From an uncultured Clostridia bacterium (GTDB lineage Bacteria; Bacillota; Clostridia; Christensenellales; Aristaeellaceae), in the NCBI GenBank assembly GCA_946187775.1, contig CAMHSI010000006.1:1-49127 (forward strand): a stretch of DNA of 49,127 bases, written 5' to 3'. Positions 1 to 49,127 of this stretch are shown piece by piece; positions within the stretch are counted from its first letter, which is position 1; every line of letters begins with the position of its first letter. Under the pieces are notes generated by a model. It worked only from the letters and a program-made list of their open reading frames with translations, was not told the origin of the DNA and searched no databases. The position numbers and the translations under genes were made by a program.

Positions 1-1044
1 GTGGGTGTGTGGCAGACGGTGCTGAACTATCTGACCCCCATGGCGCTGAACATCATCGTGTACACCAAACTGATGCCTGCTATGGGCGGCAGCTTTAACC
101 AGGAATTTTTGAACGTGGTCACCTGGATGTGCGTTGGCATTTCCTTTGTCGGTGTGGTACTGACGTGCATCGGCGTATCTCAGTATGATAAACCCGAAAA
201 CTTTAAGGGCATCAAGAACGAACGCCTGAAGGTGCGGGATATGCTGGATGTGCTGAAGCACAACAAGCCCCTGCAGAGCTATATCGCTTCCGCCGCGTCC
301 GATAAGATCGCCCAGCAGGCATCCTCCGCGTCCATCGTCAGCACCATGCTCAACGGCATCCTGATTGGCAACATGGGCCTGGCCACCACCCTGAGCATGA
401 TCGGTATGCTGCCCTCCATTCTTTTTGCCGCCTACGGTGCGCGCTACGCCGGCAAGCATGGTCATAAGGAGAGCATTGTCACCTGGACCCGGAACTGCAT
501 CCTGGCCAATCTGGTTCTCATCGCTTTCTTCATCATCACCCGCTATACGGTGGGCACAGAAACCATTGCCAACATGGGCGTGACCATGATTCTCTTTGTA
601 GCCCTGACCTTCATCACCAACGGTTTCGCCATGTGCGTGACCACGGCGAACACCGGCTTTATGGCGGATATCATCGACTATGAGCTGGATCGAAGCGGCA
701 AGTATATCCCGGCGGTCGTCACCGGTACCTACAGCCTGGTGGATAAGATCGTTTCCTCCTTCTCCGCGGCCATCGCTACTGGCTGCGTAGCCCTGATCGG
801 CTATACAGCCACTATGCCTCAGCCCGGCGACCCCGCTACTTCCGGCGTGTTCTGGATGACCATGTTCCTGCGCTACGGCCTGGCCATCCTGGGCTGGATC
901 GTTACCCTGATCGCCATGCGGTTCTGCAAGCTGGACAAGAATGAAATGGTCAACGTGCAGAAGCGGATTGAGGATAAGAAAGCCACAGCTCAGAATGAAC
1001 TGTTTGAAAAAGAGCTGCACAAGGGAGATCCTGCCAATGCGTAA
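1..1044 (+). CDS. GPH-family sugar:cation symporter (C-terminal part)
   Basis: This frame is open from the first base of the window to a TAA stop, so the 5' end and true start lie outside. The visible 347 residues hold about eight hydrophobic segments alternating with short polar loops and end in a charged cytoplasmic tail. The pattern fits the glycoside-pentoside-hexuronide (MelB/XynP-like) family of cation-coupled symporters, usually about 450-500 residues, so roughly the last two thirds are present. Family members sit in the cytoplasmic membrane and import mono- or short oligosaccharides. The stop overlaps the start of the GH2 gene by 8 bp, so transporter and glycosidases are one transcript; the cargo is probably an oligosaccharide cut by the downstream enzymes. 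The exact substrate cannot be read from the sequence. Confidence 0.82.
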   Translation: MGVWQTVLNYLTPMALNIIVYTKLMPAMGGSFNQEFLNVVTWMCVGISFVGVVLTCIGVSQYDKPENFKGIKNERLKVRDMLDVLKHNKPLQSYIASAASDKIAQQASSASIVSTMLNGILIGNMGLATTLSMIGMLPSILFAAYGARYAGKHGHKESIVTWTRNCILANLVLIAFFIITRYTVGTETIANMGVTMILFVALTFITNGFAMCVTTANTGFMADIIDYELDRSGKYIPAVVTGTYSLVDKIVSSFSAAIATGCVALIGYTATMPQPGDPATSGVFWMTMFLRYGLAILGWIVTLIAMRFCKLDKNEMVNVQKRIEDKKATAQNELFEKELHKGDPANA

Positions 1045-3211
1045 AATCACAGTATTAAGGGATGGATGGCGTTTCGGCAAAAGCCGGGATGCCGCCCTGG
1101 AGCCCGTTTCTTTACCCCACACCTGGAACGATGTGGACGGACAGGACGGCGGCAACGATTATTACCGGGGCACCTGCTGGTATGCGCGGGAACTGTCCGT
1201 GCAGGAAACCGCCGGAGATGCTGTGTTCCTGGAGCTGAACGGCGCTGCCCACACCTGTGAAGTGTTTCTGAATGGTGAAAAACTTTGCCACCACGAGGGC
1301 GGATATTCCGCCTTCCGGGCGGAACTGACCGGAAAGCTGCGGGACAAGAACCTGCTGGAGATCTCCGTCAGCAACGAGGACAATGATCGCGTGTATCCGC
1401 AGAAGGCAGACTTCACCTTCTACGGCGGTCTGTACCGGGAAGTCAGGCTGATCACGGTGCCTGGAGAGCATTTTGAACTGCTCCGGGACGGCACACCCGG
1501 CATCAAGGTGACGCCCATTGTGGATCTGGAAAAACACAGCGCTTCCGTAACCGTGGAAACCTGGCAGAATGCGGCAGCTGTCACCGTGACCGTGCATGGC
1601 GAAAGCAAAACCGTACCCTCTGAAAACGGCCACGCTCAGGCGGAATTTGTCATTGAAAATGTCCACCTGTGGGATGGTGTGGACGATCCCTGGCTGTATA
1701 CGGCAACAGCTAAGCTGGAAAGCGGGGATGAGATCAGCGCCCGCTTCGGCTGCCGGGTATTCAAGGTTGATCCTGAAAAGGGCTTCTTCCTCAACGGCCG
1801 CAGCTATCCTCTCCGGGGCGTCAGCCGCCATCAGGATTTGAAGGGAAAAGGAAACGCCCTGTCGAAGGAAGACCATGCCGCCGATATGGCAATCATCCGG
1901 GAAATCGGGGCCAACACCCTGCGCTTGGCCCACTACCAGCACGCCCAGGAATTCTACGATCTGTGCGACGAGAACGGCATCGTGGTGTGGGCGGAAATCC
2001 CCTATATCACCATGCACATGGCAAATGGCCGGGAGAACACCCTCAGCCAGATGCGGGAGCTGATCACCCAATGCTATAACCATCCCTGCATCGCCGTGTG
2101 GGGCCTGAGCAATGAAATCACCGCCGCCAGCGCGGTCAATGACGATCTGCTGGAAAACCATCGGCTGCTGAACGAGCTCTGCCACCGGATGGATCAAACG
2201 CGCCTTACCACCATGGCCGACGTGTTCATGCTGGAGATCGACAGCCCCATCCTGGAGATTCCCGACATCAACAGTTATAACCTGTACTTCGGCTGGTATC
2301 TGGGCGAGCTGGAACAGACGGATGAATTCTTTGATGAATACCATGCCAGGTATCCGAACCGCGTGATCGGCTTTTCGGAGTACGGGGCCGACGCCAATCC
2401 TGCCTTCCATTCCTCTCATCCCGAAAAGGGCGACTACACCGAGGAATACCAGGCGCTATACCATGAGCACATGCTGCGCATGATCGAAAAGCGGCCTTAC
2501 CTCTGGGCTACCCATGTGTGGAACCTGTTTGACTTCGCCGCGGACGGCCGGGACGAGGGTGGCAAGCATGGTGAAAATCAAAAGGGCCTGGTCACATTTG
2601 ACCGGATGCTGCGCAAAGACGCTTTCTATCTCTATAAGGCTGCCTGGAATAAAAAAGAGCCCTTCGTGCATCTGTGCGGCAAGCGGTATATCAACCGCTG
2701 CGAGGAGGAGACCGAAATCAAGGTGTATTCCAATCAGCCGCATGTGAAGCTGTATGTAGACGGGGCGTTCGTTGGCGAACAGGATGGGGAAACCGTTTTC
2801 CGCTTCCGCATCCCGCTGCTGGGTGAGCACCTGATTGAAGCCTTTGCGGGTGACGCACACGACAGCATGTGTATCCGTCGGGTTTCTGAGCCCGATGAGA
2901 GCTACATTTTCAACAAAGCTGCCGTTTCCGTCACCAACTGGTTTGACAGCGATGATATTGACCCGACCTGTTTCTCCATCATGGACACCCTGGGCGAAAT
3001 CCGTCAGCATCCCCAGGCCGGGGCCATTGTGAACCAGATGATGGCCAAAGGAGCATCCGAGCGGGGCGACGTCGCCGACGCGGTGAAGGATAATCCTGCG
3101 CTGCAGCGCATGATGGGTCGCATGACCATGCTGAGCCTGCTCAAGCAGGGCGGCGCGGATGAGGAGAGCATCAAGCAGCTGAACCGCATTTTGCAGGGGA
3201 TCAAAAAATGA
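1037..3211 (+). CDS. Glycoside hydrolase family 2 (beta-galactosidase/beta-glucuronidase type)
   Basis: A 724-residue cytoplasmic GH2 enzyme. The order is N-terminal sugar-binding jelly roll (about 1-170), Ig-like domain (about 170-270) and TIM barrel (from about 275). The barrel carries the acid/base Glu in WGLSNE (about E360) and the nucleophile Glu in GFSEYG (about E448). I chose ATG 1037 rather than the frame's first ATG at 941 because AAGGGAG lies just upstream at 1021-1027, the earlier residues have no GH2 character, and the short overlap with the symporter matches the spacing of the other genes. After the C-terminal Ig-like domain there is an unusual tail of roughly 90 residues that looks helical. 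The family removes beta-linked galactose, glucuronic acid or mannose; which one is not decidable here. There is no signal peptide. Confidence 0.9.
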   Translation: MRKITVLRDGWRFGKSRDAALEPVSLPHTWNDVDGQDGGNDYYRGTCWYARELSVQETAGDAVFLELNGAAHTCEVFLNGEKLCHHEGGYSAFRAELTGKLRDKNLLEISVSNEDNDRVYPQKADFTFYGGLYREVRLITVPGEHFELLRDGTPGIKVTPIVDLEKHSASVTVETWQNAAAVTVTVHGESKTVPSENGHAQAEFVIENVHLWDGVDDPWLYTATAKLESGDEISARFGCRVFKVDPEKGFFLNGRSYPLRGVSRHQDLKGKGNALSKEDHAADMAIIREIGANTLRLAHYQHAQEFYDLCDENGIVVWAEIPYITMHMANGRENTLSQMRELITQCYNHPCIAVWGLSNEITAASAVNDDLLENHRLLNELCHRMDQTRLTTMADVFMLEIDSPILEIPDINSYNLYFGWYLGELEQTDEFFDEYHARYPNRVIGFSEYGADANPAFHSSHPEKGDYTEEYQALYHEHMLRMIEKRPYLWATHVWNLFDFAADGRDEGGKHGENQKGLVTFDRMLRKDAFYLYKAAWNKKEPFVHLCGKRYINRCEEETEIKVYSNQPHVKLYVDGAFVGEQDGETVFRFRIPLLGEHLIEAFAGDAHDSMCIRRVSEPDESYIFNKAAVSVTNWFDSDDIDPTCFSIMDTLGEIRQHPQAGAIVNQMMAKGASERGDVADAVKDNPALQRMMGRMTMLSLLKQGGADEESIKQLNRILQGIKK

Positions 3212-4053
3212 GAAAAGCAGTACAGCAAATCATGCTGGGGACCGTGACGGGCAGCGAAGCCGCCGCCCGCACGACCCTGCAGCGCATCAAGGCCGCCGGA
3301 TACGACGGCCTTGAACTCAATCGCTTCATGATTCATCCTTCCTCCCTGATGATCCGCATGATGACCCGGGCAGCGGGCATGCCCACTGGCAAGGGCGGGA
3401 ATCTGGATTGGAAAAAGCTCATGCGGGAGGCGGATTTGTCCGTCATCAGCCTGCACACCGATCTGGGCAGTCTGGAGCGGGAAGCGGATGCGATTGCGCA
3501 GGAAGCGAAGGATTTTGGCACCGACACCGTAGTCATCACCGGCATGTACCGTTTTGACTATGGCGATGAGAAAGCTGTGCGGGATCTGGCAGCCCGGCTC
3601 AACAAGACTGGCGAAGTGCTGAAGAAGATGGGGCTATTCCTTTTGTACCACAATCACAATGTGGAGCTGTTGCAGGTGAAACCCGGCCTTCGGGCTTATG
3701 ACCTGCTGCTCTCTGAAACCGATCCTGGCTGTGTAAGCTTTGAGTTTGACAGCTATTGGTTCACGGACGGCGGCGCGGATGCCAAGGACTGGATGCGCCG
3801 CCTTGGAAGCCGCATGAAGCTGTGGCATATCACCGACCGGGGCTGCCGGCAAAAAGGCCCTTACATGACCCCCATCCTCAAGCAGGACAGCATGGAGCTT
3901 GGCACCGGCAATATGGATCTGGACGGTCTTCTTGCTGTCGCCTTGCAGAATGGTGTCCAGGGCGTTGTGCTGGAAAGTCACAAAAACTGGATCGACAAGG
4001 ATCCGGTAAAAAGTCTGGAGCTCAGCGCAAAATGGCTGAAGGAGAGGTGCTGA
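3208..4053 (+). CDS. Sugar phosphate isomerase/epimerase, TIM-barrel (AP-endonuclease 2 fold)
   Basis: A 281-residue protein of the xylose-isomerase-like/AP_endonuc_2 family. Putative divalent-metal ligands occur in the usual places: YHNHNVE in mid-protein, FEFDSYWF, WHITDRG, and VLESHKNW near the end. These correspond to the Glu/Asp/His set that binds Mn or Co in isomerases and epimerases of this fold. The start ATG overlaps the GH2 stop (ATGA), a sign of translational coupling. In glycan-use operons such proteins isomerise or epimerise released or oxidised sugars, but the family is functionally broad (inosose, hydroxypyruvate, tagatose and keto-sugar substrates). The specific reaction is therefore an open question. 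No signal peptide; cytoplasmic. Confidence 0.83.
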   Translation: MRKAVQQIMLGTVTGSEAAARTTLQRIKAAGYDGLELNRFMIHPSSLMIRMMTRAAGMPTGKGGNLDWKKLMREADLSVISLHTDLGSLEREADAIAQEAKDFGTDTVVITGMYRFDYGDEKAVRDLAARLNKTGEVLKKMGLFLLYHNHNVELLQVKPGLRAYDLLLSETDPGCVSFEFDSYWFTDGGADAKDWMRRLGSRMKLWHITDRGCRQKGPYMTPILKQDSMELGTGNMDLDGLLAVALQNGVQGVVLESHKNWIDKDPVKSLELSAKWLKERC

Positions 4054-4054
4054 A

Positions 4055-6316
4055 ATGCTGATCAGAAATGCCGCTCTGCCTGTTTGGCGGGCCAAATGGA
4101 TCGACCCGGAGCTGCCCCATGACGCGGAATCCAGGCAGCCCGCGTCTTATCTCCGCCGCAGGTTTCCTGTGGATCAGGTCGGCAATGCTTGCCTGTACGT
4201 CACCTGCCATGGCCTGTACGCCGCTTTCCTGAATGGGAAGCGGGTGGATGATTTTGTGTTGGCTCCCGGTACCGGGGATTACCGCAAGCGCCTGACAGTG
4301 CAGTGCTATGATGTAACGGAACTGCTGAAAGCCGGTGAAAACGAGCTGCTCGTGATCCTGGGCGATGGCTGGTATCGTGGCAATGTGGGCATCGACGGCC
4401 TTCGGAATTTTTACGGGGATGACCTGGCCCTGCTCTGCCAGCTGGAATTGAACGGATCCGTCATTTTGTGCAGTGATGAAACCTGGGAGGCCAGTCAATC
4501 CGGCCCCATCCGTGAAAATGATTTGGAAATCGGTGAAACCTACGATGCCCGGCTGGAGGATATTACGGCCTGGCACGGGGTTACGGTGCGGAATTTCGGT
4601 TATTCCAATCTGGCTCCGACGGAAAGCGTGCCCATCCTGGAGCAGGAGCGTTTTCCCGGCACCTTCATCAAAACGCCTGACGGTGATACGGTGGTTGATT
4701 TTGGCCAAAACCTGGCAGGCTATACGGAGCTTCGCGTCATCGCCAATGCAGGCCGGAAAATCATACTTTGGCACGGGGAAACCCTGGATGAAAACGGCAA
4801 TTTCACTCAGAGCAACTTTGAACCGGGGGAACGCAACAAAAATGGCGGCATTCCCCAGAAAATCGTGTATACCTGCAAAGACGGCCTGAATGTGTATAAG
4901 CCTTTCTTCACCATCCATGGCTTCCGATACGCGAAAGTAGAAGCGGATGTGGATTTGACAGACGCGCAGTTCACCGCCATCGCCGTGTATTCCCAAATGA
5001 CTCAGACGGGCTTATTCACCTGCGGAAACGCAGCTGTGAACCGCTTGTTCCAAAACAGCCTGTGGAGCATGCGCTCCAATTTCTGCGATATTCCCACCGA
5101 CTGCCCGACCAGAGAACGTGCGGGCTGGACAGGCGACGCGGGTATATTCGCCCCCACCGCCGTCTATCTCATGGACTGTTATCCCGTACTGCGCAAATGG
5201 CTGGGTGAATGCCGGCTGGCACAGGAGGAGAGTGGCCTGGTGCAGAATATCGCTCCCGTCAACGATCAGCGGAACCAGATTTCCATGATGCTTCAGGGCA
5301 GCGCCGGGTGGGGTGATGCCTGTATCCTGGTTCCCTGGGCGCTGTATCAGGCTTACGGGGAACAGGCCATCCTGGAAGAAAACTACGATATGATGACACG
5401 CTGGCTGGCCTTCTGCGAAAACCGGACAAGGGAGAACACAAGGCCGCAGAATGAAAACAATCCCTGGAAAGAATACCTGGCGGACCAGGGCTTCCACTTT
5501 GGCGAATGGTGCGAGCCGGATGTGAATAATATGCTCGCCATGCGGAAAAACGCCATGGAAGGTGCGCCGGAAGTGGCCACGGCCTATTTCTATCGTTCTG
5601 CTTCCATATTGGCAAAGATTGCGAAAATCCTGGGAAAACCGGAGGATGCTTCGCACTACGCTGAAATTGCTGAAAACGCGAAAAAGGCCTATCGCTTCTG
5701 CTGTCTGAAGGATGACCGAATCACCTCTGACCGCCAGTGCGAATACGTGCGGCCCATCGCCTTTGGCTTGCTGGATGGGGACGAAAACCGGCAGGCGGCG
5801 GACGCCCTGAACGAGCTGGTGGTCAAAAACGGGTATCATTTGAATACCGGCTTTCTGTCCACCCCTGATCTGTGCAAGGTGCTGGCAGAGAACGGTCATG
5901 TTGATACCGCCTATAACCTTCTTTTACAGGAAGAATGCCCCAGCTGGCTGTATGAAGTAAAGCAGGGTGCGACTACCATATGGGAAACCTGGGATGGTGT
6001 GCGGCCTGACGGCACTGTGCATGATTCCCTGAACCATTATTCCTATGGGGCCATCTGCGGGTGGCTGTTCGGTGGCGTGTGCGGCATTCATTTGGAAGCA
6101 GGCAAGCTGACGATCCGTCCCTATCCGCATCCTTCTCTGGGCCATGCGGAGGCAAAGTGGTTGTCTCCCATAGGCGGGATCAGCAGTGGGTGGCGATATG
6201 AGAAGGACCGGATTTTGATGAATATCACGGTTCCCGTTCCGGCTGAAGTCATTTTGCCGGATGGCAGAAAATATCAGGAGAAAGCAGGTGCGTACAGCTA
6301 TGAATTATCTCTGTAA
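4055..6316 (+). CDS. Alpha-L-rhamnosidase, glycoside hydrolase family 78
   Basis: A 753-residue protein starting 1 bp after the isomerase stop, behind GGAGAGG. The N-terminal region (about 10-140) resembles the rhamnosidase N-terminal beta-sandwich. A second beta-domain follows (about 180-310). The (alpha/alpha)6 barrel (from about 320) carries the GH78 signature around PTDCPTRERAGWTGDA (about 345-362), with acidic residues for catalysis, and the later TTIWETWDG (about 640) seen across the family. The end is a beta-sandwich. GH78 enzymes release terminal alpha-L-rhamnose from rhamnogalacturonan oligosaccharides, arabinogalactan side chains, flavonoid glycosides or saponins. The absence of a signal peptide suggests it acts on imported oligosaccharides. 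Length and motif order are normal for the family. Confidence 0.93.
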   Translation: MLIRNAALPVWRAKWIDPELPHDAESRQPASYLRRRFPVDQVGNACLYVTCHGLYAAFLNGKRVDDFVLAPGTGDYRKRLTVQCYDVTELLKAGENELLVILGDGWYRGNVGIDGLRNFYGDDLALLCQLELNGSVILCSDETWEASQSGPIRENDLEIGETYDARLEDITAWHGVTVRNFGYSNLAPTESVPILEQERFPGTFIKTPDGDTVVDFGQNLAGYTELRVIANAGRKIILWHGETLDENGNFTQSNFEPGERNKNGGIPQKIVYTCKDGLNVYKPFFTIHGFRYAKVEADVDLTDAQFTAIAVYSQMTQTGLFTCGNAAVNRLFQNSLWSMRSNFCDIPTDCPTRERAGWTGDAGIFAPTAVYLMDCYPVLRKWLGECRLAQEESGLVQNIAPVNDQRNQISMMLQGSAGWGDACILVPWALYQAYGEQAILEENYDMMTRWLAFCENRTRENTRPQNENNPWKEYLADQGFHFGEWCEPDVNNMLAMRKNAMEGAPEVATAYFYRSASILAKIAKILGKPEDASHYAEIAENAKKAYRFCCLKDDRITSDRQCEYVRPIAFGLLDGDENRQAADALNELVVKNGYHLNTGFLSTPDLCKVLAENGHVDTAYNLLLQEECPSWLYEVKQGATTIWETWDGVRPDGTVHDSLNHYSYGAICGWLFGGVCGIHLEAGKLTIRPYPHPSLGHAEAKWLSPIGGISSGWRYEKDRILMNITVPVPAEVILPDGRKYQEKAGAYSYELSL

Positions 6317-8102
6317 TCCTGTCAACATCAACTACCGATACCAATTCAACATGGATCCCCGGCTGCACGGACAGATGCAGATCTGCCGGGAAGCCGCCGA
6401 TCCTTCCATGATCCTTTTCCACGGCCGGTATTATATCTTTGCTTCCATGACGCTGGGCGTATGGGTATCCGATGATCTGGCCCATTGGGAGAACCACCGG
6501 CTGCCCAGGGAATTGCCCCTGTACGATTACGCCCCTGATGTGCGGGTGATGGGCGATTGGGTGTATTTCTGCGCCTCCCGGCGGGAAGAAAACTGCGACC
6601 GGTACCGCACGAAGGATATCCTGAACGGCCCCTATGAAAAGATCGAAGGCAGCTTTCCCTTCTGGGACCCTAACCTGTTCATTGACGACGACGGGCGGGT
6701 GTATTTCTACTGGGGATGCTCGAATATCACGCCCATCTGGGGCGTTGAGCTGGATCCCAAAACCATGCAGCCCATCAGCGAGAAGCGCGCACTGGTGGAA
6801 GGACACCCCTTTGAAGTCGGTTATGAGCGGGTGGGAGAAGATAACAGCCAGCTGCCCGCTTCCGAAGCTGAGATTGACGCGGCTTACGCGGCGTTCCACA
6901 AGCGGCAGGGTATTTCAGAGGATCAGGTGCCGGAGCAGGTGAAGCCGCTGATCCGGGGCATGTTCTCCAGAAAACCCTATATCGAAGGGGCATGGATGGA
7001 CAAGCAGAATGGCAGGTATTATCTGCAATACGCCTGCCCCGGTACCCAGTACAATACCTACTCCGACGGCGTGTATGTGAGTTCCAGCCCGCTGGGGCCC
7101 TTCACCCTGGCAGGCAACAATCCCTATTCCTACAAGCCTGGTGGTTTCCTGCCCGGCGCAGGCCATGGCAGCACCATGCAGGACGAAAAGGGAGCCTGGT
7201 GGCACACGGCGACCATGCGCATCAGTATGAACCACGATTTTGAACGCCGGGTAGGCATCTGGCCCGCGGGCTTCGACGCGGACGGCGAGCTTTTCTGCAA
7301 CCAGCGCTACGGGGATTGGCCGATGACCGTTGAAGGCGATCCCTGGCGCGATCCCGCCTGGATGCTGCTGAGCGCCGGCAAGAAAGCAACCGCTTCTTCC
7401 TTTACGGAGGGGCATGAGCCGGAAAAGGCCACCGAGGAAAACGTACAGACCTGGTGGCGCGCTTCAACCACAGATCGGACGGAATGGCTGCAAATTGACC
7501 TGGGCCGGGATTTTGACGTGCATGCCATTCAGATCAATTTCGCGGATGATAAAATCGACATTCCCTGTCCCGGACAGATCGTAGGCGGTAGCCAGGCCAG
7601 GTATATTGAGGAGCGGGATTTGACCACCCAATGGAAGCTGACGGGCAGCATCGACGGAAAAGACTGGTTTGTGATTGAGGACAAGTCCCATGCGCAGACT
7701 GATCTGAGCCACGACCTGATTCTCCGGGAGGAAGGCATCCGGGTGCGTTTCCTGCGCCTTTCCGATATGGCAGTGCCCTATGGCCAACAGCCATGCATCT
7801 CGGGTCTGCGGGTGTTCGGGCTGGGCCGGGGTGAGAAACCTGCCGCGCCTGTTTTTACCGTCAGGCGTGAAAATGACCTGGATATGACGGTTTCTGTTCA
7901 ATCGCAGGAGAATACACTGGGCTGCAACATTCTGTTTGGGAGCAGCCCGGATAAGCTGTATCACAGCTGCATGACCTTTAAAGCGGGGGACCAGCGTATA
8001 GGCGCATTGATTAAAGGCAGAGATTACTTTGTACGTGTTGACGCTTTTAATGAAAACGGCATTACTGAAGGTACCTGTGTTCAACTGCAAGGAGGAATTT
8101 GA
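6300..8102 (+). CDS. Glycoside hydrolase family 43 with C-terminal discoidin-like (F5/8 type C) domain
   Basis: A 600-residue protein. The five-bladed propeller fills about residues 25-345, with candidate catalytic acids in AADPSMI (about D33), WDPNLFIDDDG (about D122) and YIEGAWMD (about E228). A discoidin-like carbohydrate-binding domain follows (about 358-515; ATASSF, TWWRAS and WLQIDLG are typical), then an Fn3-like end. ATG 6300 is preferred over 6261 because the propeller homology begins straight after it. The gene overlaps the rhamnosidase by 17 bp. GH43 enzymes cut beta-D-xylosides, alpha-L-arabinofuranosides or beta-galactans. The domain order is common in Firmicutes but does not settle the substrate. 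No signal peptide is seen. Confidence 0.9.
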   Translation: MNYLCNPVNINYRYQFNMDPRLHGQMQICREAADPSMILFHGRYYIFASMTLGVWVSDDLAHWENHRLPRELPLYDYAPDVRVMGDWVYFCASRREENCDRYRTKDILNGPYEKIEGSFPFWDPNLFIDDDGRVYFYWGCSNITPIWGVELDPKTMQPISEKRALVEGHPFEVGYERVGEDNSQLPASEAEIDAAYAAFHKRQGISEDQVPEQVKPLIRGMFSRKPYIEGAWMDKQNGRYYLQYACPGTQYNTYSDGVYVSSSPLGPFTLAGNNPYSYKPGGFLPGAGHGSTMQDEKGAWWHTATMRISMNHDFERRVGIWPAGFDADGELFCNQRYGDWPMTVEGDPWRDPAWMLLSAGKKATASSFTEGHEPEKATEENVQTWWRASTTDRTEWLQIDLGRDFDVHAIQINFADDKIDIPCPGQIVGGSQARYIEERDLTTQWKLTGSIDGKDWFVIEDKSHAQTDLSHDLILREEGIRVRFLRLSDMAVPYGQQPCISGLRVFGLGRGEKPAAPVFTVRRENDLDMTVSVQSQENTLGCNILFGSSPDKLYHSCMTFKAGDQRIGALIKGRDYFVRVDAFNENGITEGTCVQLQGGI

Positions 8103-8103
8103 T

Positions 8104-9402
8104 ATGCCTTTTCCGAAGGGCTTTTTGATTGGCGCTTCCACCGCTGCCCACCAGGTGGAGGGCAACAATATTCACAGCGATTACTGGGCGCAGGAGCAGC
8201 TGCCCCATTCCAGCTTTACGGAGCCCAGCGGCCTGGCCTGCGATCATTATAACCGCTATGAAGAGGATATCCGCCTTATGGCGCAGGCTGGGCTGAATGC
8301 CTACCGTTTCTCCATCGAATGGGCGCGGATCGAGCCGGAGGAAGGGTGCTTTAACGAGGATGCAATTGAGCATTACCGGAAGGTGATCCGCTGCTGCCGG
8401 GAAAACAGCGTGGAACCCATGGTGACGCTGATGCATTTCACAAGCCCGGTATGGCTGATCCAAAAGGGCGGCTGGGAGGCTGAAAGCACCATTGAATACT
8501 TCCGGCGTTATGCCGCCTATGTCACCGAAAAGCTGGGCGATGAAATCAAATACATCTGCACCATCAACGAGGCCAATATGGGTCTGCAGCTGGCGGCCAT
8601 CTCCAAACGTTTTCAGATGATGGCCCGGCAGGCCCGGAAAAACGCGCAGAAAGCGGAAGGCACGGTGCAGGTGGGCATGAATTTTCAGAAGATGATGGAA
8701 AACATGAAATACGCCGCCCAGGAAAATGCCGCCGTTTTCGGCACCCCGCAGCCGCAGATTTTCGTTTCTTCCCGCACTCCGGAGGGCGACGCCCTGGTAT
8801 TCCGCGCTCATCAAGCGGCCAAGGAAGCCATCAAGGCGATCCATCCCGAAATCCAGGTCGGCATTACCCTGTCGCTTCATGACCTGCAAGCGCTTCCCGG
8901 TGGGGAAGCCTTCGCAGAGAACGCCTGGGATGAGGAATTCCGTCACTACCTTTCTTTCATCCAAGGCGATGATTTCCTGGGCGTGCAGAATTACACCCGC
9001 ACCCAGTATGGGCCGGAAGGTCAGCTGCCCTGCCCCGAAGGCGCGGAGTTGACCCAGATGGACTATGAGTTCTATCCCGAAGCCCTGGAGCATGTGATCC
9101 GCAAGGTACACGAGGATTTTCCCGGCAATCTCATTGTCACCGAAAACGGCATTGCCACATCCGACGATACCCGCCGGGTGGAATTCATCCGCAGGGCTTT
9201 GCAGGGCGTGGAAAACTGCCTGAACGACGGTATTCCCGTGAAGGGCTACTGCCATTGGAGCCTGATGGATAATTTTGAATGGCAGAAGGGCTTTTCCATG
9301 ACCTTCGGCTTGATCGCCGTGGATCGCACCACACAGGAAAGGAAACCCAAGGAGAGCCTGAAATACCTGGGCAGCTTTGTAAAACAGGACGCAGCGACGT
9401 GA
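8104..9402 (+). CDS. Glycoside hydrolase family 1 (beta-glucosidase type)
   Basis: A 432-residue GH1 TIM-barrel enzyme. The start at 8104 follows a near-perfect AAGGAGG at 8089-8095, 1 bp after the GH43 stop; the longer frame from 8029 would run back into GH43. The acid/base Glu is in CTINEAN (about E156) and the nucleophile in IVTENG (about E346). The N-terminal FLIGASTAAHQVEGN and C-terminal WSLMDNFEW signatures are intact. GH1 enzymes release beta-linked glucose, galactose or related sugars from short oligosaccharides or aglycones. I see no reason to prefer a phospho-beta-glucosidase, since no PTS gene is nearby. It is the last gene of the operon; a strong terminator follows 75 bp later. 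Confidence 0.92.
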   Translation: MPFPKGFLIGASTAAHQVEGNNIHSDYWAQEQLPHSSFTEPSGLACDHYNRYEEDIRLMAQAGLNAYRFSIEWARIEPEEGCFNEDAIEHYRKVIRCCRENSVEPMVTLMHFTSPVWLIQKGGWEAESTIEYFRRYAAYVTEKLGDEIKYICTINEANMGLQLAAISKRFQMMARQARKNAQKAEGTVQVGMNFQKMMENMKYAAQENAAVFGTPQPQIFVSSRTPEGDALVFRAHQAAKEAIKAIHPEIQVGITLSLHDLQALPGGEAFAENAWDEEFRHYLSFIQGDDFLGVQNYTRTQYGPEGQLPCPEGAELTQMDYEFYPEALEHVIRKVHEDFPGNLIVTENGIATSDDTRRVEFIRRALQGVENCLNDGIPVKGYCHWSLMDNFEWQKGFSMTFGLIAVDRTTQERKPKESLKYLGSFVKQDAAT

Positions 9403-9476
9403 TGGATTATACGACGCGCTCACCCTCCCTGAAGGCATTCAGGAAAAACTGTACTCCGCAGCAGACTGATTGTCAA

Positions 9477-9510
9477 CGGAAGCCGGGCATCATGCCCGGC
9501 TTCCGTTTTT
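9477..9510 (+). terminator. Rho-independent terminator of the glycosidase operon
   Basis: A perfect 14-bp inverted repeat (CGGAAGCCGGGCAT / ATGCCCGGCTTCCG) with a minimal loop is followed at once by five T residues. It lies 75 bp after the GH1 stop and just before the end of the oppositely oriented phosphoribosyltransferase gene. On the minus strand it lacks a T tract, so it mainly serves the + strand. Confidence 0.93.
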
Positions 9511-9525
9511 CCAAAAAGTGCGCCC

Positions 9526-10167
9526 TCAGAAGGAGGAAACGCCGTGACTGTTGACCAGTCCTGTCAGCTTTTCCCCTGCCTTGCACATCGGGCAGTTATG
9601 AGAGGAGCAGCTGGCATAATCGGGGAGGTTCTCCTTTACGGTGAAAACACTCTTGACCGGGAAGCCTTCACATTCATCAATCGCGGAGAAGATGGCCGAC
9701 ACACCTGCGGGCACACCGCTGTAATACCGGATAGCCTCGATGGCGGAGCGGGCGGTATAGCCTGTGGTCAGGGAGGCTGCCAGCACCAGCACATGCTTGC
9801 CCACAATCATCGGAGCGGTATTGTCCCGGAAGATCAGCTGGCTTCCGGAGGTATGTTCCGGAGTCACCACGTAAATCGTCTGGTGCGCATTCATGCTCCG
9901 GAACCCGGCCTCGGACAGTGCTGAAGCCATACAGGTGCCCAGCACCTCCGTTCCGTCCAGGCAGAGGATGGAGTCCACGATCGTGGAATTCTTGTACATG
10001 CGGCACAATTCTTCCGCGGCAATCCGGGCTTCTGACAGCCGGTGCTTGGTCATGGTCAGGTCAATGTAGTAATTGATATGGCTGTGGCTTGTGGCGAAAT
10101 GCCCGTGGGCGACGCGCAGACGCACCTTGTTCTGGTGATTCGGAATCTCAACAATCTGGATAGCCAT
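9526..10167 (-). CDS. Phosphoribosyltransferase-like protein (orotate PRTase fold, divergent PRPP loop)
   Basis: A 213-residue cytoplasmic protein. The central part has the alternating beta-alpha pattern of type I phosphoribosyltransferases. VLVLAASLTTGYTA (about 125-140) sits where these enzymes have their PRPP loop (usually VxxxDDxxTTGxT). The two acidic residues that contact the ribose hydroxyls are replaced by Ala-Ser, while the TTG part is kept. The C-terminal region carries CSSHNCPMC, a possible metal site, and the N-terminal region has a His-rich HGHFATSHSH stretch. Behind a strong GGAGGAGG site and its own promoter, it is a single-gene unit. The fold call is fairly safe, but catalysis as an orotate PRTase is doubtful; a regulatory or altered-substrate role is possible. 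Confidence 0.68.
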   Translation of the reverse strand: MAIQIVEIPNHQNKVRLRVAHGHFATSHSHINYYIDLTMTKHRLSEARIAAEELCRMYKNSTIVDSILCLDGTEVLGTCMASALSEAGFRSMNAHQTIYVVTPEHTSGSQLIFRDNTAPMIVGKHVLVLAASLTTGYTARSAIEAIRYYSGVPAGVSAIFSAIDECEGFPVKSVFTVKENLPDYASCSSHNCPMCKAGEKLTGLVNSHGVSSF

Positions 10168-10220
10168 GATTCGTTCCTCCTCCTGTATGAAATTCTGTAA
10201 AACAGTATCCCTGTGAATCT

Positions 10221-10249
10221 ACTATAAACCTTTTCCCTCCTGAGATCAA
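10221..10249 (-). promoter_or_regulatory. Sigma-A type promoter of the phosphoribosyltransferase gene
   Basis: Read on the minus strand: TTGATC, a 17-bp spacer, then TATAGT, about 55 bp upstream of the start codon. Just upstream lie two small inverted repeats: GCCTG/CAGGC at about 10266-10285, and AATGC/GCATT at about 10297-10312. They could be operator sites. Confidence 0.6.
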
Positions 10250-10339
10250 GTGGGCCGGCAGAACAGCCTGTCCTGATTAACAGGCAGTGATAGCGGAATG
10301 CACATTTGCATTATCGGGTTCGAATGATCGGAATATAAA

Positions 10340-10371
10340 GCAGGGAGCCTGATTAATCAAAGGCTCCCTGC
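10340..10371 (-). terminator. Terminator of the GH39-uxuA-SDR operon (bidirectional)
   Basis: An 11-bp perfect stem GCAGGGAGCCT / AGGCTCCCTGC with a 10-nt loop is flanked by A/T-rich tails on both sides (TTTATATTC on the minus strand, TTATATTTT on the plus strand). It lies about 70 bp past the SDR stop codon. Confidence 0.85.
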
Positions 10372-10443
10372 TTATATTTTGCCTTATGGCCGGCTTTCGG
10401 GCTCCGGCTCGGCGTATGGAAAACCAGCCGGGTCCTTCCGGAA

Positions 10444-11298
10444 TCAAACGCCGGAATAGGCGGAGAACCCGCCGTCGATCGGAATCGTCACGCCTGTGAT
10501 GAAGCTGGCGGCTTCGTTGTTCAGCAGAAACAGCACTGCGCCGCTGAGTTCTTTTTCACTGTCGCCGAACCGTCCCATGGGCGTGGCCGCCAGGATTTTG
10601 CCGGTACGGGCTGTGGGCGTTCCGTCCGGGTTGAAGAGCAGCGCCGCGTTCTGTTTCGTGGAGAAGAAACCGGGGGCAATGGCGTTTACCCGGATTCCTG
10701 CTTTGCTGAAGTGCACAGCCAGCCACTGGGTGAAGTTGGTCACGGCCGCCTTTGCGCCGGAATACGCGGGGATTTTCGTCAGGGGACAGTATGCGTTCAT
10801 GCTGCTGATGTTCAGGATGCTGCATCCTTCCCTTCCCACCATCTGCCGGGCAAAGGCCTGGGTGGGCAGCAGCGTGCCGATGAAGTTCAGGTTGAAAACG
10901 AACTCCACGCCGGATTTGTCCAGATCGAAGAAGGATTTGGTGTCGCTTTCGATGTCGCCCGGCTCAAAGTACTCCTTGTCCGTCGTGGCCCGGGGATTGT
11001 TTCCGCCCGCGCCGTTCAGCAGGATATCGCAGGGGCCGAAATCGGACATTACCTGGTCGGCCACGGAATAGCAGATATCCTTATCCAGCACATTGCAGCT
11101 GTACGCTTTGGCAATCCCGCCTTCGGCCGTAATTTCCTCCGCGAACTGGTTCGCCGCGTCATAGTTCAGGTCCAGCAGCGCCACCTTCGCGCCTGCCCGG
11201 GCCAGTACCTTCGCGAAATAGGAGCACAGCACGCCGCCCGCGCCGGTAACAACAGCCACCTTGCCCGTCAGATCAGTATTCAGCACGTTCTTCTGCAT
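10444..11298 (-). CDS. SDR-family oxidoreductase, probable D-mannonate (fructuronate) oxidoreductase
   Basis: A 284-residue short-chain dehydrogenase. The glycine-rich NAD(P) loop is TGAGGVLCSYFA near residue 20. LLNGAGGNNP follows, and the catalytic Ser-Tyr-Lys set lies in ISSMNAYCPLTKIPAYSGAKAA. The start at 11298 follows GGGAGG; the longer frame to 11376 runs back into uxuA. It begins 1 bp after the uxuA stop. Coupling to mannonate dehydratase suggests it interconverts D-fructuronate and D-mannonate with NAD(H), the step before UxuA in glucuronate breakdown. SDR-type enzymes replace the long-chain UxuB type in many Firmicutes. Assignment rests on family plus context. Confidence 0.85.
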   Translation of the reverse strand: MQKNVLNTDLTGKVAVVTGAGGVLCSYFAKVLARAGAKVALLDLNYDAANQFAEEITAEGGIAKAYSCNVLDKDICYSVADQVMSDFGPCDILLNGAGGNNPRATTDKEYFEPGDIESDTKSFFDLDKSGVEFVFNLNFIGTLLPTQAFARQMVGREGCSILNISSMNAYCPLTKIPAYSGAKAAVTNFTQWLAVHFSKAGIRVNAIAPGFFSTKQNAALLFNPDGTPTARTGKILAATPMGRFGDSEKELSGAVLFLLNNEAASFITGVTIPIDGGFSAYSGV

Positions 11299-11299
11299 C

Positions 11300-12382
11300 T
11301 TATTTTCCTCCCTTGTTTTCTTTGTCAATGGCTTCCCACAGGCCATTGATATAGGCAGCGCCCAGCGCGCGGTCATACAGGCCGTACCCCGGCCGGCCCT
11401 GCTCGTCCCAGATCATGCGCCCGTGGTCGGGGCGGATATAGGTATCCGGGCAGGTGTCGTAAATGGCCTTCACGATCTCGTACATGTCCAGATCCCCGGT
11501 GCTGCTCAGGTGGGCCGCCTCCCGGAAATGATGGTAGCCCAGGTATTTCACGTTGCGGACATGCATCGCCCCGATGCGGTTCATCCCGCCGAAGTGGCGG
11601 ATAATGGCCGGAATGTCGTTGTCCGGATTGGATCCCAGGGAACCGGTGCACAGGCAGAGCGTGTTCGCCGGGCTGTCGTGCAGCTGCACCATTTTGTCAA
11701 AATCGTCCTGGCTGTGGGTGATGCGGGGCAGGCCGAAGATCGGCCAGGCGGGATCGTCCGGGTGGCACGCCATGCGCACGCCGACTTCCTCGCACACGGG
11801 GATCACCGCGTCCAGGAAGTATTTGAAATTCTTCCGCAGATCGTCCGGTCCGATATTTTCGTATTGCTTCAGGGTCGTCTCCAGCAGTGCCAGGCGTTCC
11901 GGCTCCCATCCGGGCAGGGTGAAGCCCTTGCTGTCCTCGGCAGTTTTGCGCACGATTTCCAGCGGGCCCATTTCGCCCAGGTCCTTCTCATCAAAGTACA
12001 GGCTGTTGCTGCCGTCTTCCGGAATCACCCGCGCCAGGTCCGTCCGCAGCCAGTCGAACACCGGCATGAAGTTGTAGACAATCACCTTCACGCCGTGCTT
12101 CGCCAGCATCCGGATGGTGCTGATGTAGTTCGCGATGTATTCTTCCCGGCTGGGCAGGCCCATTTTGATGTCCTCATGCACGTTGACGGACTCGATGACC
12201 TCGATCTCCAGTCCGGCTTCGTTCACTTCCTTCTTCAGCGCCGCGAATTCCTCCTCCGGCCAGTCCACGCCCGCGGGTTTGTCCAGCAGGCCCATCAGGC
12301 CGGTCATGCCGGGAATCTGTTTCACGTATTTCAGCGGGATCGGGTCGATTGCGCTGCCGTACCAGCGGAATGTCATTTTCAT
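11300..12382 (-). CDS. uxuA: Mannonate dehydratase
   Basis: A 360-residue protein with the N-terminal pattern of UxuA ([21 protein letters not shown]), a TIM-barrel metal-dependent enzyme that converts D-mannonate to 2-keto-3-deoxy-D-gluconate. Conserved blocks include [39 protein letters not shown] and IRPDHGR, which contain the Cys, His and Asp residues used for metal binding in the family. ATG 12382 has a GAAAGGAG site about 10 nt upstream; a second ATG two codons in is possible. It lies between the GH39 gene (15 bp upstream) and the SDR gene, giving a short uronate pathway. The later KDG kinase and aldolase are not in this window. Confidence 0.93.
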
Positions 12383-12397
12383 TGGCTTCTTCTCCTT

Positions 12398-13999
12398 TCA
12401 TTTATGGATCACAAAACCGTACACATCATTGACGCCCAGAGCGGCGCGGATGGTCAATATCCCGTCCGCCCATTCATAGGGCCATTCTTCGGCCTGTACT
12501 GCGCTTTGCCGGCGGATCTTTTCCGTTTCAGCCGGAGTCAGCGTTTCCGGGGATCCCATTTCTTCCCAGACAAGGAGCGGATTCCCGTGCGTCTCGTCGA
12601 TGCGTTTCACTGTGACGGATTCGGGCTTGTGCGGCATTTCGATCCGGATCACGGCTTCCTCGCCCGGAAGATCCAGGTTCTTCATCTTCTGCCGGAAAAG
12701 CAGGATGTGCGTCTCCCGGCTGTCCGCAAACGCGGCTGCTCCGATTTCTCCGTCCAGTGCTTCCTTTCCCAGGTCGATGTGCGTATCCGGCGCGTCCGCC
12801 AGCAGCTTCATCGCATGGAAAACCGGTTTGGGAATACCGTGCTGGGTCAGCATGCCGAAGCCGCCGTGAAACTCCTGCGGGAAAGGATGAAGTTCCTCAA
12901 AAATATCGCTGAAGCACCAGATGGAAGATCCGGTCACATCCTCCGCGACAGCCAGGGCCATCTTCACGTCGTATGCCGCCACTTTCCGGGTATCGTTTGT
13001 ATAGGCGGAAAAGATGGCGTTCTCGTTCCATTCGGTATAGAAGAGAGGCTTCCCTTTCGCCTGTTCCCGTGCTCGGGCGGCGTTTTTCCGGAAGAGGTCG
13101 TCCGGAATATCCGTCGTTTCTGATTTGTCCGGGGTCACCGCGCGGTATCCGGCCAGGAAGGTTTTTTCCTTCACCTGCTTCAGCGCCGCCGCGGCAGCCC
13201 GCAGGTGCGCCTGCCACGCCTCAAATCCGCCTGCCTGTCCTTCCCCATCGCCCTGATCCTCAACTCCGCCGACGGGATCGCCCGCGTACTGATGGGTTGA
13301 CACAAAATCCACGGGAACATCATTTTCCCGGCAGTAATCCAGGAAGCTGCCGATCCATTTGCTGCCGCTGGTGGAAGGTCCGCCCACCCGGATTTCCGGA
13401 TCCACGGCTTTGATCGCGCGCACGCTCTCCGCGTAGAAGCGGAAATACTCTTCCCGGCTGCCGTTCCAGAAAACGTAAGGAAGATCCGGTTCGTTCCACA
13501 CTTCAAAATACCAGCTGCGGATTTCCTCATCGCCATACCGTTTCCGCAGGAACCGGACAAATGCCTGCAGATAGTCCCGCCACGCATCATAATCCGCCGG
13601 CGGAACGATGTTCGGCCGGTAGAAGAACCCGCCCTTCATCGGCCTTCCTTCCTCCTTCAGCGCCAGCTTTTCCGGCATGAAGGAAAGCTCAACGAAAGGT
13701 TTCATCCCCGCCTCCAGCACGTTGTCATATGCCGCGGCGCAGGCGTTGAAATTGTATTCGGTAAACTGTCCCGCGCCTTCAATATCCATCTGCATGGACA
13801 GGTCGTTGAAAGTGCGCATGTCGTCGCAGAAGATTCCGTGAAAGCGGACACGCTCAATTCCCAGTGAATCATGGATGAACTTCAGCTGTTTCGTGTAATC
13901 CGTCCGGAGCGCCAGCAGCGCGTGGCCGGATCCCACGCAGAACTGCCAGTGTTTCCTGTGCGGTATATGCTTTGCGTCCCTTCTGATCAGAAATTCCAT
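12398..13999 (-). CDS. Glycoside hydrolase family 39 (beta-xylosidase type)
   Basis: A 533-residue protein. The TIM barrel carries the acid/base Glu in FEVWNEPDLPYVFW (about E170) and the nucleophile in LFYTEWNEN (about E323), both typical of GH39 beta-xylosidases. A beta-sandwich end follows, and there is no signal peptide. The GGAGGG ribosome binding site is formed in part by the stop codon of the relic upstream, so the gene was once coupled to that lost gene. It heads the GH39-uxuA-SDR unit. Because uxuA follows, the product may release xylose from aldouronic (methylglucuronoxylan) oligosaccharides. Alpha-L-iduronidase, the other main GH39 activity, cannot be excluded from sequence alone. 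Confidence 0.9.
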   Translation of the reverse strand: MEFLIRRDAKHIPHRKHWQFCVGSGHALLALRTDYTKQLKFIHDSLGIERVRFHGIFCDDMRTFNDLSMQMDIEGAGQFTEYNFNACAAAYDNVLEAGMKPFVELSFMPEKLALKEEGRPMKGGFFYRPNIVPPADYDAWRDYLQAFVRFLRKRYGDEEIRSWYFEVWNEPDLPYVFWNGSREEYFRFYAESVRAIKAVDPEIRVGGPSTSGSKWIGSFLDYCRENDVPVDFVSTHQYAGDPVGGVEDQGDGEGQAGGFEAWQAHLRAAAAALKQVKEKTFLAGYRAVTPDKSETTDIPDDLFRKNAARAREQAKGKPLFYTEWNENAIFSAYTNDTRKVAAYDVKMALAVAEDVTGSSIWCFSDIFEELHPFPQEFHGGFGMLTQHGIPKPVFHAMKLLADAPDTHIDLGKEALDGEIGAAAFADSRETHILLFRQKMKNLDLPGEEAVIRIEMPHKPESVTVKRIDETHGNPLLVWEEMGSPETLTPAETEKIRRQSAVQAEEWPYEWADGILTIRAALGVNDVYGFVIHK

Positions 14000-14008
14000 G
14001 TTTCCCTC

Positions 14009-14116
14009 CTATCCGAGCATCTCCTTCAGTTTTCCGTAGTATTTTGCTTCTTCCTCCGGGCTGTATTTCCCGGCCAGGAACAGCGGGTTCAGTTTATGCG
14101 GTGATTGCCGTATGAA
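14009..14116 (-). pseudogene. 3'-terminal relic of a lost gene upstream of GH39
   Basis: Thirty-five codons open between two stops, without a start codon. The translation looks like a genuine charged helical protein end (NPLFLAGKYSPEEEAKYY, ending in KLKEMLG). Its TAG stop merges with the GH39 ribosome binding site, the arrangement expected of the preceding gene in an operon. The reading stops being protein-like near a 7-bp inverted repeat (GGTGATT / AATCACC, 14100-14121). I infer that the rest of the gene was deleted, placing the DUF1836 gene next to GH39. I do not recognise the parent family. Confidence 0.5.
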
Positions 14117-14132
14117 TCACCTTTGCCCGGAT

Positions 14133-14585
14133 TCATTCACCGGCAAGGTGCATGATATATTGATAGGAAGAGGATTTCAGCGCATACAGCAGGCGGGAGG
14201 ACTCTTCCCGTTTTTTGTATTCTGACAGAACCTGATCCTGACACTGCCGGAACTGAAGATACAGTTCCTTTGTTTCGGTTCCATCCTCAGGATGCAAAAG
14301 CGTTTTTACAAGTTCCATCGGGGTGGTCAGTTTCAGTTGAACAATCATAAGCAGCTGGGCGAGTGCGTCCCGGCTGTACTTTTTTCCGGCCGGTTTATCA
14401 ATCAGACCGGCTTTGACATAGTTATTGATCATACTGGAGGTCAGATCCAGCCGTCCGGAAGCACCCGGGAGAGCCCGGTTGATAAATAAGATAATCTGAT
14501 CTTTGTACAGACCAAAATCCGGAAGGGTTTCCCAGTCCGGCAGCAGGCAGCCCTGCAGGTGCTCAAGGATCTTTTCGTGTGTCAT
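14133..14585 (-). CDS. DUF1836 protein, putative MerR-like DNA-binding regulator
   Basis: A 150-residue protein. The middle (LTSSMINNYVKAGLIDKPAGKKYSRD, about 55-80) has the shape of a winged helix-turn-helix of the MerR type, and the remainder is helical. It matches the DUF1836 family, small Firmicute proteins treated as transcription factors of unknown ligand. I place the start at 14585, where GGGGGAGG is 7 nt upstream; the frame is open to 14663, but those codons lie in the promoter region. It is divergent from the SGNH hydrolase. A perfect 14-bp palindrome lies over the likely -10 box of that gene, so this protein is the natural candidate to bind it (inference). Confidence 0.72.
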   Translation of the reverse strand: MTHEKILEHLQGCLLPDWETLPDFGLYKDQIILFINRALPGASGRLDLTSSMINNYVKAGLIDKPAGKKYSRDALAQLLMIVQLKLTTPMELVKTLLHPEDGTETKELYLQFRQCQDQVLSEYKKREESSRLLYALKSSSYQYIMHLAGE

Positions 14586-14641
14586 ATCCATTCCTCCCCC
14601 TGAAAGAATATCACAAACTGTCCGAATGCTCAATGAACAGG

Positions 14642-14677
14642 TTGACAGTATTTTATAAATCATGTAAACTAGTTTAC
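14642..14677 (+). promoter_or_regulatory. Promoter of the SGNH hydrolase gene with palindromic operator
   Basis: TTGACA (14642-14647), a 17-bp spacer, then TAAACT (14665-14670). The -10 box is embedded in a perfect palindrome, GTAAACTAGTTTAC (14664-14677). A repressor bound there would block the promoter. The region is strongly A/T-rich compared with its surroundings. Confidence 0.65.
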
Positions 14678-14713
14678 AGAACTAGATTATATGATTGCGA
14701 GGTCTGAATTTCA

Positions 14714-15379
14714 ATGGGTGAAATCTATTTGTTCGGGGATTCCACATCTCAGGGAATTGTACTGGATGCAGACGGTGTCTATCATGTATCACGTCAGGGA
14801 TGCATACGTCTGCTGAAGAGAAAGGGTTTCCCGATTCGCAATTATGCGGTTCACGGGTATACGGTTCTGCAGGGACTGGAATCCTTCGAACGCATGGAGA
14901 TTGAACCAGGATCTTCCTGCATTATTCAGTTTGGCGGTAATGACAGTGATCTGGACTGGGATGCGGTTTCGCAGGAACCGGAGATTTTCCATGACGGGCG
15001 GATTCCGCTGCATGAATTCAGTCAGATTCTGACCCGGTTTGTTCAGGAGGCACGCTCCAGATCCCTGAAACCGATCCTTGTCACGCCGCTGGCCCTGATC
15101 TCCACCCGCTTTTACCGGTGGGTCTGCCGGGAGCGGAATGCCGAGCACATTCTGCATTATCTCCGGAATGATACGGAAAGCATGTATCGTTGGCAGGAAC
15201 GGTATGCGACTGCGGTCCGTGAAGTAGCGGCAAGTGAAAACTGCAGGTTGATCGATATTCGGAACTGGCTTCTTGACAGACTGGACTATCCGTCCTTGTT
15301 TTGTGCCGATGGAATTCATCCGAATGATGCGGGACATGAGGCGATCGCAGAAATCATCCTTGAGCACTGCAGTGCATAA
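14714..15379 (+). CDS. SGNH/GDSL-family hydrolase (esterase type)
   Basis: A 221-residue cytoplasmic protein with the SGNH blocks in order. Block I is LFGDSTSQG (catalytic Ser about residue 10). A Gly block surrounds residues 40-50 (NYAVHGYT). Block III is QFGGNDSD (Asn). Block V is DGIHPNDAGH (catalytic Asp and His). Such enzymes remove acetyl or other acyl groups from sugars, rhamnogalacturonan or xylan oligosaccharides, or act as lipases. With no signal peptide and glycosidases nearby, deacetylation of an imported sugar is the likely role. The ribosome binding site is weak (GAGG about 11 nt upstream). Control is probably by the divergent DUF1836 protein. Confidence 0.85.
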   Translation: MGEIYLFGDSTSQGIVLDADGVYHVSRQGCIRLLKRKGFPIRNYAVHGYTVLQGLESFERMEIEPGSSCIIQFGGNDSDLDWDAVSQEPEIFHDGRIPLHEFSQILTRFVQEARSRSLKPILVTPLALISTRFYRWVCRERNAEHILHYLRNDTESMYRWQERYATAVREVAASENCRLIDIRNWLLDRLDYPSLFCADGIHPNDAGHEAIAEIILEHCSA

Positions 15380-15520
15380 AGAGATTTGCAGCACAGGAAC
15401 CTTTTGATCGCTCTTTTCATATTGCTCCAGGCCTTCATATCTCTGAGGATACTGCCGGCAAAGGAGGAGATCGCCGAAACGCCGGAGGGTCTGTTCAATT
15501 GACCGGCGCATAAAACGAGC

Positions 15521-15549
15521 TTGTTGCATCTGCCTTTAAGTGGTAGAAT
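15521..15549 (+). promoter_or_regulatory. Sigma-A type promoter of the sensor kinase operon
   Basis: TTGTTG (15521-15526), 17 bp, TAGAAT (15544-15549), about 50 bp before the kinase start. The stretch between the SGNH stop and this promoter (15380-15520) holds no gene that I can support. Confidence 0.5.
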
Positions 15550-15597
15550 AACAGGTAAGTGTTATATTATTCTGCCTTCTCCGGAGGAAATGTTGAA

Positions 15598-18141
15598 ATG
15601 AGCCGTCTGAAGACATCGTGGATCGTCATGGCGAACATCGCCCTGATGAGCGCCATCCTGGTTTTCGTTGCGCTGTATTCCAACTACGAGAGAAAAGAAA
15701 ACTACCGGTCCCAGGTGGAGCATTTCGTCAATGCGTCAATTGCCATGGAACGGGTAACAGGTAACTACCTGGAAGGGGAACAGCAGATCTGTGACAACTG
15801 GGCGCAGTACATTAACAGCCTGGATCTGACGCTGGAGGAAGCGGCAGCATATATCCGGGCGACCCATGCCAAGGCTGATACGTCCGCCCACCTCATCGAT
15901 ACGGAAACCATGACGGGCTATTCGACCCGGCCGAAGCTGAACAGTACAGAGGATTATGATGTTTCCTATGCACGGATGGATCTGTTTGGGGACGGGGCAT
16001 GGATTGCGGAGCTGGGTGAGGCAATCAACATTACCCGAACCTATACGAATCCCATGAACGGGGAACAGTCCCTGGCCTTCTGCAACAGGATCACCGTGCG
16101 GGATGCGGAAAGCGGAGAAAAGAAGCAGGCTTATCTGCTGCGCATCGTTCCCGTGTCCAACCTGGAGGAAAAGTGGGTTTTCCCCAAGGAAGAATATGGG
16201 GATGAGGATTTTTCCATCATCGACACGGAAGGCAGCTATGTCATCAGGGGCCGTTCCTTTAAAAGCAACAGCTTCTTCGAGTTCTACAAGTCCTACAACC
16301 AGCCCGGGATCACGGCGCAGAATCAGCTGTTTTCGGACATCCTGTCCGGCACAGGCTCGTTCAATATGCAGGATTCAAGAGGCAGGGAATGTATTGTCGC
16401 CCATACGCCCATTACCTCCACAAAAGGCTGGGTGCTGCTGAGCCTTGCGCCGGTCAGCAACCTGAATGCGGATACGGAAAACTGGGTGCTGATTGGAGTG
16501 ATCTCCTTCGGATTGCTGCTTTTGCTGGCGACGGACTTCCTGTATATGCATTCCGTCAATAAAAAACTTCGGGTCATGGCCAGGGAAGCGGCAGCCGCCA
16601 ACAAGGCAAAAACCGATTTTCTCTCTACGATGTCCCATGATATACGCACTCCGATGAACGCGATCATCGGGCTGACCACGATCGCCGAAAAAAACCTGGG
16701 CGACCAGGAAGCTGTAGCGGACAACCTGAGAAAGATCAGCCTGGCCGGCAATCATCTGCTGACGCTGATCAATGATATTCTGGATATTTCCAAGGTGGAG
16801 AGCGGAAAGCTCAATCTGAGTCCGATCACCTTTTCCATTGTGGAAACCGTGGAAAACCTGGTGAATCTGTCTCAGCCCATGATCAAGGAGAAAAACATCA
16901 TTTTCAGCTTCCGCACCAATCGGATTGAGAAGGAGTATCTTTACGCGGATCAGCTTCGGCTGAATCAGATTTACATCAATATCCTTTCCAACGCCATCAA
17001 GTATACCATGCCCGGCGGCCGCGTATCCGTGGACCTGCGGGAGGAACAAAGCGAGAAGGACGGCTGCGTGAAACTGATCTATCGCGTTGAGGACACCGGG
17101 ATCGGTATGAGCCCTGAGTTCCTGGAAAAAATGTACCAGCCCTTTTCCCGGCAGACGGACAGCCGGGTAAACAGCATTCAGGGAACCGGGCTCGGGCTTG
17201 CGATCACCAGGCAGATGGTCGAGCTGATGAACGGGACGATCGAATGCCAGAGCGAACTTGAAAAAGGTACGGCCTTCACCATTACGCTGGATCTTCCGGT
17301 TGCTGAAAAGCAGCTGGAGGAGATGAGAATCGACGGTGTGGACGCCCTGATCGCGGACGACGACCCGATTTTGCTGGAAACTGCGGCGGATACGCTTGAG
17401 TCACTGGGAATTCGCACGGACCGGGCGAATTCCGGCCTGGAAGCGCTGGATATGATCCGTCGCCGGCATGAAGCCGGAAAGGATTACAATGTGGTCATTC
17501 TGGACTGGAAGATGCCGGAACCGGACGGCATCGAGACGATCAAGCGCATCCGGAAGGAAATCGGCGCTCCAATCCCCATTCTGCTGACCTCCGCTTACGA
17601 CTGGTCGGATATTGAAGAGGAAGCGAAAGCGGCAGGGGCGAACGGATTCATCAGCAAACCGCTGTTCCGTTCCGGACTGTATGGAAAAATCAATGAGCTG
17701 CTCGGGACGGAAGTAAAGGCTGTGGAGCCGACGGAAGACTATTCCGACCTGGCCGGACTGAATATCCTGATCGCGGAGGACAACGATATCAACTGGGAGA
17801 TCATCTCCACCATGCTGAGCATGTTTGGGATCACATCCGAGCGGGCGGAAAACGGACGAATCTGCGTGGAAAAAATGGCCGAGGCCACAGAGGGCCGCTA
17901 TGACCTGATTTTTATGGATGTCCAGATGCCGGAAATGAACGGCCTGGACGCGACGCGGCATATCCGTAAGCAGGAAAACCGCTGGGCGGCCTCCATTCCC
18001 ATCATTGCCATGACCGCTGACGCTTTCTCTGAAAATGTGGCGGAATGCCTGCAGGCGGGCATGAACGGGCATATCGCAAAACCGGTTGATCTGAAACTTG
18101 TGATCAAAGAGATTCGCAGAATCAAGGAGGAAAAGAAATGA
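15598..18141 (+). CDS. Hybrid sensor histidine kinase with two receiver domains
   Basis: An 847-residue membrane protein. TM1 spans about 8-28. An extracellular sensing region of roughly 265 residues (Cache/PAS-like, inferred) follows, then TM2 (about 295-317). The HisKA helix holds the phospho-acceptor His in STMSHDIRTPMNA (about H347). The ATPase has its N box near NILSNAIKY (about 460), G1 in DTGIGMS (about 500) and G2 in GTGLGLA (about 528). Receiver 1 has its Asp in VILDWKMPEPDG (about D636). Receiver 2 has its Asp in IFMDVQMPEMNG (about D774). There is no output domain. Start 15598 has GGAGG 10 nt upstream. The gene is coupled by ATGA overlap to a solute-binding protein, which probably delivers the signal. 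Confidence 0.93.
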   Translation: MSRLKTSWIVMANIALMSAILVFVALYSNYERKENYRSQVEHFVNASIAMERVTGNYLEGEQQICDNWAQYINSLDLTLEEAAAYIRATHAKADTSAHLIDTETMTGYSTRPKLNSTEDYDVSYARMDLFGDGAWIAELGEAINITRTYTNPMNGEQSLAFCNRITVRDAESGEKKQAYLLRIVPVSNLEEKWVFPKEEYGDEDFSIIDTEGSYVIRGRSFKSNSFFEFYKSYNQPGITAQNQLFSDILSGTGSFNMQDSRGRECIVAHTPITSTKGWVLLSLAPVSNLNADTENWVLIGVISFGLLLLLATDFLYMHSVNKKLRVMAREAAAANKAKTDFLSTMSHDIRTPMNAIIGLTTIAEKNLGDQEAVADNLRKISLAGNHLLTLINDILDISKVESGKLNLSPITFSIVETVENLVNLSQPMIKEKNIIFSFRTNRIEKEYLYADQLRLNQIYINILSNAIKYTMPGGRVSVDLREEQSEKDGCVKLIYRVEDTGIGMSPEFLEKMYQPFSRQTDSRVNSIQGTGLGLAITRQMVELMNGTIECQSELEKGTAFTITLDLPVAEKQLEEMRIDGVDALIADDDPILLETAADTLESLGIRTDRANSGLEALDMIRRRHEAGKDYNVVILDWKMPEPDGIETIKRIRKEIGAPIPILLTSAYDWSDIEEEAKAAGANGFISKPLFRSGLYGKINELLGTEVKAVEPTEDYSDLAGLNILIAEDNDINWEIISTMLSMFGITSERAENGRICVEKMAEATEGRYDLIFMDVQMPEMNGLDATRHIRKQENRWAASIPIIAMTADAFSENVAECLQAGMNGHIAKPVDLKLVIKEIRRIKEEKK

Positions 18142-19427
18142 GGAAAATGCTTTGCGTCATCCTGTCTGCCCTGCTTGCCGTCATCTCCATGGCCTGCGCC
18201 AGCCCGGCAGGCGCGGAATCCGCCGGCGTCTTTCAGCCAAGGCTGGATACAAGCACCAGCTGCGAGATCACGGTGGTCGGAAGCTATTCCAACTTTGAGG
18301 CGCTGGAAGCTGAATTCGACAGCTTTAATGAGTTTTACCCCAATGTGGAGCTGACCTATTGGAAGCCGGATGACTATGAAAACCTGCTGGGCATGGTGCT
18401 GGAAGGCAAAAATGCCCCGAATATTTTCTTCTCTTTTCCGTGGATGTACGGAAATGATAACTATCGGACAGCCTTTGAGCATATGGAGGATCTTTCCGAT
18501 CCCGATCTGGGCCTGGATTTGGAATGCATCCGTCCGAACCTGCTGAGATATGATGCCGACGGCCAATTGCTGACGGTGCCGGTTTTCGCCAGGAACTACG
18601 GGATGCTGGTGAATAACGACCTTTTTGAAAAGGAGGGGCTGCAGGTTCCGACCACCTGGGAAGAGCTGCTGGCCGCATGCCAGGTGTTTCTGAGCAAAGG
18701 CTTTGCTAGTCCGATGATGGGCTACAGCGCGGGGCCTTCCAGCTGCCTCATGAGCATCCTGGTGTATCCGGAGGTCGTGGCTGCCCTGGCGGACGATCCC
18801 GAAGCGCTTCAGGCCGCGAATGGGATGAATCCTTCCGCCGGAGAATGCATGCGCCGCAGTCTGGAATCGATGATGCGGCTGATCGAAAGCGGCTACATTA
18901 ACCTGGACAAATGCAATGAAATCAGCGACAACTATACACAGGTCATTCTTCGCTTCTTTGAGGGGGATGTCCCCATGATGATCTGCACCGGAGATACCGT
19001 ATCCGGAACAGGCAAACGGGAAAGCCAGTCCGAGGCGTTTTCCGCAAATCCTTTCACCTATACCTTTGTCCCCATTCCGCTCTCGGAAGACGGAGGCTAT
19101 TTTATCGACAGTCCTTCCATTGAATTCTCGGTGAACAAAACCTGTGACAACCTGGACATGACCAACGAGTTTATGCGCTTTCTGATCAGCCGTGAAGAAC
19201 TGAATAAAATGGCTTTGGCAAAACGTCTTGTTACGCCGACAAAGGATCTGTCCTTCAGCGCTGTGTATGAGCCCTTCGGCCAGGTGCCCGCTGAACGGGT
19301 GCTGTGCCCTGAAACAATCGGAATTACCGATGCCCTCTTCGTGCAGGTCCGGAACGCGGCTTATCAGGTCGGAACCGGTGCCGCCACCATTGATGACGTC
19401 GTCAGTCAATACGGATCCCTGAATTGA
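18138..19427 (+). CDS. Extracellular solute-binding protein (sugar-type) coupled to the sensor kinase
   Basis: A 429-residue exported protein. The signal peptide (about 1-28) has a Cys in SMACAS that may be a lipobox and an alternative AGA cleavage site. The mature part shows the two-lobed family 1 sugar-binding pattern (EITVVGSYSNFEALEAEFDSF, VPVFARNYGMLVNNDLFE, TTWEELL). Its ATG overlaps the kinase stop (ATGA), so the two are made together. No ABC permease or ATPase gene accompanies it, so transport is not its obvious job. More likely it binds a ligand outside the cell and presents it to the kinase sensing domain (inference from order; similar pairings are known in Firmicutes). Only a possible relic and an ECF gene lie downstream. 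Confidence 0.88.
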   Translation: MRKMLCVILSALLAVISMACASPAGAESAGVFQPRLDTSTSCEITVVGSYSNFEALEAEFDSFNEFYPNVELTYWKPDDYENLLGMVLEGKNAPNIFFSFPWMYGNDNYRTAFEHMEDLSDPDLGLDLECIRPNLLRYDADGQLLTVPVFARNYGMLVNNDLFEKEGLQVPTTWEELLAACQVFLSKGFASPMMGYSAGPSSCLMSILVYPEVVAALADDPEALQAANGMNPSAGECMRRSLESMMRLIESGYINLDKCNEISDNYTQVILRFFEGDVPMMICTGDTVSGTGKRESQSEAFSANPFTYTFVPIPLSEDGGYFIDSPSIEFSVNKTCDNLDMTNEFMRFLISREELNKMALAKRLVTPTKDLSFSAVYEPFGQVPAERVLCPETIGITDALFVQVRNAAYQVGTGAATIDDVVSQYGSLN

Positions 19428-19730
19428 GTCATGGGGACGGTTCTGTGCCACGGCATCCGTTCCGACTGCACCGAGGAAAAATCGTAGTCCGCCTGCTTCC
19501 CGCTTTCAAAGTCCGCATGGATCCGGTCCCGTTCTTTCGGATCATAATACCATAGGGGTTTCCCCTTGTCGTCTCCTTTGTGCCCCGGCAGGGCGCGGCT
19601 TCGGCAGCCGGGATGATTGACAAAACAGGAACCCTGTGATACCTTATACGCCGGTCAGCATAAGCTGTTCCCGGGCTTGCACAAGCAGGCCGTTCTGATA
19701 AAAGGCTCCAGGTCAATCCGGTACCCTGAA
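19428..19730. other. Gene-free stretch with a REP-like motif and a coding-looking minus-strand frame
   Basis: No convincing gene. At 19434-19451 is GGGACGGTTCTGTGCCAC, of the kind found as short dispersed intergenic repeats in Clostridia (from memory). A minus-strand frame is open from 19654 to a TGA at 19406-19408, about 82 codons without a usable start; it contains KGKPLWYYDPKERDR and may be a relic or chance. Confidence 0.35.
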
Positions 19731-19779
19731 GGTGCCGAAAGCCGTCCGAAGATGGCTTCCGGCGCCTTTTTCTGTTTTT
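19731..19779 (+). terminator. Terminator hairpin in the leader of the ECF S-component gene
   Basis: Stem GGTGCCGAAAGCC (19731-19743) pairs with GGCTTCCGGCGCC (19754-19766) with one mismatch and one wobble, followed by a T-rich run (TTTTTCTGTTTTT). It lies about 45 bp upstream of the ECF start. It could close the kinase operon or act as an attenuator for the ECF gene. I recognise no known riboswitch aptamer upstream of it. Confidence 0.75.
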
Positions 19780-19823
19780 CTGCCCGGCGTGTCGCCGCAA
19801 ATCATACTCAGGAGTGGATGAAA

Positions 19824-20405
19824 ATGATGCGTAAATCAAAAATGACTTCTTTGCAGGTCAGGAAACTGACCTATGCCGCCCTGTTCCTGGCCATCGCCAT
19901 GGTGCTTCCCTTCATCACCGGCCAGATCCCCGAAATCGGCAACGCCCTGTGCCCCATGCACATTCCGGCGCTGCTGTGCGGCTTCCTGTGCGGCTGGCCC
20001 TGGGGGCTGGCGGTGGGCTTTATCGCGCCTCTCCTGCGCTCCGTGGTCTTTGGTATCCCCATCCTGTTTCCCGGCGCCGTGGCCATGGCCTTCGAGCTGG
20101 CGGTTTACGGCGGCCTGGCGGGATTCCTGTATCAGAAGCTGCCCCGCAGGAAGGGAATTACCTATGCCGTGCTCCTGGTCTCCATGATCGCGGGACGTAT
20201 CGTGTGGGGCGTTGTGCGGGTCATCCTGGCGGGCCTGTCCGGCAGCTCCTTCACCTGGGCGCTGTTCCTGGCGGGGGCGTTCACCAACGCCATTCCCGGC
20301 ATTATCCTGCAGCTTGTCCTGATCCCCGTCCTGGTCATTGCCCTGGAACGGGCGGGCCTTTCCCTGAACCGGCCCGCCTCCCTGCAGCCGGTTTCTGAAA
20401 CCTGA
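19824..20405 (+). CDS. ECF transporter S-component, vitamin/precursor uptake (substrate unknown)
   Basis: A 193-residue membrane protein with about six hydrophobic segments in the ECF substrate-binding subunit pattern: LTYAALFLAIAMVLPF, then PMHIPALLCGFLCGWPWG, then MAFELAVYGGLAGFLY and a NAIPGIILQL segment. S-components bind a vitamin or similar small molecule and work with a shared EcfAA'T energising module encoded elsewhere. ATG 19824 fits AGGAG (19810-19814) with 9-nt spacing; ATG 19818 is too close and 19827 is possible. The frame is open far upstream (to 19617), but that part crosses a terminator and is not coding. It stands alone, so the substrate cannot be inferred from neighbours. 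Confidence 0.83.
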   Translation: MMRKSKMTSLQVRKLTYAALFLAIAMVLPFITGQIPEIGNALCPMHIPALLCGFLCGWPWGLAVGFIAPLLRSVVFGIPILFPGAVAMAFELAVYGGLAGFLYQKLPRRKGITYAVLLVSMIAGRIVWGVVRVILAGLSGSSFTWALFLAGAFTNAIPGIILQLVLIPVLVIALERAGLSLNRPASLQPVSET

Positions 20406-20414
20406 AAGGTTTTT

Positions 20415-20489
20415 TCAATCTAATTGGTTTCCACCCCGTTTCCTGTAATCTGCCGGCGTCAGCGCGTTCCGCTTATACCAAAAGAAAAA
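20415..20489 (-). pseudogene. Possible C-terminal relic of a transposase or AraC-type protein
   Basis: About 20-25 codons ending in TGA read YKRNALTPADYRKRGG, resembling the last residues of IS3-type transposases or AraC-family regulators. It has no start and follows the hairpin at 20490-20534. The match is short and could be chance. Confidence 0.25.
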
Positions 20490-20534
20490 CGCCCGCCATC
20501 CACTCATCCATTCGGATCCGGTGAATGATGGGCG
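20485..20534 (-). terminator. Terminator of the metallophosphoesterase gene
   Basis: On the minus strand, CGCCCATCATTC pairs imperfectly with a matching arm ending in GGCGGGCG, followed by TTTTTC. It lies about 120 bp after the metallophosphoesterase stop. Confidence 0.6.
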
Positions 20535-20617
20535 AAAAGGGAGTTAGCCAACGCTTACTATTATAGCGAAGGACCCCTCCGTTATCAAGGTGCATATTGG
20601 AAATTTACATCTTGCCA

Positions 20618-20648
20618 TTGACTTTGAGTGAACTCAAACTTGTACAAT
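20618..20648 (+). promoter_or_regulatory. Orphan MerR-type promoter/operator
   Basis: TTGACT (20618-20623) and TACAAT (20643-20648) are separated by 19 bp, the long spacer typical of MerR-activated promoters. The dyad TTTGAGTGAACTCAAA (20623-20638) is centred near the middle of that spacer. No MerR gene or other + strand gene follows; the promoter points into the 3' end of the metallophosphoesterase. Confidence 0.65.
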
Positions 20649-20652
20649 CGCG

Positions 20653-21852
20653 TCATGAAGCAGGAAAAGCCAGGTCCAAGGTCAGCGGCTCCGCCCGCTC
20701 CCCTTCCGTCAGGGCGTACCGTTTTACGGTCATTTTCCCATCCCGGAAGGTGAGCACCGTGCCCACCCCATTGGTGATGTATCCCGCGTTCAGGTAAACG
20801 AAGCGGATGGTTTCCGTCCGGGCAACGAGTTCATTCTTTTCCTCGCCGGCGTCCGTCATGATCCTCCGGGTGCCTGTTTCATTTCCCTCCCCGTCGGTCT
20901 CCCATGCCTGCACCGCCAGCTGTTCCCCGGGCAGGCGCAGGTAATTCGCCCGCTCCGTCTCCCGGCCGCCTTCTCCGCTTTCCAGGGTGTGGTTATGGCC
21001 CCAGAGGAAGATGACGTCGTGCTCCCCGGCGGCGGCGTTCAGCGCCTGCGTCCATGTCCAGGCGCCCCGGTTGTCTCCCCTGTGGGCGTGCAGCGGCACA
21101 TGGGACATCACAACAATGGGAAGGTGATCCTCCAGGCTGTTCACCCACTTCAGGAAACGTTCAGAGGCCTGCTGCGCCGAAAGGCCGCCCTCGTCCGCAA
21201 GGTCCTTTCCGCTGTATCCGGAGGCCGCTGCCTGCCGGTCCGTATCATGAATCATCTGGGAGAAGGAGATGCCGTAGAGATGGACGCCTCCGCAGTCCCT
21301 GGGGCCGGAGAAGAAGGTCTTCCCGTATTCATCCACCGCGTTGGCGTCATGGGAGCCGTAGGTATACAGCGTGCCGGTTTCCCCGCCGAAAACCGCCTGC
21401 ACCTGCGCGTCCACGGAAGCCATGGAGAAATAGGGCTTTCCCATGGGATATCCCGTCGTGTCCATGCTGCGGTCCGAGCCGGATCCCACGAAATCCCCGC
21501 CCATCAGCGCCAGCTGCGGCACAACGCCGTCAGCCCGCACCAGCTTCAGCACCTCCGTCAGGTTGTTGTGCCAGACGAGGCTGCCGTTTTCGTCGAAAAC
21601 AGGAGCCTGCCTGGGCCGGGCCTTCTTCTTTCCCTCCGGGGGCTTTTCGCCCTCCGGGGGTTTTTCCCCTTCCGTGGGCTTTTCCCCGTCCTGTGTCCCG
21701 TCGTCCCCGGCGGCTTTCACGGTCTCATACGCGGCGTGGCGGTCCGTAGCCACAAAAAGCACGGTTTCCGCAGCCGCGGGCATCGCTGTCTCCGCCGCGG
21801 TCCCGGTGAACAGGCTCGCCAGGATCAATAGAAATGCCAGGATTCTTTTCAT
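20653..21852 (-). CDS. Secreted metallophosphoesterase-family protein
   Basis: A 399-residue exported protein. The signal peptide covers about 1-20 (GTAAETA). A low-complexity linker with GEKPTEGEKPPEGEKPPEG (about 55-75) precedes a basic patch and the catalytic region. Metal-binding blocks of calcineurin-like phosphoesterases are seen in order: ATDRHA (the usual DxH is altered), GGDFVG, GSHDAN (equivalent to GNH[DE]), MSHVPLHAHRG and WGHNH. It probably cleaves phosphate esters outside the cell or in the wall zone, though the altered first block leaves activity uncertain. The linker may span the cell wall. The start has GGAAGGAGCG upstream. It is a single-gene unit with its own terminator. 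Confidence 0.82.
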   Translation of the reverse strand: MKRILAFLLILASLFTGTAAETAMPAAAETVLFVATDRHAAYETVKAAGDDGTQDGEKPTEGEKPPEGEKPPEGKKKARPRQAPVFDENGSLVWHNNLTEVLKLVRADGVVPQLALMGGDFVGSGSDRSMDTTGYPMGKPYFSMASVDAQVQAVFGGETGTLYTYGSHDANAVDEYGKTFFSGPRDCGGVHLYGISFSQMIHDTDRQAAASGYSGKDLADEGGLSAQQASERFLKWVNSLEDHLPIVVMSHVPLHAHRGDNRGAWTWTQALNAAAGEHDVIFLWGHNHTLESGEGGRETERANYLRLPGEQLAVQAWETDGEGNETGTRRIMTDAGEEKNELVARTETIRFVYLNAGYITNGVGTVLTFRDGKMTVKRYALTEGERAEPLTLDLAFPAS

Positions 21853-22079
21853 TTTCTCTTTTCGCTCCTTCCCGCGGGGCGCTCTCCGCCCCCTTCCGGG
21901 ATCATTCTCCCGCTTTTGTCACAGCAGGATCATCGTGCAGTTGCTGTGGAAAGTATAGGTATACCGGACGTCCCGGGCCATTTGTACTTCCTGAGTCTTG
22001 TCAGCTTCATCTTTGTTTTCCCCGTCTCCCGGACAGTTGTTTCCCCCTCAGCGTAGCACATCCTCAGGCCGTTGTCGAT
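21853..22079. other. Gene-free stretch between the metallophosphoesterase and the giant-adhesin terminator
   Basis: No gene that I can support. A minus-strand frame of 42 codons (22047 down to a TGA at 21919-21921) reads as plausible protein (KTQEVQMARDVRYTYTFHSN) but has no start. I could not place a clear promoter for the metallophosphoesterase gene here. Confidence 0.3.
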
Positions 22080-22122
22080 TCAAAAAAACGGACAGGTGCA
22101 GCATTGCCGGCACCTGTTCCGT
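22080..22122 (-). terminator. Terminator of the giant surface-protein operon
   Basis: On the minus strand the stem CAGGTGC/GCACCTG, extended by GGAA/TCC and CACG/CGTT, is followed by a run of seven T residues. It lies about 185 bp beyond the stop of the giant gene. Confidence 0.85.
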
Positions 22123-22265
22123 GTCTTCCTTTTACGCCCCGCCGCAGGTTTGCTGCAGCTGCCGTACCGTTTCTCCGAACCGTGCAGGCGTCCCGTAAAC
22201 CGCCGGAAGCACCTGCGTCAGGACTCCGTCACATCCCGGGGTATCGTCGGATACTATTCTTCCCG

Positions 22266-22289
22266 GGTCTGCGCAGGCAGGCCTTTTTT
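22266..22289 (+). terminator. Plus-strand terminator-like hairpin without an upstream gene
   Basis: GGTCTGC / GCAGGCC with a 4-nt loop and six T residues, oriented on the + strand, between two minus-strand genes. A second hairpin (GTATC/GATAC, 22241-22254) lies just upstream. No + strand gene precedes it, so it may end a small RNA or an antisense transcript. Confidence 0.4.
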
Positions 22290-22306
22290 GCTTGGAAAAG
22301 CGCCGT

Positions 22307-25300
22307 TTATTCCTGTGGTACGCTCAGCTGCAGTGTTCCCTCCTCCGTGAGGGACACACGGACCTTCACAATCCGGTCCGCCGCGTAGGCAATCCCCCGG
22401 TCATACCAGCGGATTTCCGCCGAGGCCTTCTGTTCCTCAGACGCCTTCTCATAGGTCAGCGGCTTTCCTTCCGCATCCTTCAGTACGGTTCCCTGCGCGT
22501 CGCGAGCCTCCGCCTTTTCCGGAATTACTTCATGTATCCGGTAGCTGAAGTCCTTCGTTTCCGCTCCGCCCAGATCCTCGACCGTGAAGACCAGCGCGTC
22601 AAACACAGCGTCTGTTTCCTTTCCGGCATCGGCCGTCAGCTTTGTATACCGCCCGTTTTCCGTCCGCAGCGGTGCTGTACTTTCTGCCGGCGTAATCTCA
22701 AACCTGAAGCTTTCCCCTTCCGCGAACGGACGGCCGGCAAGCTGCTTCCGCACCCGCAGGACAATCTTTTCCGCTGTGCGTATGTTGCTGAAGAGGGCTT
22801 CATTCGCCTTCCGGGAATCCGGCGTATAGGTAACGGTCGGCTCAAGGCGATAGGTAACCTTATTCAGGGAAATCAGTACTGTCAGCTTGATTTTTTGTGT
22901 GTCGTAGGTAACCTGGTCCTTCTTCCAGCAGAAATCCGCCGGCAGGGAGAGCGCTTTCCTTTCTGCGTCGGACAGGGAGGAATACAGGCCATATGTAAGC
23001 GGCGTGCCGTTTTTGTCCGTCCTTTTGCCTCCGGTGCTGTCCAGCATATCGCCGTCGCGGTCATGGGCTGCCGCGTCGTCCGGAATCACTTCCTGCAGGT
23101 AGAAAGTATATGTTTTCGTCTTGTCCAGGGTCACGCCATCCCCCAGCTTCACGTCAACCCGCTTCGCTTCCAGTACGCCGTCCGCCGCTTCTGCCAAATC
23201 CATTGTCAGGCGGATCGGCTTCCCGTCGGAATCGAGCGCCGGCTTGCTTTCGCTGTCGAGAAGGGCAAAGGTGAAACTGCCTTCTCCGGGCTGGTACAGG
23301 CCGTTGTTGAACTGTTTCCGGATTTTTGCAGGGAAGCCGATCAACTCGGTCGCGTAAGTGTTTTCAAAGGCCGTTGTCAGCTCTTCGCCCTGGATCCATT
23401 CTCCCGTGTCATCGCGGAAGTACAGCTCTGCAGCCATTTTTCCGCCCTGCTCCTTCAGCAGGATCCGGATCTTTTCCTCCCGCAGGTCATATGTAACCTG
23501 GTCCAGCTTATAGGAGGTGATGTTTCCTTCTGCGTCCCGGATCACCGTCGCGCCTTCCGCGTCCGGATCCGTCTTTTCCCGGACGGTGTAGATGAATTCC
23601 TTTTCGGTTGCGTATGTTCCGTCCTCGTTCTTCAGGTCATCCCACTTGAAGGACAGGCTGAACTGCCCGGTCCTTACCGGGTTATTGTTGATAATACCGC
23701 GCTCGATCACAGCCTCCGGCTCCGTCGGTTCCGGCGCGCCATCTTCCGCCGAGATGGTGAATACAAACCGGTCTCTTCTCAGCCAGGGGCGTCCGGTCAT
23801 TGTCTTGGCCACGGGAACCTTAATGTCCGCATTATCCGGCACAAAGCTGTTGGTAAATACCGTCTCCGTCTTCCCGTCCGGTACCTTCCCGTCAACCGTC
23901 AGCGAAGCGTCCATTTCTCCCGTGCTTTCGTTGCAGGCCAGTCGAACGATAACGCTGTGCTCCGTTGAATCAAAGGCAATGCCGTTATCCTTCCACAGGA
24001 TGCTTCCGGCATCCGTCAGGCCCAGGGTCTGCTTCTCCTCGTCCGTCATTTCCCTGTAGCGCTTGTAGGTCAGGTCCGTCTTCAGCCGGCTGGTGGGAGA
24101 CTTCGGCGCCTGAATCGGTTTGCCGGTAGCCCTGGAATAGCCGATGGCAGCATCCGATACCTCTTCCCGCAGGGTATAGTACCAGGTCTGCTCATTGTAG
24201 TCCGCGTTGAACGGAACCGTGAGGACCACCGTCTCCTCATTGCCGGTCCGTACGGTAAGCCTCCTCTCGTCTTTCGGCGCTTCGCTGTCTTCCGGATTCG
24301 CTGCGCCTGCCAGTATAAAGGTGAAGGTTTCTCCTTCCCGCCAGGGTCTTCCGGTCAGGTGTTTCCGCACCTTCAGGCTGATCTCTGTATCGTCCTCATA
24401 AGCGTTACGGAACTCCGCGCCTTCCTCCGATGCAATCTCCTGTCCGATCTCATCAATCCAGGAATAGCTGGTGTCTGTGCCGATTTTGCCCTCGCCCAGG
24501 TCCCGCACCGTCATCTTTGCGATATATTTTCTCCCGTCGTAAACGATATGGGGATCCTTTTTGCTGTCCTCCGGAATATTTTCCGAAATCTGGTAATAGT
24601 ATGTCTTTCCGATGTCATCCTGATCCAGCGTGATCCGGCCGAATACTGCAAATCCGTCCGCCCCGTTCAGGACAGTCAGGTTTTCCTGCGGCATCGGCGG
24701 CATTCCCGCGTCCCCGTCATCGAAGGGAGTCTTTGTTTCAATGTTGAATCCCTCCAGCCTGAAGGAGAACTCCCCGGGTTTCAGGCTCCTGCCGGAAAGC
24801 TTCTTGTTTGCCTGGATCTGCGCCGTTCCGCTGGCAAGATACCGGTTCACCGCGGTTACGGTGATCACGGTTCCGGCTCCGCCCGTTCCGCGCTTCACCG
24901 AACGCAGTGTAGTATCCGCCTCATAGTGCTCCGGTGCCAGCAGCTCCTGGTACAGGTAGCTTTCTCCCGTCAGGTTATCCAGCTGTATCGTCCCGTGTCC
25001 CGGGGTCTTCAGGATCGCTTTCAGCCTGTAGTCTGTTCCTGAATCCGTCTTTACATAATCCGGCTTGGTCTCAAGTTCAACCCCGAAGGTTTCGTTCAGC
25101 TCTGCCAGGGTCTTCCCGTCGTACAGCTCCTGCAGCTCCTCTGTGGTGTATCTCAGCTGATGGCCGCCTTCCAGCTCAACATATTCCTGCATCCAGGCTT
25201 CCTGGCCAATCGGGGAATACACCGCGAACACAGCACCGCCCACCGCGGTTCCGAACTGGTCTTGCTTCCTCAGCTTCAGGCTCCAGTCGTCGTGCATGTT

Positions 25301-28300
25301 CACGCTTCGGATGGCCAGGGCTTCATCGTTTGCCTTGTAAGTGAAGGAGAATGATGCTCCCCGGATTCCGTTCCAGGAATAGGGCGAATACCGTTCCGCC
25401 GGCAGCTCAATCACCTGGTAGGTCTTTCCGTCTGTCATCCGCCACGGTTTGTCCTCGTACCTGCGCTCGACGCTGTTCCACATCCGCCCTGTCGTATCAT
25501 TCAGGCTGACCGGTTCGCCGGATCCGCTGGCGCCCTGGGGAACAGTAACCTCAGCAAGCACGTAATTTCTTGCGTTGTTTTCCACTGTCCCGATCACCGC
25601 TTCCCGCGTGGTGCCGTTGATCGTCAGCTTGCTGCCTTCGTACATGAGATAGGTAAACTTCTCCTCGTGTTCCGTCTCATACGCGGCGCCGCGTGTATTG
25701 ATCAGTTCCTTGCGGAAGTTGGGATAATCCGGCAGGCGGACGCCTACCACCAGCGGTGCGGCCTCCTGGTCGATCAAACGGCCCTTGATGGTGAAGTGAT
25801 AACCGAAGCTGTTCCAGGCGATCCGTCCGGGCTGTGCCTCCGGATCCTCCGCGTCAATCCTGGCTGCAAAGGACAGGGTGATTGTCGCCTTTGGCAGGAA
25901 GATATTGCTATAGTAATCATCCTCATTGTCCTCAAACACCAGCCGGATGGACCGGGCGTTTCGGATCAGTGCCTGCCTTGCCTCTCCGGATAAAGTGCCC
26001 GGATCGGTCCAGTCTGCGGCCGGGTTTCCCTTCCAGTCTTCACCCTTGAAGCTGGTCCGGGTGCTCAGCTCAATCCGGTAGTAGCTCGCCGGAACAGTAT
26101 TCTCAGTCGTCTGGCCATTCTTTTTTACGGTCAGCGTAAAGGCCGGATTGTCCGCCAGCAGTACACAGAACTCGCTGTTCCGCGGGTCATCATCCTGGAA
26201 CACGGTGTGGTCGTTCTTCTCCGGAAGATTGTCGATCAGGACGATTTTTTTGATGGGATCGTTGTTATCATTGGTAACGTTCAGGGAATAAACAAACTCC
26301 CGTTCTTTTTCGAAAAGGGTGATAAAGTTGGTCTCTGCGTCTGATTTTGCGCTCACCGAAGATGCTTTTTCCCGTACGGTCTTCGTGGATGTGGTCATGC
26401 CTCCGTAGCTGGCTACGATCTGTGCGCTGTTGCGTACCGACTGGGTATATTCGTTCGAATACGGTGTGGTGTAATTCGTCAGGTTTCCTTCGCTGACTGA
26501 CCCGTCCCACACCTGCTTCAGCGGCGTTACAAACGCTATGTTCCGCAGCAGCTTATTCTGCAGGACGCCGGACAGGTTCTCGCTTTCATATTTCAGCACA
26601 ACGCGCCCGGTCGCAGGGATACAGAGCTCCTCGTCCGTAAACCGGATGCTCATGATCTCGTCTTCGCTTTTTGCATCCCGGCTGATGGTGACGTACAGCG
26701 TCAGTTCCTGCTTTTTGTCCGATACGTTCCTGTTCCTGTTCGGAATCTTAATCTCTACGGGATCGCCGTTGATTACCGCGGGGATTCCCGTTCCCGATCC
26801 GTCCGGCATTATCGTAAAGTGATCGGATATGATCTTCCTGCCGTTCGGTTCCGTTGTCACTACCCGGTCAATCCGGAACAGCGATATATCCGAAGTTCCC
26901 GTGCTGTCGTTGTAATACTGCCGGAAAGTGACCTCCCTGCTGAAATTGAAGGGAGAGGGCAGCCGGTCGGTAATTGCGTAGTCGGTAATGCTGTTGACGC
27001 TTTCATTAAAAGCGGTCACGCTCCATACCAGCCGGTCTGTTGGATTAATGGACGAAGGATTGTTTTCTGTCACTTCGTTCCCGTCGGAAGTCATGGTTAT
27101 CTTCTTATTCAGCGATTTCAGAAGTCCGGGCTGAATCTGGCTGCGGGTAACAGTCACTTCGGAATACAGCCATTCGGTAGCTGCGTTGGCTCCGGAGACA
27201 TCGAAGCCCATCCCCCGGGCTTCCGTTGTATCCAGCACTTCACATCCTCCGTCATTCTTTGTTCCGCCGGAATTGGCGGCTGTGCTGGTACCGCTGTCGA
27301 TATCCGTTCCCTGATTATAGAAATCGTAGAAAGGCATCGTTGCCCTGTTGACAGCGATATCCTGTGTCTCCTCCATTTTGTTGGTATAGCATTCCACCCG
27401 CAGCACGGCCGCCTGCCCGGGCTTCAGGTAGTATTTACCCAGCCGACTGTTGTACTGGAGGTAGCTTGATCCGTAGCTTGAATACGGAATCAGGTTAAGC
27501 GTAACACGCTCGCAGCCGTCCTCCGTCGTGGATACCGAAGCGGTAACAGAGCTATATGAAGAAGAATATACATAGCTTACTGCCGGGCCTGTTCCCCTGG
27601 TGACTGTTGCGTAGCTGTTGCTGGCCACCGACGCCTTGTCAAAGGTAAAGCCCTTCGGCAGCACGTCCTGTATGGGATTCAGGTACAGGTTGGTCCATCC
27701 GTCGTTATGCAGGGTAATGTAATAGTAAACCTTCCGCCGGATCGTATCGTCGTTGCTGTATACAATTCTTTTGTCTTCCCCGCCGTTATACACATCTGTC
27801 CAGGACCCGTTGGAAAGCATTTCGCCGCCTGTAGTGTATACGCCCTTCTGCAGCCGCGCCCGCAGGTGGTCCGCCAGGTCGTGGGATACGCTCATCACAT
27901 CAAAGTTCAGTCCGTTGTTCCGCAGGTACAGCTTATTGTAAAGCTCGGAATTCTGGTATTTCTGTACATAGTTTTCCCATTTTGTTCCCGCCGGGAAATC
28001 AGCAATTACGTAAACATACCCGATGCCGTTCGGATCTGTGCAGGTCATCCTGAAATCGTCGTCCCAGACGATCTTCTGCTCCATGGCATTGAAATCGTGC
28101 GTAACAATTTTCCATTTGCTTCCTTCCGGGTCATTGGTCTCAAAGCCGCTGTATACCACCCGGATGTTCTCGTTCTTCTTCCATGTATGGGCGCTGCTGT
28201 ACTTCGGGAGGATGTCATAGATATCCTTTCCCTGGATGGTAAAGTCCTTTCGCTGGTCGTTGAAGAAGGTAAACCGGTACACAACCTGTTTCCCCTGGGT

Positions 28301-31300
28301 AACATTGCAGTAATCGCTGCCCGCGGAGGTGTCCCCGACCCGTTCAACGATCCGCTTGTTCCACCACAGCACCAGGGGCTCCGTCTGGTAAATCCCGTAG
28401 CCTTCAACAAAGTCCCAGAGCCGGTGCCCGTCATGATCTCCGATCCAGGACTCATTGCGCAGGTCATAGGCCCGGGTCAGGGGAATCACCGGATTCTGGA
28501 TTGTTGCCGCCTTATAGACCAGGCTGTAGGTTGCGCTCCCCCCGAAGTTTGGAATATACCAGAAAATCCTGGTGTAGTATTTACCTTCTTCGTCCCGGCC
28601 GTATTCAACCCGGTCTGCCCAGGCGTTTCCGGTCCAGACATCCCTGTAGGTGCCTTCCCGGTTCAGCACATAGTATTCCTCATCCCCTACCGTCCGCTTT
28701 TCCAGTCCCTCTGCCCATGATTTTCCCTCGTTTTCAGCCACCGGCACCAGCAGCAGCTGCTTTCGGGTCATGCAGTCGGTCACCGGCATCACCTCATAGC
28801 GGGCGCTTCCGGTATGCGTCGCGCTTACGGTATACTGCACCACGTCCGGCACTTCCAGGTCCGTGTACTGATCGGTGTAGCGATGGCTCTCTATCGTGCT
28901 CCTTCCTTTGGAAAGCCTGAGGTCATTTGAGTGTGTGCTGTAGGCAGTCTTGTTTTTCGGTGTGCCGTTAAAGGTTGCAGTCACCTGGTTTGTTCCGCTT
29001 ACCGAATAGTCGGTAAAGGCCTCCAGCGCATCACTTTCCAGGCGCATGAAGGTATCCTTAAACCGTGTCGGGATCCTTATGGCAACCGACTGTCCGCCTG
29101 GAATGGAGAGTCCCGGCAATTTGTTTGCAAAGTCCCACTCAACGGTATACAGTGTCCATCTCGTCACATAGAATCCCTGTTCGTCAAACATAGCCTGCAG
29201 TTCATTTGCGTTGTTGATGGTTCCGGAAGCGATCTCAACCCCTGCGGAATTCTGCAGCCGGTAACGGAGTTTTCCATTCTCAAGACCAAAGGTGAAAGTA
29301 TTGCCCGTCTTTTCATAAGCGGTGTTCGTGCCTTTTCCGCCGCTGTAGTGCGTTTCGTATCCAGTGTTTTCCTGGTCCGTCCGGGCCGTCCCGTGATTTG
29401 TGGTGATCACTTCATTCTTCGTCTCGCGCAGGGCTGTGCTGCCGGATCCGCCGTACAGGGTTGCACTGGATATGGTCAGCTTCAGTGCTTCCGGGTACTT
29501 CCCTTCCGTAAACATGTACCAGATCCCGGCCGCGTCCAGGTAGTGCATCTTGTCGCTGCTGTCAATGACGTCTGTCAGCTTGGTCAGCTCGCTGGCCGTC
29601 ACCGGAAGCACGCCGGTACTGTTCAGGGTGATGGTGTAGGCGGCAGCTTCTCCCCGGACGGCACTGTTCACTGTGGACTTCATGATATCCAGGTCTGCGG
29701 ATCCGGAATTAACTGTATAGACCGACTCCTTGCTTTCTTTCTCGTCTCCTGAATAGCAGAAATGCTTCTCCGCATCCACACAATTGGTAATAGTATAATC
29801 CTTATTAGCCTGATTTCCGTCGTCCAGGTAAAATACCCTGTCTGTAACGCTCACAGTCACATTGTGCTCCGGCATTTCATAGCTGTCCGCGTTATAGTTC
29901 GGGCTTGGATTCACAGCTCGCCAGGTAAGTACCGGCTGCCCCTTTTCATCCACGCTCAATTTCACCATCTGCGGATAGCTGCCTGTGTTTGCTTTGAAGG
30001 TGAAGATTGATCCTAAAGAGGGGGATGTGATTGTAACCTGGGAGGATCCGATCCCGGAATATCTGATTCTGTTTTCCCGGATCTCATCGATGATCTTCTG
30101 GTTCAGCTTCACGCCTGTTGGCAGGATGAAAGTATCCGTGAAGTCAACGCTCTTCATGTGGTCACGGCCGGCATTCTCCAGTACATTGCCGGTTCGCTTC
30201 AAGCTGATGGTAAAGGTATCTCCTTTGACATAAGCGATTCCGTCTGGGCCGACCGTCGCTCCGACTTTTGCAGTCACGGTCTTTTTGCTGAAATCGAACT
30301 CATTCTTCTTCGTTGTCCAGTTCACCGTCTGGTGCTTCCGCTGGGGATTCCGCGCGATGCCCGCTGTCTCCTCAGCTTTTTCTGCATTCATATACTCCGC
30401 CCAGACCGTCATATTTCCTCCACCGGTGGTAGGCGAAGCAAAATTGGTTTTTATATCGAAGGAAACAGTCTTGCCATTCTCCGGCCGGTCGAATTGCACA
30501 TAGAATACGCCCTTGGCGTCGGTACTCACGACGTGTACCATCGTTTCTCCGGCATCTTCACCGTTCTGGGAAAGTCTCGCCGGGAAGGCCCCCGGAGGAT
30601 AATTCAGTTTTCCCCCATCATCCAGCTGAAAATAGACCCGAACCTTATCACTTTCAGTAACCGCTTCGCTGGCGTCGTTGGAAACCTGGATCGAGGTAAC
30701 GTTTTCCTCACCGGTATAAGCCAGGAACGCGTTCGTATTCGGATCATTCTCCATCATGCCCGCCTCTGAGCGCGGTCCGTCTTGTCCCCGCATGGTTAAT
30801 GTGCTTTGGCTGATCGCAACCTTCAGCGTTTCGCTCCAGCCGTTAACCTTATCTTCGTCATTATTTGCGGCGTCATATATCAACTGTCCTGTCAGCGGAA
30901 TGGTAGGATTGTCATCCGTCAGTTTGGTCTCATAGAATGCCCGGACTCCCGGGGTCGTTCCCGTAAACAGTGCTGTCGCTCCGCTCACGGTGGTCTCGCC
31001 GTTGATGCTTTCAAGGTTTGCCGCATAGGCGAAGGCAAAGGGATCGATACGGGTCATGCTTTCCGGGCTTACAATCGCAACCGATGTCAGCGCCTGTGCC
31101 AGGGCAAAGGCGTTGTCCTTCACGCCGGTCACAGGGATCTCTCCTCCGTTCTCCGAAGGGATGCTGGCGGGAATGGTATATTCTGTCAGCCCGTCCGGAA
31201 CATAGACCAGGATGGCTTTCCCGTCCTTGATCTGGTAGAGCGCGCCCTGCGCGTCCGCATAATAATCCCCTGCCTCCAGGCTGTTCTGCGGCCGCGGAAG

Positions 31301-34300
31301 CGGCAGCCCGTTAGTGGAAGGCAGCGTCAGCCAGTTTTCTCCTTCGAAAGCGAGCAGCTTGGCGCCTTTCCCGGTCAGTGCCCGGAGTGTCCCGTCGGTA
31401 ATGGAATCCACATTCCTGCCGATGGTCAGCGTGAATTTCGGCACGTTGCTCATCGTCAGGTTGGTAAATTCCTTGCTCTTCACGTCCCAGATCAGGTTCT
31501 CCAGGTTTTTGCAGTTGTCCAGGACGTCCGCAGAGATTGTGCTTGCCGCCGGCGGAATCCGCACGGTCTTCAGCTCCTGGCAGTTGTTGAATGCAGATGA
31601 ATTGATGGTTGATGTACTGTCCGGTAGGATTGCTTTCTCCAGTCTCAGGCACGGTGGAACATAGCTGCTGGAGGATGGTGTTGAATAGGCTGAAAAGGCT
31701 TTCTGGCTGATGGTAGTAAGGTTTTCAGGGAACTTTACGGATTCCAGGTTTATGCATCCCGTAAATGCATACTCCCCGATTGTTTTCACCTGGTCCGGAA
31801 TATCTATTTTTTTCAGGGCGCTGCATTTGTAGAAAGCCCGGTTCGGAATGGATGTCAGGGAATCGGAAAGGCCAACGTTTTCAAGTGCAGTACAATTATT
31901 GAAGCAAGAGCTTCCGATGGAAGTAACGGTATCCGGCATGGAAACTGATTTCATGCTGGAACAGTCCTGGAACGCATAGTTTCCGATTGTCTGCAGTTTC
32001 CCATTTGCCGGGATATCAGCCTCTCTCAGGGTTGAACATTCTCGGAAAGCAGATTCTCCGATGGTCGTCAGGCTTTCCGGGAAGGCAACGTCCTTCAGTC
32101 CGGAACATTCCCTGAACGCTGAAGAACCGATTGTAGTCAGTTGATCCGGAAGATCCAGATCCTGGATTTTGTTCTGGTAGTAGAAAGCGGAACTTCCGAT
32201 CGTAGTCAGCACACATCCGTCCGCGAATGTCACAGAATTGATTTTGGAATAGCTTGTATTTCCGAAAAAAGCACTATCCCCGATCGTTTTCAGACTAGCC
32301 GGGAAATGCAGCTCGGTCAGTCCGTAGCACTGACTGAATGCTGATTTCCCGATGGTTTCAAGGCTTGTCGGCATGCCGGAGAATTTTGCCTGCTGGCAGT
32401 TGCTGAAAGCGGATTCTCCGATCGTCTTCACAGTGTCCGGCAGCTCCACCGTCTTCAGGTTGGGCAGGTTGTAGAACGCATTGCTCCCGATGGTATTTAA
32501 CTGGGAGTTGTCTGCGAAATCCACACTTGTCACCTGGTTGCATCCCTGATAGGCTTTGTCTCCGATTGTTTGCAGCGTGGAGGGAAATTCCAGCGTGGGC
32601 TTCAGCCCTGTACAGTCCTGGAAGGCGCTGTTTCCGATCCGTTCAAGGCCCTCCCATAACGGAAAGTTTACCAGCGACTTGCAACCGTTGAAGGCATTGT
32701 TGGGGATTTCCTTAATATTCCCTCTGAAAATCACAGTCTTCAGCTTCGGATCGTTGTAAAAAATGCTTTGGAGAATCTGATCAATCCCTGATCCGATGAC
32801 TGCCGATTCCAGGTTGTCACAGTTGGCAAAGACGGAGGCCCCCAGGCTGGTCACTGAATCCGGCACAACCACGGACACAAAGGCGTCACAGTTCTGGAAG
32901 GCAGATTTGCCTACGGAAGTAATTTGTTCCGGAATCACCAGCGCGCCTGCTTCACCTCCATTGAATAGCGCCAGCCTCTGGCACCCGGAAAAAGCGGATT
33001 CTTCAAGACTGGTGACACCTTCCGGCAGGCGTATTTCCGGTAGGTTGGAACAGCCGCTGAAAGCACTCGCACCGATTACGGTCAGTGTTTCAGGCAGGCT
33101 TACGCTGGTCAGGGATGTACAGTCTCTGAGGATATTTCCCGGCAGGGTCGTCAGGGAAAGCTTTGAAAGATCTGCTTCCTCCACTCCAGTGCATCCCCGG
33201 AAAGCACCGCTCCCGAGATCTGTCACGTTGGAAGGAACTTCGATGGTCCCGAGAGAGGAGCAGTCCTTGTAGGCTTCCTTCCCGATTGTGGTCAGTTCCG
33301 TCGGAAAATGAACCTCTGCAAGGTCAGCACAGCCCTCAAAAGCATTGTCCCCGATCTCCTTCAGGTACCGTGGAAGATCCGCCTTCGCCAGCGTGTTGCA
33401 GCCACTGAATGCGGAAGCGCCGATCTTTTCAAGGCTGCTGGGGAACTTGATTTCCGGCAGCGAACTGCAGTTCTGGAAGGCGTTGGCACCGATGGTCGAA
33501 AGATCCTGGGGCAGGTCCACTTCCTCCAGGTTTGTACAGCCTGAGAAAAGCGAGCTGGGAAGTGATGTCATCATGTTTTCTTCGGCAAACCGGGCTTCCT
33601 TCAGGCCTGTGCAGTTCTGGAAGGCACCGCTCCCGATGGAACTGACCGATCCGGGAATCATCACCGACTCCAGTCCGGTGCAGTTGAAAAACGCATTGGA
33701 CGAAATAGAAGTAATTCCCGTCCCAAGCTCCACCGTCTTCAGGGAGGTACAGTACCGGAAGCTGTTCGCTCCGATACTGGTAACAGAATCCGGCAAACTG
33801 ACAGATGTCAGATTTGGATACAGATTGGAATTGTAATAATTTCCGACAAAATAATCAGGAATCTTTGTTACCCCGTCGTGAACAACGATGGATTTAATCT
33901 CCGTACGGCGGCTGTACCAGGGTGCGCTGCTATACGATGAGAAGTTCATCGCTTGATCCGACTGCACGTGCAGCACGCCGTCATCATCGATATACCAGGG
34001 TTCCAGGTAACCGCATCCAACGCAGGCATGATTCTCCATCTCATGACTGCCGAGGGTTGGTGTAACATACACTGTTCTGCTGCCGGTGTTTTGCTTTATT
34101 CCGAGATAATACTTCTGTCCTTTCTCCAGTTCCCAGGCATAATTAACTGAACTGGTAGAGGAAGAAGTCCTGGTATCCAGTTCATTTCCGGTTTCATCAT
34201 AAAGTATATATGTATATACTCTGGAGGAGCTGTTGTATAAACCACTGATCTGAAAGCTGTATTGATGGTTGTATGGAGCGGTAAACGCAAAATACCCTTC

Positions 34301-35392
34301 GGTCGTTCCAATACTCTTGCTGCCTTGTTTGCCAAGGGTCAGCGTTGTTGCACCGGAGACATCCCCCATTGCATCCGTCACGTCAATGACAAACACATCT
34401 CCGCCGCGCGTGGTAACCGTCAGTTTTTCCTGGGATGTGAAGGGTTTCAGGCTGAGAAGCACCCAGTCCGGTGCCGTAACCGTGGTCTGTTCCTCTTCCG
34501 TTTCGCCTTCCGCCAGTCCGGCGCTGCGCCTCACCTCCGCAAGGCTCTTCGTCTCCGTTACGGCTTCGGGCAGAACCAGGGACGTATCCGTAAAGTCGAC
34601 CCGCTCAACATCCGCCATGTCCAGCGTTGCCGTCCCGTCCCGGTCCGTAATCTGCAGCAGGGACACCAGTCTGGAAAGGGTCATCCATCCGTTTCCGAAC
34701 AGGCTGTATGTGTATCCTTCGTATACAAAATCCACTGTGTAGGCGATGGCGAAGCCGGAAAATGAATTCGTGGTAAAGCTTACTGTCTGCAGTACGCCGT
34801 CCGCTGTCTCGTGATCAGCCGCCAGCTCTTCCAGGGCTGTGCCGCTGCTCCGGACGCTCATGAGCTTTCGTGTGTCCCCTGCCGCCTTTTCCCGCACATG
34901 GAACACGCGGACCTCCCGGAGCTCTGTCCTTCCGGTTTTCCCGGCGCGTTCCGGTGCCTCCGGCAGGGTCAGGTCCATCTGCAGGGTAACATCGGCGGCT
35001 GTTTCGATTTTCTCTTCTTCCGCCGCCAGATAAACATCCAGCCAGACCAGCTGCGCGTTCTCACCGGCCAGTTCCCGAACCTGTGCTTCCTCTGCCTCTG
35101 TGGGGGCATATTCTTCCACATGCAGTCCGGTACCTTCCGGAACGTCGGCCAGGGCAGTGAAGGTGCCGTGATCGTTCCGGACGGTTTCCCCGGCAGGGAT
35201 GGTCTTTACCTCCCCGGATGTTTCCGGCTCCTCCTCCGTTTCCGCTTCCGGAGCGATTTCCTCCTGCTGCTTATCCGGCATGCTGAACCAGTCGCTGTAA
35301 ACCGGCTCGGATTCAGCCGCCGCCGATACAGCGGAAAAGCTCAGCAAACAGGCACAGATGAAGGCTGTAAGTCTCTTCAGTCTGTCTCTCAT
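22307..35392 (-). CDS. Giant secreted adhesin: PPC-like, BspA leucine-rich repeats, DUF11-like, SpaA and FctA domains
   Basis: A protein of 4,361 residues. Start 35392 is preferred (GGAG 8 nt upstream, then a signal peptide ending AAAES) over 35419. An acidic N-terminal region is followed by a PPC-like domain (about 345-450). A BspA-type leucine-rich repeat array (about 470-1350) has units like LPDSVTSIGANSFRYCTSL. A long middle (about 1460-3350) holds repeated DUF11-like beta-sandwiches (VVQYTVSATHTG, YRFTFFNDQR, LVWSVTAFNES). A SpaA-like domain (about 3370-3505) precedes five FctA pilin-type isopeptide domains (about 3515-4361, each opening like KKLSGRSLKPGEFSF). It ends with LSVPQE: no LPXTG, membrane anchor or shared tail. 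It is the last gene of the operon, probably adhesion to host, plant fibre or partner cells (inference). Confidence 0.88.
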   Translation of the reverse strand: MRDRLKRLTAFICACLLSFSAVSAAAESEPVYSDWFSMPDKQQEEIAPEAETEEEPETSGEVKTIPAGETVRNDHGTFTALADVPEGTGLHVEEYAPTEAEEAQVRELAGENAQLVWLDVYLAAEEEKIETAADVTLQMDLTLPEAPERAGKTGRTELREVRVFHVREKAAGDTRKLMSVRSSGTALEELAADHETADGVLQTVSFTTNSFSGFAIAYTVDFVYEGYTYSLFGNGWMTLSRLVSLLQITDRDGTATLDMADVERVDFTDTSLVLPEAVTETKSLAEVRRSAGLAEGETEEEQTTVTAPDWVLLSLKPFTSQEKLTVTTRGGDVFVIDVTDAMGDVSGATTLTLGKQGSKSIGTTEGYFAFTAPYNHQYSFQISGLYNSSSRVYTYILYDETGNELDTRTSSSTSSVNYAWELEKGQKYYLGIKQNTGSRTVYVTPTLGSHEMENHACVGCGYLEPWYIDDDGVLHVQSDQAMNFSSYSSAPWYSRRTEIKSIVVHDGVTKIPDYFVGNYYNSNLYPNLTSVSLPDSVTSIGANSFRYCTSLKTVELGTGITSISSNAFFNCTGLESVMIPGSVSSIGSGAFQNCTGLKEARFAEENMMTSLPSSLFSGCTNLEEVDLPQDLSTIGANAFQNCSSLPEIKFPSSLEKIGASAFSGCNTLAKADLPRYLKEIGDNAFEGCADLAEVHFPTELTTIGKEAYKDCSSLGTIEVPSNVTDLGSGAFRGCTGVEEADLSKLSLTTLPGNILRDCTSLTSVSLPETLTVIGASAFSGCSNLPEIRLPEGVTSLEESAFSGCQRLALFNGGEAGALVIPEQITSVGKSAFQNCDAFVSVVVPDSVTSLGASVFANCDNLESAVIGSGIDQILQSIFYNDPKLKTVIFRGNIKEIPNNAFNGCKSLVNFPLWEGLERIGNSAFQDCTGLKPTLEFPSTLQTIGDKAYQGCNQVTSVDFADNSQLNTIGSNAFYNLPNLKTVELPDTVKTIGESAFSNCQQAKFSGMPTSLETIGKSAFSQCYGLTELHFPASLKTIGDSAFFGNTSYSKINSVTFADGCVLTTIGSSAFYYQNKIQDLDLPDQLTTIGSSAFRECSGLKDVAFPESLTTIGESAFRECSTLREADIPANGKLQTIGNYAFQDCSSMKSVSMPDTVTSIGSSCFNNCTALENVGLSDSLTSIPNRAFYKCSALKKIDIPDQVKTIGEYAFTGCINLESVKFPENLTTISQKAFSAYSTPSSSSYVPPCLRLEKAILPDSTSTINSSAFNNCQELKTVRIPPAASTISADVLDNCKNLENLIWDVKSKEFTNLTMSNVPKFTLTIGRNVDSITDGTLRALTGKGAKLLAFEGENWLTLPSTNGLPLPRPQNSLEAGDYYADAQGALYQIKDGKAILVYVPDGLTEYTIPASIPSENGGEIPVTGVKDNAFALAQALTSVAIVSPESMTRIDPFAFAYAANLESINGETTVSGATALFTGTTPGVRAFYETKLTDDNPTIPLTGQLIYDAANNDEDKVNGWSETLKVAISQSTLTMRGQDGPRSEAGMMENDPNTNAFLAYTGEENVTSIQVSNDASEAVTESDKVRVYFQLDDGGKLNYPPGAFPARLSQNGEDAGETMVHVVSTDAKGVFYVQFDRPENGKTVSFDIKTNFASPTTGGGNMTVWAEYMNAEKAEETAGIARNPQRKHQTVNWTTKKNEFDFSKKTVTAKVGATVGPDGIAYVKGDTFTISLKRTGNVLENAGRDHMKSVDFTDTFILPTGVKLNQKIIDEIRENRIRYSGIGSSQVTITSPSLGSIFTFKANTGSYPQMVKLSVDEKGQPVLTWRAVNPSPNYNADSYEMPEHNVTVSVTDRVFYLDDGNQANKDYTITNCVDAEKHFCYSGDEKESKESVYTVNSGSADLDIMKSTVNSAVRGEAAAYTITLNSTGVLPVTASELTKLTDVIDSSDKMHYLDAAGIWYMFTEGKYPEALKLTISSATLYGGSGSTALRETKNEVITTNHGTARTDQENTGYETHYSGGKGTNTAYEKTGNTFTFGLENGKLRYRLQNSAGVEIASGTINNANELQAMFDEQGFYVTRWTLYTVEWDFANKLPGLSIPGGQSVAIRIPTRFKDTFMRLESDALEAFTDYSVSGTNQVTATFNGTPKNKTAYSTHSNDLRLSKGRSTIESHRYTDQYTDLEVPDVVQYTVSATHTGSARYEVMPVTDCMTRKQLLLVPVAENEGKSWAEGLEKRTVGDEEYYVLNREGTYRDVWTGNAWADRVEYGRDEEGKYYTRIFWYIPNFGGSATYSLVYKAATIQNPVIPLTRAYDLRNESWIGDHDGHRLWDFVEGYGIYQTEPLVLWWNKRIVERVGDTSAGSDYCNVTQGKQVVYRFTFFNDQRKDFTIQGKDIYDILPKYSSAHTWKKNENIRVVYSGFETNDPEGSKWKIVTHDFNAMEQKIVWDDDFRMTCTDPNGIGYVYVIADFPAGTKWENYVQKYQNSELYNKLYLRNNGLNFDVMSVSHDLADHLRARLQKGVYTTGGEMLSNGSWTDVYNGGEDKRIVYSNDDTIRRKVYYYITLHNDGWTNLYLNPIQDVLPKGFTFDKASVASNSYATVTRGTGPAVSYVYSSSYSSVTASVSTTEDGCERVTLNLIPYSSYGSSYLQYNSRLGKYYLKPGQAAVLRVECYTNKMEETQDIAVNRATMPFYDFYNQGTDIDSGTSTAANSGGTKNDGGCEVLDTTEARGMGFDVSGANAATEWLYSEVTVTRSQIQPGLLKSLNKKITMTSDGNEVTENNPSSINPTDRLVWSVTAFNESVNSITDYAITDRLPSPFNFSREVTFRQYYNDSTGTSDISLFRIDRVVTTEPNGRKIISDHFTIMPDGSGTGIPAVINGDPVEIKIPNRNRNVSDKKQELTLYVTISRDAKSEDEIMSIRFTDEELCIPATGRVVLKYESENLSGVLQNKLLRNIAFVTPLKQVWDGSVSEGNLTNYTTPYSNEYTQSVRNSAQIVASYGGMTTSTKTVREKASSVSAKSDAETNFITLFEKEREFVYSLNVTNDNNDPIKKIVLIDNLPEKNDHTVFQDDDPRNSEFCVLLADNPAFTLTVKKNGQTTENTVPASYYRIELSTRTSFKGEDWKGNPAADWTDPGTLSGEARQALIRNARSIRLVFEDNEDDYYSNIFLPKATITLSFAARIDAEDPEAQPGRIAWNSFGYHFTIKGRLIDQEAAPLVVGVRLPDYPNFRKELINTRGAAYETEHEEKFTYLMYEGSKLTINGTTREAVIGTVENNARNYVLAEVTVPQGASGSGEPVSLNDTTGRMWNSVERRYEDKPWRMTDGKTYQVIELPAERYSPYSWNGIRGASFSFTYKANDEALAIRSVNMHDDWSLKLRKQDQFGTAVGGAVFAVYSPIGQEAWMQEYVELEGGHQLRYTTEELQELYDGKTLAELNETFGVELETKPDYVKTDSGTDYRLKAILKTPGHGTIQLDNLTGESYLYQELLAPEHYEADTTLRSVKRGTGGAGTVITVTAVNRYLASGTAQIQANKKLSGRSLKPGEFSFRLEGFNIETKTPFDDGDAGMPPMPQENLTVLNGADGFAVFGRITLDQDDIGKTYYYQISENIPEDSKKDPHIVYDGRKYIAKMTVRDLGEGKIGTDTSYSWIDEIGQEIASEEGAEFRNAYEDDTEISLKVRKHLTGRPWREGETFTFILAGAANPEDSEAPKDERRLTVRTGNEETVVLTVPFNADYNEQTWYYTLREEVSDAAIGYSRATGKPIQAPKSPTSRLKTDLTYKRYREMTDEEKQTLGLTDAGSILWKDNGIAFDSTEHSVIVRLACNESTGEMDASLTVDGKVPDGKTETVFTNSFVPDNADIKVPVAKTMTGRPWLRRDRFVFTISAEDGAPEPTEPEAVIERGIINNNPVRTGQFSLSFKWDDLKNEDGTYATEKEFIYTVREKTDPDAEGATVIRDAEGNITSYKLDQVTYDLREEKIRILLKEQGGKMAAELYFRDDTGEWIQGEELTTAFENTYATELIGFPAKIRKQFNNGLYQPGEGSFTFALLDSESKPALDSDGKPIRLTMDLAEAADGVLEAKRVDVKLGDGVTLDKTKTYTFYLQEVIPDDAAAHDRDGDMLDSTGGKRTDKNGTPLTYGLYSSLSDAERKALSLPADFCWKKDQVTYDTQKIKLTVLISLNKVTYRLEPTVTYTPDSRKANEALFSNIRTAEKIVLRVRKQLAGRPFAEGESFRFEITPAESTAPLRTENGRYTKLTADAGKETDAVFDALVFTVEDLGGAETKDFSYRIHEVIPEKAEARDAQGTVLKDAEGKPLTYEKASEEQKASAEIRWYDRGIAYAADRIVKVRVSLTEEGTLQLSVPQE
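31330..33990 (-). repeat. BspA-type leucine-rich repeat array inside the giant adhesin
   Basis: Over 30 units of about 23 codons (about 69 bp) on the pattern LxxIGxxAFxxCxxLxxVxLPxS. Units are similar but not identical at DNA level, so the array is old or under diversifying pressure rather than freshly duplicated. Confidence 0.9.
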
Positions 35393-35482
35393 GGAAATCT
35401 CTCCTCTTCTTCTCCTCACGCTGAGATCCGTATGCTCTCAGTCCTTTGTTCTCTCGCGGCACCGCGTTTCCGGTTCCCCGGC

Positions 35483-36985
35483 TTATTCTTCCGGAGGATC
35501 AAAAATCACTGCAACGCGCCAGAGATAGTGCATGTTCGTTTCGTCCAGGGTATACGTGAAATACCGGTTTTCACTTCCTGTGGCTCCCTCCGCAACCAGG
35601 ACGGTTTCGCCCCCGTCCGGGGAATACTGCCACTGCAGGTGATAAGGTTGATCTGTTCCGGTCACTTCCGCCCGGAACACGATCTCCATCCCGGGATAAA
35701 TCTCTTCGTCTTCATCGATGTTGGAATACAGGCGCACTATCACTGCAGGCGTCTCTGTCTCCTCATGTGTCACGCTTTCTTCGCCATCCGGATTCTCTTC
35801 CGGCTCCGTTTCCGCTTCGGGTTCTGTTCCTGCTTCGGGTTCCGTCTCCGCTTCTGCTTCTGGGTCCGCCTCTGTTGCCGGCTCCGCTTCCGATTCAGGT
35901 TCTGTTTCCGCTTTGGGCTCCGTTTCTGTTTCGGGTTCCGTTTCAGCTTCGGGCTCCGCTTCCGCTTCGGTTTCTGTCCCTGCTTCAGGCTCCGTTTCTG
36001 CTGCCGGTTCCGATTCTGCTGCCGGTTCCGGCTCTGCCGCCGGTTCCGGTTCTGCCGCCGGTTCCGGTTCTGCTGCCGGTTCTGCCTCTGCTGCGGGCTC
36101 CGCTTCCGCTTCGGTTTCTGTCCCTGCTTCAGGCTCCGCCTCTGCTGCCGGTTCTGCCTCTGCTGCAGGTTCTGCCTCTGCTGCGGGTTCAGGCTCTGCT
36201 TCCGGTTCCGACTCTGCTGCGGGTTCAGGCTCTGCTTCCGGTTCCGACTCTGCTGCGGGTTCCGCCTCTGCTGCCGGTTCCGGCTCTGCCGCCGGTTCCG
36301 CCTCTGCTGCGGGTTCCGGTTCTGCCGCCGGTTCCGGTTCTGCCGCCGGTTCCGGTTCTGCTGCCGGTTCCGCCTCTGCTGCCGGTTCCGCCTCTGCTGC
36401 GGGTTCCGCCTCTGCTGCCGGTTCAGGCTCTGCTGCCGGTTCAGGCTCTGCTGCCGGTTCAGGCTCTGCTGCCGGTTCCGCCCCGTCCGCTTTGTGAGGA
36501 AGCGGATCGACGTATTCCGAAAGGATGACGGTTTCCGTCACAACGGGCTCCGTCTCTCCTCCGCCTGCCGTTTCTTCCGTTTCCGTCCCGTTTTCCTCCG
36601 GCTTTCTCTCCAGCTTCCAGGTGAAAGCCCCGCTGCGATTCCCCGCCCCGGAAATACGGACCAGATAAGAACCCGGCACCAGCGTCAGTTCCTTTTTCAA
36701 TCCTTCTTCTGTGGCTGTCGTATCGAGTACGGCTGTGCCATCCGCTTTGCGCAGGATGGAGGCCTTAACCGGCAGTCCCTCCGTCGTCAGGATCAGCTGT
36801 GTCAGGTCACTGATCTCCAGCTCCCATATTTTTTCGCTTCCATCCTTCATTTCGCACCGAACAGGCTGTCCGATCGTCACCTTGCCGTCCGTTGCTTCCG
36901 GCAGTTTTGCCTCCTCCGCCGCAGCTGCGCAGCACAGGATCAGGCATACCGACAGGGCAAATGCCAGGATCTTTCTGACTTTCAT
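35483..36985 (-). CDS. Secreted Ala-Glu-Pro repeat protein with PPC-like and Ig-like ends
   Basis: A 500-residue exported protein. The signal peptide (about 1-22) ends in AAAAEE. A PPC-like beta-domain (about 30-140; KIWELEISDLTQLILTTEG, VPGSYLVRISG) is followed by a linker and a very acidic repeat region (about 168-400) built from AAEPEP/AAEAEP units, degenerating toward ETEPEAE variants. The end (about 410-500) is an Ig-like beta-domain (HLQWQYSPDGGETV). The extended proline-rich stretch would act as a stiff, highly charged stalk, spanning the wall or spacing the two domains. The start at 36985 has GGGAGG just upstream. It lies in the surface operon between a solute-binding protein and the giant adhesin (gaps of 80 and 90 bp). 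Function is unknown; wall-spacer or cation binding are guesses. Confidence 0.82.
   Translation of the reverse strand: MKVRKILAFALSVCLILCCAAAAEEAKLPEATDGKVTIGQPVRCEMKDGSEKIWELEISDLTQLILTTEGLPVKASILRKADGTAVLDTTATEEGLKKELTLVPGSYLVRISGAGNRSGAFTWKLERKPEENGTETEETAGGGETEPVVTETVILSEYVDPLPHKADGAEPAAEPEPAAEPEPAAEPEPAAEAEPAAEAEPAAEAEPAAEPEPAAEPEPAAEPEPAAEAEPAAEPEPAAEAEPAAESEPEAEPEPAAESEPEAEPEPAAEAEPAAEAEPAAEAEPEAGTETEAEAEPAAEAEPAAEPEPAAEPEPAAEPEPAAESEPAAETEPEAGTETEAEAEPEAETEPETETEPKAETEPESEAEPATEADPEAEAETEPEAGTEPEAETEPEENPDGEESVTHEETETPAVIVRLYSNIDEDEEIYPGMEIVFRAEVTGTDQPYHLQWQYSPDGGETVLVAEGATGSENRYFTYTLDETNMHYLWRVAVIFDPPEE
35800..36485 (-). repeat. Tandem repeats encoding AAEPEP-type units
   Basis: Tandem 18-bp units (two Ala, Glu, Pro, Glu, Pro, with Pro-to-Ala variants). 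Units nearest the protein N-terminus are the most uniform, while the C-terminal side is degenerate (ETEPEAG, EAETEPE). The composition keeps other frames open, creating long false frames on the opposite strand. Confidence 0.92.
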
Positions 36986-37065
36986 GTTTTCCTCCCGCTG
37001 TTTTTCTGTGGACTCCGGTCTGTTTTTCGGTTCTGTCCGTGTCCTTCTCCCTTTCATGCGCAGGT

Positions 37066-39264
37066 TCAGTCCATTTCAAGAAGGCCGTCTTCCAATTCCT
37101 CTTCCAGGGCCTCTTCAGGATCTTCCTCCAGGGGTTCCTCCTCGGGTACCGGCTGGAACATGCTTTCCGCCACAGCCTGGCTCCAGGTCACGTGGGCGGT
37201 AATGGAATAATTCTGCAGTTCCGGAACAAAGAAATCAAAATACATGTTGCTGTATACCGGAATCGTCGGCAGAACCTCGTTATACCGCTCCTGGAACCGG
37301 ATCCACTTTACCATGTATCCGTAGATGTCCCCGGGCTCCGTCCGCCGCATGTCCACCGCCAGTTCATACAGCTCCTCATCATCGCTGTAGGTATTGTTCC
37401 ATACCGCATGGGCGGGGGTGGCATCCGCGCTGTAGGTAATACTCGGGTCCACCACGCTGTGGAAGTTGGTTCCCATATAGATCATATCCGTAGTCCGCTC
37501 CGCTTCGCGGTAGTAGCTGGCCAGCAGCTGCTCCATCGGTGCGGGAACAAGCTCCAGGGTGATTCCGACCTCATTCAGGTTCCGGATCAGGTTCTCTCCC
37601 AGGCTGTCTGTTACCCGGTTCCCTTCCGGATACATCATCTTCAGTTCCAGGGAAATCAGTTCGTCGTCGATCTGCTTGCAGCGAACTGTGTCCACGCCCT
37701 CCCGGAAAGGACCGCCTTCCTTGTTCAGGGTCCAGCCTGCCTTTTTCAGCAGTTCCTTCGCCTTGTCCGTATTCACCGTGTAGTGCGTCAGGCCGTCCAG
37801 GCTCAGGTCCTCCCACGCCTGGACGATCTTCTCGTATTCCTCATCTGTGGCCGCATACAGGTTGCTGAACCCGTTTTTCCCGGCCGTTTCCCCTTCTTCC
37901 AGCAGCCGCACCGGGAAATTCTGTCCGCTGCAGATCAGATACTCCCATTGCTCGATCCCGTGATATCCGTCCACAACCAGGCCGTACGCGTCGCAGTAAT
38001 CCTTTGTGATCTGCTCCCGGTCCATGCACCAGGCAATCGCCTGCCGGACCTCCATATCATGTACCGTCGGCCAGTCATAGGTAAAGGTCAGGAAAGCCAG
38101 GCCGATCCGCGGATAAGCCGTCCGGTTCAGCGCCGGTTCCGCCAGCAGCTCCGTGATTACCGGCGCGTACGTCGCCTTGTTGAACAGGTGCAGCTCACCC
38201 ACTTCGAAAAGGTCTTTGGCCTCCTCGTTCCGGATCATCCTGAAGCACACCTTCCGGATGGTGGGCTTGATCACGGTTACCGTTTTCGGGGTGCCGTCGG
38301 CGGCCAGCTGTGTATATTCAACCGTGTGTCCGCTTCCGGATCCGGCCAGTCCTGCCCCGGCCCAAATTCCCTTGAAATACTCGTTCAGTTCAAAATGGCA
38401 TTCCCCGTTTTCATAGCTGACCAGCCGGTACGGTCCGCTCACAACCCGCGGATGACTGTTGTATCCGTTTTCAGGATCCATGATGGTTTCCCGCAGCAGG
38501 TCCGCTGTGAACACAGGCTCCTCCACGCTTTCGTCCTCGTTCCCGATCCGGATGCCGTACCCGTATCCTCCGCCCAGGTCCACTTTCTGTCCGGCGTATA
38601 CCTTGCATCCCGGCGCAATCTCGCGGATCGGGTACGGAACGCACAGCAGCAGGCCGGTCTCAAAAAAGTAAGGCAGGAATTCATGATCCAGGGTAACAGC
38701 CAGCTGGTGCTCATCCAGCACCGCCACCCCGTCCAGGTAAGGCACCGCTCCGCTGATGTATTCCCGGTAGCCCTTGATGTGCTCCGCCCGGTAGATCTTT
38801 CCGCCGATTTTTTCAATCTCCGGGCTCATCATCAGCAGCAGGCTGAAAGCGTAATCCCACGCGGTAATCGGTGTCCCGTCGCTGTAGTACAGGTCGTCGT
38901 ACAGCCCGAAGTAATACGTTTTGTCCCCTTCCGTGTTTTCCGTAATCAGGAGGTTCTCCACCACAGATTCGTCCACAACGTACACACCCTGTTCCTGGTC
39001 CCAGTTCACAAGATTGTATCCGTGGATCATGGCCCGCACATCGATGTCGGAGGTATCATTCCCGAACATCTCGGTGAAAAAGTCCCCCTTGGTTACGGTT
39101 GTATGCCCAACGATAAGCTCCTCCGGGAAATCCTCCGGCAGCTCCGTTTCTCCCGGCAGCGTCTCCCGGATCGTTATCCCCTGCAGGTTTGTTCCTTCCG
39201 CGGCGGAGAGAACCGGCACGGCCAGTGTCATCAGTGCCAGTATCAGGGCCCATGCTTTCTTCAT
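37066..39264 (-). CDS. Family 5 (peptide/oligopeptide type) solute-binding protein, permease-less
   Basis: A 732-residue exported protein. The signal peptide ends in VLSAAEG, with no Cys lipobox. The mature part has the family 5 (OppA/DppA-like) layout: MIHGYNLVNWD, YFGLYDDLYYSDGTPITAWDYAFS (the typical entry region), SGPYRLVSYENG, MEVRQAIAWCMDRE and a C-terminal PVYSNMYFDFF block. It is longer than the usual 500-600 residues and ends in a Glu-rich tail (EEPLEEDPEEALEEELED). It is the second gene of the surface operon, 62 bp after the Cna-B gene, with no OppBCDF genes nearby, and is clearly paralogous to the protein at 45834-47837. It may serve sensing, folding or surface assembly rather than uptake (inference). 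Confidence 0.85.
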   Translation of the reverse strand: MKKAWALILALMTLAVPVLSAAEGTNLQGITIRETLPGETELPEDFPEELIVGHTTVTKGDFFTEMFGNDTSDIDVRAMIHGYNLVNWDQEQGVYVVDESVVENLLITENTEGDKTYYFGLYDDLYYSDGTPITAWDYAFSLLLMMSPEIEKIGGKIYRAEHIKGYREYISGAVPYLDGVAVLDEHQLAVTLDHEFLPYFFETGLLLCVPYPIREIAPGCKVYAGQKVDLGGGYGYGIRIGNEDESVEEPVFTADLLRETIMDPENGYNSHPRVVSGPYRLVSYENGECHFELNEYFKGIWAGAGLAGSGSGHTVEYTQLAADGTPKTVTVIKPTIRKVCFRMIRNEEAKDLFEVGELHLFNKATYAPVITELLAEPALNRTAYPRIGLAFLTFTYDWPTVHDMEVRQAIAWCMDREQITKDYCDAYGLVVDGYHGIEQWEYLICSGQNFPVRLLEEGETAGKNGFSNLYAATDEEYEKIVQAWEDLSLDGLTHYTVNTDKAKELLKKAGWTLNKEGGPFREGVDTVRCKQIDDELISLELKMMYPEGNRVTDSLGENLIRNLNEVGITLELVPAPMEQLLASYYREAERTTDMIYMGTNFHSVVDPSITYSADATPAHAVWNNTYSDDEELYELAVDMRRTEPGDIYGYMVKWIRFQERYNEVLPTIPVYSNMYFDFFVPELQNYSITAHVTWSQAVAESMFQPVPEEEPLEEDPEEALEEELEDGLLEMD

Positions 39265-39326
39265 CTTGCTTCACTCTTTCCTGCTTCAGTCATCCGTTGT
39301 TTCCTGCCCGCCGCATCGGTTTTTCC

Positions 39327-39407
39327 TTATTCGAAGGTGTCCCCGACGTGGTTGATAATCCCGCCGACGCCCAGGGCCGTTGGCAGCTCCTCAATTGTGA
39401 CCAGGCT
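39327..39407 (-). other. C-terminal tail shared with the MucBP protein (candidate sorting signal)
   Basis: The last 26 residues run LVTIEELPTALGVGG, then INHVGDTFE and the stop. The same spacing of I-acid-acid, T-x-L-G-x-G, IN and G-acid-T-x-E occurs at the end of the protein at 47916. There is no membrane helix and no basic end. Confidence 0.7.
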
Positions 39408-42400
39408 GTTGTCCGGCATCCGTACGGTTTTCTTTTCCCCGTCTTCCGGTCCGGAGCCGACGGGGCAGCTGTTTATGAAGGTTGTAATCTTCCCGTTCTT
39501 TTCCGATGTTTTTGTATACCCCAGCACGCTCTGTTCGCTCCAGGTATATTCGATCCGCTTTCCCTTCGCGTATGCCGGCAGTCCGGTCACGGTAACCGTC
39601 CATCCGTTTGCCTCGTTCAGGTAGTAGGAGGTTCCGTTGCTCAGCGTAACCCGCAGGTTCGCCGGCCGCAGCCCCGCTGCGTTGTCCGCGTCGTCCCAGA
39701 CCTTGATCACCGTCGCTTCGGTAACCTCCGGTGTATGCTTGTTGGTGAAGATCGTTTCGGATCCTTCCGTGCTTACCTTCTCCTGCCGGTATCCCTTGAT
39801 CTCCGGCTCTGTCCATGTATAAGTAACAGCGTTTCCTGCCGCGTCGTACAGGGGAAGGTCCGTGATCGCGGCGGTCCACTCGTTTCCTTCGTTCAGCTCC
39901 GCTTTCATCCCGTTGCTCAGCGTCATCACGATGCTCGCCGGCCGGATCCCGTCCTGGTTGTTCCGGTCGTCCCAGACCTTCCGGACCGTGACCGTCGTTG
40001 TGATCACGTCATAGCGGTTCACCAGCCGGACGGCCGCCGTTTCCCCGCGGGTCACCTCCGCCTTCACGGACGTGACGGAATCCGCGCGGAGAATCAGCCG
40101 CTCCGCGATCCCGTCCGCGTTTTCCTCCGTTACGGTATATTCGCCGCTGGGAATCTCCCGCAGGGTATATTTTCCGTCGGTAAACAGGTCATAGGTCACG
40201 GTCCTGTCAAAGCCCTCCGGTCCCCGGATCCGGATACGCAGCGCGTTGAACTCCTTCGTCACGTCTGTTCCGGTGATTTCCTTTGTAATCTCCAGCGCAC
40301 CCAGCATGGGCAGGTAAGCATTGCGAATCGTTGCGGAGGCTTTCCCGCCGTTCAGGTCATCCAGCCGGATTTCCGCTGTTGCTTCAGACTGGCTTTCATC
40401 TGTTACATATCGGTCAATTCCAGCGCTTCCTGCTTCTTCCTCAACGGTGTATACCCCGTAGGGCAGGTCCTTCCATACGGCCGCGTGCTCCTCGGACACC
40501 TCTGTCCAGGCGCTGTCCGCCTTTGCCGCGGTTCCGTCCGTCCGGTAGTATTCCCCGTCCTCAGCCTTCACCCGAACCCGGAATACCTTTCCGGCCTTGT
40601 CCTCCTCTTTTACGCCGGTTACTTCCTTGGTCACCGTCAGGGTTCCGCGTTTCCGGATATAGGTGTTTGTCAGGGTAACCCCGGTCTCGCTCCCGTCCCC
40701 GGCCAGCTCCGCAATTCCGCCGTTCTCCGTCTCCGCTGTCAGGGAATAGGATTCAATCTGCGCGCTCCCCCCGTCCCCGATTCCCGCTTCGGTCACCGTG
40801 TACGTGCCGGGGCTCAGGTTCGCAAAGGTCACCGTCTCTCCCGCCCGGATACGGTTGATAATCTCTTCTGTCCCGGGTTTTCCTTCCGGAGAGATATATT
40901 CCGTCATGCCGTCTTTCGTTGTCCGTGTAACGGTGAATTCCCAGGACTGCTCTTTCGGGATCTTCCCGTCGTCCGAGGTCGTTTTCTTTGTTACTTTGAG
41001 CGTTCCCATGGGAAGCTTGTTGGTTATCACGGCGGTCCGTTCTCCGCCGGCATCGGCATCGATTGTCTCCGCGGCCTTTCCGTCCGCGTCCGCCTGGATG
41101 TAGCCCTGGACTGCAGGATCCTCCGTCCACTCATACTCCAGCACCTTCCCGTCCAGGATCCTGGGCAGGTCCGCCGCCAGCAGCCTCCATCCGGTTTCGC
41201 TTCCGATGGTATAGGAACGCTCAAAATCCGCGTTCACAGCCCGAAGCGTCACCTGTACGGAGTCAGGACGCATCCCGTTCCGGTCTTCCGCGTCATCCCA
41301 GGCCTTGAGGAGGGTCAGGGAGGTCATCTGCGGATCATACCGGTTGGTGATGGTGGTCGTGTTTCCGTCAACTTTGTATTCCGATGTCATGTAATACAGG
41401 TCTTTTGCCAGGCTCTTCTCGCGCCCCTCGTGGCTTATCGCCCTGTCTGATTCCACCCAGGAGTATTCCTGCACCACTCCTTTGACGTACACCGGAAGGT
41501 TCTTCAGCGTCGCCGCAAAGGGATCCGTCTCCTCCCCGAGGCTGACGCCCTCGCAACGCACGTTGCGGTAGGTCCCGGCGGTGTTTCTGTTGGTGAACGC
41601 CGGCTCTCCGCCGAGCTTTATGGAAAGCCCGGTGGGTTTGTTGTTCGCGTACAGCAGAACGGTGATGTTTTTCGGCCGCATTCCCTGTGCGTTGTCGTTG
41701 TCCTCCCAGGCCTTGCGTACTGTAAGATCCGTCAATGCCGGGTCGTGCTGGTTTGTCAGGGAGGTTTCCGTCAGGGGTTCTCCCTTTTCGGTTTTCTCTG
41801 TATTCCGCGCTTCACAGGTGTATTCCGCGCCATTGAAAACGATGATTCCCGTATCCTCAGCCGGTTCGGTTCTCTCCTCTCCCGTCAGGCTGTATTCCTT
41901 CCAATAGTAAGTGTATTCATTCCCCCACTTGTCCCAGCAGGGCAGTCCGTCCGTCCGGTATGTCCAGTTGTTTTCCTCGCTGAGCCTGACGCCATCCAGC
42001 ACGGTTTCGTCCGTCTCTTTTCCGTCCGGGTTCTCTCCCCGTGTTCCGGTTACCCGGCGGTGCAGCTCCGCCAGCAGCACCTCCGGCCGCTTTCCGTCCT
42101 GGTTGTCCGCGTCCTCCCAGCTCTTGACCACCGCCGTGCTGCGGTTCCGGATGTATTTGTTTGTGAATATAGTGCTTTCTTCTCCGTCCTCCGGAACGCG
42201 GGTCACCCGGATCGTACCGTCTCCCTGGTCTTCCGCAAGCAGTGTCAGGGTTTTCGGGGCGGGATCATAGTTCATGTACATCTCGCTGCCGGCCCGTTCC
42301 GTAATCCGATACGTAAGCTTCCCGGAGGCGGCTCCCCCCAGGTCCTCCCTTGTAATCCGGATCTCCGGAAGGGATCTGCTGACCGTATATTTCCCCGCCT

Positions 42401-42716
42401 CGTCCTTCGCGATCTCCAGCGTATATGCGCTTACCGCGTTTCCTTCAGCGTCCCGGGGAAGCGGCGCGCCGTTTTCCGCTTCAATGTCAAAAACAAACCG
42501 CTCCCCTTCCCGGAATTCCCTTCCCTCGATGGTTTTTGACAGCTCCAAGGTATAGGATCCTGCGGAGGCGTATTCGTTGACAAATACAAACGTCTCCGCG
42601 CTCCTGTCTTCTCCTGCCGGAGTATTTTCCGCAGCGGAAAAACCGCATGCGGAAAACATCCATACCAGCATGCAGATTGTGCAGATAAATGCCGAAATTC
42701 CCTTTTTTCTGATCAT
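39327..42716 (-). CDS. Cna-B/FctA-type surface protein with novel C-terminal tail
   Basis: An 1,129-residue exported protein. The signal peptide (about 1-30) ends FSACGFSAAE, so lipid attachment at the Cys is possible. One FctA pilin-type domain (about 40-185; SKTIEGREFREGERF) is followed by Cna-B domains recognisable by W-x-D-x-x-N-x-x-G-x-RP (KSWEDADNQDGKRP, RKAWEDNDNAQGMRP, LKAWDDAEDRNGMRP). Three SpaA-like modules (GTLKVTKK, GTLTVTKE, GALEITKE) and two more Cna-B domains follow. Each module ends in a TN-type motif (ITNRYDP, FTNKHTPE), as in isopeptide-stabilised domains. There is no LPXTG; the end is the tail listed separately. It is the first gene of the operon. Start 42716 has AGGGTGG upstream; the frame's earlier ATG (42806) lies in the leader. 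Confidence 0.9.
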   Translation of the reverse strand: MIRKKGISAFICTICMLVWMFSACGFSAAENTPAGEDRSAETFVFVNEYASAGSYTLELSKTIEGREFREGERFVFDIEAENGAPLPRDAEGNAVSAYTLEIAKDEAGKYTVSRSLPEIRITREDLGGAASGKLTYRITERAGSEMYMNYDPAPKTLTLLAEDQGDGTIRVTRVPEDGEESTIFTNKYIRNRSTAVVKSWEDADNQDGKRPEVLLAELHRRVTGTRGENPDGKETDETVLDGVRLSEENNWTYRTDGLPCWDKWGNEYTYYWKEYSLTGEERTEPAEDTGIIVFNGAEYTCEARNTEKTEKGEPLTETSLTNQHDPALTDLTVRKAWEDNDNAQGMRPKNITVLLYANNKPTGLSIKLGGEPAFTNRNTAGTYRNVRCEGVSLGEETDPFAATLKNLPVYVKGVVQEYSWVESDRAISHEGREKSLAKDLYYMTSEYKVDGNTTTITNRYDPQMTSLTLLKAWDDAEDRNGMRPDSVQVTLRAVNADFERSYTIGSETGWRLLAADLPRILDGKVLEYEWTEDPAVQGYIQADADGKAAETIDADAGGERTAVITNKLPMGTLKVTKKTTSDDGKIPKEQSWEFTVTRTTKDGMTEYISPEGKPGTEEIINRIRAGETVTFANLSPGTYTVTEAGIGDGGSAQIESYSLTAETENGGIAELAGDGSETGVTLTNTYIRKRGTLTVTKEVTGVKEEDKAGKVFRVRVKAEDGEYYRTDGTAAKADSAWTEVSEEHAAVWKDLPYGVYTVEEEAGSAGIDRYVTDESQSEATAEIRLDDLNGGKASATIRNAYLPMLGALEITKEITGTDVTKEFNALRIRIRGPEGFDRTVTYDLFTDGKYTLREIPSGEYTVTEENADGIAERLILRADSVTSVKAEVTRGETAAVRLVNRYDVITTTVTVRKVWDDRNNQDGIRPASIVMTLSNGMKAELNEGNEWTAAITDLPLYDAAGNAVTYTWTEPEIKGYRQEKVSTEGSETIFTNKHTPEVTEATVIKVWDDADNAAGLRPANLRVTLSNGTSYYLNEANGWTVTVTGLPAYAKGKRIEYTWSEQSVLGYTKTSEKNGKITTFINSCPVGSGPEDGEKKTVRMPDNSLVTIEELPTALGVGGIINHVGDTFE

Positions 42717-42760
42717 TCTCAGCCACCCTGATCCTTGTCTGTCGCAGCGTCGGGTTACTT

Positions 42761-42776
42761 GTTTATTTGTATAAAC
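42761..42776 (-). promoter_or_regulatory. Inverted repeat in the surface-operon leader
   Basis: GTTTAT-TTGT-ATAAAC, a perfect 6-bp inverted repeat 45-60 nt before the Cna-B start and downstream of the predicted transcription start. It may be an operator or an RNA hairpin. Confidence 0.35.
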
Positions 42777-42818
42777 GCTCTCCGAACAAAAGGAAAAAAA
42801 TTCCATTCACTCACATTA

Positions 42819-42847
42819 ATTGTACGGGAAGGAAAAGACAATTTCAA
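42819..42847 (-). promoter_or_regulatory. Sigma-A type promoter of the giant surface operon
   Basis: On the minus strand: TTGAAA, exactly 17 bp, TACAAT, about 100 bp upstream of the Cna-B start. It lies in a markedly A/T-rich divergent region (42780-43080). Confidence 0.65.
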
Positions 42848-43031
42848 GCACAATATTCCATTTTTTAACAGATTGGTCAATATTGCCAAATTTCTTATCA
42901 GTTTCGACCTGATTGGTACTTATTGGAAATGTATATGTTTCTCCGCTTCCGGCAGGATTTTTCCCCTGTGAAGCAGAATTCCCAGGGTTCTTTTAATCTG
43001 TATATCTTTTTCCAAAACTCTCCTGCTGTTC

Positions 43032-43060
43032 TTGACTTTCATCTTCCCTTGGACTATGAT
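43032..43060 (+). promoter_or_regulatory. Sigma-A type promoter of the small secreted protein gene
   Basis: TTGACT, 17 bp, TATGAT, about 55 bp before the start codon. It is close to consensus and back to back with the minus-strand operon promoter, about 185 bp away. Confidence 0.75.
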
Positions 43061-43115
43061 TTTCTCGGCTCATGTATGCAAAAATAAGTACATGAACAGA
43101 AAGGAAGAAAAGCAA

Positions 43116-43667
43116 ATGAAGAAACTGTTGGTAGCGCTGCTTGCCCTGGTGATGATGATGTCCTTTGCCATGGCTGAAACCGCTCAGGAAGAAAAGGTTG
43201 ACTACACCCAGATCCCTGAAGAAATCTTCGCCAAGGGCGCTGAAATCTCCATCACGGACTTTGTCGGCCAGCCTGCGAAGGTCTGGATCAGCGACGAGCT
43301 CTCCGAAGCTCCCCTGACCGACGAATTGAAGCAGTCCGGCGTGTTCATGGTTCTCGGCATGGCGGAAGGGACCGAAATGGAGCAGGTGGCCTTCCAGTAC
43401 CTGACCTCTGATGCGACCATGGAACAGTTTGTCGCTTCCCTGAAGGAAAATGCCCAGGTCACCACCGTTGAGGAGCCCACCAAGGTGCATGGCTTCGACG
43501 CTGTTTCCTACAATGTTGTAACGGAGCAGGGCAACCTGGCTTTCGCTACCTACAAGCTGGAAAAGGGCCTGCTGAATATCTATTTCCCGATTTCCACGAA
43601 CCCTGATTTCCTCAATCTGGCGGCCTACATGGCTTCCTCCCTGCAGGTGGAAGAGACGGCGGAATAA
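43116..43667 (+). CDS. Small secreted protein of unknown function
   Basis: A 183-residue exported protein whose signal peptide (about 1-20) ends in AMAETAQ. I do not recognise the mature part. It looks like one small alpha/beta domain: strands in AKVWISDEL and GFDAVSYNVVTEQGNLAFATYKL, helices in TMEQFVASLKEN and the C-terminal LNLAAYMASSLQ. ATG 43116 has AAGGAAG upstream and leads straight into the hydrophobic core; the frame's earlier ATGs (43032, 43092) are less likely. A near-consensus promoter and a strong terminator flank it, and codon use is biased to preferred codons, suggesting high expression. It lies between the surface operon and the S41 protease, so a role on the cell surface is likely. 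Confidence 0.82.
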   Translation: MKKLLVALLALVMMMSFAMAETAQEEKVDYTQIPEEIFAKGAEISITDFVGQPAKVWISDELSEAPLTDELKQSGVFMVLGMAEGTEMEQVAFQYLTSDATMEQFVASLKENAQVTTVEEPTKVHGFDAVSYNVVTEQGNLAFATYKLEKGLLNIYFPISTNPDFLNLAAYMASSLQVEETAE

Positions 43668-43703
43668 GACCGCCGGTTCGGTTTCCGGAATCCTGCCAAA
43701 GCA

Positions 43704-43741
43704 AACCGGCTGCCCCTGTGAAAGGGACAGTCGGTTTTTTT
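43704..43741 (+). terminator. Terminator after the small secreted protein
   Basis: AACCGGCTGCCCC pairs imperfectly with GGGACAGTCGGTT around a short loop, followed by seven T residues, about 40 bp after the stop. Confidence 0.85.
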
Positions 43742-43875
43742 GCTCCTGTTTCCTTATTTCCTTCTTTCCATTTTCCGGTTGCTTTTTTTGTCCGTATTGG
43801 GTAGTATAACTTAAAGGATACAAGGGGGGTGGCTGTCCGTCCCCCGGTCCGATCTTTGACACAAGGAGGAATAAA

Positions 43876-45813
43876 ATGAAAAGGTTTCTTGCCCTGCTGA
43901 CTGCCCTGGTTCTCTTTGCCGCCTGCGCCGGCGCGGAAAGCACCGCTGCTGAAACAGCGGCCCCCGCCGCGGATACAGTCCTCAACCCGGGAAAGCTGGA
44001 GTCGAAAACCGTTTCCTGGTATGCCTTAACCAAGGCAAACCTGGTTTCCGATGATCATGCCATGACCCTCTGGTTCTCCCCCAACGCCCCCGACCTGCCC
44101 TATATGGACCTGACGGACTGGGCCTCCATTGCCACCTATGTGGCGACGGAAATGGGGGCGAAGCCCGGCTACGAGCTGAAGGTAACAATGGATGACGCCG
44201 CGAAAACCGTTACCGTAACCCGTGAAAACGGCTATGACGCTGTTTTCAATTTCGCCGACGGAACCGTATCCTTCCTGGATTATGTGGCTTTTGTAAGTTC
44301 CCCTCACATTGCCTACCTGGATGTCGCAGGCGTTGAGAAGGAGCCGGGTGAGGATCCCACCCTGCTGAAGGTCGTCAGCCACCGTTCCCGTTATGGGAAT
44401 TATACCGTCCTGAATCTCGCCGATTACGACATTCCCATGATCATCCAGGACGGGAAGTACATTCTTCCCCTGCAGACGCTTTCAGCCCTTTTCTTTGCGG
44501 GAGTCGGCTCACCCTTCTTCTATAACGGAGTCAACGTCTTTGTCTCCGCGGGTGGTGAAATGCGCAATCCCCTGACTGCGCTGCAGCAAAACATCGCCTC
44601 TATCGCGACTCCCGAGCTGGAAGCTGCCATGGAAGCCTACGAGGGTTCCGAAGATGAGAAGCTCGCCTTCCTCCTCGATCAGGTCAGCAAGCTCTCCGAA
44701 GAAGGCGCCGCCATCGTGGAGAACTTCCGTAAAGCGTTGGCAAACACCCTGTACCCGGTCTATGCCTCCGTGCCCGCCGCAAAGCGCAGCGAGGATATGA
44801 TCATTTACGGCTATAATGAACTGTGCTTTGAGCTGGATAACTTCTATGGCCTGAAGGAAGCCCACAGCATCACAAATTTCAATACCTTCTTCCAGCAGAC
44901 CGGCCTGGTCAAAGGCCTCATGGATCCGGATCCCGCTGTTGCCGATGCCGCGATTGCCGAGCTCACCCGGTACTGGTTCGATGATATGCACTCCGGCTTC
45001 AACGCTGCCTCCTGCTACACAGAGGAAACCCCGGATGCCACTTTCGGTTACAGCACTTTAACCTCCTCCCACTGGGAAGAATCCGCCAAAGCTGCCCGCA
45101 AGCTCTATCCCGATGCCTCCAAATCGTATTTTGAGTGCGGAGATACGGCTTACGTCACCTTCGACGGCTTCGATATTGCTGAAACGGAAGACGGCAGTGA
45201 CTTCCCGGATTACTACGCGCTGCAGAAGGCCGATAAGCTTCCCATGGACACCATGGGCCTGATCATCTACGCCCATCAGCAGATCACCCGGGAAAACAGC
45301 CCGATCAAAAACGTGGTCATGGACCTGAGCTGCAATGGCGGCGGCATTGCCACAGTCGCGGCTTTCACCCTCTGCTGGTTCCTCGGCGATGCCCAGGTTT
45401 CCCAGCATCATACCTTCACCGACGCCCAGTCCACCATTACCTACCGTGCGGATGTCAACCTGGATCACGAGTTCGATGAGAAAGACACCCTCGCCGGCCG
45501 CGGCCTGAAGCTCTACTGCCTCATCTCCCCCACTTCCTTCTCCTGCGGCAACCTGGTGCCCTGGGGCTTCAAGGAAAACGGGGATGTCACCCTGCTGGGC
45601 AAAACCTCCGGCGGCGGCTCCTGCGTGGTGCTGCACATGTCCACCGCCTGGGGAACCTACTACCAGATTTCAGGACCCAAGCGCCTGGCCTTCGTGAAGA
45701 ACGGCTCCTACTATGATGTGGACCGTGGCGTCGAGCCGGATCACATCATCGATTCCTATGAGCATTTCTACGACCGCGAAGCCCTCACGAAGTATATCAA
45801 CAGTCTTTATTGA
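43876..45813 (+). CDS. Secreted S41-family (tail-specific) protease-like protein
   Basis: A 645-residue exported protein. The signal peptide (about 1-20) contains FAACAGAE, where the Cys might be lipidated. The N-terminal half (about 40-220) resembles a copper-amine-oxidase-N-like beta-domain (ALSALFFAGVGSPFFYNGVNVFVSAGG). The C-terminal part (about 400-645) follows the S41/C-terminal-processing-protease fold: AYVTFDGFD, VVMDLSCNGGG (substrate-binding strand), ISPTSFSCGN (candidate nucleophile Ser) and GKTSGGGSC. I see no clear PDZ domain or canonical Lys, so the exact catalytic pair is uncertain. The start has AAGGAGG 7 nt upstream. Its place beside surface-protein genes suggests trimming of exported proteins. 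Codon use is strongly biased, like the preceding gene. Confidence 0.8.
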   Translation: MKRFLALLTALVLFAACAGAESTAAETAAPAADTVLNPGKLESKTVSWYALTKANLVSDDHAMTLWFSPNAPDLPYMDLTDWASIATYVATEMGAKPGYELKVTMDDAAKTVTVTRENGYDAVFNFADGTVSFLDYVAFVSSPHIAYLDVAGVEKEPGEDPTLLKVVSHRSRYGNYTVLNLADYDIPMIIQDGKYILPLQTLSALFFAGVGSPFFYNGVNVFVSAGGEMRNPLTALQQNIASIATPELEAAMEAYEGSEDEKLAFLLDQVSKLSEEGAAIVENFRKALANTLYPVYASVPAAKRSEDMIIYGYNELCFELDNFYGLKEAHSITNFNTFFQQTGLVKGLMDPDPAVADAAIAELTRYWFDDMHSGFNAASCYTEETPDATFGYSTLTSSHWEESAKAARKLYPDASKSYFECGDTAYVTFDGFDIAETEDGSDFPDYYALQKADKLPMDTMGLIIYAHQQITRENSPIKNVVMDLSCNGGGIATVAAFTLCWFLGDAQVSQHHTFTDAQSTITYRADVNLDHEFDEKDTLAGRGLKLYCLISPTSFSCGNLVPWGFKENGDVTLLGKTSGGGSCVVLHMSTAWGTYYQISGPKRLAFVKNGSYYDVDRGVEPDHIIDSYEHFYDREALTKYINSLY

Positions 45814-45833
45814 TTCCTTGGAAATATGGTCCC

Positions 45834-47837
45834 TTACTCAGCCGGCTGGTCTCCAGCCGGCTCTTCTTCTGCCGGAATATACTCCGCCAGGTACGCTCCC
45901 AGGATCGCCTGGGGCCAGGAAACGGCGTCCCGGATCATGTAATCGTGCAGAACCTGGGGATAGAAGTCAAAGTATACGTTGGAATAAATCGGCAGCGCCG
46001 GAAGCGTCTCCATGAACCGCTTCTGGAACTCAAGCCATTTGGCGCAGTACCCCAGCACGTCCGCCGGCTCCGTCTGCCGCATGGAAACCGCATGCTCCCA
46101 GAGCTCGTCGTCCTCCAGCGCGGAAGTCTTCCAAACGTGGTGCCCGTCCTCCGTCTCGGTGAAGTTCAGGGACGGGTCATACAGCGTGTCAAAGTTCGTC
46201 GCCAGGAAGAACATGTCGTAGTGCGCTTCATCCAGCCGGTAATACTCCTTCAGCAGCGTTTCCGTTGGGATCGCATATACCTCCAGCTCGATTCCGCCCT
46301 CTCCCAGGGAGCTCACCAGCCGTCCCTCCAGCTCCGGCGCAACGGTGCTTCCCAGGCCGTAGGCGATGCTCAGCTGCAGCGGCACAAGCTCCTCCCCGTC
46401 CTTCCGGTACCGCACCTTGTCCGTTCCGGGAACAAAGGCTTCTCCCTTTTCGTTCAGGTTCCATCCGGCGTCCGCAAGGAGCTGGTTCCCCTTCTCCGCA
46501 TCCCGGTCATAAGGGGTGATTTCGCTCAGGGACAGAGCTTCCCACTGTTTCGTCAGCTCCTCGTCCCCTTCTTCCCCGTCCTCTGTCTGCGTTCCCGGAT
46601 ATCCTACGGATCCGTTGAGCACCAAGTACATCCACTGGCCCAGTCCGAAATAGCCCTGGGCCCGCATTCCGTATCCGCCCAGCGTTTCCTGGACGATGCC
46701 ATCCCGGTCCGTCAGGTAGGCGATGGCCTGCCGCACCGCCGGGTCGTTCATCGGCGCCCGCTCCGTGTTGAAGTTGATGAAGCCCAGTCCGCTTCTCTCA
46801 TAGTTGGTATAGGTCAGTCCCTCCTGCCCCGCGGCGGTCTCCAGGCATTTCGTAATGTCGTCCTTGTCGCTCACCTTGTTCAGCAGGCTGATGCTTCCGT
46901 CCCCGTATATCTCGGGCAGGTCCGCGGACACCGTGGATCCCATGGTGATTTTCGGAATCATGGGCTTCTTTCCCGCGGAGTTTCCCTTGTACCGCGGGTT
47001 GATCTCAAACTGCGCCGTTCCGTTCTCGTAGGAGGTCAGCACATAAGGTCCGCTGCATACCGAAGGATGGGTCCGGTATCCCGTTTCCGCGTCCAGGATC
47101 GTTTCTTTCAGCAGCTCCGCGGTGAACACGGGCTCTTCCCTGTCCGGATCCTCGTTGGCCAGGTAAATCCCGTTTCCGTCGTCCTTCACGGTCACTCCGG
47201 GAGCGATCACGGAGATGGGATACGGCACGCAGTCCAGCAGTCCCAGCTCGTAGAAGAAGGGCAGGTATCCGGAGTCAATCGTGATGTTGATCATATCGTC
47301 CGCCGTAACCCGCACCCCGGACAGGCTAGAAGCCTTCCCGGTAATGTAGTCGTTGTATCCGGAGATGTATACCGGCGTCTTTACCGCCGCTCCCAGCTCC
47401 CGCATTTCCGGCGCCATGCTCAGCAGCATGGAAAATGCGTAATCCCAGGCCGTTATCCGGCTTCCGTCGCTGTAGTACAGGTCGTCATACAGCACGATGA
47501 TGAACGTAATGTCCCCGTCTGCCTGCTGCATGGCGGTGATACCGCTGACCACGGAGTGATCCGGAACAAACACGGCCTCTTTCACGTCCCATTCAATCAG
47601 GTTGTATCCGTGGATCATGGACCGCACGTCCAGGTCGCTGCTTCCGTTTCCCCACATGGATGTGAAGAAATTCCCCGTCAGCGGCGTGGTCACGGTTACC
47701 CGGAGTTCCTCGTAGTCAACGGCAGGCTGTTCGGTCAGTTCCGCGGCGGCGTTCTCCTCCGCTTCCTCCGCCCATGCGCCGAAAACCATCATCAGCGCGA
47801 GGATGCAGGCCAGGATTCCTGTCAGCGTTTTCTTCAT
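45834..47837 (-). CDS. Second family 5 solute-binding protein, permease-less paralogue
   Basis: A 667-residue exported protein with a signal peptide ending GAWAEEAEE. It matches the protein at 37066-39264 block for block: DLDVRSMIHGYNLIEWD, VLYDDLYYSDGSRITAWDYAFS, SGPYVLTSYENG, RQAIAYLTDRDG and IYSNVYFDFYPQVL. It ends in a short Glu-rich tail (PAEEEPAGDQPAE). The ATG at 47837 follows AAAGGAG; the earlier ATG at 47876 is in the intergenic hairpin. It follows the MBG/MucBP surface protein on the same strand after 78 bp, repeating the surface protein-solute-binding protein order of the larger operon. No permease or ATPase is present. The convergent S41 gene ends 20 bp away. Confidence 0.87.
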   Translation of the reverse strand: MKKTLTGILACILALMMVFGAWAEEAEENAAAELTEQPAVDYEELRVTVTTPLTGNFFTSMWGNGSSDLDVRSMIHGYNLIEWDVKEAVFVPDHSVVSGITAMQQADGDITFIIVLYDDLYYSDGSRITAWDYAFSMLLSMAPEMRELGAAVKTPVYISGYNDYITGKASSLSGVRVTADDMINITIDSGYLPFFYELGLLDCVPYPISVIAPGVTVKDDGNGIYLANEDPDREEPVFTAELLKETILDAETGYRTHPSVCSGPYVLTSYENGTAQFEINPRYKGNSAGKKPMIPKITMGSTVSADLPEIYGDGSISLLNKVSDKDDITKCLETAAGQEGLTYTNYERSGLGFINFNTERAPMNDPAVRQAIAYLTDRDGIVQETLGGYGMRAQGYFGLGQWMYLVLNGSVGYPGTQTEDGEEGDEELTKQWEALSLSEITPYDRDAEKGNQLLADAGWNLNEKGEAFVPGTDKVRYRKDGEELVPLQLSIAYGLGSTVAPELEGRLVSSLGEGGIELEVYAIPTETLLKEYYRLDEAHYDMFFLATNFDTLYDPSLNFTETEDGHHVWKTSALEDDELWEHAVSMRQTEPADVLGYCAKWLEFQKRFMETLPALPIYSNVYFDFYPQVLHDYMIRDAVSWPQAILGAYLAEYIPAEEEPAGDQPAE

Positions 47838-47868
47838 ATCCTGTAGTCTCCTTTTTTGAAGCAATATA

Positions 47869-47898
47869 CCCGACACGCCTTTTGTGCGTGCCGGGTTT
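47869..47898 (-). terminator. Hairpin between the MucBP protein and the solute-binding protein
   Basis: CCCGACACGC / GCGTGCCGGG, 10 bp with one mismatch and a 7-nt loop. The T-rich tail is better on the + strand (GTTTTGAGTTTTTT) than on the minus strand (TATATTGC). It may partly stop transcription between the two minus-strand genes or protect the upstream mRNA. Confidence 0.6.
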
Positions 47899-47915
47899 TG
47901 AGTTTTTTCCCCGGT

Positions 47916-47996
47916 TTACTCGATGGTTTCGCCGGCGTTGATGCTGCCGAGGCCGAGGCCCAAAGGCGTCTCAAAGTCGTCGATGTGAATCAGGTT
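47916..47996 (-). other. C-terminal tail shared with the Cna-B protein (candidate sorting signal)
   Basis: The last 26 residues run LIHIDDFETPLGLGLG, then INAGETIE and the stop. They align with the Cna-B protein end (LVTIEELPTALGVGG ... INHVGDTFE), although the rest of the two proteins share no domain type at this end. Confidence 0.7.
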
Positions 47997-49127
47997 CTCC
48001 GCCTCCGCGAAGATGACGGTCACGGTCACATCCCTTGCGGGCATGGTACCGGTCACCAGCCTGTTCGCGGTGTAGAGTCCGGGAATCATGGGCGCCGGGA
48101 TGCTGTAATCCTCGCCGAACAGGAACCCTCCGACGAACGGATCGGTTGCCGGTTCTCCGTTGGGATATACATACCGGATCGTCAGTGTGTATTCGTTTAC
48201 TGTGTACACCACGTCATATTCCGTGTTGGCCGTCAGCGTTCCGCTCACCCGCTCCAGGTCGGGAGTGTAGCCTTCAACAGGCGGTGTGACCACGTCATAG
48301 GCGGTTCCGCTCGCAGCGGTTCTCCGCACGGTGGAAGTCACCTTGCCGTCCATCCAGTACTGGATAGTCAGCGTGTAGGTCTGTACGCCCTGGTTCTGCT
48401 GCTCCTGCTCGGTCACGGTCAGCGTACCGTTCGCGTAGGTGATGGCGTAGCCGGCGGTGACGTTATTGCCCGCGGCGTCCGTAATCACCATGCCGCTGGC
48501 AACGTTCGCGCTGCTGCCGACCTCCGTCTGGCTGCCGGTCACGGTGATGCTCTGGATCGTATGTCCGTTGCTCAGCAGGCCGCTTGTCAGGGTGTATCCG
48601 CCGTTCGTCAGCGCCGTTCCGTCATATTCCTTCGTGGCGGAAGCCGCTGTAACGGTGATCGGGATCTGGGCGGTCGTAACCGTATCCTCACCCTTCTTCT
48701 CCAGGTCGCCGATCTTCACGGTGACCTCGTTCTTAATGTTCCCCGCCGCCGCGTCCGCAGCCGTTACCACGTGCTGCACGCGGATCTGGATTTCCTGTCC
48801 GGCCGTCAGCGTTGCAGGCACCGTACCCACAATCGTCATGCCGGCCGCTTCCGTTACGGTCAGGGTCTTGGTCTCATCGTAGATGTTCTTCACGCTCACG
48901 GTCCAGGTCACCGTGTCACCCATCCGGTACGTGGTGTTCCGTCCGTCATCCTTGGTCACAACCAGGTTGTCCGGCACGTCCGTCTCTGCGGGGCTCGTTC
49001 CGTCGGTTACCGTCAGGAGGCCTTCCGCGTAGGTGATCTTGTAGCCCGCGGTCACGTCATTGCCTGCAGCGTTCACGATCTTCGCGTTGCTGGCAACGTT
49101 CGCGCTGCTGCCCACCAGCGTCTGGGT
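47916..49127 (-). CDS. MBG/MucBP repeat surface protein (C-terminal part)
   Basis: The frame is open to the last base of the window, so only the last 403 residues are seen; the GTG at 49115 is not a credible start. The visible part begins in an MBG-type repeat (VGSSANVAS...DVTAGYKITY). A DUF11-like module (YRMGDTVTWTVSVKN) and a second MBG repeat (ATKEYDGTALTNGGY ... NVTAGYAITYANGTLTV) follow. Two MucBP-like units come next (YTLTIQYWMDGKVTS; YTLTIRYVYPNGEPA). It ends with the tail listed separately. MucBP and MBG modules occur in exported adhesins that bind glycoproteins or plant polymers. There is no LPXTG motif, C-terminal membrane helix or basic end. The repeats continue beyond the window. 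Confidence 0.85.
   Translation of the reverse strand, partial: TQTLVGSSANVASNAKIVNAAGNDVTAGYKITYAEGLLTVTDGTSPAETDVPDNLVVTKDDGRNTTYRMGDTVTWTVSVKNIYDETKTLTVTEAAGMTIVGTVPATLTAGQEIQIRVQHVVTAADAAAGNIKNEVTVKIGDLEKKGEDTVTTAQIPITVTAASATKEYDGTALTNGGYTLTSGLLSNGHTIQSITVTGSQTEVGSSANVASGMVITDAAGNNVTAGYAITYANGTLTVTEQEQQNQGVQTYTLTIQYWMDGKVTSTVRRTAASGTAYDVVTPPVEGYTPDLERVSGTLTANTEYDVVYTVNEYTLTIRYVYPNGEPATDPFVGGFLFGEDYSIPAPMIPGLYTANRLVTGTMPARDVTVTVIFAEAENLIHIDDFETPLGLGLGSINAGETIE

Follow-up and report, generated by a model that had tools for sequence, protein, structure and literature searches.

In this study, we describe a short C-terminal tail of exported surface proteins, a real conserved signal that is independent of the domains preceding it, together with its genetic partner, an OppA/AppA-like solute-binding protein (SBP) whose gene often stands directly behind the tail gene. 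Given this arrangement, the tail looks like a handle that is caught by the SBP and not like one of the known anchoring signals, and we think it probable that the tail is a docking tag held in the cleft of the SBP, which would escort, fold or cap the surface protein. An earlier note had spotted the tail on two proteins and interpreted it as a possible recognition signal, with an expected co-occurring protease or transpeptidase; the independent conserved signal has been borne out, and the SBP has taken the place of the enzyme.

Two tail-SBP gene pairs in the window

The window, meaning the whole stretch of 49,127 nt analyzed here (contig CAMHSI010000006.1, assembly GCA_946187775.1, uncultured Clostridia bacterium, Aristaeellaceae), contains two tail-SBP gene pairs, with all features given below on the minus strand. 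P0001 (39327..42806) is a Cna-B repeat protein of 1159 aa (Cna_B 186.9 bits, with FctA and DUF7601 also above cut-off), the tail of which (39327..39407, core INHVGDTFE-stop) closes the protein as ...LVTIEELPTALGVGGIINHVGDTFE-stop; its partner P0006 (37066..39264) lies 62 nt downstream and has a signal-peptide-like N-terminus without a lipobox. P0002 (47916..49127), a MucBP-type protein (24.5 bits, cut-off 23) seen over 403 aa with its 5' end beyond the window, carries the second tail (47916..47996, core SINAGETIE-stop), identified from the window sequence and the tail profile and ending ...LIHIDDFETPLGLGLGSINAGETIE-stop, and the open frame of its partner P0004 (45834..47876), in which no lipobox was seen, begins 39 nt downstream. 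P0004 and P0006 match SBP_bac_5 with 114 and 126.6 bits, respectively (cut-off 32.4), which places them in SBP_bac_5 / cluster C, and the fold predicted for both is that of oligopeptide-binding proteins.

The two tails align without gaps, with 9 of 31 columns identical, and share the end G-[DE]-T-[FI]-E-stop reported earlier; the 'IN' reported with it occurs in both, but one residue closer to the end in P0002. Among the 103 ORFs of at least 100 aa in the window, the end G-[DE]-[CTS]-x-[DE] is confined to P0001 and P0002, and no tail was found for P0003 (4370 aa), a candidate third tail protein, in the three same-strand frames around or just behind its stop. A resemblance of the C-terminal part of P0007 to a small phage protein was dropped, phmmer having returned P0007 alone.

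Neither window tail falls within a match to any Pfam or NCBIfam model. In the predicted structure of the last 216 aa of P0001, the Cna-B part is modeled with block-mean pLDDT of 91-98, and the linker and tail have pLDDT of 47-66 and no secondary structure. The linker between Cna-B and tail is gapped and variable, and tails are also found after MucBP, Pro-rich or sortase parts; on the grounds of variable linker, unstructured model and varied neighbors, we reject the idea that the tail is simply the end of Cna-B or MucBP. The view that the tail is conserved on its own, on exported and in many cases large surface proteins, and belongs to no known domain thus stands.

Form and distribution of the tail

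The motif core is N-H-V-G-[DE]-C-[FY]-[DE]-stop, ungapped and with frequent variants. Exact DNA matches of back-translated [IM]NHVGDC[FY][DE] numbered 99 in 96 stretches, and a stop codon follows directly in 97 of the 99, where about 3 in 64 would be expected by chance. Cys is usual at residue -3 (115 of 128 tails, the others having T in 9, S in 2, N in 1 and I in 1), a set biased by the many tails fetched with the Cys-containing pattern itself; both window tails have the rarer Thr. T-P-L-G is missing from several SBP-paired tails, in which the final residues are retained. Among 172 tails, only one reaches a mean hydropathy of 1.6 (17-residue window, last 50 residues) and three have K or R within the last 10 residues, so that by these counts the tail lacks a membrane helix with a basic end, unlike four LPSTG pilins from tail loci (hydropathy 2.59-2.79). 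Together with the missing model match, this agrees with the earlier statement that the tail does not follow the LPXTG, PEP-CTERM or GlyGly-CTERM plan.

Profile searches extended the tail well beyond the two founding proteins. At E<=0.1, a profile of 29 tails, all from the genus of the window, matched 34 of the 37 genomes of that genus and none of 24 other relatives, and outside the genus it gave matches at E<=1e-4 in 35 further genomes of the family; in a profile search of 150 family genomes, the tail was present in 45. Close variants of one motif occur in 12 genera, and tails are also found on phage-like contigs. The phage-borne tail protein of locus L181 had no match among INPHARED phages.

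Pairing with the SBP

An OppA/AppA-like SBP encoded directly downstream of a tail gene is present in all 45 tail genomes (up to seven best SBP candidates scored per genome). Counted by tails, the SBP comes next after at least 71 of 90; counted by SBPs, a tail gene precedes 128 of 130, and two follow none. For two SBPs of the family, the preceding gene has an end that deviates from the motif (...NVADCLE and ...NTGESFH). The SBP is not directly downstream in 34 of 113 distinct tail loci, about a third. Of the 90 tail matches, 19 at first had no SBP assigned; two of these do have one (G018:C9 and G505), and for the other 17, all in the genus of the window, none has been seen. Two such tails belong to genome G019, which lacks any SBP of the best-scoring class. 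At order level (E<=1e-45, best three or fewer candidates per genome), the SBP profile matched 16 of 297 genomes, comprising 13 in the family, two in another family and one importer-like, and at phylum level (E<=1e-60, best two or fewer) it matched the window's own genome alone among 398; with so few candidates scored per genome, the counts overstate how firm these absences are.

The partner SBPs that could be checked are not adjoined by a permease gene as importer SBPs are. In the 3 kb behind the SBP gene, five permease queries detected no permease-like ORF of the same strand for any of 73 partners, namely those of the 125 with at least 1 kb of downstream sequence, while the same queries found 13 downstream ORFs in 11 loci that had been retrieved because of other SBPs. 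Asn replaces the Asp that docks the peptide N-terminus in 110 of 125 partners, which is weak evidence, as lactococcal OppA is reported to anchor peptides in another way. A simple lipobox pattern was found in 8 of 125 partners. By eye, the importer SBPs of tail genomes also seem to be without clear lipoboxes; lipobox absence is therefore not special to the partners and was dropped as their hallmark. A disulfide or other covalent link between the tail Cys and SBP Cys413 was likewise abandoned: raw counts were promising, and a tree-aware test gave no association, though with five independent changes in the tail and seven in the SBP its power is low and it could hardly show one. The agreement of tail classes with SBP classes may be plain co-inheritance.

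Alternative explanations

The expected co-occurring protease or transpeptidase did not emerge: no processing enzyme tracks the tail in our surveys of sortase, exosortase and S41 peptidase. A sortase sorting signal, in which T-[PA]-L-G would replace LPXTG and the tail would be cleaved as the protein is joined to wall or pilus, could explain why a sortase gene immediately precedes the tail gene in nine loci (L061-L064, L066, L071, L073, L118 and L125), why some sortases bear the tail themselves (L067-L069, L207 and L213), and why sortase occurs in 40 of 45 tail genomes. However, 82 of the 105 genomes that gave no tail match have sortase as well, and no sortase was found in G071, G471, G476, G480 and G528 (the last absent from the list of 122 genomes with a sortase match), drafts that may miss genes but include G071, which is 97% complete in about three contigs and has two tails and SBPs. 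A cleavage signal on a sortase would be odd, LPSTG pilins occur in the same loci as tails without helix and almost without basic residues, and it is T-P-L-G that is lost and the last residues that are kept, thus we regard this explanation as quite unlikely. Gram_pos_anchor (PF00746) had no match in the window's genome, and exosortase (PF09721) was above cut-off in 0 of 150 genomes, with two weak sub-threshold matches.

What does track the tail is an SBP of the peptide-binding kind, and this suggests docking rather than processing. A protease might alternatively free a C-terminal peptide to be sensed or imported by the SBP, as with pheromone-binding SBPs, but close variants across 12 genera are unlike a species-specific signal, the 73 partners checked have no permease-like ORF behind them, and the S41 peptidase adjoining the window pairs, rejected as processing enzyme, has relatives in only one of 97 tail loci of at least 7 kb, the window itself; this makes a peptide signal very improbable. 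SBP_bac_5 proteins usually serve ABC importers, and it is conceivable that the SBP binds nutrients in the ordinary way and shares its regulation with an adhesin, the tail doing something else such as wall binding, to which the loci without an adjoining SBP would lend support. Against it stand the near-universal position of these SBPs behind a tail gene and, again, the lack of permease-like ORFs behind the partners checked. Moreover, the tie holds across Cna-B, MucBP, Pro-rich and sortase ectodomains, therefore the tail is what these proteins share, and we consider a nutrient binder unlikely.

Proposed mechanism and comparison with known systems

The tag, its position, the genetic pairing, the co-occurrence and the predicted fold family are established here; we infer physical binding, with the cleft as its site, and are least sure of the role of the SBP after binding. 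In the docking model, the exported surface protein would end in a flexible linker and a short peptide that is unstructured and bears a free carboxylate, the docking core being about nine residues, [I]NHVG[DE]C[FY][DE]. The exported OppA/AppA-type SBP from the next gene would hold this peptide in its cleft, feeding no transporter, and act as escort, folding helper or cap. In those operons whose tagged protein is a sortase or the product of a gene next to a sortase gene, the SBP might dock to the sortase machinery, and tails without a neighboring SBP, like those encoded by phages, would be served in trans. Put more broadly, and with chances that we judge about even, former importer SBPs would have become receptors outside the cell, dedicated to clamping the nonapeptide at the free C-terminus of surface proteins. 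Such a tag-and-receptor system on the bacterial surface would need neither cleavage nor a membrane anchor of its own, and would have multiplied within genomes, been linked to sortase operons and been borrowed by large phages encoding adhesin-like proteins with the host's tag.

If true, a tag that is the ligand of a peptide-binding protein would add a further means of sorting, folding or holding proteins at the surface. A group of SBPs that annotation easily takes for importers would gain a function, and the surface of ruminant-gut bacteria and phages would have a simple code made up of a nonapeptide and an SBP. A search of open-licence papers found nothing on NHVGDC or on tail-SBP pairing. The C-terminal sorting tags described in PMC11980579 depend on a processing enzyme as well as a membrane helix. 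The LPXTG/sortase, PEP-CTERM/exosortase, GlyGly-CTERM/rhombosortase and MYXO-CTERM/myxosortase systems are described there as tripartite (motif, hydrophobic helix, basic end; PMC11980579), and the tail resembles them as a short C-terminal homology on many different secreted proteins per genome. It differs in that a helix is missing and K or R hardly occurs, and in its partner, a binding protein and not a protease. The tail thus departs from LPXTG (PF00746) in architecture and in the tail genomes without a found sortase, and from PEP-CTERM also in the lack of exosortase and of a model match. MYXO-CTERM, with an invariant Cys, a helix and an Arg-rich end according to the same source (PMC11980579), shares the Cys with the tail, where it is not invariant, and neither of the other parts.

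On the side of the partner, the SBPs depart from AppA and lactococcal OppA of SBP family 5 in their place behind a tail gene, the absence of a downstream permease-like ORF in all 73 partners checked, the rarity of the lipobox and the Asn in place of the docking Asp. Yersinia OppA is reported to act on proteins in a chaperone-like manner besides serving a transporter, and is alike as a peptide-binding SBP acting on proteins; its activity is general, whereas the SBPs described here are tied to a partner in the operon and to one fixed motif at the C-terminus. In cohesin-dockerin pairing, a C-terminal module of many exported proteins is caught by a dedicated partner in a similar way; the tail, however, is a peptide of about 9-17 residues and not a folded domain, and the proposed receptor is an SBP, mostly with its own gene behind each tail gene.

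Conservation of the C-terminal tail

The tails ending the Cna-B protein P0001 (39327-42806, minus strand) and the MucBP protein P0002 (47916-49127, minus strand) lie where the earlier note had placed them, and align without gaps with 9 of 31 columns identical. Over more copies, numbered from the stop codon and again without gaps, the motif is roughly [IF]-[ED]-[ED]-Y-x-T-[PA]-L-G-x4-I-N-H-V-G-[DE]-C-[FY]-[DE]-stop, and its core is the last 8-10 residues. Cysteine occupies position -3 in 115 of 128 tails, a set partly collected through a DNA pattern, while both window tails have threonine there. Because a filter imposed Gly at -5 and Asp or Glu at -1, and many members were collected through the DNA pattern for [IM]NHVGDC[FY][DE], this set exaggerates uniformity, and greater variety was seen across the wider set of loci. 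The codons of the tail differ while the encoded residues stay constant, and a stop codon immediately follows 97 of 99 exact DNA-pattern matches, the other two being an Acidithrix record (L160) and L171. An in-frame stop lies a little upstream of the core in the tail copies of loci L112 and L164, which are thus perhaps decayed genes.

For 56 tail ORFs, counting the phage-like ones, the fetched DNA contains a start. Of these, 48 show a hydrophobic segment within the first 90 residues; in the other eight the start falls inside repeat- or linker-like sequence. The ectodomains comprise Cna-B, MucBP, DUF7507/DUF11, Pro-rich stretches, or sortase plus MucBP. A structure was predicted for the C-terminal 216 residues of P0001, using 25 relatives: block-mean pLDDT was 91-98 over the Cna-B part and 47-66, with no secondary structure, over the last 46 residues. 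The tail, although conserved, is thus predicted to lack structure on its own.

Distribution

The exact DNA pattern was found in 85 stretches among one-genome-per-species contigs and in 11 in IMG/VR; the sources of the 80 of these 85 that were listed are almost without exception MAGs of ruminant-gut or uncultured Clostridia, Clostridiales or Christensenellaceae. A profile of 29 tails, all from the window's genus (A2), reached beyond the window's two proteins: at E<=0.1 it matched in 34 of the genus's 37 genomes and in none of 24 other relatives outside it. Within the family it gave 90 matches in 45 of 150 genomes and 12 of 39 genera (E<=1e-4). Across the order 13 of 396 genomes matched at E<=0.01, 12 of them from the window's family, and the remaining match, partial and with E 0.0076, was regarded as chance. 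The partner solute-binding protein (SBP) profile, with at most two candidates per genome scored, matched only the window's own genome in a phylum sample (1/398). In another family of the order, two genomes encode the SBP, and in both the gene before it ends GNQ[TV]GECFE. The tail-SBP system therefore seems confined to one order. In these two loci (L298, L299) the paired tail reads VPLA...GNQ[TV]GECFE, and the SBP of L299 may be a lipoprotein. A text search of open-licence papers returned nothing on this tail, which is limited evidence of novelty.

Association with solute-binding proteins

Both window tail genes are followed by a same-strand SBP_bac_5 gene, P0001 by P0006 (37066..39264, minus strand) and P0002 by P0004 (45834..47876, minus strand); downstream of P0006 lies P0007 (35483-37057, minus strand), a long protein with E-P-A repeats and a C-terminal part of another kind. 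A relative of P0004/P0006 lies directly 3' in 79 of 113 distinct cellular tail loci having at least 600 nt downstream. So that loci were not picked via the tail alone, a profile of 36 partner SBPs (A3) was run on the 150 family genomes, scoring at most seven candidates per genome. At E<=1e-60 it matched in 70 genomes, namely all 45 with tails and 25 of the 105 others (Fisher p 1.5e-20, uncorrected for the genomes' relatedness). Among the matches listed, 88 cover the N-terminal part, and for 71 of these one of the 90 tail matches lies 10-273 nt upstream. All the other 17 were fetched: 15 (11 of 11 in one set and four more) are preceded by a gene whose tail is divergent, and two (L283, L285) follow no tail gene. 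Several of the divergent tails lack TPLG, but all end G-[DEI]-[CST]-x-[DE]. All loci collected, many of them via the tail, contain 130 distinct complete SBPs: 125 stand behind a gene ending G-x-x-x-[DE], and for three more the tail is at a contig edge. In two other cases within the family, the gene preceding the SBP has an end that departs from the motif, ...NVADCLE or ...NTGESFH.

Conversely, 19 of the 90 tail matches came without a paired SBP match. Two proved to have one; the other 17 belong to nine genomes, all of the window's genus, and each of these genomes encodes an SBP at another site, which belongs to the best-scoring class except in G019. No permease-like ORF was found within 3 kb downstream of 73 partners having at least 1 kb downstream, whereas the same queries detect permease-like ORFs in 11 loci that were retrieved for other SBPs. 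By eye, clear lipoboxes seem absent also from SBPs beside ABC permeases (L209, L211, L214).

Eleven IMG/VR contigs of up to 193 kb (L176-L186) carry nine distinct genes whose products end INHVGDCFD and appear exported. PHROG matches were obtained for 9 of 10 proteins tried on these phage-like contigs, including RNA ligase, ATPase and homing endonuclease. In six of eight tail proteins scanned, a Cna_B, SpaA or pAdhesive_15 match exceeds the cut-off; another has a sub-threshold VWA match, and the last has none. In the fetched DNA, no SBP relative lies in the 3 kb behind any of the nine tails; if the free C-terminal peptide of the tail is held in the SBP cleft, as we consider somewhat probable, phage-encoded tails would use the SBP of the host.

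Comparison with sortase-dependent anchoring

The earlier note had expected a protease or transpeptidase to co-occur with the tail, and this was not borne out: sortase is present in 122 of the 150 genomes of the family, in 40 of the 45 that have tails and in 82 of the 105 that do not. None was found in the tail genome G071 (97% complete, about 3 contigs), and exosortase was above the cut-off in none of the 150. A sortase gene lies immediately upstream of the tail gene in nine loci, and the sortase itself bears the tail in five, some of these loci being from closely related genomes; in L067 a signal peptidase gene (S26) precedes the tail-bearing sortase gene. Ten pilus-like loci (L061-L064, L066-L069, L207, L213) carry LPSTG pilins or signal peptidase, sortase, then a tail-partner SBP, the sortase being sometimes fused to MucBP plus tail. 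Between the two tail-SBP pairs of the window, on the opposite strand, lies an S41 peptidase gene (43876-45813, plus strand) with a signal-peptide-like start, and no relative of it was found in other tail loci of at least 7 kb. A 4370-residue window protein with BspA-type LRR and FctA domains (22307-35419, minus strand) has neither the tail nor an LPXTG-type end.

LPSTG pilins are thus neighbours of the tail in some loci. The tails examined themselves have no C-terminal helix and almost no Lys or Arg; the tail is therefore not a tripartite sorting signal, which upholds the earlier view that it is distinct from signals of the LPXTG type.
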